This document shows, piece by piece, positions 1-64,000 of a stretch of DNA of 64,000 nucleotides. The stretch lies in the NCBI RefSeq assembly GCF_011058165.1, contig NZ_JAALEG010000007.1, positions 1 to 64,000 of the forward strand. Reading direction: 5' to 3'. The DNA comes from Rhodococcus aetherivorans. Lineage in GTDB: Bacteria > Actinomycetota > Actinomycetes > Mycobacteriales > Mycobacteriaceae. Position 1 is the first letter of the stretch, and the number at the start of each line of letters is the position of its first letter. The notes under the pieces were generated by a model. The model saw only the letters and a list, made by a program, of their open reading frames with translations. It was not told the origin of the DNA and did not search any database. The translations under genes were made by a program, and so were the position numbers.

Positions 1-119
1 TGTACACGCCCGAGGACCTGCAGCAGGTCCAGGACGAGTTCAACGGCCGCCCCCGGCAGACGCTACGCTGGCGCACGCCAACCGAAGCGTTCACCGAGCT
101 TGTCGCATCGGCCGCCTGA
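1..119 (+). CDS. IS30-family transposase, C-terminal end (partial)
   Basis: The open frame starts before the window and runs from base 3 to a TGA at 117-119. Its 38 residues contain the motif NGRPRQTLRWRTPTEAF, which matches the C-terminal signature of IS30-type DDE transposases (N-x-R-P-R-x-x-L-x-W-x-T-P-x-E). Only the tail is visible, so completeness cannot be judged. The segment just after the stop, up to about base 142, could hold the element's terminal inverted repeat, but the other end is needed to define it. It marks the left boundary of the liv cluster as a site of past insertion. Confidence 0.75.
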   Translation, partial: YTPEDLQQVQDEFNGRPRQTLRWRTPTEAFTELVASAA

Positions 120-163
120 AACCGCCCTGATCGAAGCGGTGTGACATTCGGCCACAGGATGAA

Positions 164-1327
164 TCAGGCCGACGGCTTGGCGACGACCACCTCACGGCTG
201 CCGTCCCATTCGACGAGCACGCCCGGGGTACGCATGTCGTGACCCTCGAACGTGATCTCGCCCTGTGCACCGTCGAATCCTTCGGCGGTGACCTGCTCGA
301 GACCACGCTGGATGTCCTCGCGGGACGCACCGCCGGAGGCCTTGATCGCGCGCGCCAGCAGCCACGCGGCGTCGTACCCCTCGGCCGCGTAGTTCAGCGG
401 GTCCTCGTTGTACTTCGCCCGATACGCCGCGACGAACTCCTGGGACGATGCCGCCGGCTGGTCGAGAGTGAAGTTGGCGGTCCAGAACATGCCGGCGCCG
501 TCAGCCCCCGCCGGGACGAGGTTCTTCGCGCCTGCACCGGTCTGGCCGAGCACCGGTCCCGTGTATCCGGCCTGGCGCAACTGCCGCATGGCCGTGGCGT
601 TCTGGGCGCCGGTGAGGAGCATCGCCACGGCGTCGGGCCGTTCCCCGGCGATCTTCGTCGCCGAGGACGCGAAGTCCTGGGTGGTGTTCTGCACGGACGT
701 GGTCGAGACGATCTGGTAGCCGTGCTCCGTCTGCCCCTCGGGAAGGTTCTTCTCCGCCATCTCCGCGAGGGCCGGGTTGGCCGCGTTGAACAACACGCTG
801 ACCCGCTCGACGCCGAGGTCCTCGAGATGAGCCAGGGAGGTGTCGATGTGCGTGGTCTGCGGCGGGGTCGCCCGGAAGGTGTAGTCGCCGCCGAGCACAC
901 CGTCGCTGGCGGACTGCGTGTAGACGGTCGGCAGCTTCGCCCGGTCGACGAGCGGCGAGATCGCGATCGCCTGGGCACTGGAGATGCCGCCGAGCAGGGC
1001 GCTGACCGACCGGTCCGCGGTCGCTTCGGTCGCCTGGCTCACAGCGGTCTGCGTGTCGCTGGCCGCATCGCGGCTCTCGAGCACGAGCTTCGACTCACCG
1101 AGGAAGCCACTGCTGTTGACCTGTTCGACGGCGAGCTCGATACCCCGGAACTGGGGCAGGCCGCCGAAGGCGGTCAGACCGGTCTTGTCGGTCACGGACA
1201 CGATCTTGATCTCGCCGGGCATCTCGCCGGACCCCACGGTTCCGCCGCCGCCCGAGCCGCACGCGGTGGTCAGGGCGAGCCCGGCGACACCGGCCAACGC
1301 GGCGACGGCAATGCGCTTGTTCTTCAT
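164..1327 (-). CDS. ABC transporter substrate-binding lipoprotein (LivJ/LivK type), copy 1
   Basis: This 387-residue protein begins with a lipoprotein signal peptide whose hydrophobic segment ends at Cys23 (LTTAC), so it should be anchored outside the membrane after export. The remainder has the type I periplasmic-binding fold used by branched-chain amino acid, amide and aromatic-acid importers (EIKIVSVTDKTG near the start, AAEGYDAAWLLARA near the end). It is the last gene of the minus-strand liv unit, 17 bases after livF. It closely resembles the binding protein at the head of the same unit (4839-6023), so the importer has two recognition subunits. The ligand is unknown; aromatic or short-chain carboxylic compounds are as likely as amino acids. 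Confidence 0.9.
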   Translation of the reverse strand: MKNKRIAVAALAGVAGLALTTACGSGGGGTVGSGEMPGEIKIVSVTDKTGLTAFGGLPQFRGIELAVEQVNSSGFLGESKLVLESRDAASDTQTAVSQATEATADRSVSALLGGISSAQAIAISPLVDRAKLPTVYTQSASDGVLGGDYTFRATPPQTTHIDTSLAHLEDLGVERVSVLFNAANPALAEMAEKNLPEGQTEHGYQIVSTTSVQNTTQDFASSATKIAGERPDAVAMLLTGAQNATAMRQLRQAGYTGPVLGQTGAGAKNLVPAGADGAGMFWTANFTLDQPAASSQEFVAAYRAKYNEDPLNYAAEGYDAAWLLARAIKASGGASREDIQRGLEQVTAEGFDGAQGEITFEGHDMRTPGVLVEWDGSREVVVAKPSA

Positions 1328-1344
1328 TCTCTTCCGCTCTCGGT

Positions 1345-2070
1345 TCAGTTGTCGGTTCCGGTGAGCGCGGCTTCACCGAGGAAGGCCAGCACCACGGACG
1401 AGTGGTTCCGCGCCTCGTCGACCGGTCCGGAGTACACGGATTCGCCGCGGTTGACGACGACGACGTCGTCCGCGATCTTCATGCCGGCCTCGGCGTTCTG
1501 TTCGACCATGAGGACGCCGATGCCACGGTCGGCGATGCTGCGCACGCTGGCCATGACCCGGTCGACCACGGCGGGGGCCAGACCCATCGACGGCTCGTCC
1601 ATGAGGATGTACCCGGGCTGCGACATGAGGCTGCGGCCGAAGGCGAGCATCTGCTGCTCGCCGCCGCTGAGCAGGCCGGCGGGGCCGGACTGCCGCTCCT
1701 CGAGGATGGGGAACATCTCGAACACGGTCCGCATCGATTCCTCGCGGGCCTTCTTCGACGCCACCAGGCCCCCGATCTTGAGGTTCTCGTGGACGGTGAG
1801 CGAGCCGAACACCTTGCGGCCCTCGGGAACCAGCGAGATGCCCCGCTTGAGGATCTTGTGGGCGGGCCATCCCTTGATCGACTCGCCGTCCAGAAGCACG
1901 TCCCCGGAACTGGGCGTGGTCAGCCCCGCGACGGTGCGGAGGGTGGTGGTCTTGCCGGCGCCGTTGGCGCCGAGGACGAGCGTCACCCGGCCCGGCCGCG
2001 CGGTGACGGACACCCCGCGCACGGCACTGACCTTGCCGTAATCGACGTGCAGATCACGAATCTCGATCAT
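1345..2070 (-). CDS. livF: Branched-chain amino-acid-type ABC transporter ATP-binding protein LivF
   Basis: A 241-residue ATPase with Walker A GANGAGKTT, signature LSGGEQQ and Walker B YILMDEPSMGLAP. The short size and the EGRKVFGSLTVHENL segment are typical of the LivF subfamily. A longer frame opens at 2115, but the ATG at 2070 (MIEIRDLHVDYG) fits the family start. It overlaps the end of livG by 17 bases, indicating translational coupling. Together with LivG it would energise the LivH/LivM channel. Confidence 0.92.
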   Translation of the reverse strand: MIEIRDLHVDYGKVSAVRGVSVTARPGRVTLVLGANGAGKTTTLRTVAGLTTPSSGDVLLDGESIKGWPAHKILKRGISLVPEGRKVFGSLTVHENLKIGGLVASKKAREESMRTVFEMFPILEERQSGPAGLLSGGEQQMLAFGRSLMSQPGYILMDEPSMGLAPAVVDRVMASVRSIADRGIGVLMVEQNAEAGMKIADDVVVVNRGESVYSGPVDEARNHSSVVLAFLGEAALTGTDN

Positions 2071-2869
2071 CGTTGTCCTGCTTTCCGAGATAGGCCTCGC
2101 GCACCGCCGGATCACGCACCACGTCGGCGGGGGAACCGGAGGCGATGAGCTGTCCGGAGTTCATGGCGAAGAGGTGATCGCAGACGTCCACCATCATCTG
2201 CACGTCGTGTTCGACGATCAGCTGGGTGAGTCCTTCCGAGCGCAGGTCGGACATCAGCCCGCCGATCTCCTCGCGTTCGAAGCGGTTCATGCCGGCGGTG
2301 GGTTCGTCGAGCAGCAGCAGCTTCGGGGACATCACGATGGCGCGGGCGATCTCCACCCGGCGCTGCAGGCCGTACGAGAGCTGGCCGGGGCGCAGCTTCT
2401 CCTTGCCGTCGAGCCCGGTGCGTTCGAGGGCGGTGCGCACGGCCGCCTCGGCGGCGTCGCGTTCGGTGCTGTCGACCCGTCGCCACCACCGTCGCGGTCC
2501 CGCGATCAGGTCGTGCCCGAGTTCGACGTTCTCGTGCACGGTGAGATCGTCGAGGAGACGGACGGTCTGGAAGGTGCGCCCGATGCCGAGCCGCGCCACC
2601 TGCTCGGGTTGGACGCCGGAGAAGTCCCGCCCCTCGAAGTGCATCGATCCGCGGGTCAGGGGCGTGAGCCGGGTGACGGCGCCGAGCAGGGTGCTCTTGC
2701 CCGACCCGTTGGGTCCGAGGATGCCGGAGATCAGGCCGCGCTCGAGGCCCAGGGTGATGCCGTCGACGGCCTTGATGCCGCCGAAGTGGACCGCGAGATC
2801 CTCGATGCGTAGCACCTGATCCGGAACCCGGCCGGGAACGCCCTCCTGGGGAGCGACTTCGGTGGTCAT
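2054..2869 (-). CDS. livG: Branched-chain amino-acid-type ABC transporter ATP-binding protein LivG
   Basis: A 271-residue ATPase with Walker A GPNGSGKST, the family-specific GIGRTFQTVRLLDDLTVHENV stretch (shortened here in sense), signature LSYGLQRRVEIARAI and Walker B LLLLDEPTAGMN. The reading frame is open far upstream, but the ATG at 2869 overlaps the livM stop as ATGA, fits the domain start and is preferred. It pairs with LivF on the cytoplasmic face of the importer. The N-terminal extension of about 20 residues before the ABC core is somewhat longer than usual and looks unstructured. Confidence 0.92.
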   Translation of the reverse strand: MTTEVAPQEGVPGRVPDQVLRIEDLAVHFGGIKAVDGITLGLERGLISGILGPNGSGKSTLLGAVTRLTPLTRGSMHFEGRDFSGVQPEQVARLGIGRTFQTVRLLDDLTVHENVELGHDLIAGPRRWWRRVDSTERDAAEAAVRTALERTGLDGKEKLRPGQLSYGLQRRVEIARAIVMSPKLLLLDEPTAGMNRFEREEIGGLMSDLRSEGLTQLIVEHDVQMMVDVCDHLFAMNSGQLIASGSPADVVRDPAVREAYLGKQDNDDRDS

Positions 2870-3852
2870 CGCGTTTCTCCTGTCGAGGCGGAGTGGGCAC
2901 CGGTGCCCGCGAGTTCGGCGCCGAGTTCTGCGGCGGCCTCGTCGTCGGCCGCGTCGGCGAGACGTTCCGCGGCAGCCGCGTCCTCGAGGGCCGCGCTGTC
3001 GCGACGGGCGAGGCGGCGACGGTACAGGTCGGTGACGACGCCGGTGATGCCGCCGGGCATGAAGATCGCGGCGATGGCGACGATGATGCCGTAGACGATG
3101 CTCTGGTAGGTGCCCACCTGCTCCAGCATCACCGGAAGCCACGTGAAGATGAGGGCGCCGATGAGCACACCGAGCCAGGACCGGGAGCCACCGACGATGA
3201 TGATCGTCAGCGCGAGCACGATCAGCGGGAAGCCGATGTTCTCCGGGGCGATGGCCGTCATCATCAGGATGTTCAGGGCGCCTCCGAGCGCGCCGAGCAC
3301 ACCGCTGATCACGAAGGACATCCGGCGGTAGCGGGCGACGTTGATGCCCATGGCCGAGGCGAGTTCCGGGTCTTCGCGGACCGCCTCGATGCGCCGGCCC
3401 ATGCGGCCACGCTCGCTGAGGATCATCGCCGCGACGACGGCGGCACAGACGACGGCCAGGTGCGGGACGGAGATCTCCGGGGTGGTGAGAACGCCGAACA
3501 GGCCGACCGAGCCGCCGGTGAGCTCGCCGCCGTTGTGGGCGACGACGGTGACGATCATGACGAACGCGACGGTGGCCATGGCCAGGTACAGGCCGGCGAG
3601 GCGCTGCAGGATCAGCGAGATCAGGTATCCGATGACCGCGCAGATCACGACGATGGCGGCGGTCGCGGAGATTGCGTCGAATCCATAGTGCAGCACGAAG
3701 ATTGCGGCGCCGTAGCTGCCCATACCGTAGAAGGCGGCGCCGGCGAAGGAGAACACTCCCATCCGGAACTGGATCTGGATGCTCAGGGCGAGCAGCAGCA
3801 CCGTGAACGTGCTCTGGATGAGGACGATGTTGGAGAAGTAGAAGTCGCTCAT
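2866..3852 (-). CDS. livM: Branched-chain amino-acid-type ABC transporter permease LivM
   Basis: A 328-residue integral membrane protein with about eight to ten hydrophobic helices and the LivM-type segment RVREDPELASAMGINVARYRRMSF-like coupling region (visible as EAVREDPELASAMGI near residue 165), which contacts the ATPases. The C-terminal 50 residues are charged and Ala-rich, an unusual cytoplasmic tail. Its stop overlaps the livG start and its start overlaps the livH stop, each as ATGA, so livH-livM-livG are read as one translationally coupled block. Confidence 0.9.
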   Translation of the reverse strand: MSDFYFSNIVLIQSTFTVLLLALSIQIQFRMGVFSFAGAAFYGMGSYGAAIFVLHYGFDAISATAAIVVICAVIGYLISLILQRLAGLYLAMATVAFVMIVTVVAHNGGELTGGSVGLFGVLTTPEISVPHLAVVCAAVVAAMILSERGRMGRRIEAVREDPELASAMGINVARYRRMSFVISGVLGALGGALNILMMTAIAPENIGFPLIVLALTIIIVGGSRSWLGVLIGALIFTWLPVMLEQVGTYQSIVYGIIVAIAAIFMPGGITGVVTDLYRRRLARRDSAALEDAAAAERLADAADDEAAAELGAELAGTGAHSASTGETR

Positions 3853-4739
3853 ACCCGTCGCACCTCCTTCCTTCCGAAGATGCCCTGCGGCCGCAGCAGC
3901 AGAACCACGAGGATGAGGCCGAAGCCGACTGCGTCGACCCAGCCGCCGCCGGTGTAGCGGAGCACCAGGACCTCGGAGAACGCGAGCACCATCGCACCGA
4001 GCGCGGCGCCGCCGGTGCTGCCCACGCCGCCGAGGATGATGATGGCGAACGCCTTGATGAGGAGGGTCTCACCGCTCTCGGCGGTGATGGCGCCGAGGTT
4101 GTACGTGAGCAGGGCACCGGCGAGGCCGGCGAGGCCGCCCGACACCGCCATCGTCAGCAGCGACAGCTGGCGCCGCTTGACGCCCATCAGTTCGGCGGTC
4201 TCCGAGTCCACGCCGATGGCCCGCAGGGCGAGCCCGTGGCTGGTGTTCTTGAGCCAGAAGGAGATCGCCAGCGTGAGGATCAGCGCGCAGCCGAGCACGA
4301 TCAGGCCCGTGCTCGTCAGTCGCAGGTCGCCGACGGTGTAGACCGACGTCTCGTACGAGCTGCCCACGAAGCCGAACGGCTCGCTCAGCGTGCGGAACTG
4401 CACGACGGCGACCGGGATGGTGCCGATTCCGATGCCGCCGATGAGGATCTGCAGTTCGGCGGTCCGCTGGTTCTTGGCCCGTCGCAGGATCGGCTGGAAC
4501 GCGAAGACGTCGATGGCCGCCGAGAGCGCCGCCCCGACCACGACGGAGATCAGGCAGACCGTGACGAGCCCGAGACCGACGTTGGACACGATCTGGGAGG
4601 CCACGAACGCGGAGAACATGAAGATCCCGCCGTGGGCGAAGTTGAGGATGTCGATCGTTCCCCAGGAGATGCTCATTCCCAGGCAGAAGAGCAGGTAGAT
4701 GGAGCCGAGCACGAGCGCGTCGATCACCAGCTGTGACAT
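3849..4739 (-). CDS. livH: Branched-chain amino-acid-type ABC transporter permease LivH
   Basis: A 296-residue membrane permease with about eight hydrophobic helices, the N-terminal LivH signature GLGSIYLLFCLGMS-like sequence followed by NFAHGGIFMF, and the cytoplasmic coupling loop ALRAIGVDSETAELMGV near residue 175. It forms the translocation pore with LivM. It follows the binding-protein gene by about 100 bases that contain a small hairpin, a common way to let the binding protein accumulate above the channel subunits. Confidence 0.9.
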   Translation of the reverse strand: MSQLVIDALVLGSIYLLFCLGMSISWGTIDILNFAHGGIFMFSAFVASQIVSNVGLGLVTVCLISVVVGAALSAAIDVFAFQPILRRAKNQRTAELQILIGGIGIGTIPVAVVQFRTLSEPFGFVGSSYETSVYTVGDLRLTSTGLIVLGCALILTLAISFWLKNTSHGLALRAIGVDSETAELMGVKRRQLSLLTMAVSGGLAGLAGALLTYNLGAITAESGETLLIKAFAIIILGGVGSTGGAALGAMVLAFSEVLVLRYTGGGWVDAVGFGLILVVLLLRPQGIFGRKEVRRV

Positions 4740-4821
4740 GACGCCTGCCTTCCTCCGGCCGGGATGCCCCGGCGGCGGTGCGATGTTCTTCCGGTCATTC
4801 GTCGAACTCCTTGGTGCACAG

Positions 4822-4839
4822 GTGCGGAGCGATCCGCAC
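4822..4839. terminator. Short hairpin between binding-protein gene and livH
   Basis: The arms GTGCGGA and TCCGCAC are exact complements separated by GCGA, and the structure touches the stop codon of the upstream binding-protein gene. No T-run follows. It could stabilise the 3' end of the binding-protein message or cause partial termination before livHMGF; both are inferences. Confidence 0.4.
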
Positions 4840-6023
4840 TACTTCGCCGATTCCTGGTCGTCGATCAGCACTTCTTCCGTGCCGTTCCATTCCACGAGCA
4901 CGCCGTTGACGCGCATGTCGTTGCCTTCGAAGCGCACCGGGCCGAGCGCGCCGTCGAAGCCCTCGGCCACGACCTGCTCGAGGCCGCGCTGCAGGTCGTC
5001 GCGGGACGCACCGCCGGCGTTCTTGGCAGCGTGGGCGAGCATCCAGGTCGCGTCGTAGCCCTCGGCCGCGTAGTTGAGCGGATTCTCCCCGTTGTACTCG
5101 GCGCGGTACGCCTCGACGAACCGCTGCGAGGACTCGTCCTTCTGGTGGAAGCTGAAGTCGGTGGCCCAGTACATGCCCGCGCCCGCGGCACCGGCGGGTG
5201 CGAGGTTGCCCGCGCCGGCGGCGGGGTTGCCCACCACGGTGCCGGTGTAGCCGGCCTGGCGCAGCTGCGACATGGCCGTGGAGTTGCCGGCGCCGACGAG
5301 CAGGACGATGACCGCGTCGGGCTTCTCACCGGCGATCTTCGTTGCGGTGGTGCCGAAGTCCTGCGTGGTGGCCTGGACGGAGGTGCTCGACAGGATCCGG
5401 TAGCCGTACTTCTCCTGGCCCTCGGGGATGGTCTTCTCACCGAGTCCGGCGAGGGTGACGTTGCCCGCGTTGTAGAGCACGCTCACGGTCTTCACACCCT
5501 GCTGCTGCAGCCGCTCGAGCGCCTTGACGAAGTAGGTCTCCATCGGAGCCGTCGCGCGGTAGGTGTAGTCGCCGATGACGACGCCCTCGCTGCCGGACTG
5601 GGTGAAGATCGTCGGCAGCCCGGCCCGTTCCACGAGCGGGGCGATCGCGACGGCATGGGCGCTGAGCACTGGTCCGAGCAGGGCGCTGACACTCTTGTCG
5701 GTCAGCGTCTCGGTGGCCTGGCTGACCGCGGTCTGCGTATCGCTCGCCGAATCACGCTTCTGCAGAACGATCTTCGAGTCACCCAGGTAATTCTGCTCGT
5801 TGATCTCCTGGATCGCGAGTTCGATGCCCTTGAGCTGGCTGTTGCCGACGTACGCCGTGGTGCCGGTCTGGTCGGTCACGGAGACGACCTTGATCTCGGC
5901 CGGCAGGTCACCGTCGGCGACGGTGCCGTTTCCGCCGGAGCCGCAGGCGGCCGTGAACAGGACGCCGAACGCGCTCGCGGCTCCGAGCAGACGACGCCGG
6001 ACTTTCCGGTCGACTCGAGACAT
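4839..6023 (-). CDS. ABC transporter substrate-binding lipoprotein (LivJ/LivK type), copy 2
   Basis: A 394-residue binding protein with an arginine-rich signal peptide (VRRRLLGAAS, reminiscent of a Tat motif) and a lipobox ending at Cys27 (FTAAC). The body is a type I periplasmic-binding fold closely related to the copy at 164-1327 (shared EIKVVSVTDQTG and NYAAEGYDATWMLA segments). The ATG at 6023 is chosen because GGAAGG lies just upstream; the frame extends to 6056, but that would place the start inside an inverted repeat. It is the promoter-proximal gene of the liv unit. Ligand unknown. Confidence 0.9.
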   Translation of the reverse strand: MSRVDRKVRRRLLGAASAFGVLFTAACGSGGNGTVADGDLPAEIKVVSVTDQTGTTAYVGNSQLKGIELAIQEINEQNYLGDSKIVLQKRDSASDTQTAVSQATETLTDKSVSALLGPVLSAHAVAIAPLVERAGLPTIFTQSGSEGVVIGDYTYRATAPMETYFVKALERLQQQGVKTVSVLYNAGNVTLAGLGEKTIPEGQEKYGYRILSSTSVQATTQDFGTTATKIAGEKPDAVIVLLVGAGNSTAMSQLRQAGYTGTVVGNPAAGAGNLAPAGAAGAGMYWATDFSFHQKDESSQRFVEAYRAEYNGENPLNYAAEGYDATWMLAHAAKNAGGASRDDLQRGLEQVVAEGFDGALGPVRFEGNDMRVNGVLVEWNGTEEVLIDDQESAK

Positions 6024-6041
6024 GTGTGCACCTTCCGGTCG

Positions 6042-6057
6042 AATGATATGCATCATT
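6042..6057. promoter_or_regulatory. AT-rich inverted repeat upstream of liv unit (site 1)
   Basis: AATGAT-ATGC-ATCATT is an exact 6-base inverted repeat, AT-rich in a GC-rich setting, 19 bases upstream of the binding-protein start. The 16-mer at 6044-6059 matches the one at 8982-8997 at 14 of 16 positions. It is a candidate operator; the regulator is not evident. Confidence 0.5.
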
Positions 6058-6128
6058 AGTCGTGATGCCCGTCACAGTAGAGCCACGCCGACGAAATGTC
6101 CAGAGGTCGATCCGGATATGCGCAGGAA

Positions 6129-7379
6129 TTATTTGCGGGCGGGGACGCGTACGGGGTCCACGGCGACGGCCGGTGTCCACCGACCCCGTCCCGCCCCCGC
6201 GACGGCCACACAGAAGAGGACAAAAATCGTTACCGCACCGGCGGATCCGTAGGAGTATCCCCACGCCGACGAGAAGGCGCCGGCCACCAGGATCATCACC
6301 GCCGCGAAGCCGTACGACGAACACGCGTACAGCGACGTGCTCCTCCCCTGCTCCACCGGCGTCATGCCGGCGGTGAGCAGGATGAGGCCCTGCGCGTATG
6401 CGAAGCCCTGCCCGATGCCCCACAGGAAGCTGCCGGCCAGTACCGGCCACAGCGTGCGGGCGACGAGGCCGGCGGCGACGAACACGCCACCACCGGCGAG
6501 CAGGAGCAGACACAGCTGGGGCCCCGGGAAACGGCCTGCGGCCCGGGCGAGGTAGGGGCCCGACCAGGCCGTGACGAGCAGGATGATGGCGGCGAGGACG
6601 CCGACCACCAGCAGCTCGGACCCGATCCCGTCGCGCAACGCCGACGGCAGCACGCCGACGGCGATGCCGCCGACCGTCCACCCGGCCGCACCCAATCCGT
6701 AGGCGGGCAACCTGTTCCGGTCGAACGCGGCGCCCGCGCCGGCCGGAACGGGTCCCGCCGGGCGCGGGGGCTCGGCGTGCCGGAGCGCGGAGAGCCGGCG
6801 CCTGTTCCCCCACAGCGCGGCGGCGAGCAGCAGTCCCGAGAGCACGAGGGAGACGGCGTGCAGCCGATAGATGAGAACGGTGGGCTCCGGCAGCAATTGG
6901 GCGACGGTGGCCGCGGCGATCAGGCCGAGGAACGAGCCCGCGATCGCGCCGGTCGCCGCAAGGGTGCGGCCCGCGTCGCCGCGCGCCGCCACGGCGAGCG
7001 TGGCGGCGGATCCGGTGGCGAGCCCGACACACGTTCCGGTCAGGGCACGGCCGACGAAGAGCAGCCAGACGGTGTCGGCACCGGACCACAGGGCGACGTC
7101 GCCGAGGACCCCGACGACGAGCGCACCCGGCAGGACGGCCCACGCGAACCGTCCGAGCGCGGTCCTGCTCACGACCAGGAACATCGACACCAGGGCGACG
7201 AAGTACGTCACGAACAGGGCGGCCAGCACGAACGGGGACAGGCCCAGATGGTCCTCGTACAACGGCAGGATCGGGCCCGGAATGTTGGACCCGACGACGG
7301 CGAACGTGAATGCGGCCGCCACCGCGGCGCCCAGGAGCACCGGTCCCCGGCCGGGTCGCGGAGCCCGGACCGCGATCAT
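6129..7379 (-). CDS. Major facilitator superfamily transporter
   Basis: A 416-residue membrane protein with about twelve hydrophobic segments and a GRALTGTCVGLATGSAATL stretch typical of MFS helix 4-5. The frame is open further upstream through the ferredoxin gene, but the ATG at 7379 overlaps the ferredoxin stop as ATGA and starts just before the first membrane helix. The substrate is not evident. Coupling to a ferredoxin is unusual for a transporter, and suggests an uptake/oxidation unit with a cytochrome P450 or reductase encoded elsewhere; this is inference. Confidence 0.85.
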   Translation of the reverse strand: MIAVRAPRPGRGPVLLGAAVAAAFTFAVVGSNIPGPILPLYEDHLGLSPFVLAALFVTYFVALVSMFLVVSRTALGRFAWAVLPGALVVGVLGDVALWSGADTVWLLFVGRALTGTCVGLATGSAATLAVAARGDAGRTLAATGAIAGSFLGLIAAATVAQLLPEPTVLIYRLHAVSLVLSGLLLAAALWGNRRRLSALRHAEPPRPAGPVPAGAGAAFDRNRLPAYGLGAAGWTVGGIAVGVLPSALRDGIGSELLVVGVLAAIILLVTAWSGPYLARAAGRFPGPQLCLLLLAGGGVFVAAGLVARTLWPVLAGSFLWGIGQGFAYAQGLILLTAGMTPVEQGRSTSLYACSSYGFAAVMILVAGAFSSAWGYSYGSAGAVTIFVLFCVAVAGAGRGRWTPAVAVDPVRVPARK

Positions 7380-7693
7380 GCCCGTACGGGCAGACTCTTC
7401 ACGAGCGGTGGGTCGTAGTCGGTCTTTCCGATCTTGGAAGCGCCGCCCGGTGAGCCGATCTCGGCGAAGAAGTCGGCGTTGATCTGCGTGTACCCGGCGC
7501 GATCCTCGGGGACGTCGTCCTCGAAGAAGATCGCCTCCACGGGGCAGACGGGTTCGCAGGCGCCGCAGTCGACGCATTCCTCCGGGTTGATGTACATCAT
7601 CCGGCCGCCCTCGTAGATGCAGTCCACCGGACACTCCTCGATGCACGCCTTGTCGAGGACGTCGACACAGGGCTCGGTGATGGTGTAGGTCAC
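7376..7693 (-). CDS. fdxA: 7Fe ferredoxin (3Fe-4S/4Fe-4S), FdxA/FdxC type
   Basis: A 105-residue ferredoxin with cysteines 9, 17, 21 and 25 in the first cluster region and 40, 43, 46 and 50 in the second (CVDCGACEPVCP). The N-terminus TEPCVDVLDKACIEECPVDC and the tail YTQINADFFAEIGSPGGA match the mycobacterial/actinobacterial 7Fe ferredoxins that serve cytochromes P450 and oxidoreductases. It is the first gene of a two-gene unit with the MFS transporter. GGAGG (reverse of tcctcc at 7701-7706) lies upstream of the ATG. Confidence 0.95.
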   Translation of the reverse strand: MTYTITEPCVDVLDKACIEECPVDCIYEGGRMMYINPEECVDCGACEPVCPVEAIFFEDDVPEDRAGYTQINADFFAEIGSPGGASKIGKTDYDPPLVKSLPVRA

Positions 7694-7733
7694 TGCGCAC
7701 TCCTCCGATTCGATGACCGCGTGATTTAGGTCA

Positions 7734-7749
7734 TAATCATATTCATTGA
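7734..7749. promoter_or_regulatory. AT-rich motif upstream of ferredoxin unit (site 2)
   Basis: TAATCATATTCATTGA lies about 40 bases upstream of the ferredoxin start. Read on the opposite strand it resembles the 6044 and 8982 motifs (shared TAATCAT and TCAT blocks) but with a shifted spacing. It is the weakest of the three sites and could equally be the -10/-35 region. Confidence 0.35.
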
Positions 7750-7759
7750 TTGTCGGGTG

Positions 7760-8968
7760 TCAATGGGTGTCCGCTCCGAGTGCCTCGACGACCGGCCGGC
7801 GACGCACCACCGCGACCTCGGCACCGCAGACGCAGGCCAGGAAGAACCCGCAGAAGGCGTAAGTCGCCGGGCGCAAGCCGATTCCGTCCGCCAGGAATCC
7901 CAGCCCGAGGATCCCCGACCCGACGGTGGCGTATCCGGCGAGCCACACCATGGACACCACTTCGGCGGTCCGCCCCTCCGGCGCATACCCGCGCGCGAGG
8001 GTGAGCCCGGCGAGCTGTGCCAGGCTCTGACCCAGGCCTGCCGCGATCGCGGCCACGACGATGACGGGCACCGAGGCGGCGCCGACGGCGACGGCGATGA
8101 GCACCGCGGCCAGCGCGGAAACCGAGAGCCCGACCACCGCGACCCGGTAGATGCTCATCCGGCGGACGAGGAACTGCGCCCCGGCCCCGGCCCCGAAGAC
8201 CACGAACGACACCGCGCCGGCCAGGGTTCGCGTGTCGTTGCCGAGCAGGTCGGCGATCAACGCCGGGCCGAGGGAGATGAACAGCCCCGCCAGCGCGAAG
8301 GGGCTGCCGGCCACAGCCAGGGACAGCAGCACGGTTCCCGCGATCTCGCGCGGGATGCTCGGCAGCTGCACCCAGCGACCGCCCACCCCGGCCGGACGAC
8401 CGCCGACGGCGGTCAGCGGTATCGCGGCCGCCGCCAGCGGAACGATCAGCACCAGGAAGACCAGCCGTGTGGGCGCCGGCGCGACGTCGGCCAGCACCCC
8501 GGAGAGCAGCGGCCCCACGGCCGACCCGGCGACGGGTGCCGCGCTCGCGTACAGCGCGGCACGCGCTCCGCGGCCGGGGCCGAACGCGTCGGCGATCGCC
8601 GCCGACCCCGCCGCGCCGAACGCCCCGGATGCGAGGCCGATGAAGAACCGCCCCGCCTCCAGCCACAGGGGCGTGCGGGCCGTCGCGAACACGAGGCAGG
8701 CCACGATCGCGAGACCCAGGGCGGGCAGCAGGACGGCCCGACGTCCGAATCGGTCCGAAGCGCGGCCACCGAACACCAGCGCCACGACCGACCCGACTAT
8801 GTAACTGACGAAGATCAGGCTGACCGTGCTGGGTGGAAAACCCATCTCGCGCTGCCAGACCACATACAGCGGAGCCGGGGCATTGCTCGCCGCGAACACG
8901 AGGAACACCGACAGTGCGATCCACGACGGCCGAGCCACCCGGCGCCTTTCCAGAACCTCGACCGACAC
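7760..8968 (-). CDS. Major facilitator superfamily transporter
   Basis: A 402-residue, twelve-helix MFS protein with the inter-helix 2-3 motif GGRASDRFGRRAVLLPALGL (the conserved G-x-x-x-D-R-x-G-R-R) near residue 70. The family includes drug exporters and carboxylate uptake carriers; nothing in the sequence decides which. It is transcribed from the same region that carries operator-like site 3, and may share regulation with the liv and ferredoxin units. It is divergent from the M50-like gene. Confidence 0.88.
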   Translation of the reverse strand: MSVEVLERRRVARPSWIALSVFLVFAASNAPAPLYVVWQREMGFPPSTVSLIFVSYIVGSVVALVFGGRASDRFGRRAVLLPALGLAIVACLVFATARTPLWLEAGRFFIGLASGAFGAAGSAAIADAFGPGRGARAALYASAAPVAGSAVGPLLSGVLADVAPAPTRLVFLVLIVPLAAAAIPLTAVGGRPAGVGGRWVQLPSIPREIAGTVLLSLAVAGSPFALAGLFISLGPALIADLLGNDTRTLAGAVSFVVFGAGAGAQFLVRRMSIYRVAVVGLSVSALAAVLIAVAVGAASVPVIVVAAIAAGLGQSLAQLAGLTLARGYAPEGRTAEVVSMVWLAGYATVGSGILGLGFLADGIGLRPATYAFCGFFLACVCGAEVAVVRRRPVVEALGADTH

Positions 8969-8981
8969 CCGGCCTCCCTAT

Positions 8982-8997
8982 TGATATGAATGATTAG
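8982..8997. promoter_or_regulatory. AT-rich motif upstream of MFS gene (site 3)
   Basis: TGATATGAATGATTAG lies 14 bases upstream of the MFS start and matches 14 of 16 positions of the motif at 6044-6059. The location right at the translation start suggests repression. It also lies about 90 bases upstream of the divergent M50-like gene. Confidence 0.5.
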
Positions 8998-9085
8998 CCC
9001 CTATAGAGAGTGGCACATTCCCGGCGCCCGTGGAGCGAATTGCCGGCCCGTACGATGGCGGACTCCCGAGAGAAAGGTGCCGACC

Positions 9086-9844
9086 GTGGACCCTGAGGCC
9101 GATCCGTCCACGCCACTCGAGTCCTTCGGGTCGGCGGTCCGCGCCGGATGGCACGCCGTCTCCGCGGTGAGCGAGCCCGCGCCGCCCCTGCTCGTCGCCC
9201 TCACCGCCACCGTCGCGCTGGTGCTGGTGACGGTGCGCCCGCTGTGGCTGGTGACCCGGCATGTGATCACCCAGGCACACGAGGGCTCGCACGCGCTCGT
9301 CGCACGGCTCGTGGGCCGGCAGCTGGCGGGCATCCGCCTGCACAGCGACACCTCGGGCGTGACCGTGTCCTCCGGCAACCCACGCGGGCCGGGCATGATC
9401 GCCACCGCGTTCGCCGGGTACACCGGCCCGGCCGTGCTCGGGTTCGTGGCCGCGACCCTGCTCACCGTCGACCGGCCCGCGGCGGTGCTGTGGTCCGTGC
9501 TGGCCGCGCTCGCCCTGCTGATCCTGTTGATCCGCAACTTCTTCGGATTCGTCTCGGTGCTGGCGGCCGGCGCGGTGATCGGGACCGCCGCCTACTACGG
9601 CGACGAGCTGGTGCGCTACACCGTCGCGTACCTGACCACCTGGGTGCTGCTGTTCGGCGCCACCCGGCCGGTGCTCGAACTGGCGCGCACCCACCGGCGC
9701 GGCCGCGGGCAGGGCTCCGACGCGGATCAGCTGCGGTGGCTCACCCGGGTGCCGACGGCGGTATGGATCGTGGCGTTCGCGGTCGTCACGCTCGGTACCG
9801 CGGCGTACGGCACCGCACGCATCGTCGCGACGCAGGTGCCCTGA
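9086..9844 (+). CDS. M50 family (site-2-protease-like) membrane protein
   Basis: A 252-residue protein with five to six hydrophobic segments. An HEGSH motif at residues 65-69 fits the zinc-binding HExxH of M50 metalloproteases and M50B-like proteins. The GTG at 9086 is chosen because AGAAAGG lies nine bases upstream; an upstream ATG at 8990 would add a non-conserved arginine-rich leader overlapping a probable operator. Its C-terminal stop abuts the convergent cyclase gene with no gap. M50 proteins usually cleave membrane-embedded anti-sigma factors or act as peptidase-like scaffolds; no candidate substrate is adjacent. Confidence 0.75.
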   Translation: MDPEADPSTPLESFGSAVRAGWHAVSAVSEPAPPLLVALTATVALVLVTVRPLWLVTRHVITQAHEGSHALVARLVGRQLAGIRLHSDTSGVTVSSGNPRGPGMIATAFAGYTGPAVLGFVAATLLTVDRPAAVLWSVLAALALLILLIRNFFGFVSVLAAGAVIGTAAYYGDELVRYTVAYLTTWVLLFGATRPVLELARTHRRGRGQGSDADQLRWLTRVPTAVWIVAFAVVTLGTAAYGTARIVATQVP

Positions 9845-10507
9845 TCACGGCTCGAGCGCGATCGCCACGGCCCGCACCGGGGCGCCGTCCGCGTCCCGCA
9901 GCCGCAGCGGAAGAAGACTGATCAGCGGATCGGGAAAGTCCACGAGTTCGAGGTTGCACAGGTTCTCGCACACGATGCCGCCGGCCTCGGCGACGAGGCG
10001 ATGCGCTGGATAGTCACTGCCGAGGGCGGAATCGATGCTCGGGGCGTCGAGGCCGATGGTGCGCACGCCCCGCCCGAGCAGCCACCGGCACGCGTCCTCC
10101 GACAGATAGGGGTGCTCGAAGTAGGCATCGGTGCCGTAGTGCTCGGCCCACCCGGTATGCAGGAGGACGATGTCGCCGGGGCCCGGGTCCGGTCCGCCGG
10201 CCACTCCGTCGACGACGTGCCGCCGCGTCACCGCGGTGCGCGGCGGCAGGCCCCGCACGTCCAGGACGATCCCGCGACCCACGAAATGTTCGAGCGTCAC
10301 CCGGTCGATCGGCGCGGCCCCGGCGCGCATGTGCAGCGGGGCGTCGACGTGCGTTCCGGTCTGCGAGCCGATCTCCACCCGCAGCAGGTTGTACCCGTCG
10401 CGCTCGAGCGTCGCGTGCGGCGTCAGCACCGGCACGGGATCGCCCGGGTAGACCTGGGTGTCGCCGGAGACGGTGCGGCTCAGGTCGACGATCCGGCGCA
10501 CGCGCAT
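9845..10507 (-). CDS. Cyclase family protein (kynurenine-formamidase-like metal hydrolase)
   Basis: A 220-residue member of the cyclase/KynB fold. It has the metal-binding motif GTHVDAPLH at residues 51-59, with His53, Asp55 and His59 as probable metal ligands, and the catalytic-region GLDAPSIDS stretch. Family members hydrolyse N-formylkynurenine, isatin and other amides or lactones. No tryptophan genes lie nearby, so the substrate is open. It is a single gene, convergent with the M50-like gene. Confidence 0.85.
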   Translation of the reverse strand: MRVRRIVDLSRTVSGDTQVYPGDPVPVLTPHATLERDGYNLLRVEIGSQTGTHVDAPLHMRAGAAPIDRVTLEHFVGRGIVLDVRGLPPRTAVTRRHVVDGVAGGPDPGPGDIVLLHTGWAEHYGTDAYFEHPYLSEDACRWLLGRGVRTIGLDAPSIDSALGSDYPAHRLVAEAGGIVCENLCNLELVDFPDPLISLLPLRLRDADGAPVRAVAIALEP

Positions 10508-10523
10508 GCGCCGATGCTAACGG

Positions 10524-10547
10524 GTGACCCGCGATCCGCGGGGTCAC
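10524..10547. terminator. Hairpin downstream of FUSC gene
   Basis: GTGACCCGCG and CGCGGGGTCAC form a 10-base-pair stem with one bulged C and a three-base loop. It sits 25 bases beyond the stop of the minus-strand FUSC gene and has no T-run, as is common in GC-rich actinobacteria. Confidence 0.5.
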
Positions 10548-10571
10548 GCAGCGCCGCCGCGCGGGGCTCAC

Positions 10572-11996
10572 TCAGCGCGCCGGCGCTGCCGTGAGGTGAT
10601 GCCGGTCGGCGCGGTCGATCGTCGCGGCCGCGACGAGTACGCCGACCACCACGCCGACGAGGGTGTCGGCGATCCGGCTCAGCGCGATCTCCGGCCCGAC
10701 GGACGCCCCGAGACCGGTGAGGAGCAGCGCCATCGCGGTCACCGCGACGGAGGTCGCTGCGTAGTTCTTCATCACGTACAGTTCCGCCACCGTCTGCAGG
10801 ACGACGATGGCCAGCGCGTACGGCCAGTAGTCGAGGGACAGCGCGAGCAGCGCGGCGGCGAGCACCGCGCCTGCGACGTTGCCGAGCAACCGCTGGATCG
10901 CGCGCTGCACGGTGTTCCGGTAGTTGGCCCCCTGCAACGCGGCCATCGCGCCCATCGTCGCCCACAGCGGGTGCTGCAGACCGGCGGCCTCGGCGAACCA
11001 GCCCGCGATCAGCGCGGCGAGCAGCACCCGGCCCGCGCCGACGAGAAGCGCGCGATCGCGCAACCGGGCGAATCCCTCTCGCGCGAACCCGGCGGGCCGC
11101 GCGAGGACCGGCGCCCCAGCCGCATCGACGCGAGGAATCGCGATGTCGCGCCGCACCTTTCGCAGCTCGGCCTCGAACAGGGCGAATTCGGCGACGCGAT
11201 CGGCCGCGACGCCGGATGCGGCCCCGTCGACGACCGTCTCGGCCGCGTCGAGCAGCGCGAGCAGTTCGTGGGTGTGCCGGTCGGTCCGGCTGAATCCGAG
11301 CGCGAGAACCTCGTGGGCGCGGGCGATCGCCGCCCGGGCGCCCGGCACGGCCCGTTCGCCGTCGCGTTCGATCGCCGCGACCGCCGCCAGGGCCCGGGCC
11401 ACGGCGAGCCGGGCGGGACCGTGCGGGTGATGCAGCGCGGGCAGCATCGCGACGGCCCAGCCGACGAGCGCGCCGAGGGCCGTCGCGACGACCACGTCGC
11501 GCACGTCTACGGCGGTGCGTGCGAATCCGGCGGCACCGGCCGCGGCGAAGATGAGGATCACCGGGCCAGGGCCGGACAGCCGGAAGGCGCCGAGGATCCA
11601 GAAGGCGATCGCGGCCGCGACGGAGAGCACCGCGATCTGCGTCCACATGGCCGCACCGGTGGTCCCCACGGCGGCACCGAGTGCGGCGTACCCGACCACC
11701 CCGAGGCCGACCACCGCGATCTTGCCGGCCTGCTGCGAGTAGGGCTCGTGCCGGCCGAACGCCGAGGCGAGTGCACCGAGGGCGGCGAAGCCGGCCGGAT
11801 GCGGCAGATCCAGCAGCCCTCCCGCGACGAGGACTACGAGAACTGCCGCCCCGACGCGCAGCGCCGGAGCGCGCGTGGCGTCCGCACTGCGGAACTCGAG
11901 CGACTCGCGCCACGCCGTCGGCGAGAGGGAGTGCGCGAGGGCGATCCGCGAGTGACGGAGGCGGCTGCGGTCCGGGACAGAGGTAGCGAGGGGCAC
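10572..11996 (-). CDS. FUSC family inner-membrane protein (aromatic acid exporter-like)
   Basis: A 474-residue protein with two blocks of hydrophobic helices (about residues 48-190 and 325-455) separated by a soluble, Arg/Ala-rich middle. This is the layout of FUSC/YccS/AaeB-like proteins. AaeB members export aromatic carboxylic acids. It is divergent from a MarR regulator with only 72 bases between, the standard arrangement for a phenolic-inducible exporter. The first residues before the basic/hydrophobic region lack a clear ribosome site, so the start is approximate. Confidence 0.8.
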   Translation of the reverse strand: MPLATSVPDRSRLRHSRIALAHSLSPTAWRESLEFRSADATRAPALRVGAAVLVVLVAGGLLDLPHPAGFAALGALASAFGRHEPYSQQAGKIAVVGLGVVGYAALGAAVGTTGAAMWTQIAVLSVAAAIAFWILGAFRLSGPGPVILIFAAAGAAGFARTAVDVRDVVVATALGALVGWAVAMLPALHHPHGPARLAVARALAAVAAIERDGERAVPGARAAIARAHEVLALGFSRTDRHTHELLALLDAAETVVDGAASGVAADRVAEFALFEAELRKVRRDIAIPRVDAAGAPVLARPAGFAREGFARLRDRALLVGAGRVLLAALIAGWFAEAAGLQHPLWATMGAMAALQGANYRNTVQRAIQRLLGNVAGAVLAAALLALSLDYWPYALAIVVLQTVAELYVMKNYAATSVAVTAMALLLTGLGASVGPEIALSRIADTLVGVVVGVLVAAATIDRADRHHLTAAPAR

Positions 11997-12068
11997 TCCC
12001 CCAGTGTAGATACTTCACGTATAAATTAAATATAAATCGATTGTGAGACTCATCGCTAGAATGGGCCC
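11997..12068. promoter_or_regulatory. Divergent FUSC/MarR promoter-operator region
   Basis: This 72-base segment is AT-rich for the window. It contains TATAAATTAAATATA (about 12019-12033), a near-palindrome of the size bound by MarR dimers, placed to cover both promoters. The assignment rests on position and composition only. Confidence 0.45.
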
Positions 12069-12581
12069 ATGACGGACGCCACCCAGCCCGAGGACTTCGT
12101 CGACCGCGTGCGGGTCGGCTGGGCCGAGACGTACCCCGACATCGACACGCGACCCATCGACGTCGTCGGCCGCATCACGCGGATCAGCTCCCTGGTGCTC
12201 GCCCAACTGGACCGCGAACTCGTCCCCAGCGGCGTCACGCGCCCCGAATTCGAGGTGCTGTGCGCCCTCGCCCGCAGCGAATCACCGCTGCGCGCCAGCG
12301 AAGTCACCTCCGTCACCGGACTGAGCGGCGCTTCCACCACCAAGCACGCGGACCGCCTCGTCGGGCTCGGCCTCGTCGAACGTCAGCGCTTCGAGCGGGA
12401 CGGTCGCGTGGTCCTGCTCGCACTCACCGATGCGGGGCGAGCCGTGGTCGACACCGAGTTCCCGCGCCGCCTCACCCGGGAACGCCACCTGCTCGACGGA
12501 TTCACCGACGGCGAACTCGACACCCTCACCGCTCTGCTGCGGCGCCTCACCCGCGAGGTCGAGGCGCAGACCCGGCCCTGA
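12069..12581 (+). CDS. MarR family transcriptional regulator
   Basis: A 170-residue winged-helix regulator. The recognition-helix region LRASEVTSVTGLSGASTTKHADRLVGLGLVERQ (shortened in sense) and the wing RDGRVVLLALTDAGRAV are typical of MarR. Its N-terminal 30 residues are longer than average. By position it likely represses itself and the divergent FUSC exporter, relieved by an aromatic or phenolic ligand; this is inference from arrangement. Confidence 0.88.
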   Translation: MTDATQPEDFVDRVRVGWAETYPDIDTRPIDVVGRITRISSLVLAQLDRELVPSGVTRPEFEVLCALARSESPLRASEVTSVTGLSGASTTKHADRLVGLGLVERQRFERDGRVVLLALTDAGRAVVDTEFPRRLTRERHLLDGFTDGELDTLTALLRRLTREVEAQTRP

Positions 12582-12590
12582 TCCGGGACG

Positions 12591-13064
12591 TCAGGGCAGC
12601 TCGATCGTCTCTGCGCGTTCGATCTCGCCCAGCGCGCGGCGCAGGTAGAGCTCGGGACCCGCCCGGCGGGCCGCGAGCAGATCCGCGAGCACGACCAGCC
12701 CCGCCCGCAGGTACTCGTCGGGGCGAGCCTTCGGCGCGTCGGGATCGGACACCCCGAGCGTGCCGGTGAGCACCGCGACCAGCGTGTCCGGCTGCAGCGA
12801 CGGCAGCCACGTCGACGCCGTGCGCGCGCTGCGCTCCAGCACCGCCTGCACGTCCTCGCCGGTCAGCCCGTCCGGATGCAACTCCTCGAGCAGTTCCCGC
12901 ATCATCGTCGCGTGTACCCCGGCGACCTGCTCGTACGGCAACGCGGCGAGCTCGGCCACCGCGTCCTCCCACGCCGGCACCGACTGCGCCCGGGCCGCGG
13001 CGAGCGCGGTCGCGGTGTGATCCGCAACGTCGCGTGCGATCTCCGGCCACTGCGTTGGCCACAC
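12591..13064 (-). CDS. Hypothetical protein
   Basis: I do not recognise this 157-residue protein. The frame extends upstream through the DUF72 gene region, but the GTG at 13064 has a strong AGGAGG five bases upstream and is chosen. The sequence is helical and acidic (AWEDAVAELAALPYEQVAGV, then LLEELHPDGLTGEDVQAVL), without signal peptide or membrane segment. It lies 62 bases downstream of the DUF72 gene on the same strand, so the two may be co-transcribed. It converges on the MarR gene. Confidence 0.7.
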   Translation of the reverse strand: MWPTQWPEIARDVADHTATALAAARAQSVPAWEDAVAELAALPYEQVAGVHATMMRELLEELHPDGLTGEDVQAVLERSARTASTWLPSLQPDTLVAVLTGTLGVSDPDAPKARPDEYLRAGLVVLADLLAARRAGPELYLRRALGEIERAETIELP

Positions 13065-13126
13065 GATGTCCTCCTGGGGTTGTCGACGTGTCGGCGCCAG
13101 CCTGCCAGCCGGCACCGACATCCGTG

Positions 13127-13939
13127 TCACACCCGGCGTTGCAGCTCGAGCGCGTCCCACGGCGCGTAGCCCTTGATGTCGTTGTCGAAGTACACGTACA
13201 CGTCGCGCCCCTCGGAGCGCCAACCGCGGATCCGGGCCGCCCACTCGTCCAGCGCCTCGGGGGTGTAGCCGCTGGCGTACAGCTCGGTATCGCCGTGCAA
13301 CCGCACGTAGACGAAATCGGTGGTGGCCTCGGTGAGGAACGGGAAGCGGCCCGCGGTGTCCGCGACGACGAGGGCGACGTCGAGCCGGCGGAGCAGGGCG
13401 GCCGCCTCCTCGTCGGCGAAGCTGGGGTGGCGCACCTCGAGCGCGTACCGGATCGGCCGGTCCGCGTCGATCTCGGTCCACACCCGGTCCTCGCGCACCT
13501 TGTCCGTGTGCCGCGCCGCGAGCGCCGCGGCCTCGCGCGTCGACGCGGGCAGGCTCGTGAGAAATGCGCCGAGGCGCTCCGGCTCGAATGCCAGAGTGGG
13601 GGGCAGTTGCCACAGCACCGGTCCGAGCTTGGGACCGAGGGCGAGCACACCGGAGGCGAAGAAGTTGGCGAGGGCGTCGTCCACGTCGACGAGACGCTTC
13701 ATGTGGGTGACGAACCGTCCGCCCTTGACGGCGAAGACGAACCCGTCCGGCGTCTCGTCGCGCCACCGCAGGAAGCTCGACGGCCGCTGCAGCGCGTAGA
13801 AGGTGCCGTTGATCTCGATGGAGCCGAACCGCTCCGCGGCGTACTCGAGTTCGCGGCGCTGCGGCAGGCCGGACGGATAGAAGTCGCCACGCCACGGGGC
13901 GTACCGCCAGCCGGAGATCCCGATCCGCACCTGAGCCAC
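13127..13939 (-). CDS. DUF72 domain-containing protein (YecE-like)
   Basis: A 270-residue TIM-barrel-like protein with the DUF72 hallmarks: IGISGWRYAPWRGDFYP at the start, SIEINGTFYALQ, KGGRFVTHMKRL, and YVYFDNDIKGYAP near the end. Full family length. The biochemical role of DUF72 is not established. A ribosome site is not obvious, but the start matches the family N-terminus. Confidence 0.9.
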   Translation of the reverse strand: MAQVRIGISGWRYAPWRGDFYPSGLPQRRELEYAAERFGSIEINGTFYALQRPSSFLRWRDETPDGFVFAVKGGRFVTHMKRLVDVDDALANFFASGVLALGPKLGPVLWQLPPTLAFEPERLGAFLTSLPASTREAAALAARHTDKVREDRVWTEIDADRPIRYALEVRHPSFADEEAAALLRRLDVALVVADTAGRFPFLTEATTDFVYVRLHGDTELYASGYTPEALDEWAARIRGWRSEGRDVYVYFDNDIKGYAPWDALELQRRV

Positions 13940-14053
13940 CGCTACACGGTAACGCTCGTCACGACTGGGAATCGGATCGTCATTCGGCGGGCGCCGGGCG
14001 CGGCACGGGCCTACGCTGTGCCCGAACTACGAGACCGCATCCTAGGAGTGGCC

Positions 14054-14641
14054 GTGTCCGAGAGAGCTTTCACCGCAAACGATCAGTTCAGTCCCCTGTT
14101 CAAACAGATGTGGTGGTTGGTGCTGATCCGCGGCATCCTCGCCGTGTTGTTCGGCGTGGTCGCCCTGGTGTGGCCCGGGATCACCGTCTGGGCCCTGGTG
14201 GTGGTGTTCGGCATCTATGCCATCGTCGACGGCGTGGTGCTCGTCTACCACTCGATTCGTGACCGGGCCCGCCTCGACGGCTGGGGCTGGTGGCTCGCGA
14301 TGGGCCTGGTCTCCATCGCCGCCGGCATCGTCGCCCTCGTCTGGCCGGCGGCCACCGCGCTCGTGGTGCTGTACATCATCGCGTTCTATGCGATCCTCTT
14401 CGGCGTCACCGGCATCATCGGTGCGCTGAGCTTCCGGAAGGTACCGAACTCCGGGTGGGGATGGTCACTGTTCGCCGGGATCCTCGCCGTCCTGCTCGGC
14501 GTCGTGCTGCTGATCTTCCCGGGCAGCGGCATCATCAGCCTGATCTGGTTGCTCGGCATCTACGCGATCCTCTTCGGCGTGCTGTTGATCGTCCTTTCCT
14601 TCCAGATCCGCAAGGTGGCCAAGGCGGCCGGGCTCGTGTGA
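14054..14641 (+). CDS. HdeD/DUF308 family membrane protein
   Basis: A 195-residue protein with six hydrophobic helices arranged as three repeated pairs (each ending in a WP or FPG turn followed by YAI). This is typical of HdeD acid-resistance-type DUF308 proteins. The GTG at 14054 has TAGGAG six bases upstream, and the long upstream open frame is rejected. Its role in actinobacteria is not known; the family is linked to acid stress in enterobacteria. Confidence 0.85.
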   Translation: MSERAFTANDQFSPLFKQMWWLVLIRGILAVLFGVVALVWPGITVWALVVVFGIYAIVDGVVLVYHSIRDRARLDGWGWWLAMGLVSIAAGIVALVWPAATALVVLYIIAFYAILFGVTGIIGALSFRKVPNSGWGWSLFAGILAVLLGVVLLIFPGSGIISLIWLLGIYAILFGVLLIVLSFQIRKVAKAAGLV

Positions 14642-14665
14642 GCCCGGCCGCCCGGGGCCGGCTCA
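14639..14665. terminator. Bidirectional terminator between HdeD and PPOX genes
   Basis: A GC-rich imperfect hairpin (TGAGCCCGGCC with GGCCGGCTCA) that contains the stop codons of both convergent genes. Confidence 0.6.
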
Positions 14666-15073
14666 GGCGACGTCCTTGAGCCGGCCCCACGCGTGCCAGC
14701 GGTCGATGTCGATCCAGGCACTCACCCGCGGCCGGTTGCGCACCCCATACGGCTTGCCGGTGTAGTGCCGCGCGATCCGGTCGATGTCGGTCAGTTCCGG
14801 GTCGTCGGCGAACTCGGTGACCCGGCCCTGGATGCTCACGTGCGTCACCCAGTCCGTCGGGTCCATGGCGCTGAGACTGACCCGGGGATCGCGCCGCAGG
14901 TGCCCGAGGCGGGTGCGACCGGCGTCCATGTTGACCAGGATGCGGCCGTTCTCGAACAGATACCAGGTGGGCACCGACACCGGATGTCCGTCGGCGCGCA
15001 ACGTGCTGATCGTGGCGTAATTCGGCTGGGCCAGCATCTCGGCGACGGCCTGCGGCAGCGGGGCTTCGGGCAC
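14663..15073 (-). CDS. PPOX-class flavin/F420-dependent oxidoreductase
   Basis: A 136-residue split-barrel protein of the pyridoxamine-5'-phosphate-oxidase superfamily. YATISTLRADGHPVSVPTW and SLSAMDPTDWVTHVSIQGRV are typical of the PPOX-class enzymes that often use F420 in actinobacteria. The C-terminal YTGKPYGVRNRPRVSAWIDI segment matches the family. Cofactor and substrate cannot be fixed from sequence alone. Confidence 0.85.
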   Translation of the reverse strand: MPEAPLPQAVAEMLAQPNYATISTLRADGHPVSVPTWYLFENGRILVNMDAGRTRLGHLRRDPRVSLSAMDPTDWVTHVSIQGRVTEFADDPELTDIDRIARHYTGKPYGVRNRPRVSAWIDIDRWHAWGRLKDVA

Positions 15074-15229
15074 GGCGTGGTCCTTTCCTCGGCGGACGGT
15101 GGCGGATGTTCGATCACGAACCTACGCCGGTTCCGGCGGAAACCATCCCGCGACAGGGCCTCCGGGCCGACGATGGGAGGGTCCACGAGCCCGACCATGG
15201 AATGGTCCGACAGCCGAGGAGCTGAGAAC

Positions 15230-15550
15230 ATGCCGAAGTACCTGTGGCAGGTCACCTACACCCCGGAGGGCGCGCAGGGGCTGCTCTCCGAGGGTGGTTC
15301 CGTCCGTAGTTCCGCCATCACCGAGATGGTCGAGAGCGTGGGCGGCAGCGTCGAGTCCGTGCACTTCGCACTCGGCGGGCACGACCTCTACGTCATCGGG
15401 GAGGTGCCCGACGACCTCGCCGCGGCCACGCTCGAGTTCCGCACCCGGGCGTCCGGCATCGCGCGTTCCGTGCCGATCCGGCTGCTCACCCCGCAGGAGA
15501 TGGACGACGCGGTGCATCGCAACGCCGCGTACCGGACGCCCGGGCACTGA
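15230..15550 (+). CDS. GYD domain-containing protein
   Basis: A 106-residue alpha/beta protein with the GYD-family pattern KYLWQVTYTPEGAQGLL at the start and HFALGGHDLYVIGEVPDD in the middle (the G-x-x-D turn that names the family). The ATG follows GAGGAG at 15216-15221. These small ferredoxin-fold proteins have no established activity. The gene runs straight into the hairpin array at 15544. Confidence 0.85.
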   Translation: MPKYLWQVTYTPEGAQGLLSEGGSVRSSAITEMVESVGGSVESVHFALGGHDLYVIGEVPDDLAAATLEFRTRASGIARSVPIRLLTPQEMDDAVHRNAAYRTPGH

Positions 15551-15673
15551 GCGGGCCGCTCCCCACCCCGGCACCGAGCGGGCCGCTCCCCCCGAGCACC
15601 GAGCGGGCCGCTCCCCCGAGCACCGAGCGGGCCTCTCCCCCGAGCACCGAGCGGGCCGTTCCCCGGGCACCGG
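15544..15673. repeat. Tandem array of five 23-27 base hairpin units
   Basis: Five consecutive units beginning GCACCGAGCGGGCCGCTCC at 15544, 15571, 15596, 15620 and 15644, plus a partial at 15667. Each contains GAGCGG-G-CCGCTC, a perfect 6-base inverted repeat in units 1 to 3 and degraded by one base in units 4 and 5. It starts inside the GYD stop region and ends 74 bases before the stop of the convergent ligase gene. It may act as a terminator or be a slippage-expanded repeat. Confidence 0.8.
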
Positions 15674-15746
15674 CGACGAACTCGAGGCGCAGGTCTCCGG
15701 GTACTTCGCCGATCGCCCCGCCCGGCTCGGGGTGCCGTCGTTCCGG

Positions 15747-17432
15747 TCAGGCGACCGGGGTTGCGGCCACCGATCGGGCCGGAAGCAGTCCTGCCCGGCC
15801 GTGCGCGACGAACTCGGCCTCGTAGCGGTCCCGCGCGTCCTCGCCGAACGGAACGTACTCGCTGGTTCGTCCCACCCGGACCAGGACCGGATCGTCGGTG
15901 CGCCACGCCGCGGACCGCAACGGCGCCTTGTTCACCTTGTTGCTGCCTGTCAACGGGATTCGCTCGACGATCCGCACGAACCGCGGCCACCACTTGTCGC
16001 CCATGTCCGGTTGCGCGGCGAGGAACGAACCGAACTGTCGCCCGTCCAGGTGCGCGCCGGGCGACAGTTCGAGTACACACATGACCTGGTCGCCGGTGAC
16101 CGGATCGGGCACCGCGAAGACCGGGGCGGACAGGACCGCCGGATGACGCTGCAGAATCCGTTCGATCGGTGCCGCGGAGAAGTTCTCGCTGTCGACCCGT
16201 AGCCAGTCGGAGGAGCGGCCGGCGAAGTAGAAGTACCCGTCGGCATCCCGGTATCCGAGATCCCCGGACCAGAAGTCGTCGCCCCGGACGCGGTCCGCCA
16301 TCGCCCCCGGGTTCTTGTAGTAGCCCTCGAACATGCCGGCAGCCCCCACCGCGACGATCTGCCCCACCGCCTCGGGGTTCGTCAGCCGGCCGGTGGCGTC
16401 GAACCGGGCGCGTGGGCATTCGTGTCCGGTCGCCTCGTCCAGGATCCGGACGTCGGCGTCGCCGGCGGGCAGGCCCAGCGAGCCCGGCGGAGTCCCGGGC
16501 GTGCGGTTGATCCGGAACACTCCCTCACTGAGGCCGTAACCCTCGATCACCGTGCAGCCGAATCGCTCGGCGAAACGCGCGACGTCGGCCTCGGAGGCCT
16601 CGGTGCCGAACGCCAGTTCCAGTGTGCCCGTCCGGTCCCGGGGATCCTCGGGCCGGCTCAGCACGTAGGACAGGGCCCGGCCGACGTAGTTGACGAACGT
16701 CGCGCCGTACCGGTGGATGTCGTCCCCGAAACGCGAGGCGGAGAACTTGCGGACCATCGCCACCGTGGCCCCCACGCGCATCGCCGTGCCCAGGTTGAGC
16801 ATGAGCGCATTGCCGTGGAACAAGGGCATGCACAGGTAGGCGACCGAGTCCCGGCGCATCTGTGTCCGGTCGACGAGAACGTCGATCAGCCGGCCGAGTC
16901 GCCCCTGGCCGACGACGACCGCCTTGGGCGCCCCGGTGGATCCCGAACTGAACAGCAGAAGGGCAAGTTGCTCAGGCGACGGTGTCGCGGCGGGCGGCTC
17001 CACGCCGCGGAACGGTGCGAGCAGTTCGGCGTAGGAGTCCGAGTCGACGTTCAGGATCCGCTCTTCCGCAAGGCCGTGCTCCTCACCGTGGACCAGGTGC
17101 GCGAGCCGGTTCTCGGTGAGGAGGAGGTCGACGTCCGCGTGGGCGATGTCGTGAGCGATCTCGGGCCCGCCGCGGCTGGCGTTGATTCCGACTACGACGG
17201 CGCCGGCGAGCGCCCCGGCTCCTATCCAGAACACGAAATCGGGCACGTTGTCCAGCAGGACCCCGACGTGGCGTTGCCGACCGGCCGGGGCGGTCACGAT
17301 CGACTCGAGAGCGGCTGCTCTACAGGCGCTTTCGGACACCACCTCGTCCCAGGTCCAGTCTCTCCCCTCGAAACGCAGTCCGACTTTCGGGTCGCCTCGC
17401 CGCGCGAGCAGCACGTCCGTGAATGTCTCCAC
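15747..17432 (-). CDS. Acyl-CoA ligase, FadD17-like
   Basis: A 561-residue member of the ANL family. The phosphate-binding loop LLLFSSGSTGAPKAV is near residue 160, YGLSEG near 300, the hinge region YFAGRSSDWLRVDSENFSAAPIE near 405, and the C-terminal catalytic lysine is in LTGSNKVNKAPLR. In Mycobacterium tuberculosis fadD17 lies next to fadE26-fadE27, and here the same trio is near one another, separated by IclR and a thioesterase remnant. It would activate a carboxylic acid as CoA thioester. It is divergent from the IclR gene across 233 bases. Confidence 0.85.
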   Translation of the reverse strand: METFTDVLLARRGDPKVGLRFEGRDWTWDEVVSESACRAAALESIVTAPAGRQRHVGVLLDNVPDFVFWIGAGALAGAVVVGINASRGGPEIAHDIAHADVDLLLTENRLAHLVHGEEHGLAEERILNVDSDSYAELLAPFRGVEPPAATPSPEQLALLLFSSGSTGAPKAVVVGQGRLGRLIDVLVDRTQMRRDSVAYLCMPLFHGNALMLNLGTAMRVGATVAMVRKFSASRFGDDIHRYGATFVNYVGRALSYVLSRPEDPRDRTGTLELAFGTEASEADVARFAERFGCTVIEGYGLSEGVFRINRTPGTPPGSLGLPAGDADVRILDEATGHECPRARFDATGRLTNPEAVGQIVAVGAAGMFEGYYKNPGAMADRVRGDDFWSGDLGYRDADGYFYFAGRSSDWLRVDSENFSAAPIERILQRHPAVLSAPVFAVPDPVTGDQVMCVLELSPGAHLDGRQFGSFLAAQPDMGDKWWPRFVRIVERIPLTGSNKVNKAPLRSAAWRTDDPVLVRVGRTSEYVPFGEDARDRYEAEFVAHGRAGLLPARSVAATPVA

Positions 17433-17622
17433 CGTCCACCTCCGCTGTGTGCAGCATGCGGCGCCTGCCGTCCGGTTCGACGCACCGCCGGGAACCGTCC
17501 GGTGCGGAATCGTCGCCGCGGCTGCAACGCCTCGATTCTGTACGAGCGCATCACATCAGAGCAGTCACAGCAGACACGGCCCGTTCCCGCCTGACGGGAG
17601 CGCACCGCATTCCGCATAGCGC

Positions 17623-17640
17623 ACCAAGCAAATGCTAGGT
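17623..17640. promoter_or_regulatory. Inverted repeat upstream of IclR gene
   Basis: ACCAAGCA-AA-TGCTAGGT is an 8-base inverted repeat with one mismatch, 26 bases upstream of the IclR start and in the shared region with fadD17. The size fits IclR operators. The left half also resembles the CAAG half-site of the KstR2-type motif at 28621. Confidence 0.45.
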
Positions 17641-17665
17641 AAAGTGCACCGAAGGAGGCCAGACA

Positions 17666-18499
17666 TTGACAGTGACGCGTAGTGACTCGATTCCGACGTC
17701 GGACATGCCGCGCGAGCAACGCCCCAGCGTGGCGGAACGGTTCACCCAGATCCTCGACGTGTTCGCATCCGGTCCCGACCGGATGTTCCTCGAGGAGATC
17801 ACGGCCGCCACCGGATTGCCACGCTCGACCGCCTTCCGCCTGCTCACCCAGCTCGTCGACCTTCACTGGGTCGAACACGACTCCCGCGGATACGGCCCCG
17901 GCCTGCGGATGCAGACGATGGCCCGACCCCGGGACTACTCGCAGCTGCGCGCCGCAGCCGCGGGGATGCTCAACGACCTGCAGATCGGCACCGGCGGAGT
18001 CGCGCACCTGACGGTGCTCGAAGGCTCGTCCGTCTATTTCCTCGACCGGATCGGGGGCACGGCGAGCGCGGGCATCCCCTCCCAGGTCGCGGCCCGGCTG
18101 CCGGCCGAGAGTACCGTCAGCGGACGGGCGCTGCTCGCCGGTCTCGAGCCGGAGAAGGTCGACGCCCTCATGACGGCCGGACCGCACGTACGGTCCCGGG
18201 CCGACCTGTCGACACTGCACGACCGTCTGAACCGGGTGCGCCAGCGGCAGGGTCTCGCGTTCGTGCCCGGCCACGCGTGCCCCATGTCCATCAGCGCGGT
18301 CGCCGCACCGGTCGTCGGTCCCGACGGCGTCGTGGGTGCGATCTCGGTGGCGTGCCGCGGAACGGTCGAACTCGCCCACATCGCACCGATGGTCTGGGCC
18401 ACCGCGCGCCGCACCTCGCGGTTGCTCACACCCGGCCGGCCCGGTTCCACCGCGCGGACCCGTCTGTCGCACCGAACGCACGTGGGTGTCGTGAACTAG
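17666..18499 (+). CDS. IclR family transcriptional regulator
   Basis: A 277-residue regulator with an N-terminal winged helix (SVAERFTQILDVFASG, then FLEEITAATGLPRSTAFRLL) and a C-terminal effector domain ending in GAISVACRG. A TTG start at 17666 is chosen because AGGAGG at 17653-17658 is seven bases away; a GTG two codons downstream would be too far. The C-terminal 35 residues (arginine-rich) extend past the usual family end. It probably controls the divergent fadD17-like gene. Confidence 0.88.
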   Translation: MTVTRSDSIPTSDMPREQRPSVAERFTQILDVFASGPDRMFLEEITAATGLPRSTAFRLLTQLVDLHWVEHDSRGYGPGLRMQTMARPRDYSQLRAAAAGMLNDLQIGTGGVAHLTVLEGSSVYFLDRIGGTASAGIPSQVAARLPAESTVSGRALLAGLEPEKVDALMTAGPHVRSRADLSTLHDRLNRVRQRQGLAFVPGHACPMSISAVAAPVVGPDGVVGAISVACRGTVELAHIAPMVWATARRTSRLLTPGRPGSTARTRLSHRTHVGVVN

Positions 18500-18505
18500 A
18501 ACGTG

Positions 18506-18536
18506 GCGGCGCGCCGGAGGTCGTCCGGCGCGCCGC
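18506..18536. terminator. Strong bidirectional terminator hairpin
   Basis: GCGGCGCGCCGG and CCGGCGCGCCGC form an exact 12-base-pair stem with a seven-base loop between the convergent IclR gene and the thioesterase remnant. Confidence 0.75.
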
Positions 18537-18577
18537 GAATTCGAGCTGCCTGCACACCGTTCCGTCGACGGAACCGG

Positions 18578-18963
18578 TCATTCCTCGACGCGGACGAACA
18601 CTCCCCGCGCCTCGACCGTGCACTCACCGCGGCATTCGATCCAACCCCCGGCGACGGTCTTCCGGCCCTCGATCTCGACGATCCGCGAATACAGATCCAG
18701 CGGCTCGTCGAGCGACGTGCGCCGCAGGTAGCGCAGGTCGAGCGACGCCGTCAGCGAACGACTGCCCCGTGCCTGCATGAGGATGCCGAGCATGCAGTCC
18801 AGCAGGTGAGCGCTGAACCCGCCGTGCACGCTGTCGGGCGGGCCCTCGTGCAGGGCGTTCGCGATCAGCCGGGCGCGCCTCGTCCGCGCCGAAGTGGATC
18901 TCGAGCGATCGCCCGGCCGGTGCCGCGGCTCGCGCCGGTGACGAGCTGCCCGGCGTTCGTCAT
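18578..18963 (-). pseudogene. SDR 5' end fused by deletion to frameshifted PaaI-like thioesterase
   Basis: The ATG at 18963 overlaps the upstream dehydrogenase stop (ATGA) and starts an SDR-like N-terminus with the cofactor motif TGASRGTGRAIA. The SDR sequence then stops, and the frame ends at 18865. In another frame the DNA continues with LEIHFGADEA and, after one more shift, with NALHEGPPDSVHGGFSAHL and a normal hotdog thioesterase C-terminus to the stop at 18578. So an SDR gene and the front of a thioesterase gene appear joined by a deletion, with an extra frameshift. Neither product should be functional unless the shift is a sequencing error. Confidence 0.7.
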
Positions 18964-20087
18964 GCGGGCGCCCCGATTCCTGGTGCGGATCCGAGGACGT
19001 CTCCCAGCTCGGCCGCGGTGGCGTCCGCACCGCCGAGGGTGAAGCACAATTGCCGTCCCCACAGGAAGTAGCGGTGGATCGGGTAGTCCACGTCCGCACC
19101 GATACCGCCGTGCAGGTGCTGCGTCGCGTGCACCACCCGCAGACCGCCGCGCGACGCCCACCATGTGGCGACGAGAACCGCGGATTCGGCCTCCTGCTCC
19201 CGTCCGGCGTCGAGCAGCCACGCCGCCCTCCGGGTGGTGAGCCGGATCGCCTCGGTGTCGAGGTAGGCGTCTGCGGCCCGCACCGCCACCGCCTGGTTGG
19301 TCGACAGCGGACGGTCGAATTGGATTCGCTGCGAGGTGTATTCGGCCGTCGTCTTCAGCGCCTGCCCGCACACGCCCAGCTGCACCGCGGCGAGCGCGAG
19401 CTGGATCCGGCGGCGCACCCAGGTGACCGTCTCCGCGCCGTCGCCCGGCAGGCGATCGGACGCGGGCACCACGACGTCGTCGAACCGGACGTGGGCGAGG
19501 CTGCCGCGGTCGGTTGCGGCGACCGGTTCCACCGTGACCCCGTCCGCCCCGGTCGGTATCACCGCGACGGCGAGCGACCCGTCGTCGCACCGGACCGGAA
19601 CGATCGTCGCGGCGGCCACGGCTGCGGCGGGCACACCGGCGACAGTTCCACTGACGACCAGGTCGTCGCCCTTGCTCACCGCCGACAGCGAGGTGAGTTC
19701 ACCGTAGGGCGCATCGAACGCCGCGACGACCGGTCGGGATCCGTCCACGATGCCGGGGACCAGGCGTTCGACCTGTTCGGCCGTGCCGAAACGGACGATC
19801 GCCGATGCGGCCGCCGTCACCGACCACAGCGGTACCGGCGCCACGTGCCGGCCCTGCTGTTCGAGCACCGTGATCAGGCCGAGCAGGCCCATCCCGGCGC
19901 CACCGGACTCCTCCGGCACCGCGATGCCGAGCAGACCGGCGTCGGCCAGGGCACTCCACAGCTTCGCGTCGAAGCCGCCCTCGTTCTTTTCCACCTCGAC
20001 AACCCGATCGACCGGCGCGAGCTGCCGGAAGAGCTGGGACGCCAGGTCCTGCACACTCGTCAGGTCGTCGTCTAGTTCGAAATCCAT
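18960..20087 (-). CDS. Acyl-CoA dehydrogenase, FadE27 (ChsE5)-like subunit
   Basis: A 375-residue acyl-CoA dehydrogenase-fold protein. The C-terminal region (YTSQRIQFDRPLSTNQAV, then HLHGGIGADVDYPIHRYFLW) is typical. It follows the FadE26-like gene with one base between. In M. tuberculosis FadE26-FadE27 form a heterotetrameric alpha2beta2 dehydrogenase acting on a cholesterol side-chain CoA thioester. The usual catalytic glutamate region (F/Y-E-G-T) is not visible in this chain, in line with a partner subunit role. Adjacent order and coupling support a two-subunit enzyme here. Confidence 0.85.
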   Translation of the reverse strand: MDFELDDDLTSVQDLASQLFRQLAPVDRVVEVEKNEGGFDAKLWSALADAGLLGIAVPEESGGAGMGLLGLITVLEQQGRHVAPVPLWSVTAAASAIVRFGTAEQVERLVPGIVDGSRPVVAAFDAPYGELTSLSAVSKGDDLVVSGTVAGVPAAAVAAATIVPVRCDDGSLAVAVIPTGADGVTVEPVAATDRGSLAHVRFDDVVVPASDRLPGDGAETVTWVRRRIQLALAAVQLGVCGQALKTTAEYTSQRIQFDRPLSTNQAVAVRAADAYLDTEAIRLTTRRAAWLLDAGREQEAESAVLVATWWASRGGLRVVHATQHLHGGIGADVDYPIHRYFLWGRQLCFTLGGADATAAELGDVLGSAPGIGAPA

Positions 20088-20088
20088 G

Positions 20089-21297
20089 TCAGCTCCTCGT
20101 GCTGGTGGGGGCGTCGGTGCGGCGACGGGCGGCGAGCGTCATGCCGAGGCACTTGGCGGCGACGATCTCGCGCATCACTTCATTGGTGCCGCCGCCGAAG
20201 GTGTTGTTCTGGGCTCTGCGCGCCAGGGTTTCGACGCGCCCCTCGAGGACGGCACCGGGGCTGCCGGGCCGGAGCAGACCCCGCACGCCGAGGATCTCCT
20301 GCATCTTGCCGTAGGCGGTGACGACCGCCTCGGTGCCGAAGATCTTCGCCGCCGCGGAATCACCGCCGCCGAGGGTGTTCGCGGCGACGTCCGCGACGAG
20401 CCGGAGGTTGACGAGGTCGGCGGCGCTGAGCAGCGCGTACGTCTCCGCCAGATTGGCGCGCACCCAGGGCAGGTCGTAGACCGTCCCGGCGCCCAGGGGC
20501 TCGGACTGTGCCCAGGCCAGGACGGCGTCGTACAACTCGTTCGCGATGCCACCGCGGGCGGCGAGCGCCACCCGCTCGTGGTTGAGCTGGTTGGTGATCA
20601 GGCCCCAGCCCTGGTTCAGCTCGCCGACGACGTTGGTCAGCGGCACGCGGACGTCGTCGTAGTAGGTGGCGGAGGTGCTGATGCCACCGACGGTGTGGAT
20701 CTCGGTCACCGAGAACCCGGCCGCCGACGTCGGTACCAGCACCACCGAGATGCCCTCGTGCCGCGGCGCGTCCGGATCGGTCCGGACGGCCAGCCAGATC
20801 CAGTCCGCGTAGACCCCGGCGCTGGTGAAGATCTTGTTGCCGTTGATGACCAGTTCGTCGCCCTCGATGCGGGCGCGGGTCTGCAACGAGGCGAGGTCGG
20901 TGCCCGCGTTCGGTTCGGTGTAGCCGATGGCGAAGATGAGTTCGCCCGCCAGGATCGGCGGTAGGAAGAAGTCCTTCTGCGCCTGGGTACCGTGCTTCAT
21001 CAGCGCCGGCGCGACGGTGTTGAGGGTGACGAGCGACAGCGGTGCGCCGGCGCGGATCACCTCGTCGTAGAACACGTACAGGGCCTCGGGATCCTCTCCC
21101 CGGCCGCCGTATTCGGTGGGCCAGCCGAGACCGAGCCACCCGTCGCGGCCCATCCGCCGCAGGATGCGGTCGAACACGGGACCGCCCTCGGTCTGGTCGA
21201 CGAGTGCGCGCCGGTCGTCGTCGTCGATGATCTCGGCGAAGTAGTTGCGCAGTTCGGTGCGGAGCCGACGTGAGTTGTCGGACAGTTCCGGGTGCAT
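20089..21297 (-). CDS. Acyl-CoA dehydrogenase, FadE26 (ChsE4)-like subunit
   Basis: A 402-residue acyl-CoA dehydrogenase with the FAD/substrate segment IGYTEPNAGTDLASLQTRA near residue 130 and the C-terminal NNTFGGGTNEVMREIVA. It is likely the catalytic partner of the FadE27-like protein just downstream. The length and the GGGTNEV motif match the FadE26/FadE28 group of the heteromeric dehydrogenases rather than the homotetrameric ones. It follows the FadE34-like gene by 32 bases on the same strand. Confidence 0.85.
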   Translation of the reverse strand: MHPELSDNSRRLRTELRNYFAEIIDDDDRRALVDQTEGGPVFDRILRRMGRDGWLGLGWPTEYGGRGEDPEALYVFYDEVIRAGAPLSLVTLNTVAPALMKHGTQAQKDFFLPPILAGELIFAIGYTEPNAGTDLASLQTRARIEGDELVINGNKIFTSAGVYADWIWLAVRTDPDAPRHEGISVVLVPTSAAGFSVTEIHTVGGISTSATYYDDVRVPLTNVVGELNQGWGLITNQLNHERVALAARGGIANELYDAVLAWAQSEPLGAGTVYDLPWVRANLAETYALLSAADLVNLRLVADVAANTLGGGDSAAAKIFGTEAVVTAYGKMQEILGVRGLLRPGSPGAVLEGRVETLARRAQNNTFGGGTNEVMREIVAAKCLGMTLAARRRTDAPTSTRS

Positions 21298-21329
21298 GGC
21301 CCCTCCAGGTTCGTGTGATGGATTCGGTG

Positions 21330-23531
21330 TCAGCGCGGCAGTCCCAGCACGCGACGGGCGATCACGTTGAGCTGGATCTCGATGGTGCCGCCGCCGAACA
21401 GCACCGCGGGCAGGCCGATGTGGTCGAGCATGTGGCCGTCGTCGTCGACGGCGCCGACCGGGCCGAGCAGCGAGACCAGCCCGCGCGAGCCGTCGCGTTG
21501 GGCGAGGGCGCTGAAGACCTTCTGGACGCTGATCTCCGCGCCGGCGTCGAGACCGGACAACCGTCGCAGCACGCTGCGCAGGTTCATCGCCGACAGGGCC
21601 ATCTCGCGGCCGGTGTTGCGGCCGAGGACGCGCAGCGCGTCGTCGCGGCCGGCGGCGTAGCGGCCCGACTCGACGAGGTCGCGCACCCGCGCGGCCGCGC
21701 CGTGCGCGAGCTGTGCGCCCATGCTGAGCCGTTCGTTGGCGAGCGTGGTCACCGCGAGGCGCCAGCCCTGCCCCCGTTCGGAGACCAGACAGTCGTCGGG
21801 GACGAAGACGTCGTCGAAGAACACCTCATTGAACTCCGCGCGCCCGGTCGCCTGCCGCAGCGGCCGCACGTCGAGCCCGTCGCTGCGCATGTCGACGAGG
21901 AAGTACGAGATGCCCTCGTGCCTGGGCACATCGGGATCGGTTCGGGCCAGGCAGATACCCCAATCCGCCTCGTGCGCCATCGAATTCCACACCTTCTGTC
22001 CGGTGAGGATCCAGCCGCCGTCCACCTTGCGGGCCCGGGTGGACAACCCGGCCAGGTCCGAGCCGGCGCCCGGTTCGCTGAACAACTGGCACCAGACGAT
22101 CTCGCCGCGCAGGGTGGGCGCGACGAAGCGGCGCTGCTGGTCCTCGCTGCCGTGCAGCAGCAGGGTGGGCAGGGCCCACTCGCCGATGACGGTGGTCGGC
22201 TGTTCGAGGCCGCGGCGCGCGAATTCGTCCGCGATCACGGCCTGCTCCTGCGGTCCGGCGGCCAGCCCGTACGGCCGGGGATAGTGCGGCGCGACGAGAC
22301 CGGCCTCGGCGAGGCGGGCGCGACGTGCCCCGCCTCGCGCCGGAGCCCATCCGTCGCTGTGCACCGCGTCGTCCGGCAGTGCCCGTACCTCGTCGAGGAC
22401 GGCGCCGACCTGCGCGCGCAGCTCGGGTAGCGCATCGGCCTCGACGAAGGAGAAGTCGCGCTCGTCCGACAGTGCGAGCTCACCGAGCCGGCGTGCCCAG
22501 ACGTCCTCCGGGCCGGCGACGGAGGCGATCGACAGTGCCCGTCGCCAGTACAGGTGCGCGTCGTGTTCCCAGGTGAAGCCGAGACCGCCGAGCAGGGTGA
22601 CGCATTCGAGCGCCACGTCGACGGCCGCCGGCACTGCCGTCAGTCCTGCCTGCGCCGCCGCGAGCCGCTGCTGCTCCCGGCCCTGCTGCACCGACCGGGC
22701 CGCGTCCCACGCTGCGGCACAGGCGATCTCGCTACGCACCAGCATCATCGCAGCCTTGTGCTGCACGGCCTGGAAGCTGCCCACCGGGCGGCCGAACTGG
22801 TGCCGGTTGCGGACGTGGTCCACGGCGGTGTCCAGCGCCCACGCCGCAAGCCCGGCCGCCTCGGCGCCGAGCACGGTGTTGACGATCAGCTGCACGTCGT
22901 CGTCGTCGATCGCCGGGAGCAGGTGCTCGGGCGTGATCGCCGCTCCGGACAGTCGCAGTCGTCCCACCGAGCGGGTGGGGTCCACGCCGTCGGCGAGCTC
23001 GACCTCTCCGGCCGCGGGCGGGAGCCGGAACCACACGGGCGCGCCGTCGGCGGTGGCGCGCACGATCACCTCGTCGGCGCCGGGCAACCCGAGCACCGGC
23101 TCGGAGACACCGGTGACCGTCCATCCCCGCCCCGACGTGATCGCGACGAGACCGGGGGTGGTGACGGCGGCACCGGTCGCTCCGTCGGCGAACCGCCGCA
23201 GCAACTCCGCCGCGGTGCCCTCGGCCGGGAGGGTGGCGGTCAGCGCGCCGGCCACGACGGTGGGCACCCATGGCCCGGGTACCAGGGCGCGGCCGAGCTG
23301 CTCGGCCACGACCGCGAGTTCCGGCAGTCCCGCCCCACCGCCGCCGTGCTCCTCGGGCAGGTGCAGGGCGTGCAGGCCCTGCGCGATGCACGCATCCCAG
23401 ATCTCGGGCCGCTTGCCCGCCGCCAGGTCGGCGAACGCGGCGCGGGTGCGTTCGATCGGGGCATGGCGACGGGCGAGGCCCGCGACGGAGTCGGCAAGGT
23501 CGCGATGGTCGGCGTCGAGTGCAATGGCCAT
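21330..23531 (-). CDS. Two-domain acyl-CoA dehydrogenase, FadE34/CasC-like
   Basis: A 733-residue protein made of two acyl-CoA dehydrogenase units: residues about 1-360 (ending FTWEHDAHLYWRRAL) and about 395-733 (SEPGAGSDLAGLSTRARKVDGGW, then LFGGGTIEIQLNVIARRVLGLP). The fused double-domain plan is that of FadE34 (ChsE3) and of CasC, dehydrogenases for C5 side chains of sterols and bile acids. The ATG at 23531 lies three bases after the thiolase stop. This is good evidence for side-chain beta-oxidation, though the actual substrate is not fixed. Confidence 0.85.
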   Translation of the reverse strand: MAIALDADHRDLADSVAGLARRHAPIERTRAAFADLAAGKRPEIWDACIAQGLHALHLPEEHGGGGAGLPELAVVAEQLGRALVPGPWVPTVVAGALTATLPAEGTAAELLRRFADGATGAAVTTPGLVAITSGRGWTVTGVSEPVLGLPGADEVIVRATADGAPVWFRLPPAAGEVELADGVDPTRSVGRLRLSGAAITPEHLLPAIDDDDVQLIVNTVLGAEAAGLAAWALDTAVDHVRNRHQFGRPVGSFQAVQHKAAMMLVRSEIACAAAWDAARSVQQGREQQRLAAAQAGLTAVPAAVDVALECVTLLGGLGFTWEHDAHLYWRRALSIASVAGPEDVWARRLGELALSDERDFSFVEADALPELRAQVGAVLDEVRALPDDAVHSDGWAPARGGARRARLAEAGLVAPHYPRPYGLAAGPQEQAVIADEFARRGLEQPTTVIGEWALPTLLLHGSEDQQRRFVAPTLRGEIVWCQLFSEPGAGSDLAGLSTRARKVDGGWILTGQKVWNSMAHEADWGICLARTDPDVPRHEGISYFLVDMRSDGLDVRPLRQATGRAEFNEVFFDDVFVPDDCLVSERGQGWRLAVTTLANERLSMGAQLAHGAAARVRDLVESGRYAAGRDDALRVLGRNTGREMALSAMNLRSVLRRLSGLDAGAEISVQKVFSALAQRDGSRGLVSLLGPVGAVDDDGHMLDHIGLPAVLFGGGTIEIQLNVIARRVLGLPR

Positions 23532-23534
23532 GAC

Positions 23535-24671
23535 TTACATCCGTTCCAGAATCATGCACGTGGTGGCAGCCGACGCGCAGATGGCGATCATCGCGACCTG
23601 CCGGTCCCGGCGTTCGAGTTCGTCGATCGCGGTGGCCAGCAGCCGGATTCCGGTGGCGCCGGCCGGGTGACCGAGGGCGATGGCACCGCCGCCGACGTTG
23701 AGCACGTCCGGGTCGACCTTGTGCACCTGGGCGAACGACATCGGCACGGCCGCGAAGGCTTCGTTGACCTCGAACAGGTCCACGTCGGCGACCGTCATCC
23801 CGGTGCGGTCGAACAGCACCTGCGCCGCGGCCACCGGGCCGTCGAGCATGAACTCGGTGTCGCCGCCGATGACGCACTGCGCGAGCAGCCGGGCCCGCGG
23901 CGCCGCACCGAGTTCACGTGCCCTGTCCTCGGACATCAGGACCGCGGCGCTCGCCCCGTCGGACACCTGCGACGAGGTGCCGGCGGTATGGAGACCGCCC
24001 TCGATCGTGGCACGCAACCGCGCGAGCGCCTCCATGCCGGTCTCGCGCAGTCCCTGGTCCCGGGTGACCGTGGTGTCGCCGTCGTCGCTCGGGACGGCGA
24101 CGGGGATGATCTGCCGGTCGAACCACCCGGCGTCCCAGGCGTCGCGCGCCCGCTGCTGCGACCGCAGGCCGAACGCGTCGAGGTCCTCGCGGGAGAAGCC
24201 GCGGTGCCGGGCGATGCGATCGGCCGCCGTGTACTGGTCGGGGGTGTCCACCGACCACGACGCCGGCCGCGGGGTGCCGGCGCCGGTGCCGACCTTGTAG
24301 GTGAGCGGGACCCGCGACATCAGTTCGACGCCGCACGCCAGGCCGACCTCGAGGGTGCCGAGCGCGATCTGCCCGGCGACGAGATGCACCGCCTGCAGCG
24401 CGGTGCCGCACTGGGCGTCGATGGTGGTGGTCCCGGTGTGGGACGGCAGGCCGGCGTGCATCCACGCGGTGCGGGTGATGTTGCCGAACTGCTCCCCGAT
24501 CGGGGTGACACACCCGCCGACGGCCTGCTCGACGAGGGTGGCATCGAGGTCGAGCCGGTCGAGCACGCCGCGTTGCGCGAGACCGAGCAGCTCGGCGGCG
24601 TGCAGACCGGAGATCCAGCCGTCGCGCTTGCCGAAGGGGGTGCGTGCGGCGTCGACGATCACGGGCTTCAT
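23535..24671 (-). CDS. Thiolase (acetyl-CoA acyltransferase-like) with atypical C-terminal motif
   Basis: A 378-residue thiolase. The nucleophile is Cys88 (TIDAQCGTALQA), followed by FEVNEAFAAVPM and the histidine motif GGGAIALGHPAGATG. The last motif reads ICASAATTCMILERM where related enzymes usually have C-x-G-G-G-x-G, so the second cysteine remains but the glycine loop is changed. The ATG at 24671 overlaps the stop of a 41-residue ORF as ATGA. It would cleave a beta-ketoacyl-CoA in the side-chain pathway. The altered loop may reflect a bulky substrate. Confidence 0.88.
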   Translation of the reverse strand: MKPVIVDAARTPFGKRDGWISGLHAAELLGLAQRGVLDRLDLDATLVEQAVGGCVTPIGEQFGNITRTAWMHAGLPSHTGTTTIDAQCGTALQAVHLVAGQIALGTLEVGLACGVELMSRVPLTYKVGTGAGTPRPASWSVDTPDQYTAADRIARHRGFSREDLDAFGLRSQQRARDAWDAGWFDRQIIPVAVPSDDGDTTVTRDQGLRETGMEALARLRATIEGGLHTAGTSSQVSDGASAAVLMSEDRARELGAAPRARLLAQCVIGGDTEFMLDGPVAAAQVLFDRTGMTVADVDLFEVNEAFAAVPMSFAQVHKVDPDVLNVGGGAIALGHPAGATGIRLLATAIDELERRDRQVAMIAICASAATTCMILERM

Positions 24672-24793
24672 GCGGGCACCTGCACCCGGGTCCACTGCCG
24701 ATTGTCGAGCCCGCGGACCTCGCGCCCGAATTCGTCGACGAGGCCGAGGCTGTCGCAGATGCGGCCGGTGAAACGAGACGGCACGGCGGTCAC
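24668..24793 (-). CDS. Small ORF of 41 residues coupled to DegT and thiolase genes
   Basis: From a GTG at 24793 to a TGA at 24668. The start overlaps the DegT stop as GTGA and the stop overlaps the thiolase start as ATGA, the same junctions as between the real genes of this operon. GGAGG lies only just upstream, inside the DegT 3' end. The product (VTAVPSRFTGRICDSLGLVD at the start, RQWTRVQVPA at the end) has no recognised family, one cysteine and no membrane segment. It could be a real small subunit, or a remnant of a longer gene kept for coupling. Confidence 0.5.
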   Translation of the reverse strand: MTAVPSRFTGRICDSLGLVDEFGREVRGLDNRQWTRVQVPA

Positions 24794-25995
24794 CTCCACT
24801 TCGCGGCGAAGGCGTGGATCGCGTCGGTCACGCGGGTGACCTCCTCGTCGGACAGCCCGTGGCTCATGCCGAGCGTCATGCCGCGCTCGAACACCGCATC
24901 GGCCTCGGGCAGGCCTTCGTCCGGCACGCGGTGCTCGACGCCCGCCATCATCGGGTGGCGGGTGATGTTGCCGCTCCACACGGTTCGCGTGTCGATGCCC
25001 TGCGCGTCGACGAATTCCTGCAGGTCGCTACGGGAGAACGGGGCGTCGGCGGTGACCGTGACGGGATAGCACAACCAGGCAGTGTCGAGTTCGTCGGTCT
25101 CCACCGGCGTGCTGAAGAACTCGGGGTAGGCGCCGTACGCGGCGGTGAACTCCGCGAAGGTCTTGCGGCGCCGCTCGTAGTTCTGCGCGAGCTTGTTCAG
25201 CTGCACGACACCGTAGGCGGCGCCGAGTTCGGACGGCTCGAAGTTCCACGGCAGCAGGTCGAAGATGAAGTCGTTGTCGTAGTCGACCCCGTCCAGATCC
25301 TCCCGGAAGACGCGTCCACGTCCGTTGCCGAACAGGTTCGGCTCGGATCGACGTCCCCACCGGCGCAGCAGGAGTGCGCGATCGCGGGTCTGCTCGTCGT
25401 CCATCATGACCATGCCGCCGGTGCCGGCACACGTGATGATGTGGGCCATGGAGAAGCTGGTGACGGTCAGGTCGGCGCGCGCGCCGGTGGGCGTGCCGCG
25501 CAGCCGGGCGCCGAGGGTGTCGCAGGTGTCCTCGATCACCTTCAGGTCGTGCCGGTCGGCGACGGCCCGGATCGCGTCCCAGTCCGGGCAGTTGCCGGCG
25601 AGGTTCGGGATGAGCACGGCGCGGGTCCGGTCGGTGACCATCGCCTCGATCCTGGTGACGTCGACGTTGAACGTGTTCGGTTCGACGTCGACGAAGACCG
25701 GTATCAGGCCGGCGCGCACGAGGGGCGCGACGTCGGTGGAGAAGGTCAGCGGCGAGGTGATGACTTCGCTGCCCTTCGGCAGATCGAGCAGCTCGACCGC
25801 GAGGTACAGGCCGGAGGATCCGGAGTTGCACATCACGCCGTACTGTTTCCCGGACAGCTCGGGGATGCGGCGTTCGAGCTCGAGGACGTTCTTGCCGATG
25901 CGCAGCCCCTGATGGCCGCTGCGCAGGACGTCGACCACCGCTCGGATTTCGTCCTCGCCGTGGGTGGCGCGGGCATAGGTGATGCGTTCGGTCAT
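24790..25995 (-). CDS. DegT/RfbH-like PLP enzyme lacking the Schiff-base lysine
   Basis: A 401-residue fold-type I PLP protein of the DegT/DnrJ/EryC1/StrS family. The expected lysine motif S-F-x-x-x-K reads SFSMAHIITCAGTGG, putting His185 in its place. The Asp that binds the pyridine nitrogen is in IEDTCDTLGARL (Asp156), like the IEDNCDALG of RfbH/ColD sugar 3-dehydratases, which also carry His for Lys. The iron-sulphur cysteines of RfbH are absent, which fits a ColD-like mechanism. It sits inside a beta-oxidation operon, an unexpected place for a sugar enzyme. GAGGAAG precedes the ATG. Function inferred: PLP-dependent dehydration, not transamination. Confidence 0.8.
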   Translation of the reverse strand: MTERITYARATHGEDEIRAVVDVLRSGHQGLRIGKNVLELERRIPELSGKQYGVMCNSGSSGLYLAVELLDLPKGSEVITSPLTFSTDVAPLVRAGLIPVFVDVEPNTFNVDVTRIEAMVTDRTRAVLIPNLAGNCPDWDAIRAVADRHDLKVIEDTCDTLGARLRGTPTGARADLTVTSFSMAHIITCAGTGGMVMMDDEQTRDRALLLRRWGRRSEPNLFGNGRGRVFREDLDGVDYDNDFIFDLLPWNFEPSELGAAYGVVQLNKLAQNYERRRKTFAEFTAAYGAYPEFFSTPVETDELDTAWLCYPVTVTADAPFSRSDLQEFVDAQGIDTRTVWSGNITRHPMMAGVEHRVPDEGLPEADAVFERGMTLGMSHGLSDEEVTRVTDAIHAFAAKWR

Positions 25996-26024
25996 GTCGG
26001 GACTTCCTCTGGATGGGTGGTCGG

Positions 26025-27224
26025 TCAGTTGTCGGTGGAGAGCACGAGTGCGCTGTGCGGCACCGGGGAGCCGCCCGTGACCAGAACGTTCGCCACGTCC
26101 TTGCCGGGCTGGTTCACCGACGTGCCGCGGATCAGCCGCACGCCCTCGGCGATTCCGTTGACGCCGTGGATGTATCCCTCGCCGAGTTGTCCGCCGTGGG
26201 TGTTGACGGGCAGACGGCCGTCGAGTTCGAGGTTGCCGTCCGCGATGAAGTCCTTGGCCTCACCGCGGGCGCAGAACCCGTACTCCTCGAGTTGCAGCAG
26301 CACCATCGGGGTGAACGCGTCGTAGAGGATTGCGGCGTCGATGTCGTCCGGATCGATGCCGGCCTGATCCCACAGCTGCCGTGCCACCAGCTCGACCTCG
26401 GGCATCTCGTCGATGTCCTCGCGGTAGTAGCTGCTCATGGAGATCTGCTGCGGCCCGACGCCTTGCGCGGCGGCGGAGACGACGGCCGGCGGGTGCGGCA
26501 GGTCGCGGGCCCGCTCGGTGCTGACGATCACCAGGGCCTGTCCGCCGTCGCTCTCCTGGCAGCAGTCGAGCAGCCGCAGCGGGTCGGCGATCATCCGGGA
26601 GTTCTGGTGCTCGTCGAGGGTGATGGGCCGCTCGTAGAACCATGCCTTGGGGTTGTTTGCGGCATGCTTGCGCGACAGCACGGAGACGCGGCCGAAGTCG
26701 GCGCTGGTCGCGCCGTACTTGTGCATGTAGCGCCGGGCGAGGAACGCCTCCTGCTGGGCGGGGGTGAGCAGCCCGTAGGGATTGATCCAGTTGCGGTATT
26801 CCTGATCGGTGTTGGCCGTGTAGGCGAACGGCGGCGGGCCGGCGCCGAACCGGGTGCCGGAACGTTCGTTGAAGGCCCGGTAGACGACCACGACGTCGGC
26901 GACACCGCTCGCGACGGCGAGCGCCGCCTGCTGCACGGGTGCGCATGCGCCGCCGCCGCCGTGCGGGATGCGGCTGAAGAACGTCAGTTCGGGGATGCCG
27001 AGTGCGCGGGCGACCGCGATCTCGGGGTTGGTCTCCATCGTGAACAGCGCGAAGCCGTCCACCTCCTCGACGCCGATCTGTGCATCCTCGAGCGCGGCGA
27101 GCACACTCTCGCAGGCCAGTTGCCATTCGCTGCGCCCGGAGTTCTTGGAGAATTCGGTGGCGCCGATGCCGGCGATCGCCGCCCTGCGGGCGAAGCCCCC
27201 GCCGGGAATTATCCTGCCGCTCAT
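26025..27224 (-). CDS. Ltp2-like thiolase-fold retro-aldol lyase
   Basis: A 399-residue thiolase-superfamily (SCP-x/lipid-transfer) protein. Tyr301 lies in ILYDAFTP and Tyr351 in LGEGYIHG; the 50-residue spacing equals that of the two catalytic tyrosines (294 and 344) described for steroid aldolase Ltp2. No thiolase nucleophile motif is evident. Ltp2 works in complex with the DUF35 part of ChsH2 to cleave a 22-hydroxy side chain by retro-aldol reaction, releasing propionyl-CoA. A DUF35 protein and ChsH1-like hydratase are encoded just upstream, with ATGA overlap, as in the igr operon. Confidence 0.88.
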   Translation of the reverse strand: MSGRIIPGGGFARRAAIAGIGATEFSKNSGRSEWQLACESVLAALEDAQIGVEEVDGFALFTMETNPEIAVARALGIPELTFFSRIPHGGGGACAPVQQAALAVASGVADVVVVYRAFNERSGTRFGAGPPPFAYTANTDQEYRNWINPYGLLTPAQQEAFLARRYMHKYGATSADFGRVSVLSRKHAANNPKAWFYERPITLDEHQNSRMIADPLRLLDCCQESDGGQALVIVSTERARDLPHPPAVVSAAAQGVGPQQISMSSYYREDIDEMPEVELVARQLWDQAGIDPDDIDAAILYDAFTPMVLLQLEEYGFCARGEAKDFIADGNLELDGRLPVNTHGGQLGEGYIHGVNGIAEGVRLIRGTSVNQPGKDVANVLVTGGSPVPHSALVLSTDN

Positions 27225-27631
27225 CGTGTCTGTCCTTCGTACGGTGCGACGGTGACCTCGGCGGTCACGTGCGTTCCTCGGGCGTTACGGCCGAGAACCT
27301 CGACGGTCACGGCGCCGGCGTCGACGCGGGTCACCGTCCCGGTCAGGCGCATGATGTCGCCGGGAAAGTTGGGGACGCCCAGCCGCAGTGCGACGCGGCG
27401 GATGCGGGCGGTCGGCCCGGCCCAGTCGGTGATGTAGCGGTCGACGAACCCGTTCGTCGAGTTGATGCTCATGAAGATGTCCGGCGTGCCGCGTTTTTCG
27501 GCTGCCCCCGGATCGTGGTGCACGTCCTCGAAGTCCTGGGAGGCGAGGGCGGTGGCGACGATGGTGCTGCGATCGAGCGGCAGATCCAGTGCCGGCAGCT
27601 CGGTGCCGACGACGACCGGTGGCAGACTCAT
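27221..27631 (-). CDS. MaoC-like enoyl-CoA hydratase subunit, ChsH1-like
   Basis: A 136-residue hotdog protein. Asp33 and His38 (SQDFEDVHHDP) have the D-x4-H spacing of the hydratase-2 catalytic dyad. Short length and position (between the DUF35 protein and the Ltp2-like enzyme) match ChsH1, which pairs with the MaoC half of ChsH2 to hydrate the steroid enoyl-CoA. Both ends overlap the neighbours as ATGA. It should supply the catalytic residues, since the partner MaoC protein lacks the histidine. Confidence 0.85.
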   Translation of the reverse strand: MSLPPVVVGTELPALDLPLDRSTIVATALASQDFEDVHHDPGAAEKRGTPDIFMSINSTNGFVDRYITDWAGPTARIRRVALRLGVPNFPGDIMRLTGTVTRVDAGAVTVEVLGRNARGTHVTAEVTVAPYEGQTR

Positions 27632-28038
27632 GCGGCACCCCCGCCCGGAAGGCGCAGCTGCGGAAGGATTTCGCCGTGTGCGTGCTCGGCGAAGCCGACC
27701 TCGAGCTCCATCCCGATCTGCAGCCGGTCGTGCTCGACCCCGGCGATGTCGGCGACGATCCGGATGCCCTCCTCGAGGTCGATCAGCCCGACCGCGAGGG
27801 GATAGTCGAAGGACGGGTCCTTCGGGTGGTGGATCACGGTCCAGCTGTGCAGGGTGCCGCGGCGCGACGACTCGACGGTGTCCCACTTGAAGGAGCGGCA
27901 CTTCGGGCACGCCGGTCCCGGCGGATGCCGGAGCGCGCCGCAGTCGCTGCAGCGCTGGATCTCGAGCCGGCCCTCGCGGGCGGCTGCGAACCAGAACTCG
28001 TTGTCCTGGGTGACGGTCAACCTGGGAACGGCCGTCAT
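27628..28038 (-). CDS. DUF35/OB-fold zinc-ribbon protein (ChsH2 C-terminal-like)
   Basis: A 136-residue protein with a rubredoxin-like zinc ribbon at Cys30, Cys33, Cys44 and Cys47 (CSDCGALRHPPGPACPKC) followed by an OB fold. In ChsH2 of M. tuberculosis this domain is fused behind a MaoC domain and docks to Ltp2. Here it is a separate gene with its own ATG, overlapping the upstream MaoC stop as TGATG. The protein is complete and well conserved at both ends, so the split is not a frameshift. It probably forms the aldolase complex with the Ltp2-like protein. Confidence 0.88.
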   Translation of the reverse strand: MTAVPRLTVTQDNEFWFAAAREGRLEIQRCSDCGALRHPPGPACPKCRSFKWDTVESSRRGTLHSWTVIHHPKDPSFDYPLAVGLIDLEEGIRIVADIAGVEHDRLQIGMELEVGFAEHAHGEILPQLRLPGGGAA

Positions 28039-28601
28039 CACGCCTCCTCGGTGGTGTTCGGGTTGAAGCGGAGCAATCGGAACCGCTCCTCGACGAGCAG
28101 TTCGCCATGCTGGTTCTCGTAGCGTTTGTGCAGGGTGACGAAGCAGCCGCGGCCCAGGCCGGTGTGCTTGACCGGGGAGATCGACTCGATGGTGAAGTGC
28201 GCGGTGACGTGGTCGCCCGGGACGAGTTCGCGGTGATAGTCCTGCTCGGCGTTGGTGGCGACGACGGAGGTGAAACCGTGCCGGTCCAGCAGTGTCATCA
28301 GCGCGGAGTAGGCGAAGTCCTCGGTCCGTCCTTCGGCGCGCAGCCGCTGCACCTCGCGCCAGCGGCGGTAGCCGGCCATCACCCACGTCGAGATCATCGC
28401 GGGCGGGCACACCACGTCCGGTCGTCCGGTCGCGCGGGCCGCGTCCCGGTCGACGTAGACGGGGTTGTAGTCGTCGTGGGCCTCGACCCAGTTCCGGATC
28501 ATCGCCTCGTCGACGGCGTACCGGGCCACCCGGGCGGGCTCGGCCACCTTCCCGACGTACTGTTCGAACTCGCGTTCCAACTCCTGTTCCAGCGTCGGCA
28601 T
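28038..28601 (-). CDS. MaoC/FAS1-type hotdog protein (ChsH2 N-terminal-like)
   Basis: A 187-residue hotdog protein of the MaoC N-terminal type (RNWVEAHDDYNPVYVDRDAA). The position of the catalytic histidine is Tyr49, five residues after Asp44, so it is likely a non-catalytic partner. It is the first gene of the long left operon and is divergent from the KstR2-like regulator. The ATG at 28601 is chosen over one eight codons upstream because AAAGGTGG precedes it. With ChsH1-like protein it would make a two-subunit enoyl-CoA hydratase. Confidence 0.82.
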   Translation of the reverse strand: MPTLEQELEREFEQYVGKVAEPARVARYAVDEAMIRNWVEAHDDYNPVYVDRDAARATGRPDVVCPPAMISTWVMAGYRRWREVQRLRAEGRTEDFAYSALMTLLDRHGFTSVVATNAEQDYHRELVPGDHVTAHFTIESISPVKHTGLGRGCFVTLHKRYENQHGELLVEERFRLLRFNPNTTEEA

Positions 28602-28620
28602 GTCCGCACCACCTTTCTTG

Positions 28621-28634
28621 AGCAAGCGCTTGGT
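28621..28634. promoter_or_regulatory. KstR2-type operator
   Basis: AGCAAGCGCTTGGT matches every fixed position of the published KstR2 consensus AnCAAGnnCTTGnT. It lies 20 bases upstream of the MaoC start and about 110 bases upstream of the divergent KstR2-like gene. Confidence 0.75.
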
Positions 28635-28741
28635 GCAGTACGGTAGGCGCGGGCGCCCCGCCAGGACTGCCCACTCCCACTCAGTTGGAACAGAGGGCGG
28701 AAGACTCGCGCCGAACCGGCGAATCGGAAGGTGAGGTGACC

Positions 28742-29317
28742 ATGACGTCGGACCGACGCGACGAGATCATGCGGCTCGCGGCCGAACTCTTCGCAACCAA
28801 GGGGATCGGGCCGACGACGGTCCGCGACATCGGCGAACGCGCCGGAGTGTTCTCCGGCAGCCTGTACCACTTCTTCAGATCCAAGAATGCACTCGTCGCC
28901 GAGATCCTCAGCGGCTTCATGGCCGACATCGACCAGCGCTTCCGGCGCGTCGTGGAGATCTCGACGAGTCCCCGCGAGACTGTGCGCGGCCTGATCCACC
29001 AGACCCTCGTCGTGATCGAGGAGCATCCCCATCCGACGGCGATCTACCAGCAGAACCGGCAGTACCTGCGCGACAACGGCCTGCTCGACGTCGTCGACGC
29101 ACCGTCGCGCACGGTGCGCGACTATTGGCTGACCACGATCGCCACCGGCGTCGCCGACGGCAGCTTCCGCTCCGACATCCCCGCCGAGGTCTTCTACCGC
29201 ACGGTGCGGGACGCGCTGTGGGCGAGCATGCACTGGCCGGGACGGGACGGATACACCACCGACGAGTTCACCGACGTGCTCGTTGCGCTGTTCTTCGGCG
29301 GTTTCGCCGAGGAGTGA
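28742..29317 (+). CDS. TetR-family regulator, KstR2-like
   Basis: A 191-residue TetR regulator. The helix-turn-helix GIGPTTVRDIGERAGVFSGSLYHFFRSKNALVAEIL (shortened in sense) closely resembles KstR2, the repressor of genes for sterol rings C/D breakdown that responds to a CoA thioester (HIP-CoA). The ATG at 28742 follows GAAGGTGAGG; the frame opens at 28685 without support. A perfect KstR2-type operator lies in the divergent region. It likely represses the left operon and perhaps itself. Whether the effector is a HIP-CoA-like compound is not known. Confidence 0.85.
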   Translation: MTSDRRDEIMRLAAELFATKGIGPTTVRDIGERAGVFSGSLYHFFRSKNALVAEILSGFMADIDQRFRRVVEISTSPRETVRGLIHQTLVVIEEHPHPTAIYQQNRQYLRDNGLLDVVDAPSRTVRDYWLTTIATGVADGSFRSDIPAEVFYRTVRDALWASMHWPGRDGYTTDEFTDVLVALFFGGFAEE

Positions 29318-29369
29318 CCGGACTCGTCACCGGACCGAACGGCGCTCAGCGCACTCGACACGGCCGCGG

Positions 29370-30536
29370 TCAGCGCGCTCCGCCGGGTTCGTCTCCACGC
29401 TCGGGGGAGAGACCGAGTTCTTCGAGTACCTCTCGGGTGTGCTGCCCGTGGCGCGGCGCCGGGCGCGCCTCGGTGTACGTCCCGTCCCAGCGCAACGGGG
29501 AGCGCGCCGTCGGCACCGGGCCGACGCCGGGCTGCTCGACGCGTTCGATCACCGCGTACTCGCGGGCGGCCACCTCGTCCATGGTCCGGTACGGCGCCCA
29601 CAGCACCCGGCTGCCGGACAGTTCCTTCTCGATCTCGGCGAGCGTGCGCGCCGCGAACCACGGACGCAGGATCGCCGTGATCTCGTCGCGCGCGGCGTAG
29701 CGGTCACCCTCGTCGGCGAACCGCAGCCCGCGGTGCCGTTCGAGCGCCGCGAAGACCTCGGCGGTGCCGGTGACCTCGACGAGCGATCGCCACTGTGCGG
29801 GGGTGAGGCCGACAACCATGACGGCGCGGCCGTCCGCCGTGGCGAAGTCGGACCCGTAGCTGCCGTAGAGCGCGTTGCCCTGCCGATCGCGGGCCGAGCC
29901 GCGTTCCTCGGCCTCGGCCAGCCAGCCCATGCTCGCGACCGCAGACACCGCGACGTCCTCGAGCGCGAGCTCGAGGTACGCGCCCTCCCCCGTGCGGTCC
30001 CGCCTGCGCAGCGCGGCGACGATGCCGAGGGCCGCCTGCACCCCGGTGATCAGGTCCCAGGCCGGGAGCACGTGGTTCACCGGGGCCGCAGCATCGACGG
30101 GCCCGGTCATGAGAGGCAGCCCGACAGCGGCGTTGACCGTGTAGTCCACGGCGGGGGTGCCGTCGGCATTGCCGGCGATGTGCAGGTGGATCAGGTCGGG
30201 TCGTCGCGCGGCGAGCACCTCGTGGGCGAGCCACGGTGCGTGGGCCGCGTTCTCGAGCACCACCCCGGACCGGGCGATCAGCTCGGTGACGACGGCACGA
30301 CCGTCCGCACTGCGCAGGTCCACCGCGACGGACCGCTTCGCCTGGTTCAACCCCGTCCAGTACAGGCTCGCCCCCGACTCCGCGAGGGGCCACCGCCCGC
30401 CGTCGACCGCGCCGGCGACCGGATCGACACGGACCACGTCGGCACCGAGCTCGGCGAGGATGCGCCCGGCGGTCGGACCGGCGACGAAGCTCGACAGGTC
30501 GACGACGCGGATCCCCTCGAGCGGCCGGGTCGTCAT
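29370..30536 (-). CDS. Class III CoA-transferase (CaiB/BaiF family)
   Basis: A 388-residue protein with the family N-terminus PLEGIRVVDLSSFVAGPTAGRILAELGADVVRVD (shortened in sense), then GRWPLAESGASLYWTGLNQAKRSVAVDL and a C-terminal small domain. Family members move CoA between acids, for example carnitine or bile acids (BaiF/BaiK). The position normally held by the catalytic aspartate (VLVENFRPG-D) reads VVLENAAHAPWL, so the nucleophile is not evident. It ends the right operon; its start overlaps the thiolase stop as ATGA. Confidence 0.82.
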   Translation of the reverse strand: MTTRPLEGIRVVDLSSFVAGPTAGRILAELGADVVRVDPVAGAVDGGRWPLAESGASLYWTGLNQAKRSVAVDLRSADGRAVVTELIARSGVVLENAAHAPWLAHEVLAARRPDLIHLHIAGNADGTPAVDYTVNAAVGLPLMTGPVDAAAPVNHVLPAWDLITGVQAALGIVAALRRRDRTGEGAYLELALEDVAVSAVASMGWLAEAEERGSARDRQGNALYGSYGSDFATADGRAVMVVGLTPAQWRSLVEVTGTAEVFAALERHRGLRFADEGDRYAARDEITAILRPWFAARTLAEIEKELSGSRVLWAPYRTMDEVAAREYAVIERVEQPGVGPVPTARSPLRWDGTYTEARPAPRHGQHTREVLEELGLSPERGDEPGGAR

Positions 30537-31768
30537 GCGGCCCTTTCGAAGATCGCCGTCAGCCCCTGCCCGCCACCGATGCACATCGTCTCGAGGCCGT
30601 AGCGCGCCCCGCGACGATCCAGTTCGCGCAGCAACGTGGCGAGGATGCGCACGCCGGTCGCCCCGACCGGGTGGCCGAGCGAGATTCCCGAACCGTTGAC
30701 GTTCGTCCGCTCGAAATCGGTTGTCCCGAAGTTCCATTCACGGGTCACCGCGAGTGCCTGCGCCGCGAACGCCTCGTTGAGTTCGATCAGGTCGATGTCG
30801 GCGAGCGTCAGGCCGGCGCGCTTCAGGGCCTTCTCGGTGGACGGCACCGGGCCGATGCCCATCTCCGCCGGCGCGACGCCGGCCACCGCCCAGGTCACCA
30901 ACCGGCCCAGGGGACGCAGGCCCAGGCGGTCCGCCTGCGCGCGGGTGGTGACGAGACAGGCTGCGGCACCGTCGTTCTGACCGCTGGCGTTGCCCGCGGT
31001 CACCGTCGCCTCCGGATCCTGCGCCGCCATGATCGGCCGCAGTTTCGCGAGGGTGTCGACGGAGGCGTCCGCGCGCGGATGCTCGTCCCGGTCCACGATG
31101 CGGTCGTCGCCCTTGCGCTGGGGCACCGCCACCGGCACGATCTCCTGCGCGAACACCCCGGATTCGATGGCGGCCACCGCGCGCCGGTGCGATTCGACGG
31201 CCAGCTCGTCCTGTTCGCGTCGGCCGATGCCGTACTTGCGGCGCAGGTTCTCGGCGGTCTCGAGCATCCCGCCGGGGACGGGATGGTGACGGCCGCCGGC
31301 GGTGACCCGGCCGCGGGCGAGGCGGTCGTGCAGGGCGGCCGGAGCCCCCTTGGCACCCCACCGCATCGATTCGGTGTAGTACTCGGCGCGGCTCATGGAT
31401 TCGACGCCACCGGCGATCACGACGTCGGCGACGCCGGTCTGCACGCGCATCGCCGCGTCGAGCACGGCCTGCAGCCCGGACCCACACCGGCGGTCGAGCT
31501 GCAGGCCCGGCACCGTCACCGGCAGGCCCGCGTCGAGCGCGGCGACGCGGCCGATCGCGGGGGCCTCGCCGTTGGGATAGCACTGGCCGAAGATCACGTC
31601 GTCCACCGACTCGGGGTCGATGCCCGTGCGCGCCAGCAGTTCCGAGATCACCCCGGCGGCGAGGTCGGTGGCGGGGACGTCGACGAACGCCCCGCCGTAC
31701 CGGCCCACCGGTGTGCGCAGCGGTTCGCAGATCACCACATCGGTTGCGGTCACATCAGTTGCGGTCAC
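30533..31768 (-). CDS. Acetyl-CoA C-acyltransferase (FadA-type thiolase)
   Basis: A 411-residue thiolase with nucleophile in QLDRRCGSGLQAV, ELNEAFAAQALAV, GHPVGATG and the final ETMCIGGGQGLTAIFER, all intact. The GTG at 31768 is chosen since AAAGGG lies nine bases upstream; it overlaps the CoA ligase stop by 14 bases. A 15-base tandem duplication makes the N-terminus read VTATDVTATDV and creates a second GTG in frame. It is strongly similar to the thiolase cut by the right edge of the window. Confidence 0.9.
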   Translation of the reverse strand: MTATDVTATDVVICEPLRTPVGRYGGAFVDVPATDLAAGVISELLARTGIDPESVDDVIFGQCYPNGEAPAIGRVAALDAGLPVTVPGLQLDRRCGSGLQAVLDAAMRVQTGVADVVIAGGVESMSRAEYYTESMRWGAKGAPAALHDRLARGRVTAGGRHHPVPGGMLETAENLRRKYGIGRREQDELAVESHRRAVAAIESGVFAQEIVPVAVPQRKGDDRIVDRDEHPRADASVDTLAKLRPIMAAQDPEATVTAGNASGQNDGAAACLVTTRAQADRLGLRPLGRLVTWAVAGVAPAEMGIGPVPSTEKALKRAGLTLADIDLIELNEAFAAQALAVTREWNFGTTDFERTNVNGSGISLGHPVGATGVRILATLLRELDRRGARYGLETMCIGGGQGLTAIFERAA

Positions 31769-33452
31769 GTCTGAAGTCCCTTTCGCGGTCGGTCCATTGC
31801 TGCGCCCACTCACGCAGTTCCACGGCGCGGATCTTGGTGCCGTTGCCGCCCACCGTCGTGGGCATCGTCTCGATCACGTGGATCGTCGCCGGCACCTTGA
31901 ACGCGGCCAGCGTCTCGGCGCACCACGCCTTCAGCGATGCCGCATCGAACTCGACGGCGTCCTCGACGGGGACGACGAACCCCACCGCCCGGGTGTAGCC
32001 GCCCTCGCCGGTGATGCCGACGACCTTCGCGGTCCGCACCCCGGGGTGTTCGGCGAGACGGTGCTCGATCTCGGCCGGGTCCACGAGAAACCCCCGCAGC
32101 CGCAGCACGTCTCCCATCCGGCACACGTAGGTGTAGCCGCCGTCTCCGGTCGCGACGGCGAGGTCGCCGCTGCGGAACCAGCCGTCGGCGGTGAATGCGC
32201 GGCGGGCGGCATCGGGGTTGCCGAGGTAGGCGTCGACGACGTTGGGGCCGCGCACCTGCAGCTCGCCCTGTTCCCCGTCCGGGAGGACACGGTCGTCGAG
32301 CGGGTCGGCGATGCGGACGTCGACCGACGGGTCGACCGGGCGGCCGCCGCCGTTCCAGCGCACCGACTCCGGGTCGCCGGCCGACCACAGCAACGCCAGC
32401 GCGAACACCTCGGACGACCCGAACACGCCCGAGGTGTGGGCGCCGAACTCGTCGCGCGCCCAGCGGGCGATCTCGTGCGAGCGGCCGAGGAAGTCGGCGA
32501 TGCCGAGCCACTTCAGCGCCGACAGGTCGGCGCGCATCTCGGCGTGCCACGTGTCGTGGAGCCGGCCGAACAGGTCGTCGCCCCCGACGACGTGCGTGAC
32601 GTACAGCTGTTCCATGCGGCGCAGGGTCGCCGCGGCATCGAAGACCGGCTCCATCAGCAGCGCGGCACCGCCGGCGAGCGCGGCCATGGCGGTGCTGTAG
32701 CCGAACACCCCGGAGACCGGCAGCACGCACAGCGCGACGTCGCCGGGCTCGACCCGCATGATCGCGGCGTCGGCGCGAGCGTGCCGCACGATCGCCGAGT
32801 CGCGGTGGGCGGCGAGCTTGGGGGTTCCGGTGGAGCCGGACGTGGTGAACGCGACGGCCAGCGGGTCCGCCGGATCGTCCTCCGCGCCGGCGGGCGTGAG
32901 CGTCGCGGTGTCGGGCGTGTCCGGGGCGCGCACGCCGCGGGTGTCGCCGCCGCCCGCGCACCAGGACCCGGCGCCGAGGTCGAAGGGGGCCGGATCGGCG
33001 GATCCCCCGCCGGGTCCGGCGACGACCGCGACCGCGGGAGCCGGCACCGCGGCGACCTCCGAGGCGGCACGGAGCGTGCCGAACAGGTCCAGGCCGTGGA
33101 AGCCGGCCGCGACGGCGACGACCGCCGGCCGCGCCGCGGTGAGGATGTGGGCCACCTCGGCGGTGTTGTAGCGGGTGTTCACGCCGATCACGTGGGCGCC
33201 GAGCGCCGCGGCCGCGAACTGCCACACGAGGGCGTCGGACCAGTTGGGCAACAGCACCGCGATGCACCGGCCGCGCCGGACGCCGACGGCCGCGAGTTCG
33301 GCCCGCACCGCCTGCACGCGGCGCCGCAGCTCCGCCCTGTTGCAGATCAGCAGCCGCCCGTCGGCGACGTCGTAGGTGGCGACGGCACCGGGATCGGCGG
33401 CGACGAGGTCGTCGAGGAACGCGGCCAGTCCGGAGGTGGTGGTCGCGGTCAC
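31755..33452 (-). CDS. Acyl-CoA ligase (FadD-like, ANL family)
   Basis: A 565-residue ligase. AFTTSGSTGTPKLAAHR holds the phosphate loop, FGSSEVFAL the aryl/acyl-binding turn, RSGDLAVATGDGGYTYVCRMGDVLRLRG the hinge, and the catalytic lysine is in VGGNGTKIRAVELR. The GTG start overlaps the upstream hydrolase stop as GTGA. The frame is open far upstream, but that region is the hydrolase gene. It would activate an acid intermediate of the right operon. Confidence 0.87.
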   Translation of the reverse strand: MTATTTSGLAAFLDDLVAADPGAVATYDVADGRLLICNRAELRRRVQAVRAELAAVGVRRGRCIAVLLPNWSDALVWQFAAAALGAHVIGVNTRYNTAEVAHILTAARPAVVAVAAGFHGLDLFGTLRAASEVAAVPAPAVAVVAGPGGGSADPAPFDLGAGSWCAGGGDTRGVRAPDTPDTATLTPAGAEDDPADPLAVAFTTSGSTGTPKLAAHRDSAIVRHARADAAIMRVEPGDVALCVLPVSGVFGYSTAMAALAGGAALLMEPVFDAAATLRRMEQLYVTHVVGGDDLFGRLHDTWHAEMRADLSALKWLGIADFLGRSHEIARWARDEFGAHTSGVFGSSEVFALALLWSAGDPESVRWNGGGRPVDPSVDVRIADPLDDRVLPDGEQGELQVRGPNVVDAYLGNPDAARRAFTADGWFRSGDLAVATGDGGYTYVCRMGDVLRLRGFLVDPAEIEHRLAEHPGVRTAKVVGITGEGGYTRAVGFVVPVEDAVEFDAASLKAWCAETLAAFKVPATIHVIETMPTTVGGNGTKIRAVELREWAQQWTDRERDFRRDRN

Positions 33453-34306
33453 GACAGCACCTCCGCGGTGGCGCCCCGCAGGTCGGTCAGCCACGAGTCG
33501 GCGAGGACGGCGAAGTCCTCCACCTCCTCCATGGGGTAGTGGCCGACGCCGTCGAGCCGGGTGAACCGCGCCCGTCCCGGCGAGATGTCGTTGATCCGGA
33601 CGGCGAGGTCCGCGACGGCGTCCGGGTCGAGCCACGGATCGTCGGCCCCGACGACGAGGTGGAGCGGGCAGGTCAGCAGCGGCAGCCGGTCGCGCACGTC
33701 GTGGGTGCCCCAGCCGATGAGGTCGGACGACGAGATCTCCGGGTCCTCCCGCTTGTGCATGAGGGCGATCCGGTGCGCCGTCGCGGCGGGTACCGAACGC
33801 CCGACGGAGGCGAGGGTGCCCAGATAGGTGCGTTCGGCGCGCGACGGCCCGGCGACGTCCTCGAGTTCGCGGCGCAGACCCGAGACGTTGACGCGGCCGG
33901 GGCCGGCCTCGGCCTCCATCGCGACGGCGCCGGCGAGCGGCCGGTCCGGTCGGGTGGCGAGTTCGAGGGTCAGCTTGCCGCCGATCGAGCAGCCGAGCAC
34001 GTACGGCCGGTGCACGTCGAGCGCGTCGAGCAGGGCGGTGAGCCAGTCGCCGTACGTGGTGAGGCTGGTGACCGGTCCGTCCGGGGCGGGCTCGGATCGG
34101 CCGTGTCCCGGCAGGTCGGGCACGAGCACGCGGTAGCCGCGGGCCGCGAGGTCGTGGGCGACGTGCCGCCACTGCACCCCGCTCTGCCCGGCGGTGTGGA
34201 TGCACAGCACGGTGGGAAGCGCGTCGGGGGCGTGTTCGCCGGCGGGGGTGACGATCTCGACGAATCCGAGGGCTCCGTCGATGTCCAGGTAACGGGCCTC
34301 GATCAT
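33449..34306 (-). CDS. Alpha/beta hydrolase
   Basis: A 285-residue hydrolase with nucleophile elbow LGCSIGGKL, the acid in VVGADDPWLDPD and the histidine in LDGVGHYPMEE. Oxyanion region LCIHTAGQSGVQW. This fold in catabolic operons often cleaves C-C bonds (meta-cleavage type) or CoA thioesters; the sequence does not decide. Both ends overlap neighbours by four bases, so it is an integral member of the operon. Confidence 0.85.
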   Translation of the reverse strand: MIEARYLDIDGALGFVEIVTPAGEHAPDALPTVLCIHTAGQSGVQWRHVAHDLAARGYRVLVPDLPGHGRSEPAPDGPVTSLTTYGDWLTALLDALDVHRPYVLGCSIGGKLTLELATRPDRPLAGAVAMEAEAGPGRVNVSGLRRELEDVAGPSRAERTYLGTLASVGRSVPAATAHRIALMHKREDPEISSSDLIGWGTHDVRDRLPLLTCPLHLVVGADDPWLDPDAVADLAVRINDISPGRARFTRLDGVGHYPMEEVEDFAVLADSWLTDLRGATAEVLS

Positions 34307-35037
34307 GAGCGGGCCTTTCTCGCGACGGCACGGGCGTGGCCGATGATCAGGTTCAGCGGTTTGGTGAGCCGGAGATACTCGTATCCGTCTCCGGTGGAGG
34401 AGAATTCGCCGCCGATTGCGCGGCGCATGAAGTCGTCGTGCGCACCGAGGATCAGGTCGACCCAGGTGTGGTCGGGTGCGACGAACGTGAAGGTGGCCCC
34501 GTGCGGGGTGCGCCGCGTGACGTCGACGATGCGGCCGCGGTAGATCCGCAGGTGCAGTTCCCGGTCGCCGCAGCGCAGGCCGACGGTGCCGTCCCAGGTG
34601 GCCAGGGCGGACCCGAAGGCGGGGTCGGCCTCGAGGTGGTCACGGAGCAGCTCACCCCAGGCCGGAGTGCAGAAGTCCAGTGCCGGAACGGGTTCGGATG
34701 GCGTGGCGAGCCGCCAGGTCTCGGTGCCCTCCTCCCGCACGGCGCCGGCGGCATCGAGCACGCGGACGAACCGCTCGGCGGTGGTGCCCTCGACGCGGGT
34801 GACGACGGCCTCCGACCGGATCCGGTCCACCGCCGTGACCGGCGTGATCGCCGTCCAGCGCAGTCCCGTGCGGTGCGCGGCGGGCACAGGCGGGGTGAGC
34901 AGCTCGGCGGCGACGGTCCCGAGCGCGAACGTCCCTGTCGGGAGGACGATTCCGGACTCTGCGAGCAGGTCGGCGGCCATCCGGCCGGAACCGGCGGTGC
35001 GATCGCCGACGCGGAGGGTGTTCAGTGTGGTGCTCAT
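34303..35037 (-). CDS. Hotdog-SCP2-like fusion protein
   Basis: A 244-residue protein. Residues about 25-120 resemble a hotdog thioesterase/dehydratase (GTFALGTVAAELL, LRWTAITPVTAVDRIRSEA), and residues about 130-244 resemble a sterol-carrier-2 domain (FTFVAPDHTWVDLILGAHDDFMRRA, then YEYLRLTKPLNLIIGHAR). I do not know this exact pairing. SCP2 domains bind sterols or acyl-CoAs, so the protein could present a bulky CoA ester. Translationally coupled at both ends. Confidence 0.65.
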   Translation of the reverse strand: MSTTLNTLRVGDRTAGSGRMAADLLAESGIVLPTGTFALGTVAAELLTPPVPAAHRTGLRWTAITPVTAVDRIRSEAVVTRVEGTTAERFVRVLDAAGAVREEGTETWRLATPSEPVPALDFCTPAWGELLRDHLEADPAFGSALATWDGTVGLRCGDRELHLRIYRGRIVDVTRRTPHGATFTFVAPDHTWVDLILGAHDDFMRRAIGGEFSSTGDGYEYLRLTKPLNLIIGHARAVARKARS

Positions 35038-36230
35038 GCGGTTTCCGGCCTTCCGAGCAGCTCGTCGGAGATGATGCGCATCTGGATCTCGCTGGTGCCT
35101 TCGAAGATCTTCGTCAGGCGGGCGTCGCGCCAGTGCCGTTCGACCTGGAAGTCCGTGGTGTAGCCGGCACCGCCGTGGATCTGCACGGCCTCGCTGGTCA
35201 CCTGCTCGGCCATCTCGGTGGCGACGAGCTTGCACATCGACGCCTCGAGCGAGCAGCGCCGCCCGGTGTCGATGTCGGTGGCCACGGAGTACATCAGCTG
35301 GCGGGCCGCCTCGATGTCGGCCGCCATCTTCGCGATCTTGAACCGCAGGTGCTGGAAGTCCCCGATGGGACGGCCGAATTGGCGCCGGGTGTGTACGTAG
35401 GCGATCGAGTCCTCGAGGGCCGCACGGGCGAGGCCGATCGCGCGGGCCGCGGTGTGGGCCCGGCCGACCTCGAGCCCGGAGACGGCGAGATAGAAACCCT
35501 TGCCCTCCTCGCCGAGCATCTTGCCGGCGGGGATGCGGAAGTTGTCGAACGACAGCTCCCAGGTGTGCCAGCCGAAGTAGCCGATCTTGCGGACCTTGGT
35601 GCCCGAGATTCCCTCCGGGAACACGCCGCGCTGCTTCTCGACGAGGAACGCGCTGATCCCGCGGTGCGGCTTGGCCGGATCCTTGTGCGGATCGGTGCGG
35701 GCGAACAGCACCAGGTAGTCGGCCTCGTCGGCGTAGGTGCACCACATCTTGGTGCCGTTGACGACCCATTCGTCCCCGTCGCGGGTCGCCCGGCAGGAGA
35801 TGTTGGCGACGTCGGAGCCGGCCTCCGCCTCGGACAGGGCGTACGCGCCGAGGTATTCGCCGCGAGCCACCTTCGGCAGCAGGGCGGCCTCCTGCTCGGG
35901 AGTGAAGCCACCGCCCATGCCGTTGCCGCGGGCGAGGAGACCGGACACGCTCATCCAGGCCCGGGACAGCTCCTCGGCGACCAGGCAGTACTCGAACACG
36001 CCGAGACCGAGGCCGCCGTGCTCCTCGGGGATCATGATGCCGAAGAACCCGATCTCGGCCATCTCCTTCTTCAGCGAGTCGGGGATGGTGCCCTGGACGG
36101 GGTCGAGCTCGTTGGCGACGGGCAGCACCTTCGTCATGGCGAAGTCACGGGCGAGGTCGCGGACGGCGAGGCGCTCTTCGGTGAGGTACCGCGGGGTGTC
36201 GGTACGGGGCTGCGACGGCCGGTGGGTCAT
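35034..36230 (-). CDS. Acyl-CoA dehydrogenase (FadE)
   Basis: A 398-residue dehydrogenase with ALSEAEAGSDVANISCRATRDGD, RRQFGRPIGDFQHLRFKIAKMA and the C-terminal QIHGGAGYTTDFQVERHWRDARLTKIFEGTSEIQ (shortened in sense), where Glu in FEGT is the usual catalytic base. It is the first gene of the right operon. Upstream lie two inverted repeats (36244-36279) and the TetR gene at 36319, which suggests its regulator. Confidence 0.9.
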   Translation of the reverse strand: MTHRPSQPRTDTPRYLTEERLAVRDLARDFAMTKVLPVANELDPVQGTIPDSLKKEMAEIGFFGIMIPEEHGGLGLGVFEYCLVAEELSRAWMSVSGLLARGNGMGGGFTPEQEAALLPKVARGEYLGAYALSEAEAGSDVANISCRATRDGDEWVVNGTKMWCTYADEADYLVLFARTDPHKDPAKPHRGISAFLVEKQRGVFPEGISGTKVRKIGYFGWHTWELSFDNFRIPAGKMLGEEGKGFYLAVSGLEVGRAHTAARAIGLARAALEDSIAYVHTRRQFGRPIGDFQHLRFKIAKMAADIEAARQLMYSVATDIDTGRRCSLEASMCKLVATEMAEQVTSEAVQIHGGAGYTTDFQVERHWRDARLTKIFEGTSEIQMRIISDELLGRPETA

Positions 36231-36243
36231 GGGGGACTCCCTC

Positions 36244-36279
36244 GGTGAACCAGAATCTGGTTATTAACGCTTGTTCACC
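36244..36279. promoter_or_regulatory. Nested inverted repeats upstream of right operon
   Basis: AACCAGA-A-TCTGGTT at 36248-36262 is a perfect 7-base inverted repeat, and GGTGAAC (36244-36250) pairs exactly with GTTCACC (36273-36279). The segment is AT-rich and lies between the operon start at 36230 and the TetR gene. A TetR operator is likely. Confidence 0.55.
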
Positions 36280-36318
36280 CAGTACAGCACGCCCCCGCCC
36301 GGGCGTCAACGCCGGAGT

Positions 36319-36921
36319 TCAGGCGGGGCGGTATCCGAGCAGGTTGAGCGCGTACCGGCCGTAGTCGTCGGCCACCTCGGCCGCGCCGAGCGGCCCGTCC
36401 GGGCGGAACCACAGCGGGATACCGGCGCACATCGTGAGGACCGCGGTCACGGCCTGGTGCACGTGCGGAACATCGAAAATCCCTATCCGGGAACCCTGTT
36501 CGGCAATCTCGACGAACAGCTGCTCCTGCGCGTCCCGCGAACCGACCACCCGCTTGCGATCCACCTCGCCGAGATACCGGAGCTCGGTGTTCGCCACCAG
36601 GCACTCCCGCGGATTACGGGCGGTGAACAGCGCGTGCGCCACCACGGCGGCCCGCCAGCGCTCGGCGGGATCCGTACCCGCCTTGCGCAGCGCGTTGCGC
36701 GTGGCGGTGAATTGCTCGTCGCTGGCCGCCCGGAGGATCTCGACGAGCAACTCCGACTTGTTCTCGAAGTGGTTGTAGACGTTCGCAGCGCTGCAACCAG
36801 CACGATTGGCGATGGTGCGCATCGTCGCGCCGTGGAAACCGGCCGCGAAGAACTCGTCGAGCGCCGCGTCGAGGATCCGGTCCCGGACGCCCATCAGGGT
36901 CGTGCCCGATCGAGTGTTCAT
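36319..36921 (-). CDS. TetR family transcriptional regulator
   Basis: A 200-residue regulator with helix-turn-helix GATMRTIANRAGCSAANVYNHFENK and a ligand domain of usual size. The ATG at 36921 is preferred, but 36957 or 36894 are possible since no clear ribosome site is seen. It reads in the same direction as the right operon and lies directly upstream of it, separated by the nested inverted repeats. It may control that operon and be its first gene. Confidence 0.82.
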   Translation of the reverse strand: MNTRSGTTLMGVRDRILDAALDEFFAAGFHGATMRTIANRAGCSAANVYNHFENKSELLVEILRAASDEQFTATRNALRKAGTDPAERWRAAVVAHALFTARNPRECLVANTELRYLGEVDRKRVVGSRDAQEQLFVEIAEQGSRIGIFDVPHVHQAVTAVLTMCAGIPLWFRPDGPLGAAEVADDYGRYALNLLGYRPA

Positions 36922-37044
36922 GAGATGGAGGGTAGAGGCCCAGGTCGGGACCAGCAAGAAGCCGGTCTTGACGGTGCGGTTGCCGCCCGTCTATGGTCCA
37001 CCTCACATGAACATGCGTTAACCACTTCTTCGGAGGGCGCACCT

Positions 37045-37539
37045 GTGACCACCATCCCCGACATCACGCTCACCGAGCGCATCACCCGCCTCGAGGACCT
37101 CGAGGCGATCCGTTCGCTCGACGCCCGCTACTGCCGTCACCTCGACGACGGCGACTGGGACGCCCTGATGGACCTGTTCACCGACGACGGCGAGTTCGAC
37201 GGCCTGTCCCATCCCCGCGGCAAGGCCGAGATGCGCGAGTTCTTCGCGGGCCTCGCCGCCGGAGGGCTGACCACGTTCTGGCACTTCATCACGAACATGG
37301 AGATCGACCTCGACGGCGACCGCGCCACCGTGCGGTCCTTCCTGTGGCAGCCCTGCGTGACCGACGGCGCCCCCGCCATCGCCGCCGGCCGCTACACCGA
37401 CGAGGTGGTCAAGGTCGACGGTCGTTGGCGCTACCGGGTCAAGCAGGTCCGCTTCCACTTCTTCGGTCCGCTCGAGCAGGGCTGGGACGAGAACCTCTTC
37501 GCACTGGAGACGGCACGCCGGGCGGCGGTGCGGCCGTGA
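37045..37539 (+). CDS. SnoaL-like (NTF2-fold) protein
   Basis: A 164-residue alpha+beta protein of the NTF2/SnoaL-like superfamily (LEAIRSLDARYCRHLDDGDWDALMDLFTDDGEFD; shortened in sense). These include cyclases, hydratases and ring-hydroxylating dioxygenase beta-like proteins. The GTG at 37045 follows CGGAGGGC at 37031-37038. It leads a three-gene unit with DUF485 and the symporter, with GTGA and ATGA overlaps. A role in metabolising the imported acid is likely. Confidence 0.78.
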   Translation: MTTIPDITLTERITRLEDLEAIRSLDARYCRHLDDGDWDALMDLFTDDGEFDGLSHPRGKAEMREFFAGLAAGGLTTFWHFITNMEIDLDGDRATVRSFLWQPCVTDGAPAIAAGRYTDEVVKVDGRWRYRVKQVRFHFFGPLEQGWDENLFALETARRAAVRP

Positions 37540-37877
37540 CCGAGTTGCAGACCGGAACGCAACCGACCTGGAGCGCGATGCTCTCCCTGCCCGAGGTCGT
37601 CGAACTGCGCCGCCGCCGGCGCACCGTCACCAACTCCCTCGGCGCCCTCGCGATCACGCTCTTCGCGTCCTTCCTCGTCGGCTTCGCCTACTTCCCCGAA
37701 TTCCTCGGTGACACCGAGCTCCTCGGAGTTCCCCTCTCGCTGTGGGTCGTGTTCTCCCAGTTCGCCGGGACGTGGGTCCTCGTCTACGCCTACTTCCGGC
37801 TCACCCGCATCTACATCCAGCCCGCCGCCGACGCCGCCGTCGCGGCCGTCCTCGAGAACCAGGAGCGTGCGGCATGA
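37536..37877 (+). CDS. DUF485 membrane protein
   Basis: A 113-residue protein with two hydrophobic helices (SLGALAITLFASFLVGFAYF and SLWVVFSQFAGTWVLVYAYF) separated by a short loop, the DUF485/YjcH plan. The family is almost always encoded beside a monocarboxylate symporter of the ActP type, as here. The GTG overlaps the SnoaL stop. It probably assists or regulates the symporter. Confidence 0.85.
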   Translation: MTELQTGTQPTWSAMLSLPEVVELRRRRRTVTNSLGALAITLFASFLVGFAYFPEFLGDTELLGVPLSLWVVFSQFAGTWVLVYAYFRLTRIYIQPAADAAVAAVLENQERAA

Positions 37878-39490
37878 CCGGCGACGCCGACTACCTCGCG
37901 ATCGCGATCTGCGCGGCGGTGATCTCGCTGACCCTGTGGGTCACGTTCGCCGTGTCCCGGCGGGCCCGCAGCGCCGACGGATTCTTCGCCGCCGGCCGCT
38001 CGATCTCGAGCTGGCAGAACGGCTTCGCGATCGCCGGTGAATTCATCTCGGCCGGAAGCTTTCTCGGAACCACCGGCCTGATCTTCTACAAGGGCGTCGA
38101 CGGTGCCGTCATCCTCTGTACCTCGGTGATCTCGTTCCTGCCCGTGCTGTTCCTGCTCGCCGAGAAGATGCGCAACGTGGGCAAGTACACCCTCGCCGAC
38201 GTACTCGTGTTCCGCACCGAGGCACGCAGTGTGCGGGTCGTCGTGGCGTTGAGCACCATCGCCACCGGCACCTTCGTGTTGCTCGCGCAACTCGTTGCGG
38301 CCGGGGTGCTGCTCGAGTCGGTCTCCGGTATCCCGTTCTGGCTGTCCGTCATCGTCGCCGGCACCCTCATGGGCATCTACGTCTTCGTCGGCGGCATGCT
38401 CGCCACCACGTGGGTGCAGGTCATCAAGTCCACGATCCTGTCGGTCCTCGCGATCGTGGTCGGGCTGGGCATTCTCGCGCAGTTCGGGTTCAGCTTCCCG
38501 AAGGTCCTCGACACCGCGACCGAGCACGCGGTTGCGGGCGAGGCCGTCCTGTCCCCGGGCCTGATCTTCGGGCAGACCAGCGCGCTGAACCTCGTCTCGT
38601 ACTCGCTGGCGTTCGCGCTCGGCACGGCGGGCATGGCGCACATCCTGATCCGCTTCTTCACCGTCCCCGAGGCGAGCACCGCCCGACGCTCGCTGGGCTG
38701 GACCGTCGCGCTGTGCAGCATGTTCTACCTGATCGTCATCGTGATGGGCTTCGGCGCCGCAGCCCTGCTGGGGGACGGCGGCGCCGATCGGGTCGGCGCC
38801 GGCGGCAATCTCGCGGCGCCCGTGCTCGTCACCGAACTCGGCGGGGGCGTGGGCACGATCGGCGGCTCGATCGCCCTCGCGATGGTCGCGGCGGTCGCGT
38901 TCGCGAGCATCGTCGCCGTTGTCGCCGGCGTGGTGATCTCCGCCGCGGGCACCTTCGCCCGCGACATCTGGCCGGCGCTGACCCGCAAGCCGCCGGTGGA
39001 CGAACTCGACGTCACGGCGCGCACGCGCGAGGAGAACGCCCAGGCCCGTGTCGCCCGGTTCGGTGCGGTGGCGTTCAGCGCCGTCGCGATCGGGCTGACC
39101 ATGCTGATCGGCGACGACACGAACATCACCTACTTCATGGGAATGGCGTTCATGGTGGCCGGCAGCGCCCACCTGCCGTCGCTGGTGCTCAGCCTGAACT
39201 GGCGGCGCTTCAACAGCACCGGTGCCGTGTGGGGAATCCTCACCGGCCTGGTCTCGACCATCGTCAGTCTCATGCTCACCGAGGCGCTGTGGCTCGGCAG
39301 CGGCCCGGCACCCCTGACGATCCAGCTTCCGGTGATCGTCACCATGCCGCTCGGCCTTGCCGCGTGCGTCGTCGGCTCACTCGTGGCCGAGAAGCGACGC
39401 GGACGCTCCGCGCACGAGGACGAGAAGTTCGCCGAGATGCTGGTGCGCGCGGAAACCGGGATCGGGGCCGAGGTCGCGACCGCCCACTGA
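37874..39490 (+). CDS. Solute:sodium symporter, ActP (acetate/monocarboxylate) type
   Basis: A 538-residue transporter with about thirteen helices. AAGRSISSWQNGFAIAGEFISAGSFLG near the start and RFFTVPEASTARRSLGWTV in the middle are ActP family signatures (both given in part). With the coupled DUF485 protein it forms a monocarboxylate uptake system. Acetate or pyruvate are known ActP substrates; here the SnoaL-like gene hints at another organic acid. A hairpin follows the stop. Confidence 0.88.
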   Translation: MTGDADYLAIAICAAVISLTLWVTFAVSRRARSADGFFAAGRSISSWQNGFAIAGEFISAGSFLGTTGLIFYKGVDGAVILCTSVISFLPVLFLLAEKMRNVGKYTLADVLVFRTEARSVRVVVALSTIATGTFVLLAQLVAAGVLLESVSGIPFWLSVIVAGTLMGIYVFVGGMLATTWVQVIKSTILSVLAIVVGLGILAQFGFSFPKVLDTATEHAVAGEAVLSPGLIFGQTSALNLVSYSLAFALGTAGMAHILIRFFTVPEASTARRSLGWTVALCSMFYLIVIVMGFGAAALLGDGGADRVGAGGNLAAPVLVTELGGGVGTIGGSIALAMVAAVAFASIVAVVAGVVISAAGTFARDIWPALTRKPPVDELDVTARTREENAQARVARFGAVAFSAVAIGLTMLIGDDTNITYFMGMAFMVAGSAHLPSLVLSLNWRRFNSTGAVWGILTGLVSTIVSLMLTEALWLGSGPAPLTIQLPVIVTMPLGLAACVVGSLVAEKRRGRSAHEDEKFAEMLVRAETGIGAEVATAH

Positions 39491-39559
39491 CGACGACGCA
39501 GGCGGGCACCCGCACTCGGCCAGGTCCGAGCGGGGTGCCCGTCGCGTCGCCGTCGTCAG
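39487..39559. terminator. Compound terminator after symporter gene
   Basis: An inner stem CGGGCACCCG / CGGGGTGCCCG is enclosed by CTGACGACGACG / CGTCGTCAG. It includes the symporter stop and the stop of the convergent small ORF, so it can serve both strands. Confidence 0.6.
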
Positions 39560-39744
39560 GGCAGGTCGAACAGCGTCGGATGGTCCTGCTGCGCCTGTTC
39601 GGCGAGCACCGCGCCGTGTCTCTCGCACATCTCGCGTGCGATGTGTTCGGGGCACGCGAGTTCGCGACCGATCTGTTCCCAGTCCCACCCGGACGCGTGC
39701 AGTTCCCAGGCGACGCGGCCGTCTTCGTCCCAGAGTGCCGACAT
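39556..39744 (-). CDS. Small hypothetical protein
   Basis: I do not recognise this 62-residue protein. It is acidic and tryptophan-rich at the front (LWDEDGRVAWELHASGWDWE), then IGRELACPEHIAREMCERH, a pattern that suggests a small helix-turn-helix-like domain. The stop lies within the terminator. No convincing ribosome site is seen. Confidence 0.5.
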   Translation of the reverse strand: MSALWDEDGRVAWELHASGWDWEQIGRELACPEHIAREMCERHGAVLAEQAQQDHPTLFDLP

Positions 39745-39828
39745 GGCCCGATACTGCTCCGTGTCGAGCGCACGGCCAACGACATTCGTGCGCGTGTCGC
39801 GGATCGGGCTGCCGTCCCGCGACCGAAA

Positions 39829-39866
39829 GTGCTTCCCGCGCTCGTACGGACGCGCGCGGGAAGCAC
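39829..39866. terminator. Terminator hairpin downstream of DinB gene
   Basis: GTGCTTCCCGCGC and GCGCGGGAAGCAC are an exact 13-base inverted repeat with a 12-base loop. The right arm and the bases after it (39854-39876) match 58829-58851 at 20 of 23 positions. Confidence 0.6.
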
Positions 39867-39882
39867 CGCCGCGCGCGGACGT

Positions 39883-40419
39883 CTAGTCGAAGGTCATGCC
39901 GGCGTCGGTTCCCTGCTGCATGGTGGTGTTCGCCCCGTCGAGGGATTCGCGGATGATGTCGGCATGACCGCTGTGGTGGGCGGTCTCCCGGATGATGTGC
40001 AGCAGCATCTTTCGGGCGCTCCACCACTGTCGCTCCGGCGCCCACGGCGCGGTGGGCAGCGGCACCTGCAGGTCGAGGTCCGCGAGGCCGGCGACGAAGG
40101 CCTCCGTCTGCTCCGCGATCGCCTCGTACCGCTCGAGCAGACCGGCGACGGTCTCGTCGTCGCGCATGTAGTACTGCTCCATCGCGGACTCCATGTCGAA
40201 CTCGGCGGTGTCGTCGAGTGTGCGGATCGTGTCGATCCAGTGCTGCTCGGTGGTCGAGACGTGCTTGAGCAGCCCACCCAGGGTCAGGTCGCTGACGGTG
40301 CTGCGGGTGCGGGCCTGCTCGTCGTCGAGGTTGCGGAGGGTGATCAGAAACATCTTCCGCTGCTCGGCCAGCATGTCGAGGATGTCGGCCCGTTCTCCGG
40401 AGAGGGTCCGCTCGGTCAT
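39883..40419 (-). CDS. DinB/DUF664 family protein (mycothiol-dependent type)
   Basis: A 178-residue four-helix protein. The metal histidines are visible as LLKHVSTTEQHW, and RETAHHSGHADIIRE near residue 150. These are DinB hallmarks; in mycolic-acid bacteria such proteins often act as mycothiol-dependent transferases. The ATG at 40419 follows GAAGGGCGGAAGCG. No neighbour clarifies the substrate. Confidence 0.85.
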   Translation of the reverse strand: MTERTLSGERADILDMLAEQRKMFLITLRNLDDEQARTRSTVSDLTLGGLLKHVSTTEQHWIDTIRTLDDTAEFDMESAMEQYYMRDDETVAGLLERYEAIAEQTEAFVAGLADLDLQVPLPTAPWAPERQWWSARKMLLHIIRETAHHSGHADIIRESLDGANTTMQQGTDAGMTFD

Positions 40420-40514
40420 GTCGCTTCCGCCCTTCGTGATGTCGATTCTGCGGCTACGACTACGACGGTAGGGACGAATGCGGACAGTTTCGGTCCTCGA
40501 TAGGTGACCGGAAA

Positions 40515-40712
40515 TCAGGTGGCGAAGAAGACCGCACCGGTCACCGGCACGAGCGTCAGGAACAGGACCGACAGGACGAACAGCGTGATCGTCAGCTTCC
40601 TGTTCCATCCGCCGCGCGTTCCGCTCGCGGCGAGCACGAAGAGCACGAATCCGACGCAGATGGACACGATGCCCACGATCACGGGTGTCTCGATCATCTG
40701 TTCATCATCCAT
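40515..40712 (-). CDS. Small two-helix membrane protein
   Basis: A 65-residue protein with two hydrophobic segments (VIVGIVSICVGFVLFVLAA and LFVLSVLFLTLVPVTGAVFF) and a basic connecting loop GTRGGWNRKL. The family is not recognised. No clear ribosome site precedes 40712; Met6 (40697) is an alternative start. It stands alone between the DinB gene and the secreted peptide gene. Confidence 0.6.
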   Translation of the reverse strand: MDDEQMIETPVIVGIVSICVGFVLFVLAASGTRGGWNRKLTITLFVLSVLFLTLVPVTGAVFFAT

Positions 40713-40794
40713 CTGTTCGTCATCGCGGAGGGCCGCGCACCGCGCCCACGGTGGGCGGCGTCGGGAACGGCGACGTCCCCGACGCCGCCCGTGC

Positions 40795-40935
40795 TCAGCC
40801 CGGGCAGTGGATGGTCACGTGGCCGCATTTGACGGACGCGCTCGCGGTGGCGGCGTTCGCGGCGCCTGCGGTGCCGAGGACGACGGTGAACAAGGTCGCG
40901 ACGACCGCGACGGTGGTGCGGATCCGGGTCTTCAT
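40795..40935 (-). CDS. Small secreted two-cysteine peptide
   Basis: A 46-residue precursor. AGGAGG lies five bases before the ATG at 40935, so expression is likely. The N-terminus is a classical Sec signal (MKTRIRTTVAVV, hydrophobic core, GAANA cut site) ending at residue 28. The mature part would be 18 residues, ATASASVKCGHVTIHCPG, with two cysteines able to form a disulphide loop of six residues. No family is recognised and no export or maturation gene is adjacent. Confidence 0.65.
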   Translation of the reverse strand: MKTRIRTTVAVVATLFTVVLGTAGAANAATASASVKCGHVTIHCPG

Positions 40936-41080
40936 GGCAGCCTCCTGAGGGTGGTGAGAAACGGGGTTCGCCCATCGTCGGCCGCCATCCGGGTCCTCGA
41001 CAGGCACCCTGTGGTGCCGATGCGGCCACCCCGGATCGCCTTCGGAGCGCAGGACCACCCCCGAGGCGGATCATGAAGCC

Positions 41081-41503
41081 ATGACGACCGCCCCTTCCGC
41101 GACGACCGTTGCGACCATCGCCGAGGCCGCCGAGCGCACCGGTCTGACCACCCACACCCTCCGCTATTACGAGCGCGACGGCCTCATGCTGCGTGAAATC
41201 GGCCGCTCCTCCTCCGGCCACCGGCTCTACACCGAGGACGACCTCTCCTGGGTGGTGCTGCTGACCCGGCTGCGGGCGACGGGCATGCCGATCCGCGAGA
41301 TCCGCGAGTACGCGGCCCTCTGCCGGGCCGGCGGCGGCAACGAACAGGACCGCCTCGCGCTGCTCCGCGCGCACCGGGCGCGGGTGCTCACCCAACTCGA
41401 CGAGGTGACCGAGCACCTCGCCGCGATCGACGGCAAGATCGAGATCTACCTCTCCCGGACGAGCGGCCGCGACGACGGACCGTGCGAGAGCGCTCGCGCT
41501 TGA
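41081..41503 (+). CDS. MerR family transcriptional regulator
   Basis: A 140-residue regulator with the MerR N-terminal winged helix AEAAERTGLTTHTLRYYERDGLM (in part), HRLYTEDDLSWVVLLTRLR and a helical dimerisation region. No cysteine pattern for metals is seen. It belongs to the group that controls oxidoreductases. The stop is immediately followed by its probable operator and the aldo/keto reductase gene, its likely target. Confidence 0.88.
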   Translation: MTTAPSATTVATIAEAAERTGLTTHTLRYYERDGLMLREIGRSSSGHRLYTEDDLSWVVLLTRLRATGMPIREIREYAALCRAGGGNEQDRLALLRAHRARVLTQLDEVTEHLAAIDGKIEIYLSRTSGRDDGPCESARA

Positions 41504-41521
41504 CTTCGAGCGCGCTCGAAG
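41504..41521. promoter_or_regulatory. MerR operator palindrome
   Basis: CTTCGAGCGCGCTCGAAG is a perfect 18-base palindrome starting directly after the merR stop. TTGACT (41500-41505) abuts its left edge as a -35 box, so the palindrome would fill the -35/-10 spacer as in MerR-controlled promoters. Confidence 0.75.
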
Positions 41522-41537
41522 GTCTTGACTCGACGCC

Positions 41538-42557
41538 ATGACCACGAACAACACCTCCCGGCCCCCACTCGGCACCCGCACGCTCGGCACCGCGTCGCCG
41601 CTGACGGTCTCGGCGATGGGACTCGGGTGCATGGGCATGTCCGAGTTCTACGGCACCGGGGACGAGGCCGAGGCCGTCGCCACCATCCGCCGGGCCCTCG
41701 AGCGCGGCGTGACGTTGCTCGACACCGCCGACATGTACGGGCCGTTCACCAACGAGAACCTCGTCGGCCGCGCCGTCGCGGATCGCCGCGACCGCGTCGT
41801 CCTCGCGACCAAGTTCGGCAACGAGCGTGCCGAGGACGGCACCCGCCTCGGCATCAACGGCCGGCCCGAATACGTCCACACGGCCTGCGACGCGTCGCTC
41901 CGCCGCCTCGGCGTCGACCACATCGATCTCTACTACCAGCACCGCGTGGACAAGACCGTGCCGATCGAGGACACCGTCGGCGCGATGGCCGAACTGGTGC
42001 AGGCGGGGAAGGTCCGCCATCTGGGTCTGTCGGAGGCGTCCGCGGAGACGATCCGCCGGGCCCACGCCGTCCACCCGATCACCGCGCTGCAGACCGAGTA
42101 CTCGCTGTTCACCCGCGACATCGAGGACGAGATCCTGCCGGCCCTGCGTGACCTCGGCATCGGGCTCGTGCCGTATTCGCCGCTCGGGCGCGGCATCCTG
42201 ACGGGCGCGATCACGGCGCCGTCCGATCTCGAGAGCTCGGATTCTCGCCGCACCGCGTATTTCCCGCGATTCCAGGGTGCGGCGCTGGAGGCGAACCTGG
42301 CGCTCGTGACCGCCGTCCGCCGCCTGGCCCGGTCCAAGAACTGCACCCCGGGTCAGCTGGCACTGGCGTGGGTCCTCGCCCAGGGCGACGACGTGGTCCC
42401 CATCCCGGGGACGAAGCGGGTGCGTTTCCTCGAGGAGAACGTCGCGGCCGCGGCCGTGTCGCTCACCGCGGACGAGCTGGGCGCGATCGAGTCGGCGGTA
42501 CCCCGGGAGGCGGTCGTGGGGGAGCGCTACGGGGACATGTCCAGCATCGACGGGTGA
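41538..42557 (+). CDS. Aldo/keto reductase
   Basis: A 339-residue TIM-barrel oxidoreductase. [16 protein letters not shown] holds the catalytic Asp and Tyr, ATKFGNE the lysine, DLYYQHRVD the histidine, and [12 protein letters not shown] plus [13 protein letters not shown] the NADPH site. All catalytic residues are present. It is driven from the MerR-type promoter just upstream and probably responds to an aldehyde or toxic carbonyl. Confidence 0.92.
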
Positions 42558-42611
42558 GCGACGCGTCGCCCGCTGGGTACGGTCGGCGGGCGACGCCCAG
42601 GCCGCCCCTCC

Positions 42612-42659
42612 GTGCAAGCGGTTACATGCAGCTTGACAAAGCGATGTAACCGCTTGCAC
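42612..42659. promoter_or_regulatory. Twin LacI-type operators flanking a -35 box
   Basis: GTGCAAGCGGTTACAT (42612-42627) and ATGTAACCGCTTGCAC (42644-42659) are exact inverted copies 16 bases apart. Each contains a LacI/PurR-type core TGTAACCGCTTGCA with the central CG. TTGACA (42633-42638) lies between them. The centres are 32 bases apart, about three helical turns. Confidence 0.8.
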
Positions 42660-42690
42660 AGTGGGTGGACCCCACACCTGAGGAGAACCC

Positions 42691-43686
42691 ATGGCGACGC
42701 TTCGCGAGGTCGCAGCGCGCGCCGGCGTCTCGACCGCCACGGTCTCACGCGTGTTCTCCCGCCCGGAGGCCGTCAGTCCCGACACGCGCGCGAAGGTGTT
42801 CACCGCCGCGGAGGCACTGTCCTTCACCCCCAACCCCACCGCCCGCTCGCTCGCCCTCGGCCGCACCCACAACCTGGGCTTCCTCGTCCCGGACATCCGC
42901 AACCCCGTGTTCGGCCCCGCCGTCGAGTCGGCACAGGACCGGGCCCGCGCGCGCGGCTACTCCCTCTTCGTCGCGGCGGGCGAGGGACGGTCCGCGGACG
43001 AGCTGGACCTCGTCCGCGCGATCGCCCGGCAGGTCGACGGACTGGTTCTGATCGCCCCGCGCATGTCCGACACCGACCTCGAGGACCTCGCACGGGTCAC
43101 GCCCGTCGTGCTCGTCAACCACACTGCCGGCGATCTGCCCGCCGTGCTGCTGTCCTCCGACGACGGCATGGTCGAGGCCGTCGAGCATCTCGCCGACGCC
43201 GGGCACACCGCCGTCACCTACCTCGGCGGCCCCGAGTACTGGCTCGCCCAGCGCCGCCGCCGCGCCGCCTTCGTGGAGGCCTGCGCCGGCCGGGGCATCA
43301 CCGGCACGGTGCTCGGCCCCCTCGAGCCCGACTTCGTCGTCGCGGGCCGGAAGGCGGCCGAGGAACTGGTCGGCACCGGGACGACGGCCGTCGTCGCGTA
43401 CAACGACCAGGCCGCCGTCGGCCTCATGCAAGGCTTCGCCGAGCACGGACTGCGGGCGGGCCGCGACTACTCCGTCGTCGGGTTCGACGACTCGTGGCTC
43501 TGCGAGATGACCTCGCCGCCGCTGACCACCGTGCATCTCGCGTTCGACGAGGCCGGCGTGACTGCGATCGACCTGCTGTGCGACGTCCTCGACGGAAAGA
43601 CCACACCCCGCGCTGCGCCCGTGGAACTCGGCACCCACCTCGTCGTGCGCTCGAGCACCGTGACCGCCCGCCTGCCCGTCGGCTGA
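42691..43686 (+). CDS. LacI family transcriptional regulator
   Basis: A 331-residue regulator with the N-terminal LacI helix-turn-helix TLREVAARAGVSTATVSRVF and hinge ALGRTHNLGFLVPDIRNPVF, then a sugar-binding-protein-like effector domain. It sits directly behind twin operators and ahead of the dehydroquinase and dehydroshikimate dehydratase genes, so it likely controls itself and these. A LacI member for this pathway is unusual; LysR or IclR regulators are better known. Confidence 0.9.
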   Translation: MATLREVAARAGVSTATVSRVFSRPEAVSPDTRAKVFTAAEALSFTPNPTARSLALGRTHNLGFLVPDIRNPVFGPAVESAQDRARARGYSLFVAAGEGRSADELDLVRAIARQVDGLVLIAPRMSDTDLEDLARVTPVVLVNHTAGDLPAVLLSSDDGMVEAVEHLADAGHTAVTYLGGPEYWLAQRRRRAAFVEACAGRGITGTVLGPLEPDFVVAGRKAAEELVGTGTTAVVAYNDQAAVGLMQGFAEHGLRAGRDYSVVGFDDSWLCEMTSPPLTTVHLAFDEAGVTAIDLLCDVLDGKTTPRAAPVELGTHLVVRSSTVTARLPVG

Positions 43687-43741
43687 CAGACCCGGCCGGG
43701 AGATGCCCCCGGAACACGAAGAAAGCAAAGGAGATTCGTCC

Positions 43742-44200
43742 ATGACCTCGGTGCTCGTCCTCAACGGCCCCAACCTCAACCTGCTCGGCACCCGCGAGCC
43801 CGGCGTGTACGGCGCGCAGACCCTCGAGGACGTGGAGACCCTGTGCCGCAACGTCGGCAAGGAACTGGGCGTCGACATCGACTTCCGGCAGTCCAACCAC
43901 GAGGGCGTCCTCATCGACGCCCTCCACGACGCCGGCGCCGCGGTCGCCCGCGGGGAGTCCCTCGGGGTGGTGTTCAACGCGGGCGCCTACACGCACACCT
44001 CGGTGGCCCTGCACGATGCGATCAAGGGCGCCCACGTACCGCTCATCGAGTTGCACATCTCCAACGTCCATGCCCGCGAGGGGTTCCGCCACCACTCCTA
44101 CATCTCCCCGGTCGCATCCGGGATCATCGTGGGTCTCGGCGTCGCCGGCTACGAGTGGGCGCTGCGCGCGCTCGTGGCCCAGCGCACGGCGCAGGCGTAA
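43742..44200 (+). CDS. aroQ: Type II 3-dehydroquinate dehydratase
   Basis: A 152-residue enzyme with LVLNGPNLNLLGTREPGVYG (catalytic Arg/Tyr loop), QSNHEGVLID, NAGAYTHTSVALHDAI and ELHISNVHAREGFRHHSY, all type II hallmarks. It converts 3-dehydroquinate to 3-dehydroshikimate. The position beside a 3-dehydroshikimate dehydratase suggests a catabolic role in quinate use rather than aromatic synthesis. The segment AAAGGAGATTCGTCC upstream gives a good ribosome site. Confidence 0.95.
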   Translation: MTSVLVLNGPNLNLLGTREPGVYGAQTLEDVETLCRNVGKELGVDIDFRQSNHEGVLIDALHDAGAAVARGESLGVVFNAGAYTHTSVALHDAIKGAHVPLIELHISNVHAREGFRHHSYISPVASGIIVGLGVAGYEWALRALVAQRTAQA

Positions 44201-44352
44201 CCGGCGCCCCCACACCCCGAGACCGGTCCCCTCGCGCGCGACCCGCGGCGAGCCACCCTGCCGATACCGGTGTGCGGGGCAAACCCGCCCTCGCGCACCG
44301 GTCCCCGATTCCAAGTCCGCCCGCACAGGCGGCACCGTGGAGGAGCCCGACC

Positions 44353-46182
44353 ATGACCCACCCCCGTCCTGGGACCAAGCGCGCCAAGGCAATCGCCACC
44401 GTGTGCCTGTCCGGCACCCTCGAGGACAAGCTCGTCGCCGCCGCCCACGCCGGGTTCGACGGCATCGAGCTGTTCGAACCCGACCTGATCGGCTCCCCGC
44501 TCACCCCCGCGGCCGTGCGCGAACGCTGCGCCGAACTCGGGCTGAGCATCCCGCTGTATCAGCCCTTCCGCGACTTCGAGGCCGTCCCGGCCGAGATCCA
44601 CGCCCGCAACATGCGCCGCGCGCGGCACAAGTTCGACGTGATGGAACAGCTCGGCACCGACCTCGTGCTGGTGTGCTCGTCGGTGTCGCCGCACACCGTC
44701 GACGATGTCGATCTCGCGGCCGCGCAGCTGCGGGAACTGGCGGATGCGGCAGCGCAGCGGGGCATGCGGATCGCCTTCGAGGCGCTGGCGTGGGGCCGCC
44801 ACGTGAACACCTGGCAGCGCTCGTGGGAGATCGTGCGCCGGGCCGATCATCCGGCCCTCGGGCTGTGCCTCGACAGCTTCCACATCTTCTCCCGCACCAA
44901 GGACGTCGCCGGCATCGCGGACATCCCAGGCGAGAAGATCTTCTTCCTGCAACTCTCCGACGCACCGGAGATGGACATGAACGTCCTGCAGTGGAGCCGC
45001 CACTACCGGGTGTTCCCGGGCGAGGGCGAGTTCGATCTCGTCGGACTCGTCGGGCACGTCCTCGCGGCGGGTTACACCGGGCCGCTCTCGCTGGAGGTGT
45101 TCAACGATGTGTTCCGCCAGTCGGCGCCGGTGCCGACGGCGATCGACGCGATGCGCTCGCTGCTCGATCTGGAACTGCGGCTCGACGGTGACCCCAACCC
45201 GGTACAGGTGCGCGGGCACGCGTTCACGGAGATCGGAACTCCGCCCACCGCTGCGGAGCCGGTCCGTGCGGCCCTCGCCTCGCTCGGCTTCACCCACTCG
45301 GGGCAGCATCACAGCAAGCCGGTGGAGCTGTGGGAGCAGGGGGACGCGCGGGTGCTGGTGAACACCTCGAACCCGGCCCACAGCGCGGCCGAGGGCGCGG
45401 CCGTCACCGCTCTGGGGATCGAGGTCGCGGACGTCGGCGCCGTCTCCCGGCACGCCCACGAGCTGCTGGCACCGCAGCTGGCGCGGGTCGTCGGCCCGGG
45501 TGAGGCACCGTTGTCCGCAGTGGTCTCCCCGGACGGCACCGCCCTGTTCCTGTCGTCGCGGAGCGACGGCCCGGCGAACTGGCGCAACGACTTCCGCCCC
45601 ACCGGCACGACGCCGACGACGGCGGTGGGCGTGCGGTGCACCGAGTACGTCGCGCTGACCCAGGCCTACGACCGATTCGACGAAGCCACGCTGTTCTACC
45701 GGTCGGTGCTGGGCCTGACCGACGCCGAGGCCGCCGAATACGCGGGACCGTTCGGCTTGGTGCGCAGCCGCGTCCTCGCCACGGACGGTTTCGAGGTCGG
45801 CCTGGTCGCACCCGTGCTCCGTCGCGGCGAATGGGCACCGGGCGTGCGGCACCCCCAGCACATCGCGTTCGGTGTCGACGATGCGGTGGAAGCCGCTCGC
45901 GCCCTGCATGATTCGGGAGCACCGGTGCTCGAGATCCCCCGCAACTACTACGACGATCTGGATGCGCGCCTGGCTCCGGATCCGGAAATGCTTGCCGCCC
46001 TTCGGGAATACAACGTGCTCTACGATCGGGACGAGGACGGCGGCGAGCTGTTCCAGGTGTTCACCAAGGTCGTCAGTGCCCGGGTGTTCTTCGAACTGGT
46101 GCAGCGGCGCGGCGGCTACCGGGGTCACGGCACGGTCAACGCCCCGATCCGCATGGCCGCGCACGCGGCCGCACGACGCTGA
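44353..46182 (+). CDS. 3-dehydroshikimate dehydratase fused to HPPD-like VOC domain (QsuB/QuiC1 type)
   Basis: A 609-residue two-domain enzyme. The N-terminal TIM barrel has metal ligands Glu143, Asp174, Gln200 and Glu248; the spacing 31-26-48 equals that of QuiC1 (Glu134, Asp165, Gln191, Glu239). It should turn 3-dehydroshikimate into protocatechuate. The C-terminal half (about 300-609) is a vicinal-oxygen-chelate domain like 4-hydroxyphenylpyruvate dioxygenase (HPQHIAFGVDD, then FQVFTK). GTGGAGGAG precedes the ATG. Co-directional with aroQ at 152 bases. Confidence 0.9.
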   Translation: MTHPRPGTKRAKAIATVCLSGTLEDKLVAAAHAGFDGIELFEPDLIGSPLTPAAVRERCAELGLSIPLYQPFRDFEAVPAEIHARNMRRARHKFDVMEQLGTDLVLVCSSVSPHTVDDVDLAAAQLRELADAAAQRGMRIAFEALAWGRHVNTWQRSWEIVRRADHPALGLCLDSFHIFSRTKDVAGIADIPGEKIFFLQLSDAPEMDMNVLQWSRHYRVFPGEGEFDLVGLVGHVLAAGYTGPLSLEVFNDVFRQSAPVPTAIDAMRSLLDLELRLDGDPNPVQVRGHAFTEIGTPPTAAEPVRAALASLGFTHSGQHHSKPVELWEQGDARVLVNTSNPAHSAAEGAAVTALGIEVADVGAVSRHAHELLAPQLARVVGPGEAPLSAVVSPDGTALFLSSRSDGPANWRNDFRPTGTTPTTAVGVRCTEYVALTQAYDRFDEATLFYRSVLGLTDAEAAEYAGPFGLVRSRVLATDGFEVGLVAPVLRRGEWAPGVRHPQHIAFGVDDAVEAARALHDSGAPVLEIPRNYYDDLDARLAPDPEMLAALREYNVLYDRDEDGGELFQVFTKVVSARVFFELVQRRGGYRGHGTVNAPIRMAAHAAARR

Positions 46183-46189
46183 CCCACTG

Positions 46190-47194
46190 CTACCGGGCGC
46201 CACCCACCGCGCTCGCCAGCGCCGCGAGGGTCTGGGCGCTCGTGTAGTGCGGCTGCCAGCCGAGCTGCGTCCGGGCCCTCGTCGTGTCCATCACGACGGA
46301 CGTGCGGCCCGTGTGGATCCACTCGACCATGGAGGGCAGGAACGGCAGCCGCGCCACCACGGCCGACGCGGCCGTCGCGACCGACGCCGGGACCCGGATC
46401 GGCCGGGCGCCGAGCGCGGCCGCGACGTCCGACAGCGACACCACCCCGTCGCCGGCGATGTTGTACGCGCCGGGCGGCCCCTCGGACGTCACGGCGGCGA
46501 CGACGGCACTCGCGACGTCGTCGTGGTGCACGAGCTGGAGCGGATGACCGGGGTCCGGGAACACCGGGCGCGGCAGGGGCAGGGCGCCGGCAGCCTTCCG
46601 CACTGCCCCGGGCAGATGCCCGGCGACCTGCCGCCACGGCATGGCATCGGCCAGGGCGGTCGCGTGCGGCCCCGCGACGATGCAGGGCCGCAGCACGAAC
46701 ACCTCGAGGTCCGATCCGCGGGTGACCTCGTCGAGCACCCGCTCGAGTTGGGCCTTCTGTTCGGAGTAGTAGTGCTCGTGCGAGCCACGCGTGGGCACGT
46801 CCTCGGAGAGCGGGGTCGGATTGTCGGGGTGGTATCCGTACGCGGCGACGGACGAGGTGTACACGAGACGCCGCGGCCGGGCGGCGGCAACCGTCGCCTC
46901 GAAGACGTTGCGGGTCCCGGCGATGTTGATCCGGTGACTCTCGGCGCGCGAGCCCATGATGACGAAGGCCAGGTGCACGACGACGTCGGCCTCCGCGACC
47001 AGGGCGTCGACGGCGCCGCGGTCGAGGATGTCGCCCTGCCGGTACTCGGTCTTGGTCCAGCCCTGCCGGGCAGGATCGAACGGGCCTCGCGCCATGCCGA
47101 GGATCCGGTCGATGCGCGGGTCCTGTTCGAGGGCTGCGACCGCGGCCCTGCCGATCTCGCCGGTGGGGCCGGTGACCGCAACCGTCGTTCCCAT
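46190..47194 (-). CDS. NAD-dependent epimerase/dehydratase family protein
   Basis: A 334-residue extended SDR. VAVTGPTGEIGRAAV is the nucleotide loop, VYTSSVAAYG holds the Ser, and HEHYYSEQKAQLE the YxxxK pair. The GAAGGGG before the ATG at 47194 fixes the start; the long upstream frame is rejected. Substrates in this class range from sugar nucleotides to sterols. It converges on the dehydroshikimate dehydratase gene with seven bases between stops. Confidence 0.85.
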   Translation of the reverse strand: MGTTVAVTGPTGEIGRAAVAALEQDPRIDRILGMARGPFDPARQGWTKTEYRQGDILDRGAVDALVAEADVVVHLAFVIMGSRAESHRINIAGTRNVFEATVAAARPRRLVYTSSVAAYGYHPDNPTPLSEDVPTRGSHEHYYSEQKAQLERVLDEVTRGSDLEVFVLRPCIVAGPHATALADAMPWRQVAGHLPGAVRKAAGALPLPRPVFPDPGHPLQLVHHDDVASAVVAAVTSEGPPGAYNIAGDGVVSLSDVAAALGARPIRVPASVATAASAVVARLPFLPSMVEWIHTGRTSVVMDTTRARTQLGWQPHYTSAQTLAALASAVGGAR

Positions 47195-47318
47195 GGGATC
47201 CCCTTCGCTCGTGACGCCGTCCGTGCGATTCATACCGCGTTCCCGGGCCGGGCCGGGGGCAAACGACGGTCCGGCTCGTGCGGTTAGACTCACCGCCACT
47301 GCGGACGGGGGGCGAACG

Positions 47319-48320
47319 GTGGGCGACGGCGGGTTGACGCAGATCGGCGACGGGGTGTGGGCGGTTGTACGGACGCCGGGCGGCTGGGGAGAGGCGAACA
47401 CCGGTCTCGTCGTCGATGCGGGCACGGCGTCGCTGGTCGTGGACACCGCGTGGGACACGCGGCTGGCGCGGCGGATCGCCGAGGCACAGCAGCCGCTGGT
47501 GTCGCGGGCACCGATCACCGAGGCCGTCAACACCCATTCCGACGGCGACCACTGGTGGGGCAACGACACGCTTCCGGCGACGGCCCGCATCACGACGAGT
47601 GCGGCCGCGCTGCGCGGCATGCGCGAGGATCTCCCTCCCGCCGCGGTGGCGGCGCTCGCGGCGGCCGGACGTCCGCTCGCCGCGCTGCCCGGGATGCTGG
47701 GCGCCGCGGCAGCCTACATGCGCCGGGTGCCGGGCGGCGCCCGCCTGCCGCTGCGATCGCCTCGGCTGCCCGACCACACCTTCGACACAGTCCTGCGGCT
47801 CGATGTGGGGCAACGTCCGGTCCAGCTCGAGCGCCTCGGGCCGTGCCACACCGCCGGGGACCTCATCGCGCACGTGCCGGACGCCGGCATCGTGTTCGCC
47901 GGCGATCTGCTGTTCATCGGCTCGACCCCGATCCTGTGGCACGGGCCGCTGGAGAACTGGCTCGCCGCGATCGACCGGCTGCTGGCCCTGGACGCGGACC
48001 TCTACGTGCCCGGTCACGGGCCGCTGTGCGGACCCGCGGAGATCCGCGAGTTGCGCGCCTACTGGGTGTGGCTCGAGCAGGCCGGCCGGGAACAGTACGC
48101 GCGCGGCGCCGGGCCGCTCGAGGCGGCCCGGCAGCTGGTGCGGGATCCCGAATTCGTCCGGTGGGGCGTTTGGATCCACCCGGAGCGGATCGTCCTGAGC
48201 CTGAGCACGCTGTTCCACGGGTGGGACGGGCATCCGCCGGCGGCGCCGACCGTCGTGCGACGGGCGCGGGCGTTCGCCGACGCCGAGACGCTGCTGCGCG
48301 AGTTGTCCGCGAAACGGTGA
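47319..48320 (+). CDS. Metallo-beta-lactamase-fold hydrolase
   Basis: A 333-residue MBL-fold protein. The first metal motif reads THSDGDHWWGN, so the second His of HxHxDH is Asp. The others are GPCHTAGD, FAGDLLF and VPGHGPLCG. A GTG at 47319 follows GGGGGGCG and is chosen over the long open frame. The THSDGDH variant is seen in SoxH/CphA-like groups; the substrate is not known. A strong terminator follows the stop. Confidence 0.82.
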   Translation: MGDGGLTQIGDGVWAVVRTPGGWGEANTGLVVDAGTASLVVDTAWDTRLARRIAEAQQPLVSRAPITEAVNTHSDGDHWWGNDTLPATARITTSAAALRGMREDLPPAAVAALAAAGRPLAALPGMLGAAAAYMRRVPGGARLPLRSPRLPDHTFDTVLRLDVGQRPVQLERLGPCHTAGDLIAHVPDAGIVFAGDLLFIGSTPILWHGPLENWLAAIDRLLALDADLYVPGHGPLCGPAEIRELRAYWVWLEQAGREQYARGAGPLEAARQLVRDPEFVRWGVWIHPERIVLSLSTLFHGWDGHPPAAPTVVRRARAFADAETLLRELSAKR

Positions 48321-48362
48321 AGGGACCCTCCGATCGGTCGAACCGATCGGAGGGTCCCTTCA
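48318..48362. terminator. Strong bidirectional terminator
   Basis: A perfect 20-base-pair stem (48318-48337 with 48343-48362) closes a five-base TCGAA loop. The left arm starts at the MBL stop codon, and the right arm ends 10 bases before the stop of the convergent DUF475 gene. It serves both strands. Confidence 0.9.
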
Positions 48363-48372
48363 CCCGGGCGGG

Positions 48373-49458
48373 TCAGGCGGCGACGGTCGCCTTCGCCTCC
48401 TGACGATTGCGGCGGATGCTGCTGGCGAACGCGGCACCGATGAGCGCGACCCCCACGAGACCCGTGACGATCTCGTTCACGTGATGGCCGATCGAGTACA
48501 GCAGGATGAACGCGAGCGCACCGATCGCCCAGTGCGCGCCGTGCTCGAGGTAGCGGTACTCCGAGAGGGTGCCCTTGCGGACGAGGAACACCGTGATCGA
48601 GCGGACGAACATCGCGCCGATGAAACCGAGGCCCAGGGCGATGATGATCGGGTCCGAGGTGATGGCGAACGCGCCGATCACGCCGTCGAAGGAGAACGAC
48701 GCGTCGAGCACCTCGAGGTAGAGGAACAGGAAGAACCCGGCCTTGCCGGTGGCCTTGGCCAGCTGGGTGGGCCCGCCCGTCGGCTCTTCCTCTTCCTCGG
48801 GGATGTGGAACAGCTCGCCGAGCCCGTTGACGACGATGTAGGTGATCATGCCGAGCACGCCGGCGATCATCACGGTGGAGACCTTGTCCTCGGGAGCGAG
48901 GATCGTGGCGGTCAGCACCAGCAGCACCGAGGCGGTGACGACCTCGAGCTGGTCCAGCTTGCCGGCCCGCGCGAGCGGACGCTCGAGCCAGGCCAGCCAC
49001 TTGATCTCGCGTTCCTCGAAGATGAAGTTCAGGAACAGCATCAGCAGGAACATGCCACCGAACCCGGCGATCTGCGGGTGGGCGTCGGTGATGATGGTCT
49101 CGTAGCTGGGGCTGCCGTCGGGGAAGTACGCGGCGTCGTTCGGCGGCGGGTTCAAGGCGAGGTCGAGTGCCTCGATCGGACCGAGGCCGGAGGCGATCCA
49201 CACGATGAGCAGCGGGAAGATCAGCCGCATGCCGAACACGGCGATGAGGATGCCGATGGTGAGGAAGATCTTCTGCCAGAATTCGCTCATCCGCTGCAGC
49301 ACGGTGGCGTTGATGACCGCGTTGTCGAACGAGAGCGAGACCTCGAGGATGCCGAGGATCGCGGCGAGGAACAGGGCCTGGGGTCCGCCGTAGAGGAAGG
49401 CGACCACCAGGGAGACGACGGTGACGGCAAACGATATGCCGAAGATGCGCAGAACCAC
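48373..49458 (-). CDS. DUF475 (TerC superfamily) membrane protein
   Basis: A 361-residue protein with about eight to nine helices. Two inverted-repeat membrane halves carry the TerC-like acidic motifs LEVSLSFDNAVINA (near 40) and LEVLDASFSFDGVIGAF (near 250), thought to bind metal. DUF475 proteins regularly neighbour TerD genes in actinobacteria. A GTG start at 49458 has AGAAAGG nine bases upstream. Probable role: metal ion export or sensing at the membrane in the Ter stress system. Confidence 0.9.
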   Translation of the reverse strand: MVLRIFGISFAVTVVSLVVAFLYGGPQALFLAAILGILEVSLSFDNAVINATVLQRMSEFWQKIFLTIGILIAVFGMRLIFPLLIVWIASGLGPIEALDLALNPPPNDAAYFPDGSPSYETIITDAHPQIAGFGGMFLLMLFLNFIFEEREIKWLAWLERPLARAGKLDQLEVVTASVLLVLTATILAPEDKVSTVMIAGVLGMITYIVVNGLGELFHIPEEEEEPTGGPTQLAKATGKAGFFLFLYLEVLDASFSFDGVIGAFAITSDPIIIALGLGFIGAMFVRSITVFLVRKGTLSEYRYLEHGAHWAIGALAFILLYSIGHHVNEIVTGLVGVALIGAAFASSIRRNRQEAKATVAA

Positions 49459-49535
49459 GAAGCGTGGCCTTTCTGTCTGGATCGGGGCGGTGCAGGGTGG
49501 TTACTGCAGCAAATTATCGGTGAACCAAGGAAAGC

Positions 49536-49561
49536 GGCCCCCGGCGACGAAGCCGGGGGCC
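49536..49561. terminator. Terminator downstream of terD
   Basis: GGCCCCCGGC and GCCGGGGGCC are exact complements with a six-base loop, 24 bases past the TerD stop on the minus strand. Confidence 0.75.
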
Positions 49562-49584
49562 GGATCCGGAATCCGGATGCGACG

Positions 49585-50160
49585 TCAGACGTTGACGCCG
49601 TAGTCGCGGGCGATGCCCGCCAGGCCGGACGCGTAGCCCTGGCCGATGGCGCGGAACTTCCACTCCGCACCGTGCCGGTACAGCTCACCGAAGACCATGG
49701 CGGTCTCGGTGGAGGCGTCCTCCGACAGGTCGTAGCGGGCGAGCTCGTTGCCGTTGGCGCGGTCGACGACGCGGATGTACGCGTTGCGGACCTGTCCGAA
49801 CGACTGGCTGCGGGAGTCGGCGTCGTAGATCGAGACCGGGAAGAAGATGCTCTCGATGTTGGCCGGCACGGCGCTCAGGTCGACGTTGACGACCTCGTCG
49901 TCGCCCTCGCCCTCGCCCGTGCGGTTGTCGCCGATGTGCTCGATCGAGCCGTCCGGGGACTTGAGGTTGTTGAAGAAGACGAAGTGCTGGTCCGAGACGA
50001 CCTTCTTGTCGGCGCCGGTCGCGATCGCGCTGGCATCGAGGTCGAAGTCGGCACCGGTGGTGCTGCGGATGTCCCAGCCGAGGCCGACGGCCACGGCGGT
50101 GAGGTTCGGCGCTTCCTTGGTGAGGGAAACATTGCCGCCCTTGGTCAAGCTGACGCCCAT
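49585..50160 (-). CDS. TerD family protein
   Basis: A 191-residue single TerD domain: [23 protein letters not shown], the calcium-binding [10 protein letters not shown] and [14 protein letters not shown], and [19 protein letters not shown] at the end. Full length and all acidic ligands are intact. The ATG at 50160 follows AAAGGACC. TerD proteins bind calcium and act with TerC-type membrane proteins in resistance to tellurite, phage and other stresses. It is transcribed toward the DUF475 gene and is divergent from the plus-strand Ter operon. Confidence 0.95.
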
Positions 50161-50316
50161 GCGGGGTCCTTTCGATCTGTCGGTCCGGACGAGGTGCCCG
50201 GGCGGGCACGCCCGATTTGCGCGTGTCACTCCACCCTAATAGCTGTTCCGCGCCGACGCCCCATGCTCGAGGCGCGCGCACGGGGCCGAACCGCGCGGAC
50301 CAGTACCATTCGGGGC

Positions 50317-51516
50317 GTGGCGAGCCGATGGACGCGCCGCCTCTTCGGCGGTGGGAGCACCGACGATCCGGTGGCCCGTGGCGCCTACGACGCGATGGTC
50401 GCCGCGTTCCTCGACATGGACCGCCGCCAGTCCGTCGCCGAGGCCGCCGTCACGGCCTCGCACGACCTCGCGCCGCAGCGCGGGCTGCGCCGCGAGTGGG
50501 AGCCCGTCCGCGAAGCCTGTTACCGCGCGGCCGAGACGTACCTGCACCTCGCCCGCACCGAACCGACCGATCCGCTCGCTCCCGCCCCGGCCTACGAACA
50601 GGCTCTGCAGCAGATCGGTCTCGCCACCCGCACCCTCGACCAGTTCTACGATCGCCACCGCGCACACCTCGAGCATTCGGTCGCGGTGGCACAGACCGTC
50701 CCGCAGCTCGCCCGGCAGGTCCGCACCGAGGCGCAGGCCGCGGCGGCGCTGGTGGACGCGCCCGAGCACGCCGCATACGCCGACTACCCGTCCGTGCGGT
50801 CCGCGGCGAACGCGCTCGACGCGGAGGTCCGCGCCCTGGATTCGGCGGTGGGAACCGGCGCCGTCCGAACGGCGGCACGGCGGGCCGAGGAGGCGGCCAT
50901 CGCCCTGCGTCGCGCCCTCGCGCAGGCGCCGGACAAGGCCGAGTCCGCCCGGAAAGCTGTGGCATCCGTCACCACCCGCCTGTCGGCGGTCCGCACCCGC
51001 GCCGAGAGCCTGGCGCCGGCGTTCTCGGCCCTGCTGCGCGAGTTCAACGCGGCCAGCTCCGCCGACCTGTCCGGCAACGAGCGCGCCGCCCGCGAGTTCC
51101 TCGACCGGGCCGACGCCGACGTGACCGCGGCGCGAACGGCTTCGGCCGGGAACCGGCCCGAGCAGGCGCTCGAGCTGACCGCGGCGGCCCGGGCATCGCT
51201 CACCCAGGCGGAACGCTACGTCGACGCCGTCACCGAGCGGCTGTCCGTCCTCCGCGCGGTCCGCCGTGATCCGGCCGCGAAGGTGGAGCAGGTACGGTTC
51301 CGTCTGCGCGACGCGCAACAACTCGCGGTGCAACGGGGGTTGACCGCAGAATGGGGATCGGTGCTCGACGCGCAGCTCGATCGGATCGACAGGGCAGTCG
51401 GTTCGCTCACCGGCGTACACCCCGACTACTGGGCGTACGTCCGAGAGCTCGACGCCGTTTCGCGCTTCATCGCCGGCGTGGTGCAACGAATGAGAGGACG
51501 AACGGAAGAGGCATGA
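50317..51516 (+). CDS. Coiled-coil protein of the Ter operon
   Basis: A 399-residue, almost wholly helical, Ala/Arg/Glu-rich protein (AAALVDAPEHAAYADYPSVR, ARRAEEAAIALRRALAQA), with heptad-like segments over residues 130-370. I do not recognise a family. It has no signal peptide or membrane helix. It leads the plus-strand Ter operon and overlaps the next gene as ATGA. It may be a scaffold or a functional analogue of TelA, which is also helical; this is inference. A GTG start at 50317 is assumed. Confidence 0.7.
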   Translation: MASRWTRRLFGGGSTDDPVARGAYDAMVAAFLDMDRRQSVAEAAVTASHDLAPQRGLRREWEPVREACYRAAETYLHLARTEPTDPLAPAPAYEQALQQIGLATRTLDQFYDRHRAHLEHSVAVAQTVPQLARQVRTEAQAAAALVDAPEHAAYADYPSVRSAANALDAEVRALDSAVGTGAVRTAARRAEEAAIALRRALAQAPDKAESARKAVASVTTRLSAVRTRAESLAPAFSALLREFNAASSADLSGNERAAREFLDRADADVTAARTASAGNRPEQALELTAAARASLTQAERYVDAVTERLSVLRAVRRDPAAKVEQVRFRLRDAQQLAVQRGLTAEWGSVLDAQLDRIDRAVGSLTGVHPDYWAYVRELDAVSRFIAGVVQRMRGRTEEA

Positions 51517-52703
51517 GTGGGGGAACCTTCGCCGATATGCGCACGATGCACCATTTCCACCACATGGACCGCGCGACCCGGGACACGCTGTTCCTGCATC
51601 CGCCGCAGGCATTCTCCGATGCCGACGAGCGCGATCGGCTCGCCGTCGCGCTCGGGGCCACCCTGTACGTCCCGGCCACCCGCGCGGATCTGACCGCCAC
51701 GATCGCCCGCCGAGCCCGCGAGGGTGTCGCCTCGATGGTGATCGACCTCGAGGACGCCGTCGCCGATCACGAGGTCGAGGACGGCCTGCGCAACGCGGTC
51801 GCCACCCTCGACGAGCTCGCCGGCACCGCGGCCGCGACGATGCTGCTGTTCGTCCGGGTGCGCACCCCCGACGGTGTCGACCGCATCGCCGACATCCTGG
51901 GGCCCGGCGTCACCGCGTTGACCGGATTCGTTCTGCCCAAGTTCACCGCGGCGTCGGGGCCGGCCTTCCTCGATGCGGTGGCGGCGGCGTCCGAGCGGCT
52001 CGGCAAGCACCTGTACGCGATGCCGGTGCTCGAGTCCGCCGAGCTGGTGCACCGGCAGACCCGCGACGGCGAGCTGCAGCAGATCGCGGCACTGCTCGCC
52101 GGACACCGTGACCGCGTGCTGGCGGTACGGATCGGGGCCACCGACATGTGCGGCACGTTCGGCATCCGCCGCGACCGCGATCTGACCATCTACGACGTGC
52201 GCGTGGTCGTCGATGTCATTGCGGATGTCGTCAACTACCTCGGCCGCACCGACGGCACCGGATTCGTCATCACCGGTCCCGTCTGGGAGTACTTCGCCGA
52301 TCACGAGCGCATGTTCCGCCCGATGCTGCGGGCCACGCCGTTCGCCGAGCACGACGCGGTGATGTTCCGCCAGCAGCTCGTCAGCCGGGATCTCGACGGG
52401 CTGCTCCGCGAGATCGCCCTCGACCGGGCGAACGGCATCCAGGGCAAGACCGTGATCCATCCCTCCCATGTGGCCGCGGTGCACGCCTTGTCCGCGGTCA
52501 CCCACGAGGAGTACCACGACGCGGTCGACATCCTCGGCGGCGACGCAGGTGGCGTGCAGGCCTCCGGTTACCGCAACAAGATGAACGAGCGGCGTCCGCA
52601 CCGCACCTGGGCGCAGCAGACGTTGCTGCGCGCCTCGGTGTTCGGCGTCACCAACAAGGGAGTCACTTTCGTGGACCTGCTGACGGCATTGGTGGACCGG
52701 TGA
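51513..52703 (+). CDS. HpcH/HpaI (CitE-like) aldolase of the Ter biosynthetic module
   Basis: A 396-residue TIM-barrel lyase. MVIDLEDAVADHEVEDGL holds the acidic metal site, LYAMPVLESAELVH and VRIGATDMCGTFG follow, and GIQGKTVIHPSHV is typical of citrate-lyase-beta-like enzymes. A CitE-like aldolase is one of the linked enzymes in the Ter-associated metabolite pathway proposed by Anantharaman, Iyer and Aravind. It is coupled at both ends (ATGA, GTGA). Confidence 0.88.
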   Translation: MSGGTFADMRTMHHFHHMDRATRDTLFLHPPQAFSDADERDRLAVALGATLYVPATRADLTATIARRAREGVASMVIDLEDAVADHEVEDGLRNAVATLDELAGTAAATMLLFVRVRTPDGVDRIADILGPGVTALTGFVLPKFTAASGPAFLDAVAAASERLGKHLYAMPVLESAELVHRQTRDGELQQIAALLAGHRDRVLAVRIGATDMCGTFGIRRDRDLTIYDVRVVVDVIADVVNYLGRTDGTGFVITGPVWEYFADHERMFRPMLRATPFAEHDAVMFRQQLVSRDLDGLLREIALDRANGIQGKTVIHPSHVAAVHALSAVTHEEYHDAVDILGGDAGGVQASGYRNKMNERRPHRTWAQQTLLRASVFGVTNKGVTFVDLLTALVDR

Positions 52704-53968
52704 CCGCAGGGTTGCAGTCACCCTGGGCGACGGAGCAATTCGGCCTGGAACTGCAGCACTTCGACTCGGCGACCGGCGACACCGTGCCGGACCTCGTCGT
52801 GCCGGGGCTGCGCCGCAACCCCCGTCGCGCACACCTGCTGGTCTCCACGGTGCTCGGCAAGCACATTCCCACCGACCCGGCCGCGGTCATCGGCGCGGGT
52901 GACCGGCTCGGCGATCTCGTCGCGGACCTGCTGGGCTCCGCCGCGCACGACACGGTCGTACTCGGATTCGCCGAAACCGCAACGGGCCTGGGTCATTGTG
53001 TGGCCAGCCGGCTGCGAGCGCGCTGCTACCTGCACTCCACCCGGCGTGACGTGCCCGGCGCCGGCACCTTCGCCGGGTTCGAGGAGGGCCACTCGCACGC
53101 CACGTCGCACCTGCTCCAGCCGACGTCGCCGGAGCTGTTCGCGAACGACGCACCGCTGGTCCTGGTGGACGACGAGATCTCCACCGGCGCCACGGCCGTC
53201 GACGCGATCCGGTCCCTGCACCGGCACCATCCCCGCGCCCGGTACGTCGTCGCGTCGCTGGTGGACATGCGCACCGCCGATCACCGTCGCGCGGTCGACG
53301 AGGCGGCCGCCGAACTCGGCGCCCGGATCGACCACGTAAGCCTCGCGGCGGGACACACGATCCTTCCCGACGGGCTCGTCGAGCGGGTCGCCGCACTGCC
53401 CGATCCGGATATGAATCCCGTTGCCTCACAACGGGGCTCCGTGGAGTTCGTGACGTTGCCGTGGCCGGCGACCGTGCCCGACGGCGGGCGGCACGGCTTC
53501 CTGCGCACCGACACCGTGGCTTTCGACGCCGCGATCGAGCACACGACCGAGGCCGTGGCCACCGCCCTCGGACCGGGACGGCCGGTCGTCGTGGTGGGCC
53601 ACGAGGAACTGATGTACCTGCCGCTGCGCATCGCCGACGCGCTCGCCCGCCGGGGGATCCCCACGCGGTTCCAGACCACCACCCGCTCCCCTGCGTACGT
53701 CCGGGACGTGCCCTGCTACCCCCTTCGGCGCGGATTCACCTTCATCGCACCCGAACCCGACGACGTCCCGCGGTACCTGTACAACGCGCGGTGGCCGGAG
53801 GAACGGGCACGGCTGCTGCTGGTGCTCGACGATCCCGCCGACACCGATCGCCTCCGGGCCGACGGTGGCCTGCTCGACGTGCTGACCGCCGCCGGGGAGG
53901 ACGTGGTCGTCGCCGTCGTGCCCGCCACCGACCCGTCGGTGCTGCGCGCCGCCCGGGAGGGACGATGA
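52700..53968 (+). CDS. Phosphoribosyltransferase-TRSP domain protein (Ter operon)
   Basis: A 422-residue protein with an N-terminal PRTase domain whose PRPP loop is LVLVDDEISTGATA (near 155), and a C-terminal domain with the naming motif TTRSPAYVRDV (near 330). In the Ter systems this PRTase is thought to join a base to phosphoribose in making a nucleoside-like metabolite. The GTG start overlaps the aldolase stop (GTGA), and the stop overlaps the next gene (ATGA). Confidence 0.9.
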   Translation: MTAGLQSPWATEQFGLELQHFDSATGDTVPDLVVPGLRRNPRRAHLLVSTVLGKHIPTDPAAVIGAGDRLGDLVADLLGSAAHDTVVLGFAETATGLGHCVASRLRARCYLHSTRRDVPGAGTFAGFEEGHSHATSHLLQPTSPELFANDAPLVLVDDEISTGATAVDAIRSLHRHHPRARYVVASLVDMRTADHRRAVDEAAAELGARIDHVSLAAGHTILPDGLVERVAALPDPDMNPVASQRGSVEFVTLPWPATVPDGGRHGFLRTDTVAFDAAIEHTTEAVATALGPGRPVVVVGHEELMYLPLRIADALARRGIPTRFQTTTRSPAYVRDVPCYPLRRGFTFIAPEPDDVPRYLYNARWPEERARLLLVLDDPADTDRLRADGGLLDVLTAAGEDVVVAVVPATDPSVLRAAREGR

Positions 53969-55071
53969 CCGTTCCGCTGGCCGGACCCGACTTCGGCTCC
54001 TACGCCCCGGACGAGGTGCGGTGGCTCCTCAAGGACCTCTCGCACGTCGCCCTCGAGGCCGACATCGCCGAGCGCGAACGCCGCATCCAGTCGGGTCTCG
54101 CCCACTACGCCGAGACGCTGCCGATCGAATACCAACCCGATGCCGCCTACCGCGAGCTGTTCGACAAGGTACTCGCCGCGACGGCGGGGCGCCTCGCCCA
54201 CGCCGTCGGTACGGTCACCGAACTGCTGCTCGCCGAACGGGGCCGGGACCTGACGCTCGTATCACTGGCCCGCGCAGGCACTCCCGTCGGCATCCTGATC
54301 CGTCGCTGGGCGCAGCGGCACCACGGGCTGGACCTGCCGCACTACGCGGTGTCGATCGTGCGGGGCCGTGGCATCGACGTCGCCGCCCTCGACCACGTGA
54401 CGGCGCGTCACGATCCGGCCTCGGTGGTGTTCGTCGACGGCTGGACCGGCAAGGGCGCCATCGCCCGCGAACTCGCGGCGGCCCTGGCCGAGTACCGGGC
54501 CGCGGGCGGTCCGGAACTCTCCGGCGACCTCGCCGTGCTCGCCGACCCCGGGTACTGCGTGCGGACCTACGGCACCCGCGACGACTTCCTCATCGCCTCG
54601 GCGTGCCTGAATTCCACTGTCTCCGGCCTGGTCTCACGCACCGTCCTCAACGAAACCCTGATCGGCCCGGGCGAGTTCCACGGCGCCAAGTTCTACGCCG
54701 AACTTGCCGGCGAGGACGTCTCGGCCGTCCTCCTCGACACCGTCGCCGCGGAATTCGGAGACCGGGACGCCGCAGTCACCGCCGCCGGGGACATCCTGCG
54801 GTCCGACCGCACCCCCACGTGGGCGGGCTGGGAGTCGGTGGAGAGGGTACGGGCCGAGTACGGCATCTCCACCGTCAACTACGTCAAGCCCGGTGTCGGT
54901 GAGACCACCCGGGTGCTGTTGCGGCGCGTGCCGTGGCGGGTGCTGGTCCGCGAGGCCGATGCCGAGGAGCACGCGCACATCCGGATGCTCGCCGCCGCCC
55001 GCGACGTGCCGGTCGAAACGGTTCCCGACCTGGCGTATTCCTGCATGGGACTGATCAAGGATCTGCCGTGA
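53965..55071 (+). CDS. StiP-family protein with PRTase-like core (Ter operon)
   Basis: A 368-residue protein matching the StiP/cysteine-protease-annotated family of Ter operons. The core VSLARAGTPVGILIRRWAQ and VVFVDGWTGKGAIARELA resemble a second PRTase fold, and the C-terminal RVLVREADAEEHAHIRMLAAARDVPV looks like a PELOTA-type RNA-binding region. The protease label is not backed by an obvious Cys-His pair. Coupled to both neighbours. Confidence 0.85.
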   Translation: MTVPLAGPDFGSYAPDEVRWLLKDLSHVALEADIAERERRIQSGLAHYAETLPIEYQPDAAYRELFDKVLAATAGRLAHAVGTVTELLLAERGRDLTLVSLARAGTPVGILIRRWAQRHHGLDLPHYAVSIVRGRGIDVAALDHVTARHDPASVVFVDGWTGKGAIARELAAALAEYRAAGGPELSGDLAVLADPGYCVRTYGTRDDFLIASACLNSTVSGLVSRTVLNETLIGPGEFHGAKFYAELAGEDVSAVLLDTVAAEFGDRDAAVTAAGDILRSDRTPTWAGWESVERVRAEYGISTVNYVKPGVGETTRVLLRRVPWRVLVREADAEEHAHIRMLAAARDVPVETVPDLAYSCMGLIKDLP

Positions 55072-55949
55072 CCACCGCCCTCGTCGCGACCGACCTCGAC
55101 CGCACGATGATCTACTCGCGCGCCGCGATGGGCGAATCGCCCGTCGTCGACGGCGATCTGGTGTGTGTCGAGCACTACGACGGTGCGCCCCTGTCGTACC
55201 TGACCGTCACGTCCGCGCAGCGCCTGCGCGACCTGGCCGCCGCCGCGGTGGTGGTGCCGACCACCACGCGCACCCCGGAACAGTTCCGGCGCATCGCGCT
55301 GCCCGGCGCACCGTGGCGCTACGCGATCGCCAGCAACGGCGGCGTGATCCTCGCCGACGGTGTGCCGGACACCGGGTGGCGGCAGGCGGTGGACGCGGGC
55401 GTGCGCGCCGAGGGCGCCGGACTCGACGAGGTCACCGCCGAACTGCGGCGCCGCGTCTCCGACGACTGGGTGCACAAGTTCCGCATCGCCGACGAGTTGT
55501 TCTGCTATCTCGTGATCGACGTCGCCGCCCAGCCGGTCGGATTCCTCGACGAATGGGACCACTGGTGCCGCGGCCGCGGATGGAGCGCCTCGCAGCAGGG
55601 CCGCAAGCTGTACACGATGCCGTCGGCGGTGTGCAAGAGCAAGGCCGTCGCCGAGGTCCGCCGGCGCCTGGTCGCCGACGGAACGCTCGCCCCGGATGCC
55701 GCGGTACTCGCCGCCGGGGACGGAGCGCTCGACGCCGAGATGCTGGTCGCCGCCGACGCCGCGATCCGGCCGCGGCACGGCGAACTCGAAGCGCTGGACT
55801 GGCGGCACCCGACGGTGACGGTGACCCGGGAAACGGGGATCCGGGCCGGCGAGGAGATCCTGGCCTGGTTCGCCCGATACGCCCGGATCGGCGCGGGTTC
55901 GTACAGTGGCAGTGACGCTCCATGTTCCCCAAGACAGAGTTTCCAGTAA
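55068..55949 (+). CDS. HAD family phosphatase (Ter operon)
   Basis: A 293-residue HAD hydrolase: the nucleophile motif is ATDLDRTMIYS (DxDxT), and the last motif AAGDGALDAEML (GDxxxD). A cap inserted between is of C2 type size. In the Ter module a HAD phosphatase is proposed to dephosphorylate the nucleotide-like product. A GTG start overlaps the upstream stop as GTGA. Confidence 0.9.
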   Translation: MTTALVATDLDRTMIYSRAAMGESPVVDGDLVCVEHYDGAPLSYLTVTSAQRLRDLAAAAVVVPTTTRTPEQFRRIALPGAPWRYAIASNGGVILADGVPDTGWRQAVDAGVRAEGAGLDEVTAELRRRVSDDWVHKFRIADELFCYLVIDVAAQPVGFLDEWDHWCRGRGWSASQQGRKLYTMPSAVCKSKAVAEVRRRLVADGTLAPDAAVLAAGDGALDAEMLVAADAAIRPRHGELEALDWRHPTVTVTRETGIRAGEEILAWFARYARIGAGSYSGSDAPCSPRQSFQ

Positions 55950-55966
55950 CAGTGAGGACCCCTCCC

Positions 55967-57250
55967 GTGCCCGTATCTCTCGCCAAGGGTCAGAACGGCC
56001 CCCTCACCGCCACCGACGTCGTCGTCTCGCTCGAGCTGACCACCCCGGCCGACCTGTCCGCCCTGTTGGTCAAGGCCGACGGCAAGGTGCGCTCCGACGC
56101 CGACTTCGTCTTCTTCAACCAGCCGAGCGGGCCGGGGGTGCGGCTCGTGCCGGGCACTCCCGGGCAGGCCGCGTCGCTGGCCGTGTCGCTGAACCAGGTG
56201 CCGGCAGACATCGACCAGGTGCGCGCGGTCATCACCCTCGACGACGCGTCGAGCAGCTTCGGTCGCTTCGCCCCGCCGTCCGCGCGGGTCTCCGACACCG
56301 CGGGCAACGTCCTCTACGAGTACCGGATCGACGGGCTGAGCAGCGAGTCGATCGTGATCGCCCTCGAGCTGTACCGGCGGCAGGGCGCGTGGAAGGTGCG
56401 GGCCGTCGGCCAGGGATACGCGGGCGGGTTCGCCGCGCTCGTGACCGATCACGGGGTGAGCGTCGACGACGCGCCCGCGGCGGCGCCGCAAACGGCTCAG
56501 CCCGTGCCGCCGTCGGCCCCGGCCGCGCCGCCCGTACCGCCGGCCTACTCCACGCCGCCGCCTTCTGCTCAGCAGCCCTACCAGCAGCCGGCCCCGCCGC
56601 AGCCGTACGTGCAGGCCTCCGCGCCGCAGCCGGCGCAGGACGCCCAGCCCGAGGTCAGCCTCACCAAGAGCCGGCCGGTCAGCCTCGTCAAGGGCCAGAA
56701 GGTCACCCTCCGCAAGGAGGGTGGTGTGGCCCTGACCTACCTGCGCATGGGGCTGGGCTGGGATCCGATCGCGAAGCGCGGTCTGTTCGGCAACCGTGCC
56801 GCCGACATCGACCTCGACGCGTCGGCTGTGCTGTTCGCCGACCAGAACCTCGTCGACGTCGCGTACTACGGCCAGCTGCGGTCCAAGGACGGCTCGGTCC
56901 AGCACCAGGGCGACAACCTCACCGGCGAGGGCGCCGGCGACGACGAGGTCGTGCTCGTCGACCTCACCCGGGTCCCGGCCCACATCACGACGGTCATGTT
57001 CATCGTCACCTCGTACAAGGGGCACACCTTCGAGCAGGTTGCGAACGCGTTCTGCCGGCTGGTGGACGGCACCAACAACGCCGAGCTGGCCCGCTACACC
57101 ATGCAGGGCGGTATGCCGTTCACCGGCATGGTGATGGCCAAGGTGTACCGGCAGGGGCAGGACTGGAAGCTTCAGGCGATCGGCGAGGGCATCCAGGCCA
57201 AGCATCCCGGGGAGGCCGCGCCGCAGCTCGGCCGGTTCCTGGTGTCCTGA
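55967..57250 (+). CDS. Double TerD-domain protein with proline-rich linker
   Basis: A 427-residue protein: TerD-like domain 1 (about 1-165), a linker of about 60 residues rich in Pro, Gln and Ala (QQPYQQPAPPQPYVQ), and TerD domain 2 (about 225-427). Domain 2 keeps the calcium motifs DIDLDASAVLFAD and GEGAGDDEVVLVDL; domain 1 has lost them. The GTG at 55967 follows GAGG at 55954-55957. The degenerate domain may be a protein-binding module. Confidence 0.88.
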   Translation: MPVSLAKGQNGPLTATDVVVSLELTTPADLSALLVKADGKVRSDADFVFFNQPSGPGVRLVPGTPGQAASLAVSLNQVPADIDQVRAVITLDDASSSFGRFAPPSARVSDTAGNVLYEYRIDGLSSESIVIALELYRRQGAWKVRAVGQGYAGGFAALVTDHGVSVDDAPAAAPQTAQPVPPSAPAAPPVPPAYSTPPPSAQQPYQQPAPPQPYVQASAPQPAQDAQPEVSLTKSRPVSLVKGQKVTLRKEGGVALTYLRMGLGWDPIAKRGLFGNRAADIDLDASAVLFADQNLVDVAYYGQLRSKDGSVQHQGDNLTGEGAGDDEVVLVDLTRVPAHITTVMFIVTSYKGHTFEQVANAFCRLVDGTNNAELARYTMQGGMPFTGMVMAKVYRQGQDWKLQAIGEGIQAKHPGEAAPQLGRFLVS

Positions 57251-57254
57251 CGCC

Positions 57255-58760
57255 GTGACGGGGAGATTCGCGGCGGGGCAGAACGCCCCGCTGACGGCGC
57301 GCCGGGTCCGCTTCACGGCGCGCGCGGCGGGGCCGCTGGACGTGTGCGCGCTGGTGGTCGACACGAACCTGCAGGTACGCACCTCCGCCGACGCCGTGTT
57401 CTACAACCAGCCCGCGGCGCCGGGCGTGGACCTGGCCGGCGACGCCGTCGTCGTGGATCTCGACCGGGTGTGCCCGCAGGCCGCCGCGGTGCTGTTGGCG
57501 GTCTCCTCGGACCGAGGGCCGGTGGGCGCGCTGTCCACCGACCTGACCGGGCCGCCCGGATCCGGGCCGGCGACGTTCGACGCGCCCGCCGGCGGTGCCG
57601 AGTCGGCGGTGATCTGCTGGGAGTTGTACCGCCGCGACGGCGGATGGAAGCTGCGGGCGGTGGGCCAGGGGTATACCGGTGGACTCGCCGAACTGTTCCG
57701 CGCTCACGGAGTGGACGTCGACGACGAGCCGGCTCCGCCTTCGCCGGATACCCCGGCGACGGTGCCGGTCGAACCGGAGCAGGCGTGGGAGCGGACCTGG
57801 CAGATCTTCGAGGACGCATCCCGCTCTGCCGCCGCGTTCGTCTCCGCACACGACTACGCACTGCACCGGCTCGACGAGGAACTGTCCGCAGCCGTCTCCG
57901 ACCCGGCCTGCCGCACCGGACCGGCCGCCGACCAGGCTCGGGCCGAGGCGAATCGGCGATGCGACGAGCTGATCGCCGCGGCTCGCGCCCGGCACGCCGC
58001 CGACACCGCGTTGTTGACCGAGGAACTGCGCGCCGTCGGCGCGGCCCTGCCCGCGGCGATGGCCTCGTGGGACGCACCGGCGTGGCAGCGGCCGGGTCTC
58101 GGCGGAAACGGGCTGCGGATAGGCGAACTCGGGGCCCCGGATCGCGACTCGCCGACACTTCCGTTGTGCCTCCCGTTGCCGCTGCGGCGCCCGCTGTGGG
58201 TCGACGGGGACTCCGTCGCCGCCGCCCCGATCGTGTCGGCCCTCGTGGTGCGGCTCCTCGCGGCGCACCCGGCGGCGCGCCTCGACATCGTCGACACGGC
58301 CGGTGCGTTGTCCGCCCTCACCGATGTGGTGTCCTTCGCAGTGACGAGCCCGGTCGTCCGCGACGTCCCGGACATCGGACCCCGGCTGCGCGACGTGGCG
58401 CACGCGGTCGATCTCGCCGCCCTGGCCGCGACCGCGGATCCGGGTGCCGAGCCACCGGCGCCACGGATCGTGGTGCTCGCGGGTATCCCGCACGGCTACA
58501 CCCGTGACGATCTGATGCACGTCGTCCGGATCGTGGAGGCGTCTGCGACACAGCCGGTTTCGGTGATCATCGTCGGCGAGGACGACGGTGTGACGGACGA
58601 GCCGTTGCTGGACCTGCTCTCGCAGGAGGCTCAGCACCTACCGGTGGCGCCGGGCACCCACATGGCCGATCCGTGGACCGGCACCGACTGGCAGCTCACG
58701 TTGGACACTGCGCCGGACCGCGACGGGCTCCGCCGCGTCGTCGCTGCGCTCGGGCGCTGA
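57255..58760 (+). CDS. TerD-like domain fused to uncharacterised C-terminal region
   Basis: A 501-residue protein. Residues 1-155 are a TerD-like domain without the DLDAS and GDDE calcium motifs (compare domain 1 of the preceding protein). Then comes a helical stretch (about 175-270), and a C-terminal alpha/beta region with LPLCLPLPLRRPLWVDGDSV and VVRLLAAHPAARLDIVDTA, which recalls the framework of FtsK-like P-loop proteins, but no Walker A GxxxxGK[ST] is present. It closes the Ter operon, five bases after the previous stop. Confidence 0.75.
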   Translation: MTGRFAAGQNAPLTARRVRFTARAAGPLDVCALVVDTNLQVRTSADAVFYNQPAAPGVDLAGDAVVVDLDRVCPQAAAVLLAVSSDRGPVGALSTDLTGPPGSGPATFDAPAGGAESAVICWELYRRDGGWKLRAVGQGYTGGLAELFRAHGVDVDDEPAPPSPDTPATVPVEPEQAWERTWQIFEDASRSAAAFVSAHDYALHRLDEELSAAVSDPACRTGPAADQARAEANRRCDELIAAARARHAADTALLTEELRAVGAALPAAMASWDAPAWQRPGLGGNGLRIGELGAPDRDSPTLPLCLPLPLRRPLWVDGDSVAAAPIVSALVVRLLAAHPAARLDIVDTAGALSALTDVVSFAVTSPVVRDVPDIGPRLRDVAHAVDLAALAATADPGAEPPAPRIVVLAGIPHGYTRDDLMHVVRIVEASATQPVSVIIVGEDDGVTDEPLLDLLSQEAQHLPVAPGTHMADPWTGTDWQLTLDTAPDRDGLRRVVAALGR

Positions 58761-58798
58761 GCCTCGGGCTGAGCCGAACATCCGCGCGCGGCCGTGCT

Positions 58799-58855
58799 CC
58801 TTGCGCGCGTCCGTCGGGGGCCGTACCCGCGCAGGAAGCACCTCTGCGCGCAAGG
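58799..58855. terminator. Inverted repeat downstream of Ter operon
   Basis: CCTTGCGCGC (58799-58808) pairs exactly with GCGCGCAAGG (58846-58855). The interval holds GCGCAGGAAGCACCTCTGCG, a relative of the stem after the DinB gene (39854). The rest of 58761-59003 shows no further clear feature apart from the ribosome site of the next gene. Confidence 0.55.
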
Positions 58856-59003
58856 ACAGTCGCGCGCCGCCGGTCCCGACATAGGCACTCGCTATCGGTC
58901 GCTGTGGATCTTGGACTTTGTTCCGCCGAGGCGCTGGTGATCGACTGATCGGGCACGGCGGCCCGACATCGAGGCGCTCGCCGAACGGAACGAGGAGTGG
59001 GAT

Positions 59004-60566
59004 GTGAGCGGTCTGCACCTTCCGCAGCGGGTCCGGCAGCACGCGGCGGAACGGCCGGACGCACTTGCACTGACCTGCGGCGACACCACCGTCACCTTCG
59101 CCGAACTCGATCGGCGCACCAATCGGCTCGCGACCGCCCTGAGCGGTCTGGCCCGCCGCGGCGGTCGGATCGGAGCGCTCCTGCGCATGCGGCTCGAGGC
59201 CGCCGAGACGTTCGTCGCCTGCGGGAAAGCGGGGCTGGTGTTCGTCCCCCTGAACTGGCGGCTCACCCCGGCGGAGGCCGCCCGCATCGCCGAGGACGCG
59301 GAACTCGACGTGCTCGTCGTCGAATCCGGGTTCGCAGCGGCAGCCGAGGCGATCCGTGCCGCACTGCCCGGCCTGCCCGTCGTCCTCGTCGACACCGAGC
59401 CCGGCGACGACCTGCTGCCCGGGGCGTGGACGTGGGAACGGCTCACCGCCACCGGCGCCGACACCGATCCCGGCCGCGGCAACGACCCCGACACGACGCT
59501 GTTGCAGCTGTACACCTCCGGCACCACCGGCACGCCGAAGGGGGTGCTCATCACCCACCGCAACCTCCACAACGACGAGGAGGGACAGCGCATCTACCAC
59601 TGGCGGCCCGACTCGGTGGCGCTGAACGCGATGCCGCTGTTCCACATCGCCGGGGCCGGATGGCTGAGCACCTGCCTGTCCGCCGGTGTGCACGCCGTCC
59701 TGCTCGGCGAGTTCCAGCCAAGCACCGTCGCGTCGCTCGTCGAACGCCATCGCATCACCCATGCGTTCCTGGTGCCCGCGACCGTCCAGATGCTGCTCGA
59801 CCTGCCCGGCCTGGACAGGTTCGACCTGTCGAGCCTGCAGTTGATCTTCTACGGCGCCTCCCCCGTCACCCCGTCGATGCTGCGCCGCGCCGTGCACACC
59901 CTCGGATGCGGATTCGTCCAGCGCTACGGGATGACGGAGACGAGCGGCTCCGTCACCGCGTTGCGCGTCGAGGATCACGACCCGACCGGTCCCCGCTCCT
60001 ACCTGCTGCGCTCGGCGGGCCGCCCCATGCCCGGTGTGGAGATCGCCATCCGCGACGTGGCGACCGGGGAGGACCTGCCGGTGGGAGGGTCCGGCGAGAT
60101 CGTGTGCCGCTCCCGCCACAACACGTCCGGCTATTGGCGGCGCCCGGAGGAGACCGCGGCGCTGTTCACCCACGACGGATTCCTGCGCACCGGCGACGCC
60201 GGCCACCTCGACGAGGACGGCTACCTGTTCGTCACCGACCGGGTGAAGGACATGATCATCACCGGCGGGGAGAACGTCTACCCGATCGAGGTGGAGTCGG
60301 TGCTCGCCGAGCATCCCGCCGTCGCCGAGGTCGCCGTGGTCGGGGTCCCCGACCGCAAGTGGGGCGAGGCCGTCACCGCCGTCGTGCGGGTGGCCGACGG
60401 TGCCGCCGTGCCGGACGAGAGCGAACTGGTCGCGTTCACCACCAGCCGGCTCGCCTCCTACAAGAAGCCGCAGCGCATCCACTTCGTGAGCGAGCTGCCG
60501 CGCAACGCCAGCGGCAAGATCCTCAAGCGCACGTTGCGCGACACCCTCGCGGGGGAGGTGTCGTGA
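59004..60566 (+). CDS. Acyl-CoA ligase (ANL family)
   Basis: A 520-residue ligase: LYTSGTTGTPKGVLITH (phosphate loop), RYGMTETSGS, RTGDAGHLDEDGYLFVTDR (hinge), and the catalytic lysine in RNASGKILKRTLR. The GTG follows ACGAGGAG. The size and motif details resemble FadD3 and medium-chain ligases; the substrate is not settled. It overlaps the MBL gene (GTGA), so both act together on one substrate. Confidence 0.88.
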   Translation: MSGLHLPQRVRQHAAERPDALALTCGDTTVTFAELDRRTNRLATALSGLARRGGRIGALLRMRLEAAETFVACGKAGLVFVPLNWRLTPAEAARIAEDAELDVLVVESGFAAAAEAIRAALPGLPVVLVDTEPGDDLLPGAWTWERLTATGADTDPGRGNDPDTTLLQLYTSGTTGTPKGVLITHRNLHNDEEGQRIYHWRPDSVALNAMPLFHIAGAGWLSTCLSAGVHAVLLGEFQPSTVASLVERHRITHAFLVPATVQMLLDLPGLDRFDLSSLQLIFYGASPVTPSMLRRAVHTLGCGFVQRYGMTETSGSVTALRVEDHDPTGPRSYLLRSAGRPMPGVEIAIRDVATGEDLPVGGSGEIVCRSRHNTSGYWRRPEETAALFTHDGFLRTGDAGHLDEDGYLFVTDRVKDMIITGGENVYPIEVESVLAEHPAVAEVAVVGVPDRKWGEAVTAVVRVADGAAVPDESELVAFTTSRLASYKKPQRIHFVSELPRNASGKILKRTLRDTLAGEVS

Positions 60567-61621
60567 CCGCGGTCGAGGTCGTCGGCGTCGTGCAGCAGGA
60601 GGCGTGGCGGCGCGGCGAGCTGCCACCGGTCGAGCAGGTCCGGCCCGGGCTGTGGTCGATTCCCGTGCCCATGCCGAAGAACCCGCTGCGCTACGTGCTG
60701 GTCTACGCGCTGGCCCTGCCCGACGGCCTGGCCCTGATCGACGTCGGCTGGGACTCGGAACAGTCGTGGCAGGCCCTGGTCGACGGAATCCGGCAGACCG
60801 GGCACGACATCACCGAGGTCCGGTTCGCGGCGATCACGCACCTGCACCCGGACCACTTCGGCCTGGCGCCGCGGCTGCGCGAGGTCAGCGGTGCCGCACT
60901 GGCGATGCACGCCGCCGACGCGTCGCTGCTCGGCCACCACACCGCCACGGATCGGGAAGGGTTCACCGCGGCCTGGGCCCGGCAGCTGGCCCGGCTCGGA
61001 GCCCCCGAAGAGGTCCGATCGGGCGAGGTCATGGAACTGGTCCGGTTCGGGCCGCGCGAGTCGCTCGACGTCGTGCTCGACGACGGCACCCCCCTGGATC
61101 TGCCGGGCTGGGACCTGCACGCCGTGTGGACGCCCGGCCACACCCCCGGCCACCTGTGCTTCGTCGATCGCACCCACGAGCTGGTGTTCAGCGGCGACCA
61201 CATGCTCCCCCGCATCAGTCCCAACATCTCCACCGTCCCGGGCGAACTGCCGAATCCGTTGCACCGCTACCTGCTGTCGCTGCACGCCACCACGAGCCTG
61301 CCCGACGGCGAGGTCTTCCCCGCCCACGAATACCGCTTCCGCGGTGTCGCTTCCCGCGCGCAGGCGCTGCTCGGCCACCACGAGGAACGGCTGGCCGAGA
61401 TCGCCGAGGCCGTGTCCCGGCACCCCGGTTCCACGGCGTGGGAGGTCGCCACGCGGATCTCGTGGTCCCGTCCGTTCGAGACGATGTCGCCGCGTCTGTG
61501 CCGGCTCGCGGTGCGGGAGACCGACGCCCACCTGTTGGTTCTCGCCGACCGGGACGTGGTCACCGGGTGCGGTACCGACCCGGACCGCTGGATGCCGGCA
61601 ACCGCCGTCCCCGTACGATGA
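60563..61621 (+). CDS. Metallo-beta-lactamase-fold hydrolase (possible CoA thioesterase)
   Basis: A 352-residue MBL protein with full metal motifs THLHPDHFGL, WTPGHTPGHLCF, SGDHMLP and FPAHEYRF. Its C-terminal 70 residues form a small helical winged domain like that in LACTB2-type MBLs. Coupling to an acyl-CoA ligase suggests hydrolysis of a CoA thioester or lactone. Five bases separate it from the LysR gene. Confidence 0.85.
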   Translation: MTAVEVVGVVQQEAWRRGELPPVEQVRPGLWSIPVPMPKNPLRYVLVYALALPDGLALIDVGWDSEQSWQALVDGIRQTGHDITEVRFAAITHLHPDHFGLAPRLREVSGAALAMHAADASLLGHHTATDREGFTAAWARQLARLGAPEEVRSGEVMELVRFGPRESLDVVLDDGTPLDLPGWDLHAVWTPGHTPGHLCFVDRTHELVFSGDHMLPRISPNISTVPGELPNPLHRYLLSLHATTSLPDGEVFPAHEYRFRGVASRAQALLGHHEERLAEIAEAVSRHPGSTAWEVATRISWSRPFETMSPRLCRLAVRETDAHLLVLADRDVVTGCGTDPDRWMPATAVPVR

Positions 61622-61625
61622 GCCG

Positions 61626-62501
61626 GTGGACCTTCACCTCATCACCTATTTCGTCGCGGTCGTCGACCGGGGTGGGATCACGAAGGCCGCCCAGTCCCTC
61701 TACATTTCGCAGCCGTCGCTGTCGCAGGCCATCCGCACACTCGAACGTCGGCTCGGCACAACCCTGTTCGACCGGACCGGGCGCCGGCTCACGCTCACCG
61801 AGGACGGCCGCCGGCTCGACGTAGCGGCGCGCCGCATCCTCGCCGACGTCGAGCGGGCGAAGGCGAAGGTCGCCGCGGTACGCGAACTCGCCTCGGGCCG
61901 CGTCGACGTGGTGACGTACTCGTCGTTCTCGTTCGACCCGATGATCGAGCTCGCCCGCCGCTTCCGTGACCGCTACCCGCACATCCTGGTGCGGATCGTC
62001 GACACGGACGGTCCCGCCGGGGTGCACACCGCGCTGCGCCGCGGCGAGGCGGAGATCGGCGTGACCGACCTGTCGGTCGAGCACGCGGGCATGATCACCG
62101 TGCCGCTGTTCGAGCAGGAACTCGTGCTCGCCCTCCACCACGACCTCGCGGCCGACCTGCCGGACCCGATCCCGCGCACCCGTGTGCGGGACGTACCCCT
62201 CGTCGTCGATCTCGGCGACCGCACCAACGCCGCGAAGGCGGGCGGGCTGCTCGCCGAGAACGCCGCCAATGTGGTCGTCGACTGCGCCCACCCGGCGGCG
62301 ACGTGGGAACTGGTGTGCCTGGGCACCGGCGCAACGGTGGTGCCCAGGCCGGTGGCCGAACAGCAGATGCCCACGGTGACGGTGCGGCCGCTGGAGCCGC
62401 CGCTGACCCGGCCCGTCGGACTCGTGCTGCGGGCGGGCGAGCCGTCGCCGGCCGCGGCGGCGTTCCTCGACGTCGCCTCGACACTGCGGCAGGGGGTGTA
62501 G
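61626..62501 (+). CDS. LysR family transcriptional regulator
   Basis: A 291-residue regulator with LysR helix-turn-helix GGITKAAQSLYISQPSLSQAI and a co-inducer domain. A GTG start (VDLHLITYFVAVV) fits the family. It is only four bases after the MBL stop, so it can be co-transcribed with the ligase and hydrolase. The next gene is a second LysR regulator in tandem. Confidence 0.9.
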   Translation: MDLHLITYFVAVVDRGGITKAAQSLYISQPSLSQAIRTLERRLGTTLFDRTGRRLTLTEDGRRLDVAARRILADVERAKAKVAAVRELASGRVDVVTYSSFSFDPMIELARRFRDRYPHILVRIVDTDGPAGVHTALRRGEAEIGVTDLSVEHAGMITVPLFEQELVLALHHDLAADLPDPIPRTRVRDVPLVVDLGDRTNAAKAGGLLAENAANVVVDCAHPAATWELVCLGTGATVVPRPVAEQQMPTVTVRPLEPPLTRPVGLVLRAGEPSPAAAAFLDVASTLRQGV

Positions 62502-62505
62502 GACT

Positions 62506-63375
62506 GTGGATTTCCGGCAGGTGGAGTACTTCCTCGCGGTCGTCGAGAACAACGGCATCAACGGGGCCGCGACCGCGCTCGGCGTCGCGCAGCCGACGGT
62601 GTCGCAGGCCCTGCGCAGCCTCGAACGCGAGCTCGGCGTCGAGTTGTTCCACCGCATCGGTCGCGGCATGGTTCTCACCGCGGCGGGCCGCAGCCTCATC
62701 GGCCCGAGCCGGCAGATCCTGCGTGACGTGACCGCGGTCGAGGAGCTGCTCGCCACGTCGGACGGCGCGGTGGCGGGCCGGCTCGACATCATGGCCTTCC
62801 CGGCACTGTCCGCCGGCCCGCTGGTGGAGCTGATCGCGCGGTTCCGCCGCGAATATCCCAAGGTCGCGGTGCGGTTCTCGGCCCTGCAGGACGAGGAGCT
62901 GGTCGCGTCGCTGATCCGCGACGGTCACTGCGAGTTCGTCGTTGCGCACCTGCCGCTCGAGGGCGGCGACGGACTCGAGGTGATCGAGCTGGGCGAGCAG
63001 GAGTGGTGGCTGGCGTATCCGCCGGGATCCGAGCTGCCGGAGGGCCCGATCCACCTGTCCGAGCTGCCGGACATCCCCATGGTGTTCGCGCCGACCGGTG
63101 GGTCGATGGTCGATGCGGTGGAGTCGGCGCTGCGCGCGGCCGGTGCCCGTCCGGAGATCTCCGTCCTGGTCGGCCAGCGCGAAGTCCGGCTGCCGATGGT
63201 GGCAGCCGGACTCGGCGGGTCGATCGTGGATCGGGTGCCGGCGGAGGCCGCCGGGGACCGGCTCGTGGTGCGCGCATGCGAGCCGCGGCTGGTGGGCACG
63301 TACGGGCTCGCGTTCGATCCGGCGACCCTGTCTGCGGTGGGTCAGGCGTTCGTCGACCTGGTACGGCGGCGCTGA
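62506..63375 (+). CDS. LysR family transcriptional regulator
   Basis: A 289-residue LysR protein (MDFRQVEYFLAVVENNG, helix-turn-helix GVAQPTVSQALRSLERELG) read from a GTG at 62506. It is diverged from the preceding LysR (clear only in the DNA-binding part). Two regulators in tandem at the end of a catabolic unit might respond to different ligands. A terminator follows. Confidence 0.9.
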   Translation: MDFRQVEYFLAVVENNGINGAATALGVAQPTVSQALRSLERELGVELFHRIGRGMVLTAAGRSLIGPSRQILRDVTAVEELLATSDGAVAGRLDIMAFPALSAGPLVELIARFRREYPKVAVRFSALQDEELVASLIRDGHCEFVVAHLPLEGGDGLEVIELGEQEWWLAYPPGSELPEGPIHLSELPDIPMVFAPTGGSMVDAVESALRAAGARPEISVLVGQREVRLPMVAAGLGGSIVDRVPAEAAGDRLVVRACEPRLVGTYGLAFDPATLSAVGQAFVDLVRRR

Positions 63376-63394
63376 CGCGCCATGGCGCTGCCGC

Positions 63395-63442
63395 GCCGGT
63401 GCGTCCTTTGAGTTGCTCCCACAGCCCAAAGGACGCACCGGC
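63395..63442. terminator. Bidirectional terminator between LysR and thiolase
   Basis: GCCGGTGCGTCCTTTG and CAAAGGACGCACCGGC are exact 16-base complements with a 16-base loop, between convergent genes. Confidence 0.85.
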
Positions 63443-63453
63443 CGCGAAGCGGC

Positions 63454-64000
63454 CTACACCCTCTCGAACACCGCGGCCAGACCCTGACCGCCGCCGATGC
63501 ACATCGTCTCGAGGCCGTAGCGGCCGTCGCGGCGGTGCAGTTCCCGGGCGAGCGTCGCCAGCATGCGGCCGCCGGTCGCGCCGACCGGGTGGCCCAGTGA
63601 GATGCCGGACCCGTGGACGTTGGTGCGCTCGAAATCGGCTGCGCCGAACTTCCATTCGCGAGTCACCGCGAGTGCCTGCGCCGCGAAGGCCTCGTTGAGT
63701 TCGATCACGTCGACGTCGGCGAGCGTGATGCCGGCCTTGGCGAGGGCCTTCTCCGTGGCCGGAACCGGGCCGATGCCCATGATCTTCGGAGCCACACCGG
63801 CCAGGCCCCAGGACACGACCCGCACGAGCGGGGTCAGGCCCAGCTCCGCGGCGCGCTCGGGGGTGGTGACGAGGCACATGGACGCGGCGTCGTTCTGGCC
63901 GCTGGCGTTACCGGCGGTGACCGTGGCCTCGGGATCCTGCTTGCCCATGATCGGCTTCAGCTTCGCCAGCGACTCGACGGTGACGTCCGGGCGGGGATGC
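63454..64000 (-). CDS. Acetyl-CoA C-acyltransferase (FadA-type), 3' part
   Basis: The C-terminal 181 residues of a thiolase that begins beyond the window. ELNEAFAAQALAV, HGSGISLGHPVGATGG and ETMCIGGGQGLAAVFER are intact. It closely resembles the thiolase at 30533-31768 in protein and DNA, so the two are recent paralogs. The nucleophile cysteine lies outside the window. The frame is open to base 64000. Confidence 0.92.
   Translation of the reverse strand, partial: HPRPDVTVESLAKLKPIMGKQDPEATVTAGNASGQNDAASMCLVTTPERAAELGLTPLVRVVSWGLAGVAPKIMGIGPVPATEKALAKAGITLADVDVIELNEAFAAQALAVTREWKFGAADFERTNVHGSGISLGHPVGATGGRMLATLARELHRRDGRYGLETMCIGGGQGLAAVFERV

Follow-up and report, generated by a model that had tools for sequence, protein, structure and literature searches.

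The window analysed here, a stretch of 64,000 nucleotides from Rhodococcus aetherivorans (contig NZ_JAALEG010000007.1), carries on its minus strand a gene set in the order MaoC, DUF35, MaoC, Ltp2, DegT, thiolase, fused acyl-CoA dehydrogenase and two more acyl-CoA dehydrogenases. The set opens with a MaoC-type hydratase subunit (28038..28601; FAS1_DH_region), a DUF35 protein (27628..28041) with zf-ChsH2 and OB_ChsH2_C domains, and a MaoC-like hydratase subunit that is ChsH1-like by position (27221..27631) and whose PF01575 match (E 2.4e-5, 24.4 bits) lies under the gathering score of 27. These are followed by an Ltp2-like steroid side-chain aldolase (26025..27224), which matches the lipid-transfer protein model PRK07855 with a score of 654.7 against a cut-off of 469, and by a DegT-fold protein of 401 residues with an ATG start (24790..25995), which carries His185 at the PLP-lysine site and is a putative PMP-dependent alpha-hydroxyketone dehydratase. 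Next come the scar of a lost short-chain dehydrogenase (SDR) gene (24672..24789), a steroid 3-ketoacyl-CoA thiolase (23535..24671; PRK07850 equivalog, 577.6 against a cut-off of 515), a two-domain fused acyl-CoA dehydrogenase of 733 residues (21330..23531), and two acyl-CoA dehydrogenases, paired subunits that are ChsE-like by position (20089..21297 and 18960..20087). An AMP-binding acyl-CoA synthetase (15747..17432, minus strand) is kept near the operon in several relatives, and two regulators lie on the plus strand, one of the IclR family (17666..18499) and one of the TetR family (28685..29317), divergent from the operon.

The Ltp2 side-chain operon set, consisting of Ltp2, DUF35, the MaoC subunits and paired acyl-CoA dehydrogenases, is complete in the window, and the sequence-only reading, which had spoken of a sterol-type beta-oxidation operon, is borne out by the two PRK matches above their curated cut-offs and by the ChsH2-type domains. 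The same reading had described the DegT gene as translationally locked between the aldolase and the thiolase, which does not hold, as the gene overlaps neither neighbour: 29 nt separate it from the Ltp2 stop, and 118 nt from the thiolase ATG at 24671 (94 nt if the upstream GTG at 24695 is used). The gene set is shared with the igr-type side-chain module (Ltp2/ChsH1/ChsH2/ChsE1-ChsE2) and with the actinobacterial cholate cluster; the window differs in adding DegT, and most of its relatives add an SDR as well. The same genome holds two further Ltp2-MaoC-DUF35-dehydrogenase operons (G000:C179 and G000:C216; L143, L144), whose Ltp2 proteins are 66-67% identical. The fused dehydrogenase of the window is 43% identical to its counterpart beside the C216 operon, near which lies a TetR gene that we take to resemble KstR. 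At the far end of the operon, a hot-dog thioesterase gene remnant (18578..18910, minus strand; PaaI-type by eye, start arbitrary) has a shorter N-terminus than in R. ruber (L039); within 18578-18965 the N-terminal part of the R. ruber gene is missing, and a short SDR-like start (MTNAGQLVTGASRGTGRAIA) in another frame precedes the remnant, with the appearance of a deletion join. Elsewhere in the window (164-6056, minus strand) is an ABC importer region with two Peripla_BP_6-type substrate-binding proteins and permease-like genes.

The DegT protein matches PF01041 (DegT_DnrJ_EryC1) with 265.3 bits against a gathering score of 19.8 and is the sole strong match of its own genome, in which the other nine reach 20-30 bits and cover at most half of the model each. 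Its best family model is NCBIfam NF011936 (RfbH), with 255.3 bits, under the cut-off of 423. The motif SFSMAHIIT starts at residue 180, which makes its histidine residue 185, and IEDTCDTLG starts at residue 154, which makes its aspartate residue 156. In alignments, His185 stands opposite the histidine of E1 (3bcx) and opposite a lysine in entry 3bb8, titled an H220K mutant, and it replaces the Schiff-base lysine of sugar aminotransferases. The complete set of lysines in the protein is 35, 50, 74, 152, 268, 278 and 399. The Cys-rich stretch of E1 corresponds to WGRRSEPNLFGN in the window protein, and the four [2Fe-2S]-binding cysteines of RfbH/E1 are absent. The description of the protein as an RfbH- and ColD-like DegT member with histidine at the PLP-lysine site was therefore confirmed, with His185 and Asp156 kept and the Fe-S cysteines missing.

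The predicted fold is, by structure comparison, nearest to that of E1/RfbH (CDP-6-deoxy-L-threo-D-glycero-4-hexulose-3-dehydrase, PDB 3bcx), with which the window protein shares an almost full-length alignment, the histidine in place of lysine and a GN..R motif. The two differ in the [2Fe-2S] cysteines, which only E1 has, in sequence (30-32% identity over structures), and in surroundings, since E1/RfbH belongs to an O-antigen cluster, whereas the window protein lies in a steroid operon without rfbF-rfbG neighbours, among whose genes no E3-type reductase was noticed either. ColD (GDP-4-keto-6-deoxy-D-mannose-3-dehydratase, PDB 2gms/3b8x/2r0t/3gr9) is more distant, at about 25-27% identity, and it acts on a GDP-sugar and is encoded in a colitose cluster rather than near a side-chain operon; the histidine without Fe-S is nevertheless a ColD-like trait. 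In a review of nucleotide-sugar dehydratases, the histidine of both enzymes replaces the aminotransferase lysine and takes a proton of the cofactor, and the 3-hydroxyl beside the 4-ketone is expelled; in ColD, hydrolysis of the enamine follows and glutamate restores PMP, whereas E1 relies on electron transfer through Fe-S (PMC8987622). According to the same source, deoxygenation next to a ketone by PMP enzymes is known for nucleotide sugars. As the window protein has the histidine without the Fe-S ligands, the ColD route is its natural reading, and this route requires the substrate to be an alpha-hydroxyketone.

A scan of an 84,980-species collection with the protein yielded 73 loci, of which 65 (L039-L103) lie at 44.7-96% identity and eight distant ones (L104-L111) were not counted as family. 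Position 185 is histidine and the stretch 208-231 is free of cysteine in all 65 family loci, and position 156 is aspartate in 64, with an X in the remaining one; a lysine elsewhere at the internal-aldimine position, which would have spoken against the sequence-only reading, did not appear. When rows were grouped by labels assigned by identity and context, the histidine was found in 29/29 rows of A, 8/8 of B, 35/35 of C, 6/6 of D (mostly in CDP-sugar context) and 6/6 E1-like rows with cysteines, whereas all seven aminotransferases have lysine at this site. Asp156, N343 and R346 are present in 84/84 dehydratase-type rows. Furthermore, L63, L69, S81, D88, L128, D205, R212, R216, E218, G223, F252, G333 and W340, among others, occur in at least 90% of the A, B and C rows and in no D or E1-like row. 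In these counts the fragments L098 and L101 are excluded, L097 is placed in D and L063 in B, and group A includes near-duplicates and one identical pair; the 38-row alignment A2, chosen from the 65 loci, leaves out L088 and L090, whose range crossed a stop codon. In a maximum-likelihood tree, A-D split from the E1-like rows with support 100/99, and A forms one side of a branch with the same support, while B and C need two changes each. Nine near-duplicates (L039, L055, L056, L057, L058, L059, L060, L100 and L102) are excluded from this tree, in which some aminotransferase rows are long-branched. One clade-C member, from a MAG titled Bifidobacterium breve (L080), groups with lake Acidimicrobiia, and its label is probably wrong.

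Ltp2 lies immediately upstream of DegT in 25/25 clade-A loci. Among 401 genomes of the taxonomic family, 23 have a DegT of at least 77% identity, and in all 23 it lies downstream of an Ltp2 of at least 86% identity, at 32-87 nt between matched ends. The pairing is therefore real and recurrent and not accidental, and its absence from other genomes, as expected of a chance insertion, was not what was seen. Ltp2 genes of the same type number 31 in 30 genomes, and eight of them have no adjoining DegT; Rhodococcus gordoniae (G015, locus L012/L040) has both kinds of operon, and the Ltp2 of its DegT-less copy is 92% identical and has KshA-, HsaA-, HsaB-, HsaC- and HsaD-like neighbours. DegT thus seems to have been added to a side-chain module of known type. 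Gene calls in the fetched loci were made by simple ORF, GC or codon-usage scripts rather than by a trained gene finder, and many of their gene labels were assigned by eye or by tblastn with proteins of the window or of G538, a genome discussed below.

The usual order in relatives is Ltp2-DegT-SDR-thiolase, and in 21/25 clade-A loci the SDR is the next gene after DegT, within 41 nt. In the window, one frame of the gap between DegT and thiolase matches, over about 37 in-frame codons, the C-terminus of the relatives' SDR, which indicates that most of the SDR gene has been deleted. Against six SDRs this frame scores 123, 107, 77, 76, 66 and 62, with maxima of 39-43 over 300 shuffles; the score of 123 was obtained with the SDR of Rhodococcus HNM0569, for which the best of 300 shuffles is 39. 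No other frame pair scores above 76, and shuffles there range up to 70. R. ruber has, by eye, a similar remnant, and the SDRs of the window's own genome that resemble the partner are 28-40% identical. The same SDR subfamily is found near DegT outside Ltp2 operons in 8/38 clade-C loci, namely at 41-43% identity and 3-35 nt downstream of DegT in L090-L095, at 44% and 65 nt upstream in L096, and at 62.5% and 533 nt upstream in L068; beside DegT it was not found in the other 30. In L154 and L155, SDRs of 62-63% identity overlap DegT by 4 nt and adjoin it with zero gap, respectively. The repeated pairing points to an SDR that either provides the ketone or uses it up. An obligatory partnership was considered and rejected, since the SDR is deleted in the window and does not lie beside DegT in L039, L040, L045 and L050.

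Other genes recur around the more distant members. SDRs and an aldo/keto reductase are repeated neighbours of DegT in clade B and in part of clade C (L065, L119, L167, L096), and clade-B surroundings also include VOC proteins and a luciferase-like monooxygenase, mostly by eye, with these two confirmed for L065. Amidohydrolase_2-type proteins, so labelled by Pfam for L073 and by clustering or eye for the other loci, recur with other oxidoreductases near clade-B and clade-C DegT genes (L073, L078, L083, L099, L100, L120, L155).

The connection to steroid catabolism was surveyed with the ring-degradation marker KshA (PF19298) in 31 hand-chosen entries, a subset of the DegT-positive genomes. KshA is present with E <=2e-86 in all 22 clade-A entries (one genome entered twice) and likewise in all five clade-B entries from the window's family; the PF19298 search found none in Dactylosporangium (L063), and matches in three Acidimicrobiales-type genomes are weak (E 1e-22 to 1e-27). 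Across the class, 54 of 394 genomes have KshA at E <=1e-70, which gives the base rate. Nine of the 22 clade-A entries belong to Nocardioides, Geodermatophilaceae, Actinomadura and Streptosporangium, which we take to lie outside the order of the window; the argument from common descent is thereby weakened but still stands. Of six class genomes with a DegT match at E <=1e-100, three at 55-58% identity (G180, G311, G415) are KshA-negative, which counts against the steroid link.

Physical proximity to ring genes is clear in three cases. In G538, about 29 kb separate the DegT operon (DegT at 616708) from KshA, and the interval contains HsaA-D- and KstD-like genes, all of which score under the equivalog cut-offs (HsaA 385.8 against 450, HsaB 187.2 against 230, HsaD 281.5 against 400, 3-oxosteroid 1-dehydrogenase 667.7 against 788), and the HsaC-like gene scores 356.6 with TIGR03213 and 333.7 with the HsaC model (cut-off 450). 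In clade B, G572 has KshA- and KstD2-like genes no more than about 4 kb from its DegT, and in G039 HsaD-, HsaC-, HsaA- and KshA-like genes are found up to about 20 kb away; the 10 other clade-B loci examined have no ring genes near DegT. Ring genes as regular neighbours were rejected, as they occur in 2/25 clade-A, 2/38 clade-C and 2/12 clade-B loci. In the Acidimicrobiales locus L076, an Ltp2-MaoC-DUF35-dehydrogenase set lies 3-7 kb from DegT on the opposite strand. Among the matches listed from open-licence PMC text, whose silence is weak evidence of absence, no paper connects DegT with steroid catabolism by title, abstract or term count, and 'degt' is counted zero times in the steroid-degradation papers among them. 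The portion available of a bile-acid review mentions neither DegT nor SDR, with 'degt' counted 0 times (PMC8399759), and that of PMC5348764 holds nothing on the operon described here.

Taken as a whole, it appears somewhat more probable than its alternatives together that the window protein is a ColD-type PMP-dependent dehydratase from the nucleotide-sugar 3-dehydratase lineage that acts in steroid catabolism. The His/Asp constellation, the missing Cys ligands, the fold, the operon and the conservation of the pairing were computed, and from them we infer dehydratase activity, glutamate use and a steroid substrate; taken separately, the dehydratase chemistry class is likely and a steroid substrate slightly more so. 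The proposed substrate would be an alpha-hydroxy-ketosteroid, with which PMP would condense at the ketone. His185 would take the proton from C4', with departure of the hydroxyl from the adjacent carbon, after which hydrolysis of the PLP-enamine would give the deoxygenated ketone and ammonia, and L-glutamate would restore PMP, so that neither a [2Fe-2S] cluster nor an E3-type reductase would be required. The ketone may come from the Ltp2 retro-aldol step, in which case a 16-hydroxyl would be removed beside a 17-ketone, or from the SDR that accompanies DegT in the majority of close relatives. The product of Ltp2-type reactions is a 17-ketone, and C16 is the free alpha-carbon of the C19 product, hence a 16-hydroxy-17-ketone is the first guess; the C16/C17 site is a guess, to which 2-hydroxy-3-keto, 6-hydroxy-7-keto and side-chain ketols are the alternatives. 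In the reaction itself, as a section of PMC8399759 describes it, a retro-aldol cleavage splits propionyl-CoA off a C17-hydroxylated intermediate, which yields C19 steroids.

Fe-S-free relatives also occur in sugar pathways. The plasmid-borne proteins of Leisingera, Roseibium and Palleronia, 45-49% identical, lie directly after rfbF-rfbG in three annotated records and are followed by a methyltransferase and an NAD(P)-dependent oxidoreductase, so the absence of Fe-S is not special to the window operon. With Sinorhizobium included (L113-L115, L117, L118), these alphaproteobacterial members, all 45-49% identical, have the histidine and no Cys motif. They fall on the tree side of the window protein and not with the E1-like rows (100/99), and they are without R212, R216, E218, G223 and W340, which the window-type catabolic rows keep. 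Their context makes it probable that they are CDP-sugar 3-dehydratases of a ColD-like kind that carry an aminotransferase annotation, and the sequences point to a branch of the E1 lineage without Fe-S that probably comprises CDP-sugar members in addition to catabolic ones. These relatives, and RfbH as the best family model in spite of its score of 255 bits against 423, lend some weight to the idea that the window protein is a nucleotide-sugar or glycoside-acting 3-dehydratase that deoxygenates the sugar of a steroid or triterpene glycoside degraded by the operon. This is unlikely, because Pfam or NCBIfam searches with genes of the operon identified none for nucleotide-sugar metabolism, a glycosyltransferase or a glycosidase, an epimerase-family gene (46193-47620) lies 20 kb off, and R212, R216, E218, G223, F252, W340, D88 and S81, among others, occur in over 90% of the catabolic rows and in no CDP-sugar or E1-like row. 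Of the earlier proposal of a PLP-type dehydration or deoxygenation of a steroid- or isoprenoid-related intermediate or an attached sugar, an E1/ColD-type enzyme in a side-chain operon is thus supported, and the steroid-attached sugar is not.

A comparably small probability attaches to a side-chain ketol, namely a 20-hydroxy-22-ketone derived from ecdysteroid-type 20,22-diols, in which the SDR would make the 22-ketone, DegT would strip the 20-hydroxyl and the thiolase would cleave. The usual gene order and the presence of the fused acyl-CoA dehydrogenase and the steroid thiolase next in most clade-A loci would fit this. It is opposed by G034, which has no such thiolase or fused dehydrogenase within about 20 kb, by L040, whose copies of these genes are about 5-9 kb upstream on the opposite strand, and by the clade-B genes of G039 and G572, which lie among ring genes in stretches where Ltp2 was not found; on account of these two loci, a ring position is favoured. 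The loss of the Schiff-base lysine could also mean a lysine-independent transaminase, or a relative of the DegT aminotransferases that has lost catalysis and serves in regulation, and SpnQ is able to act as a transaminase in the absence of a reductase (PMC8987622). This is improbable given that the histidine is invariant down to 45% identity, that Asp156, N343 and R346 are kept in every dehydratase-type row, and that the SDR pairing is found in more than one clade. Least probable is an isoprenoid other than a steroid, such as a terpenoid or a bacteriohopanepolyol whose ribose-derived chain would lose hydroxyls to DegT: the chemistry would suit a polyol and 'Candidatus Hopanoidivorans cymbastelae' (L079) has a clade-C copy, but no side-chain operon lies within 10 kb of that copy, the L079 genome gives only weak KshA_C matches, the matches listed include neither a paper on 'Candidatus Hopanoidivorans' nor a hopanoid-degradation pathway of this kind, and the enzymes that accompany clade A are of steroid type.

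In its more specific form, the ColD-type reading makes the window protein a steroid alpha-ketol dehydratase that would use glutamate and PMP to remove a ring hydroxyl beside a ketone, together with a cognate SDR, and this has about even chances of being right. With such an enzyme, Rhodococcus, Nocardioides and Geodermatophilus would be able to channel steroids bearing vicinal oxygens, such as 16-oxygenated bile acids or sapogenins and 6,7-diol bile acids, into the usual steroid route, and the relatives in Acidimicrobiia would act on other ring-type substrates. The gene is easily missed, since its relatives are annotated as DegT aminotransferases. If the reading is true, bacteria would possess a radical- and Fe-S-free means of removing unreactive hydroxyls from steroid rings; this could account for the breakdown of steroids with vicinal oxygens and would make a biocatalyst for selective steroid deoxygenation available.
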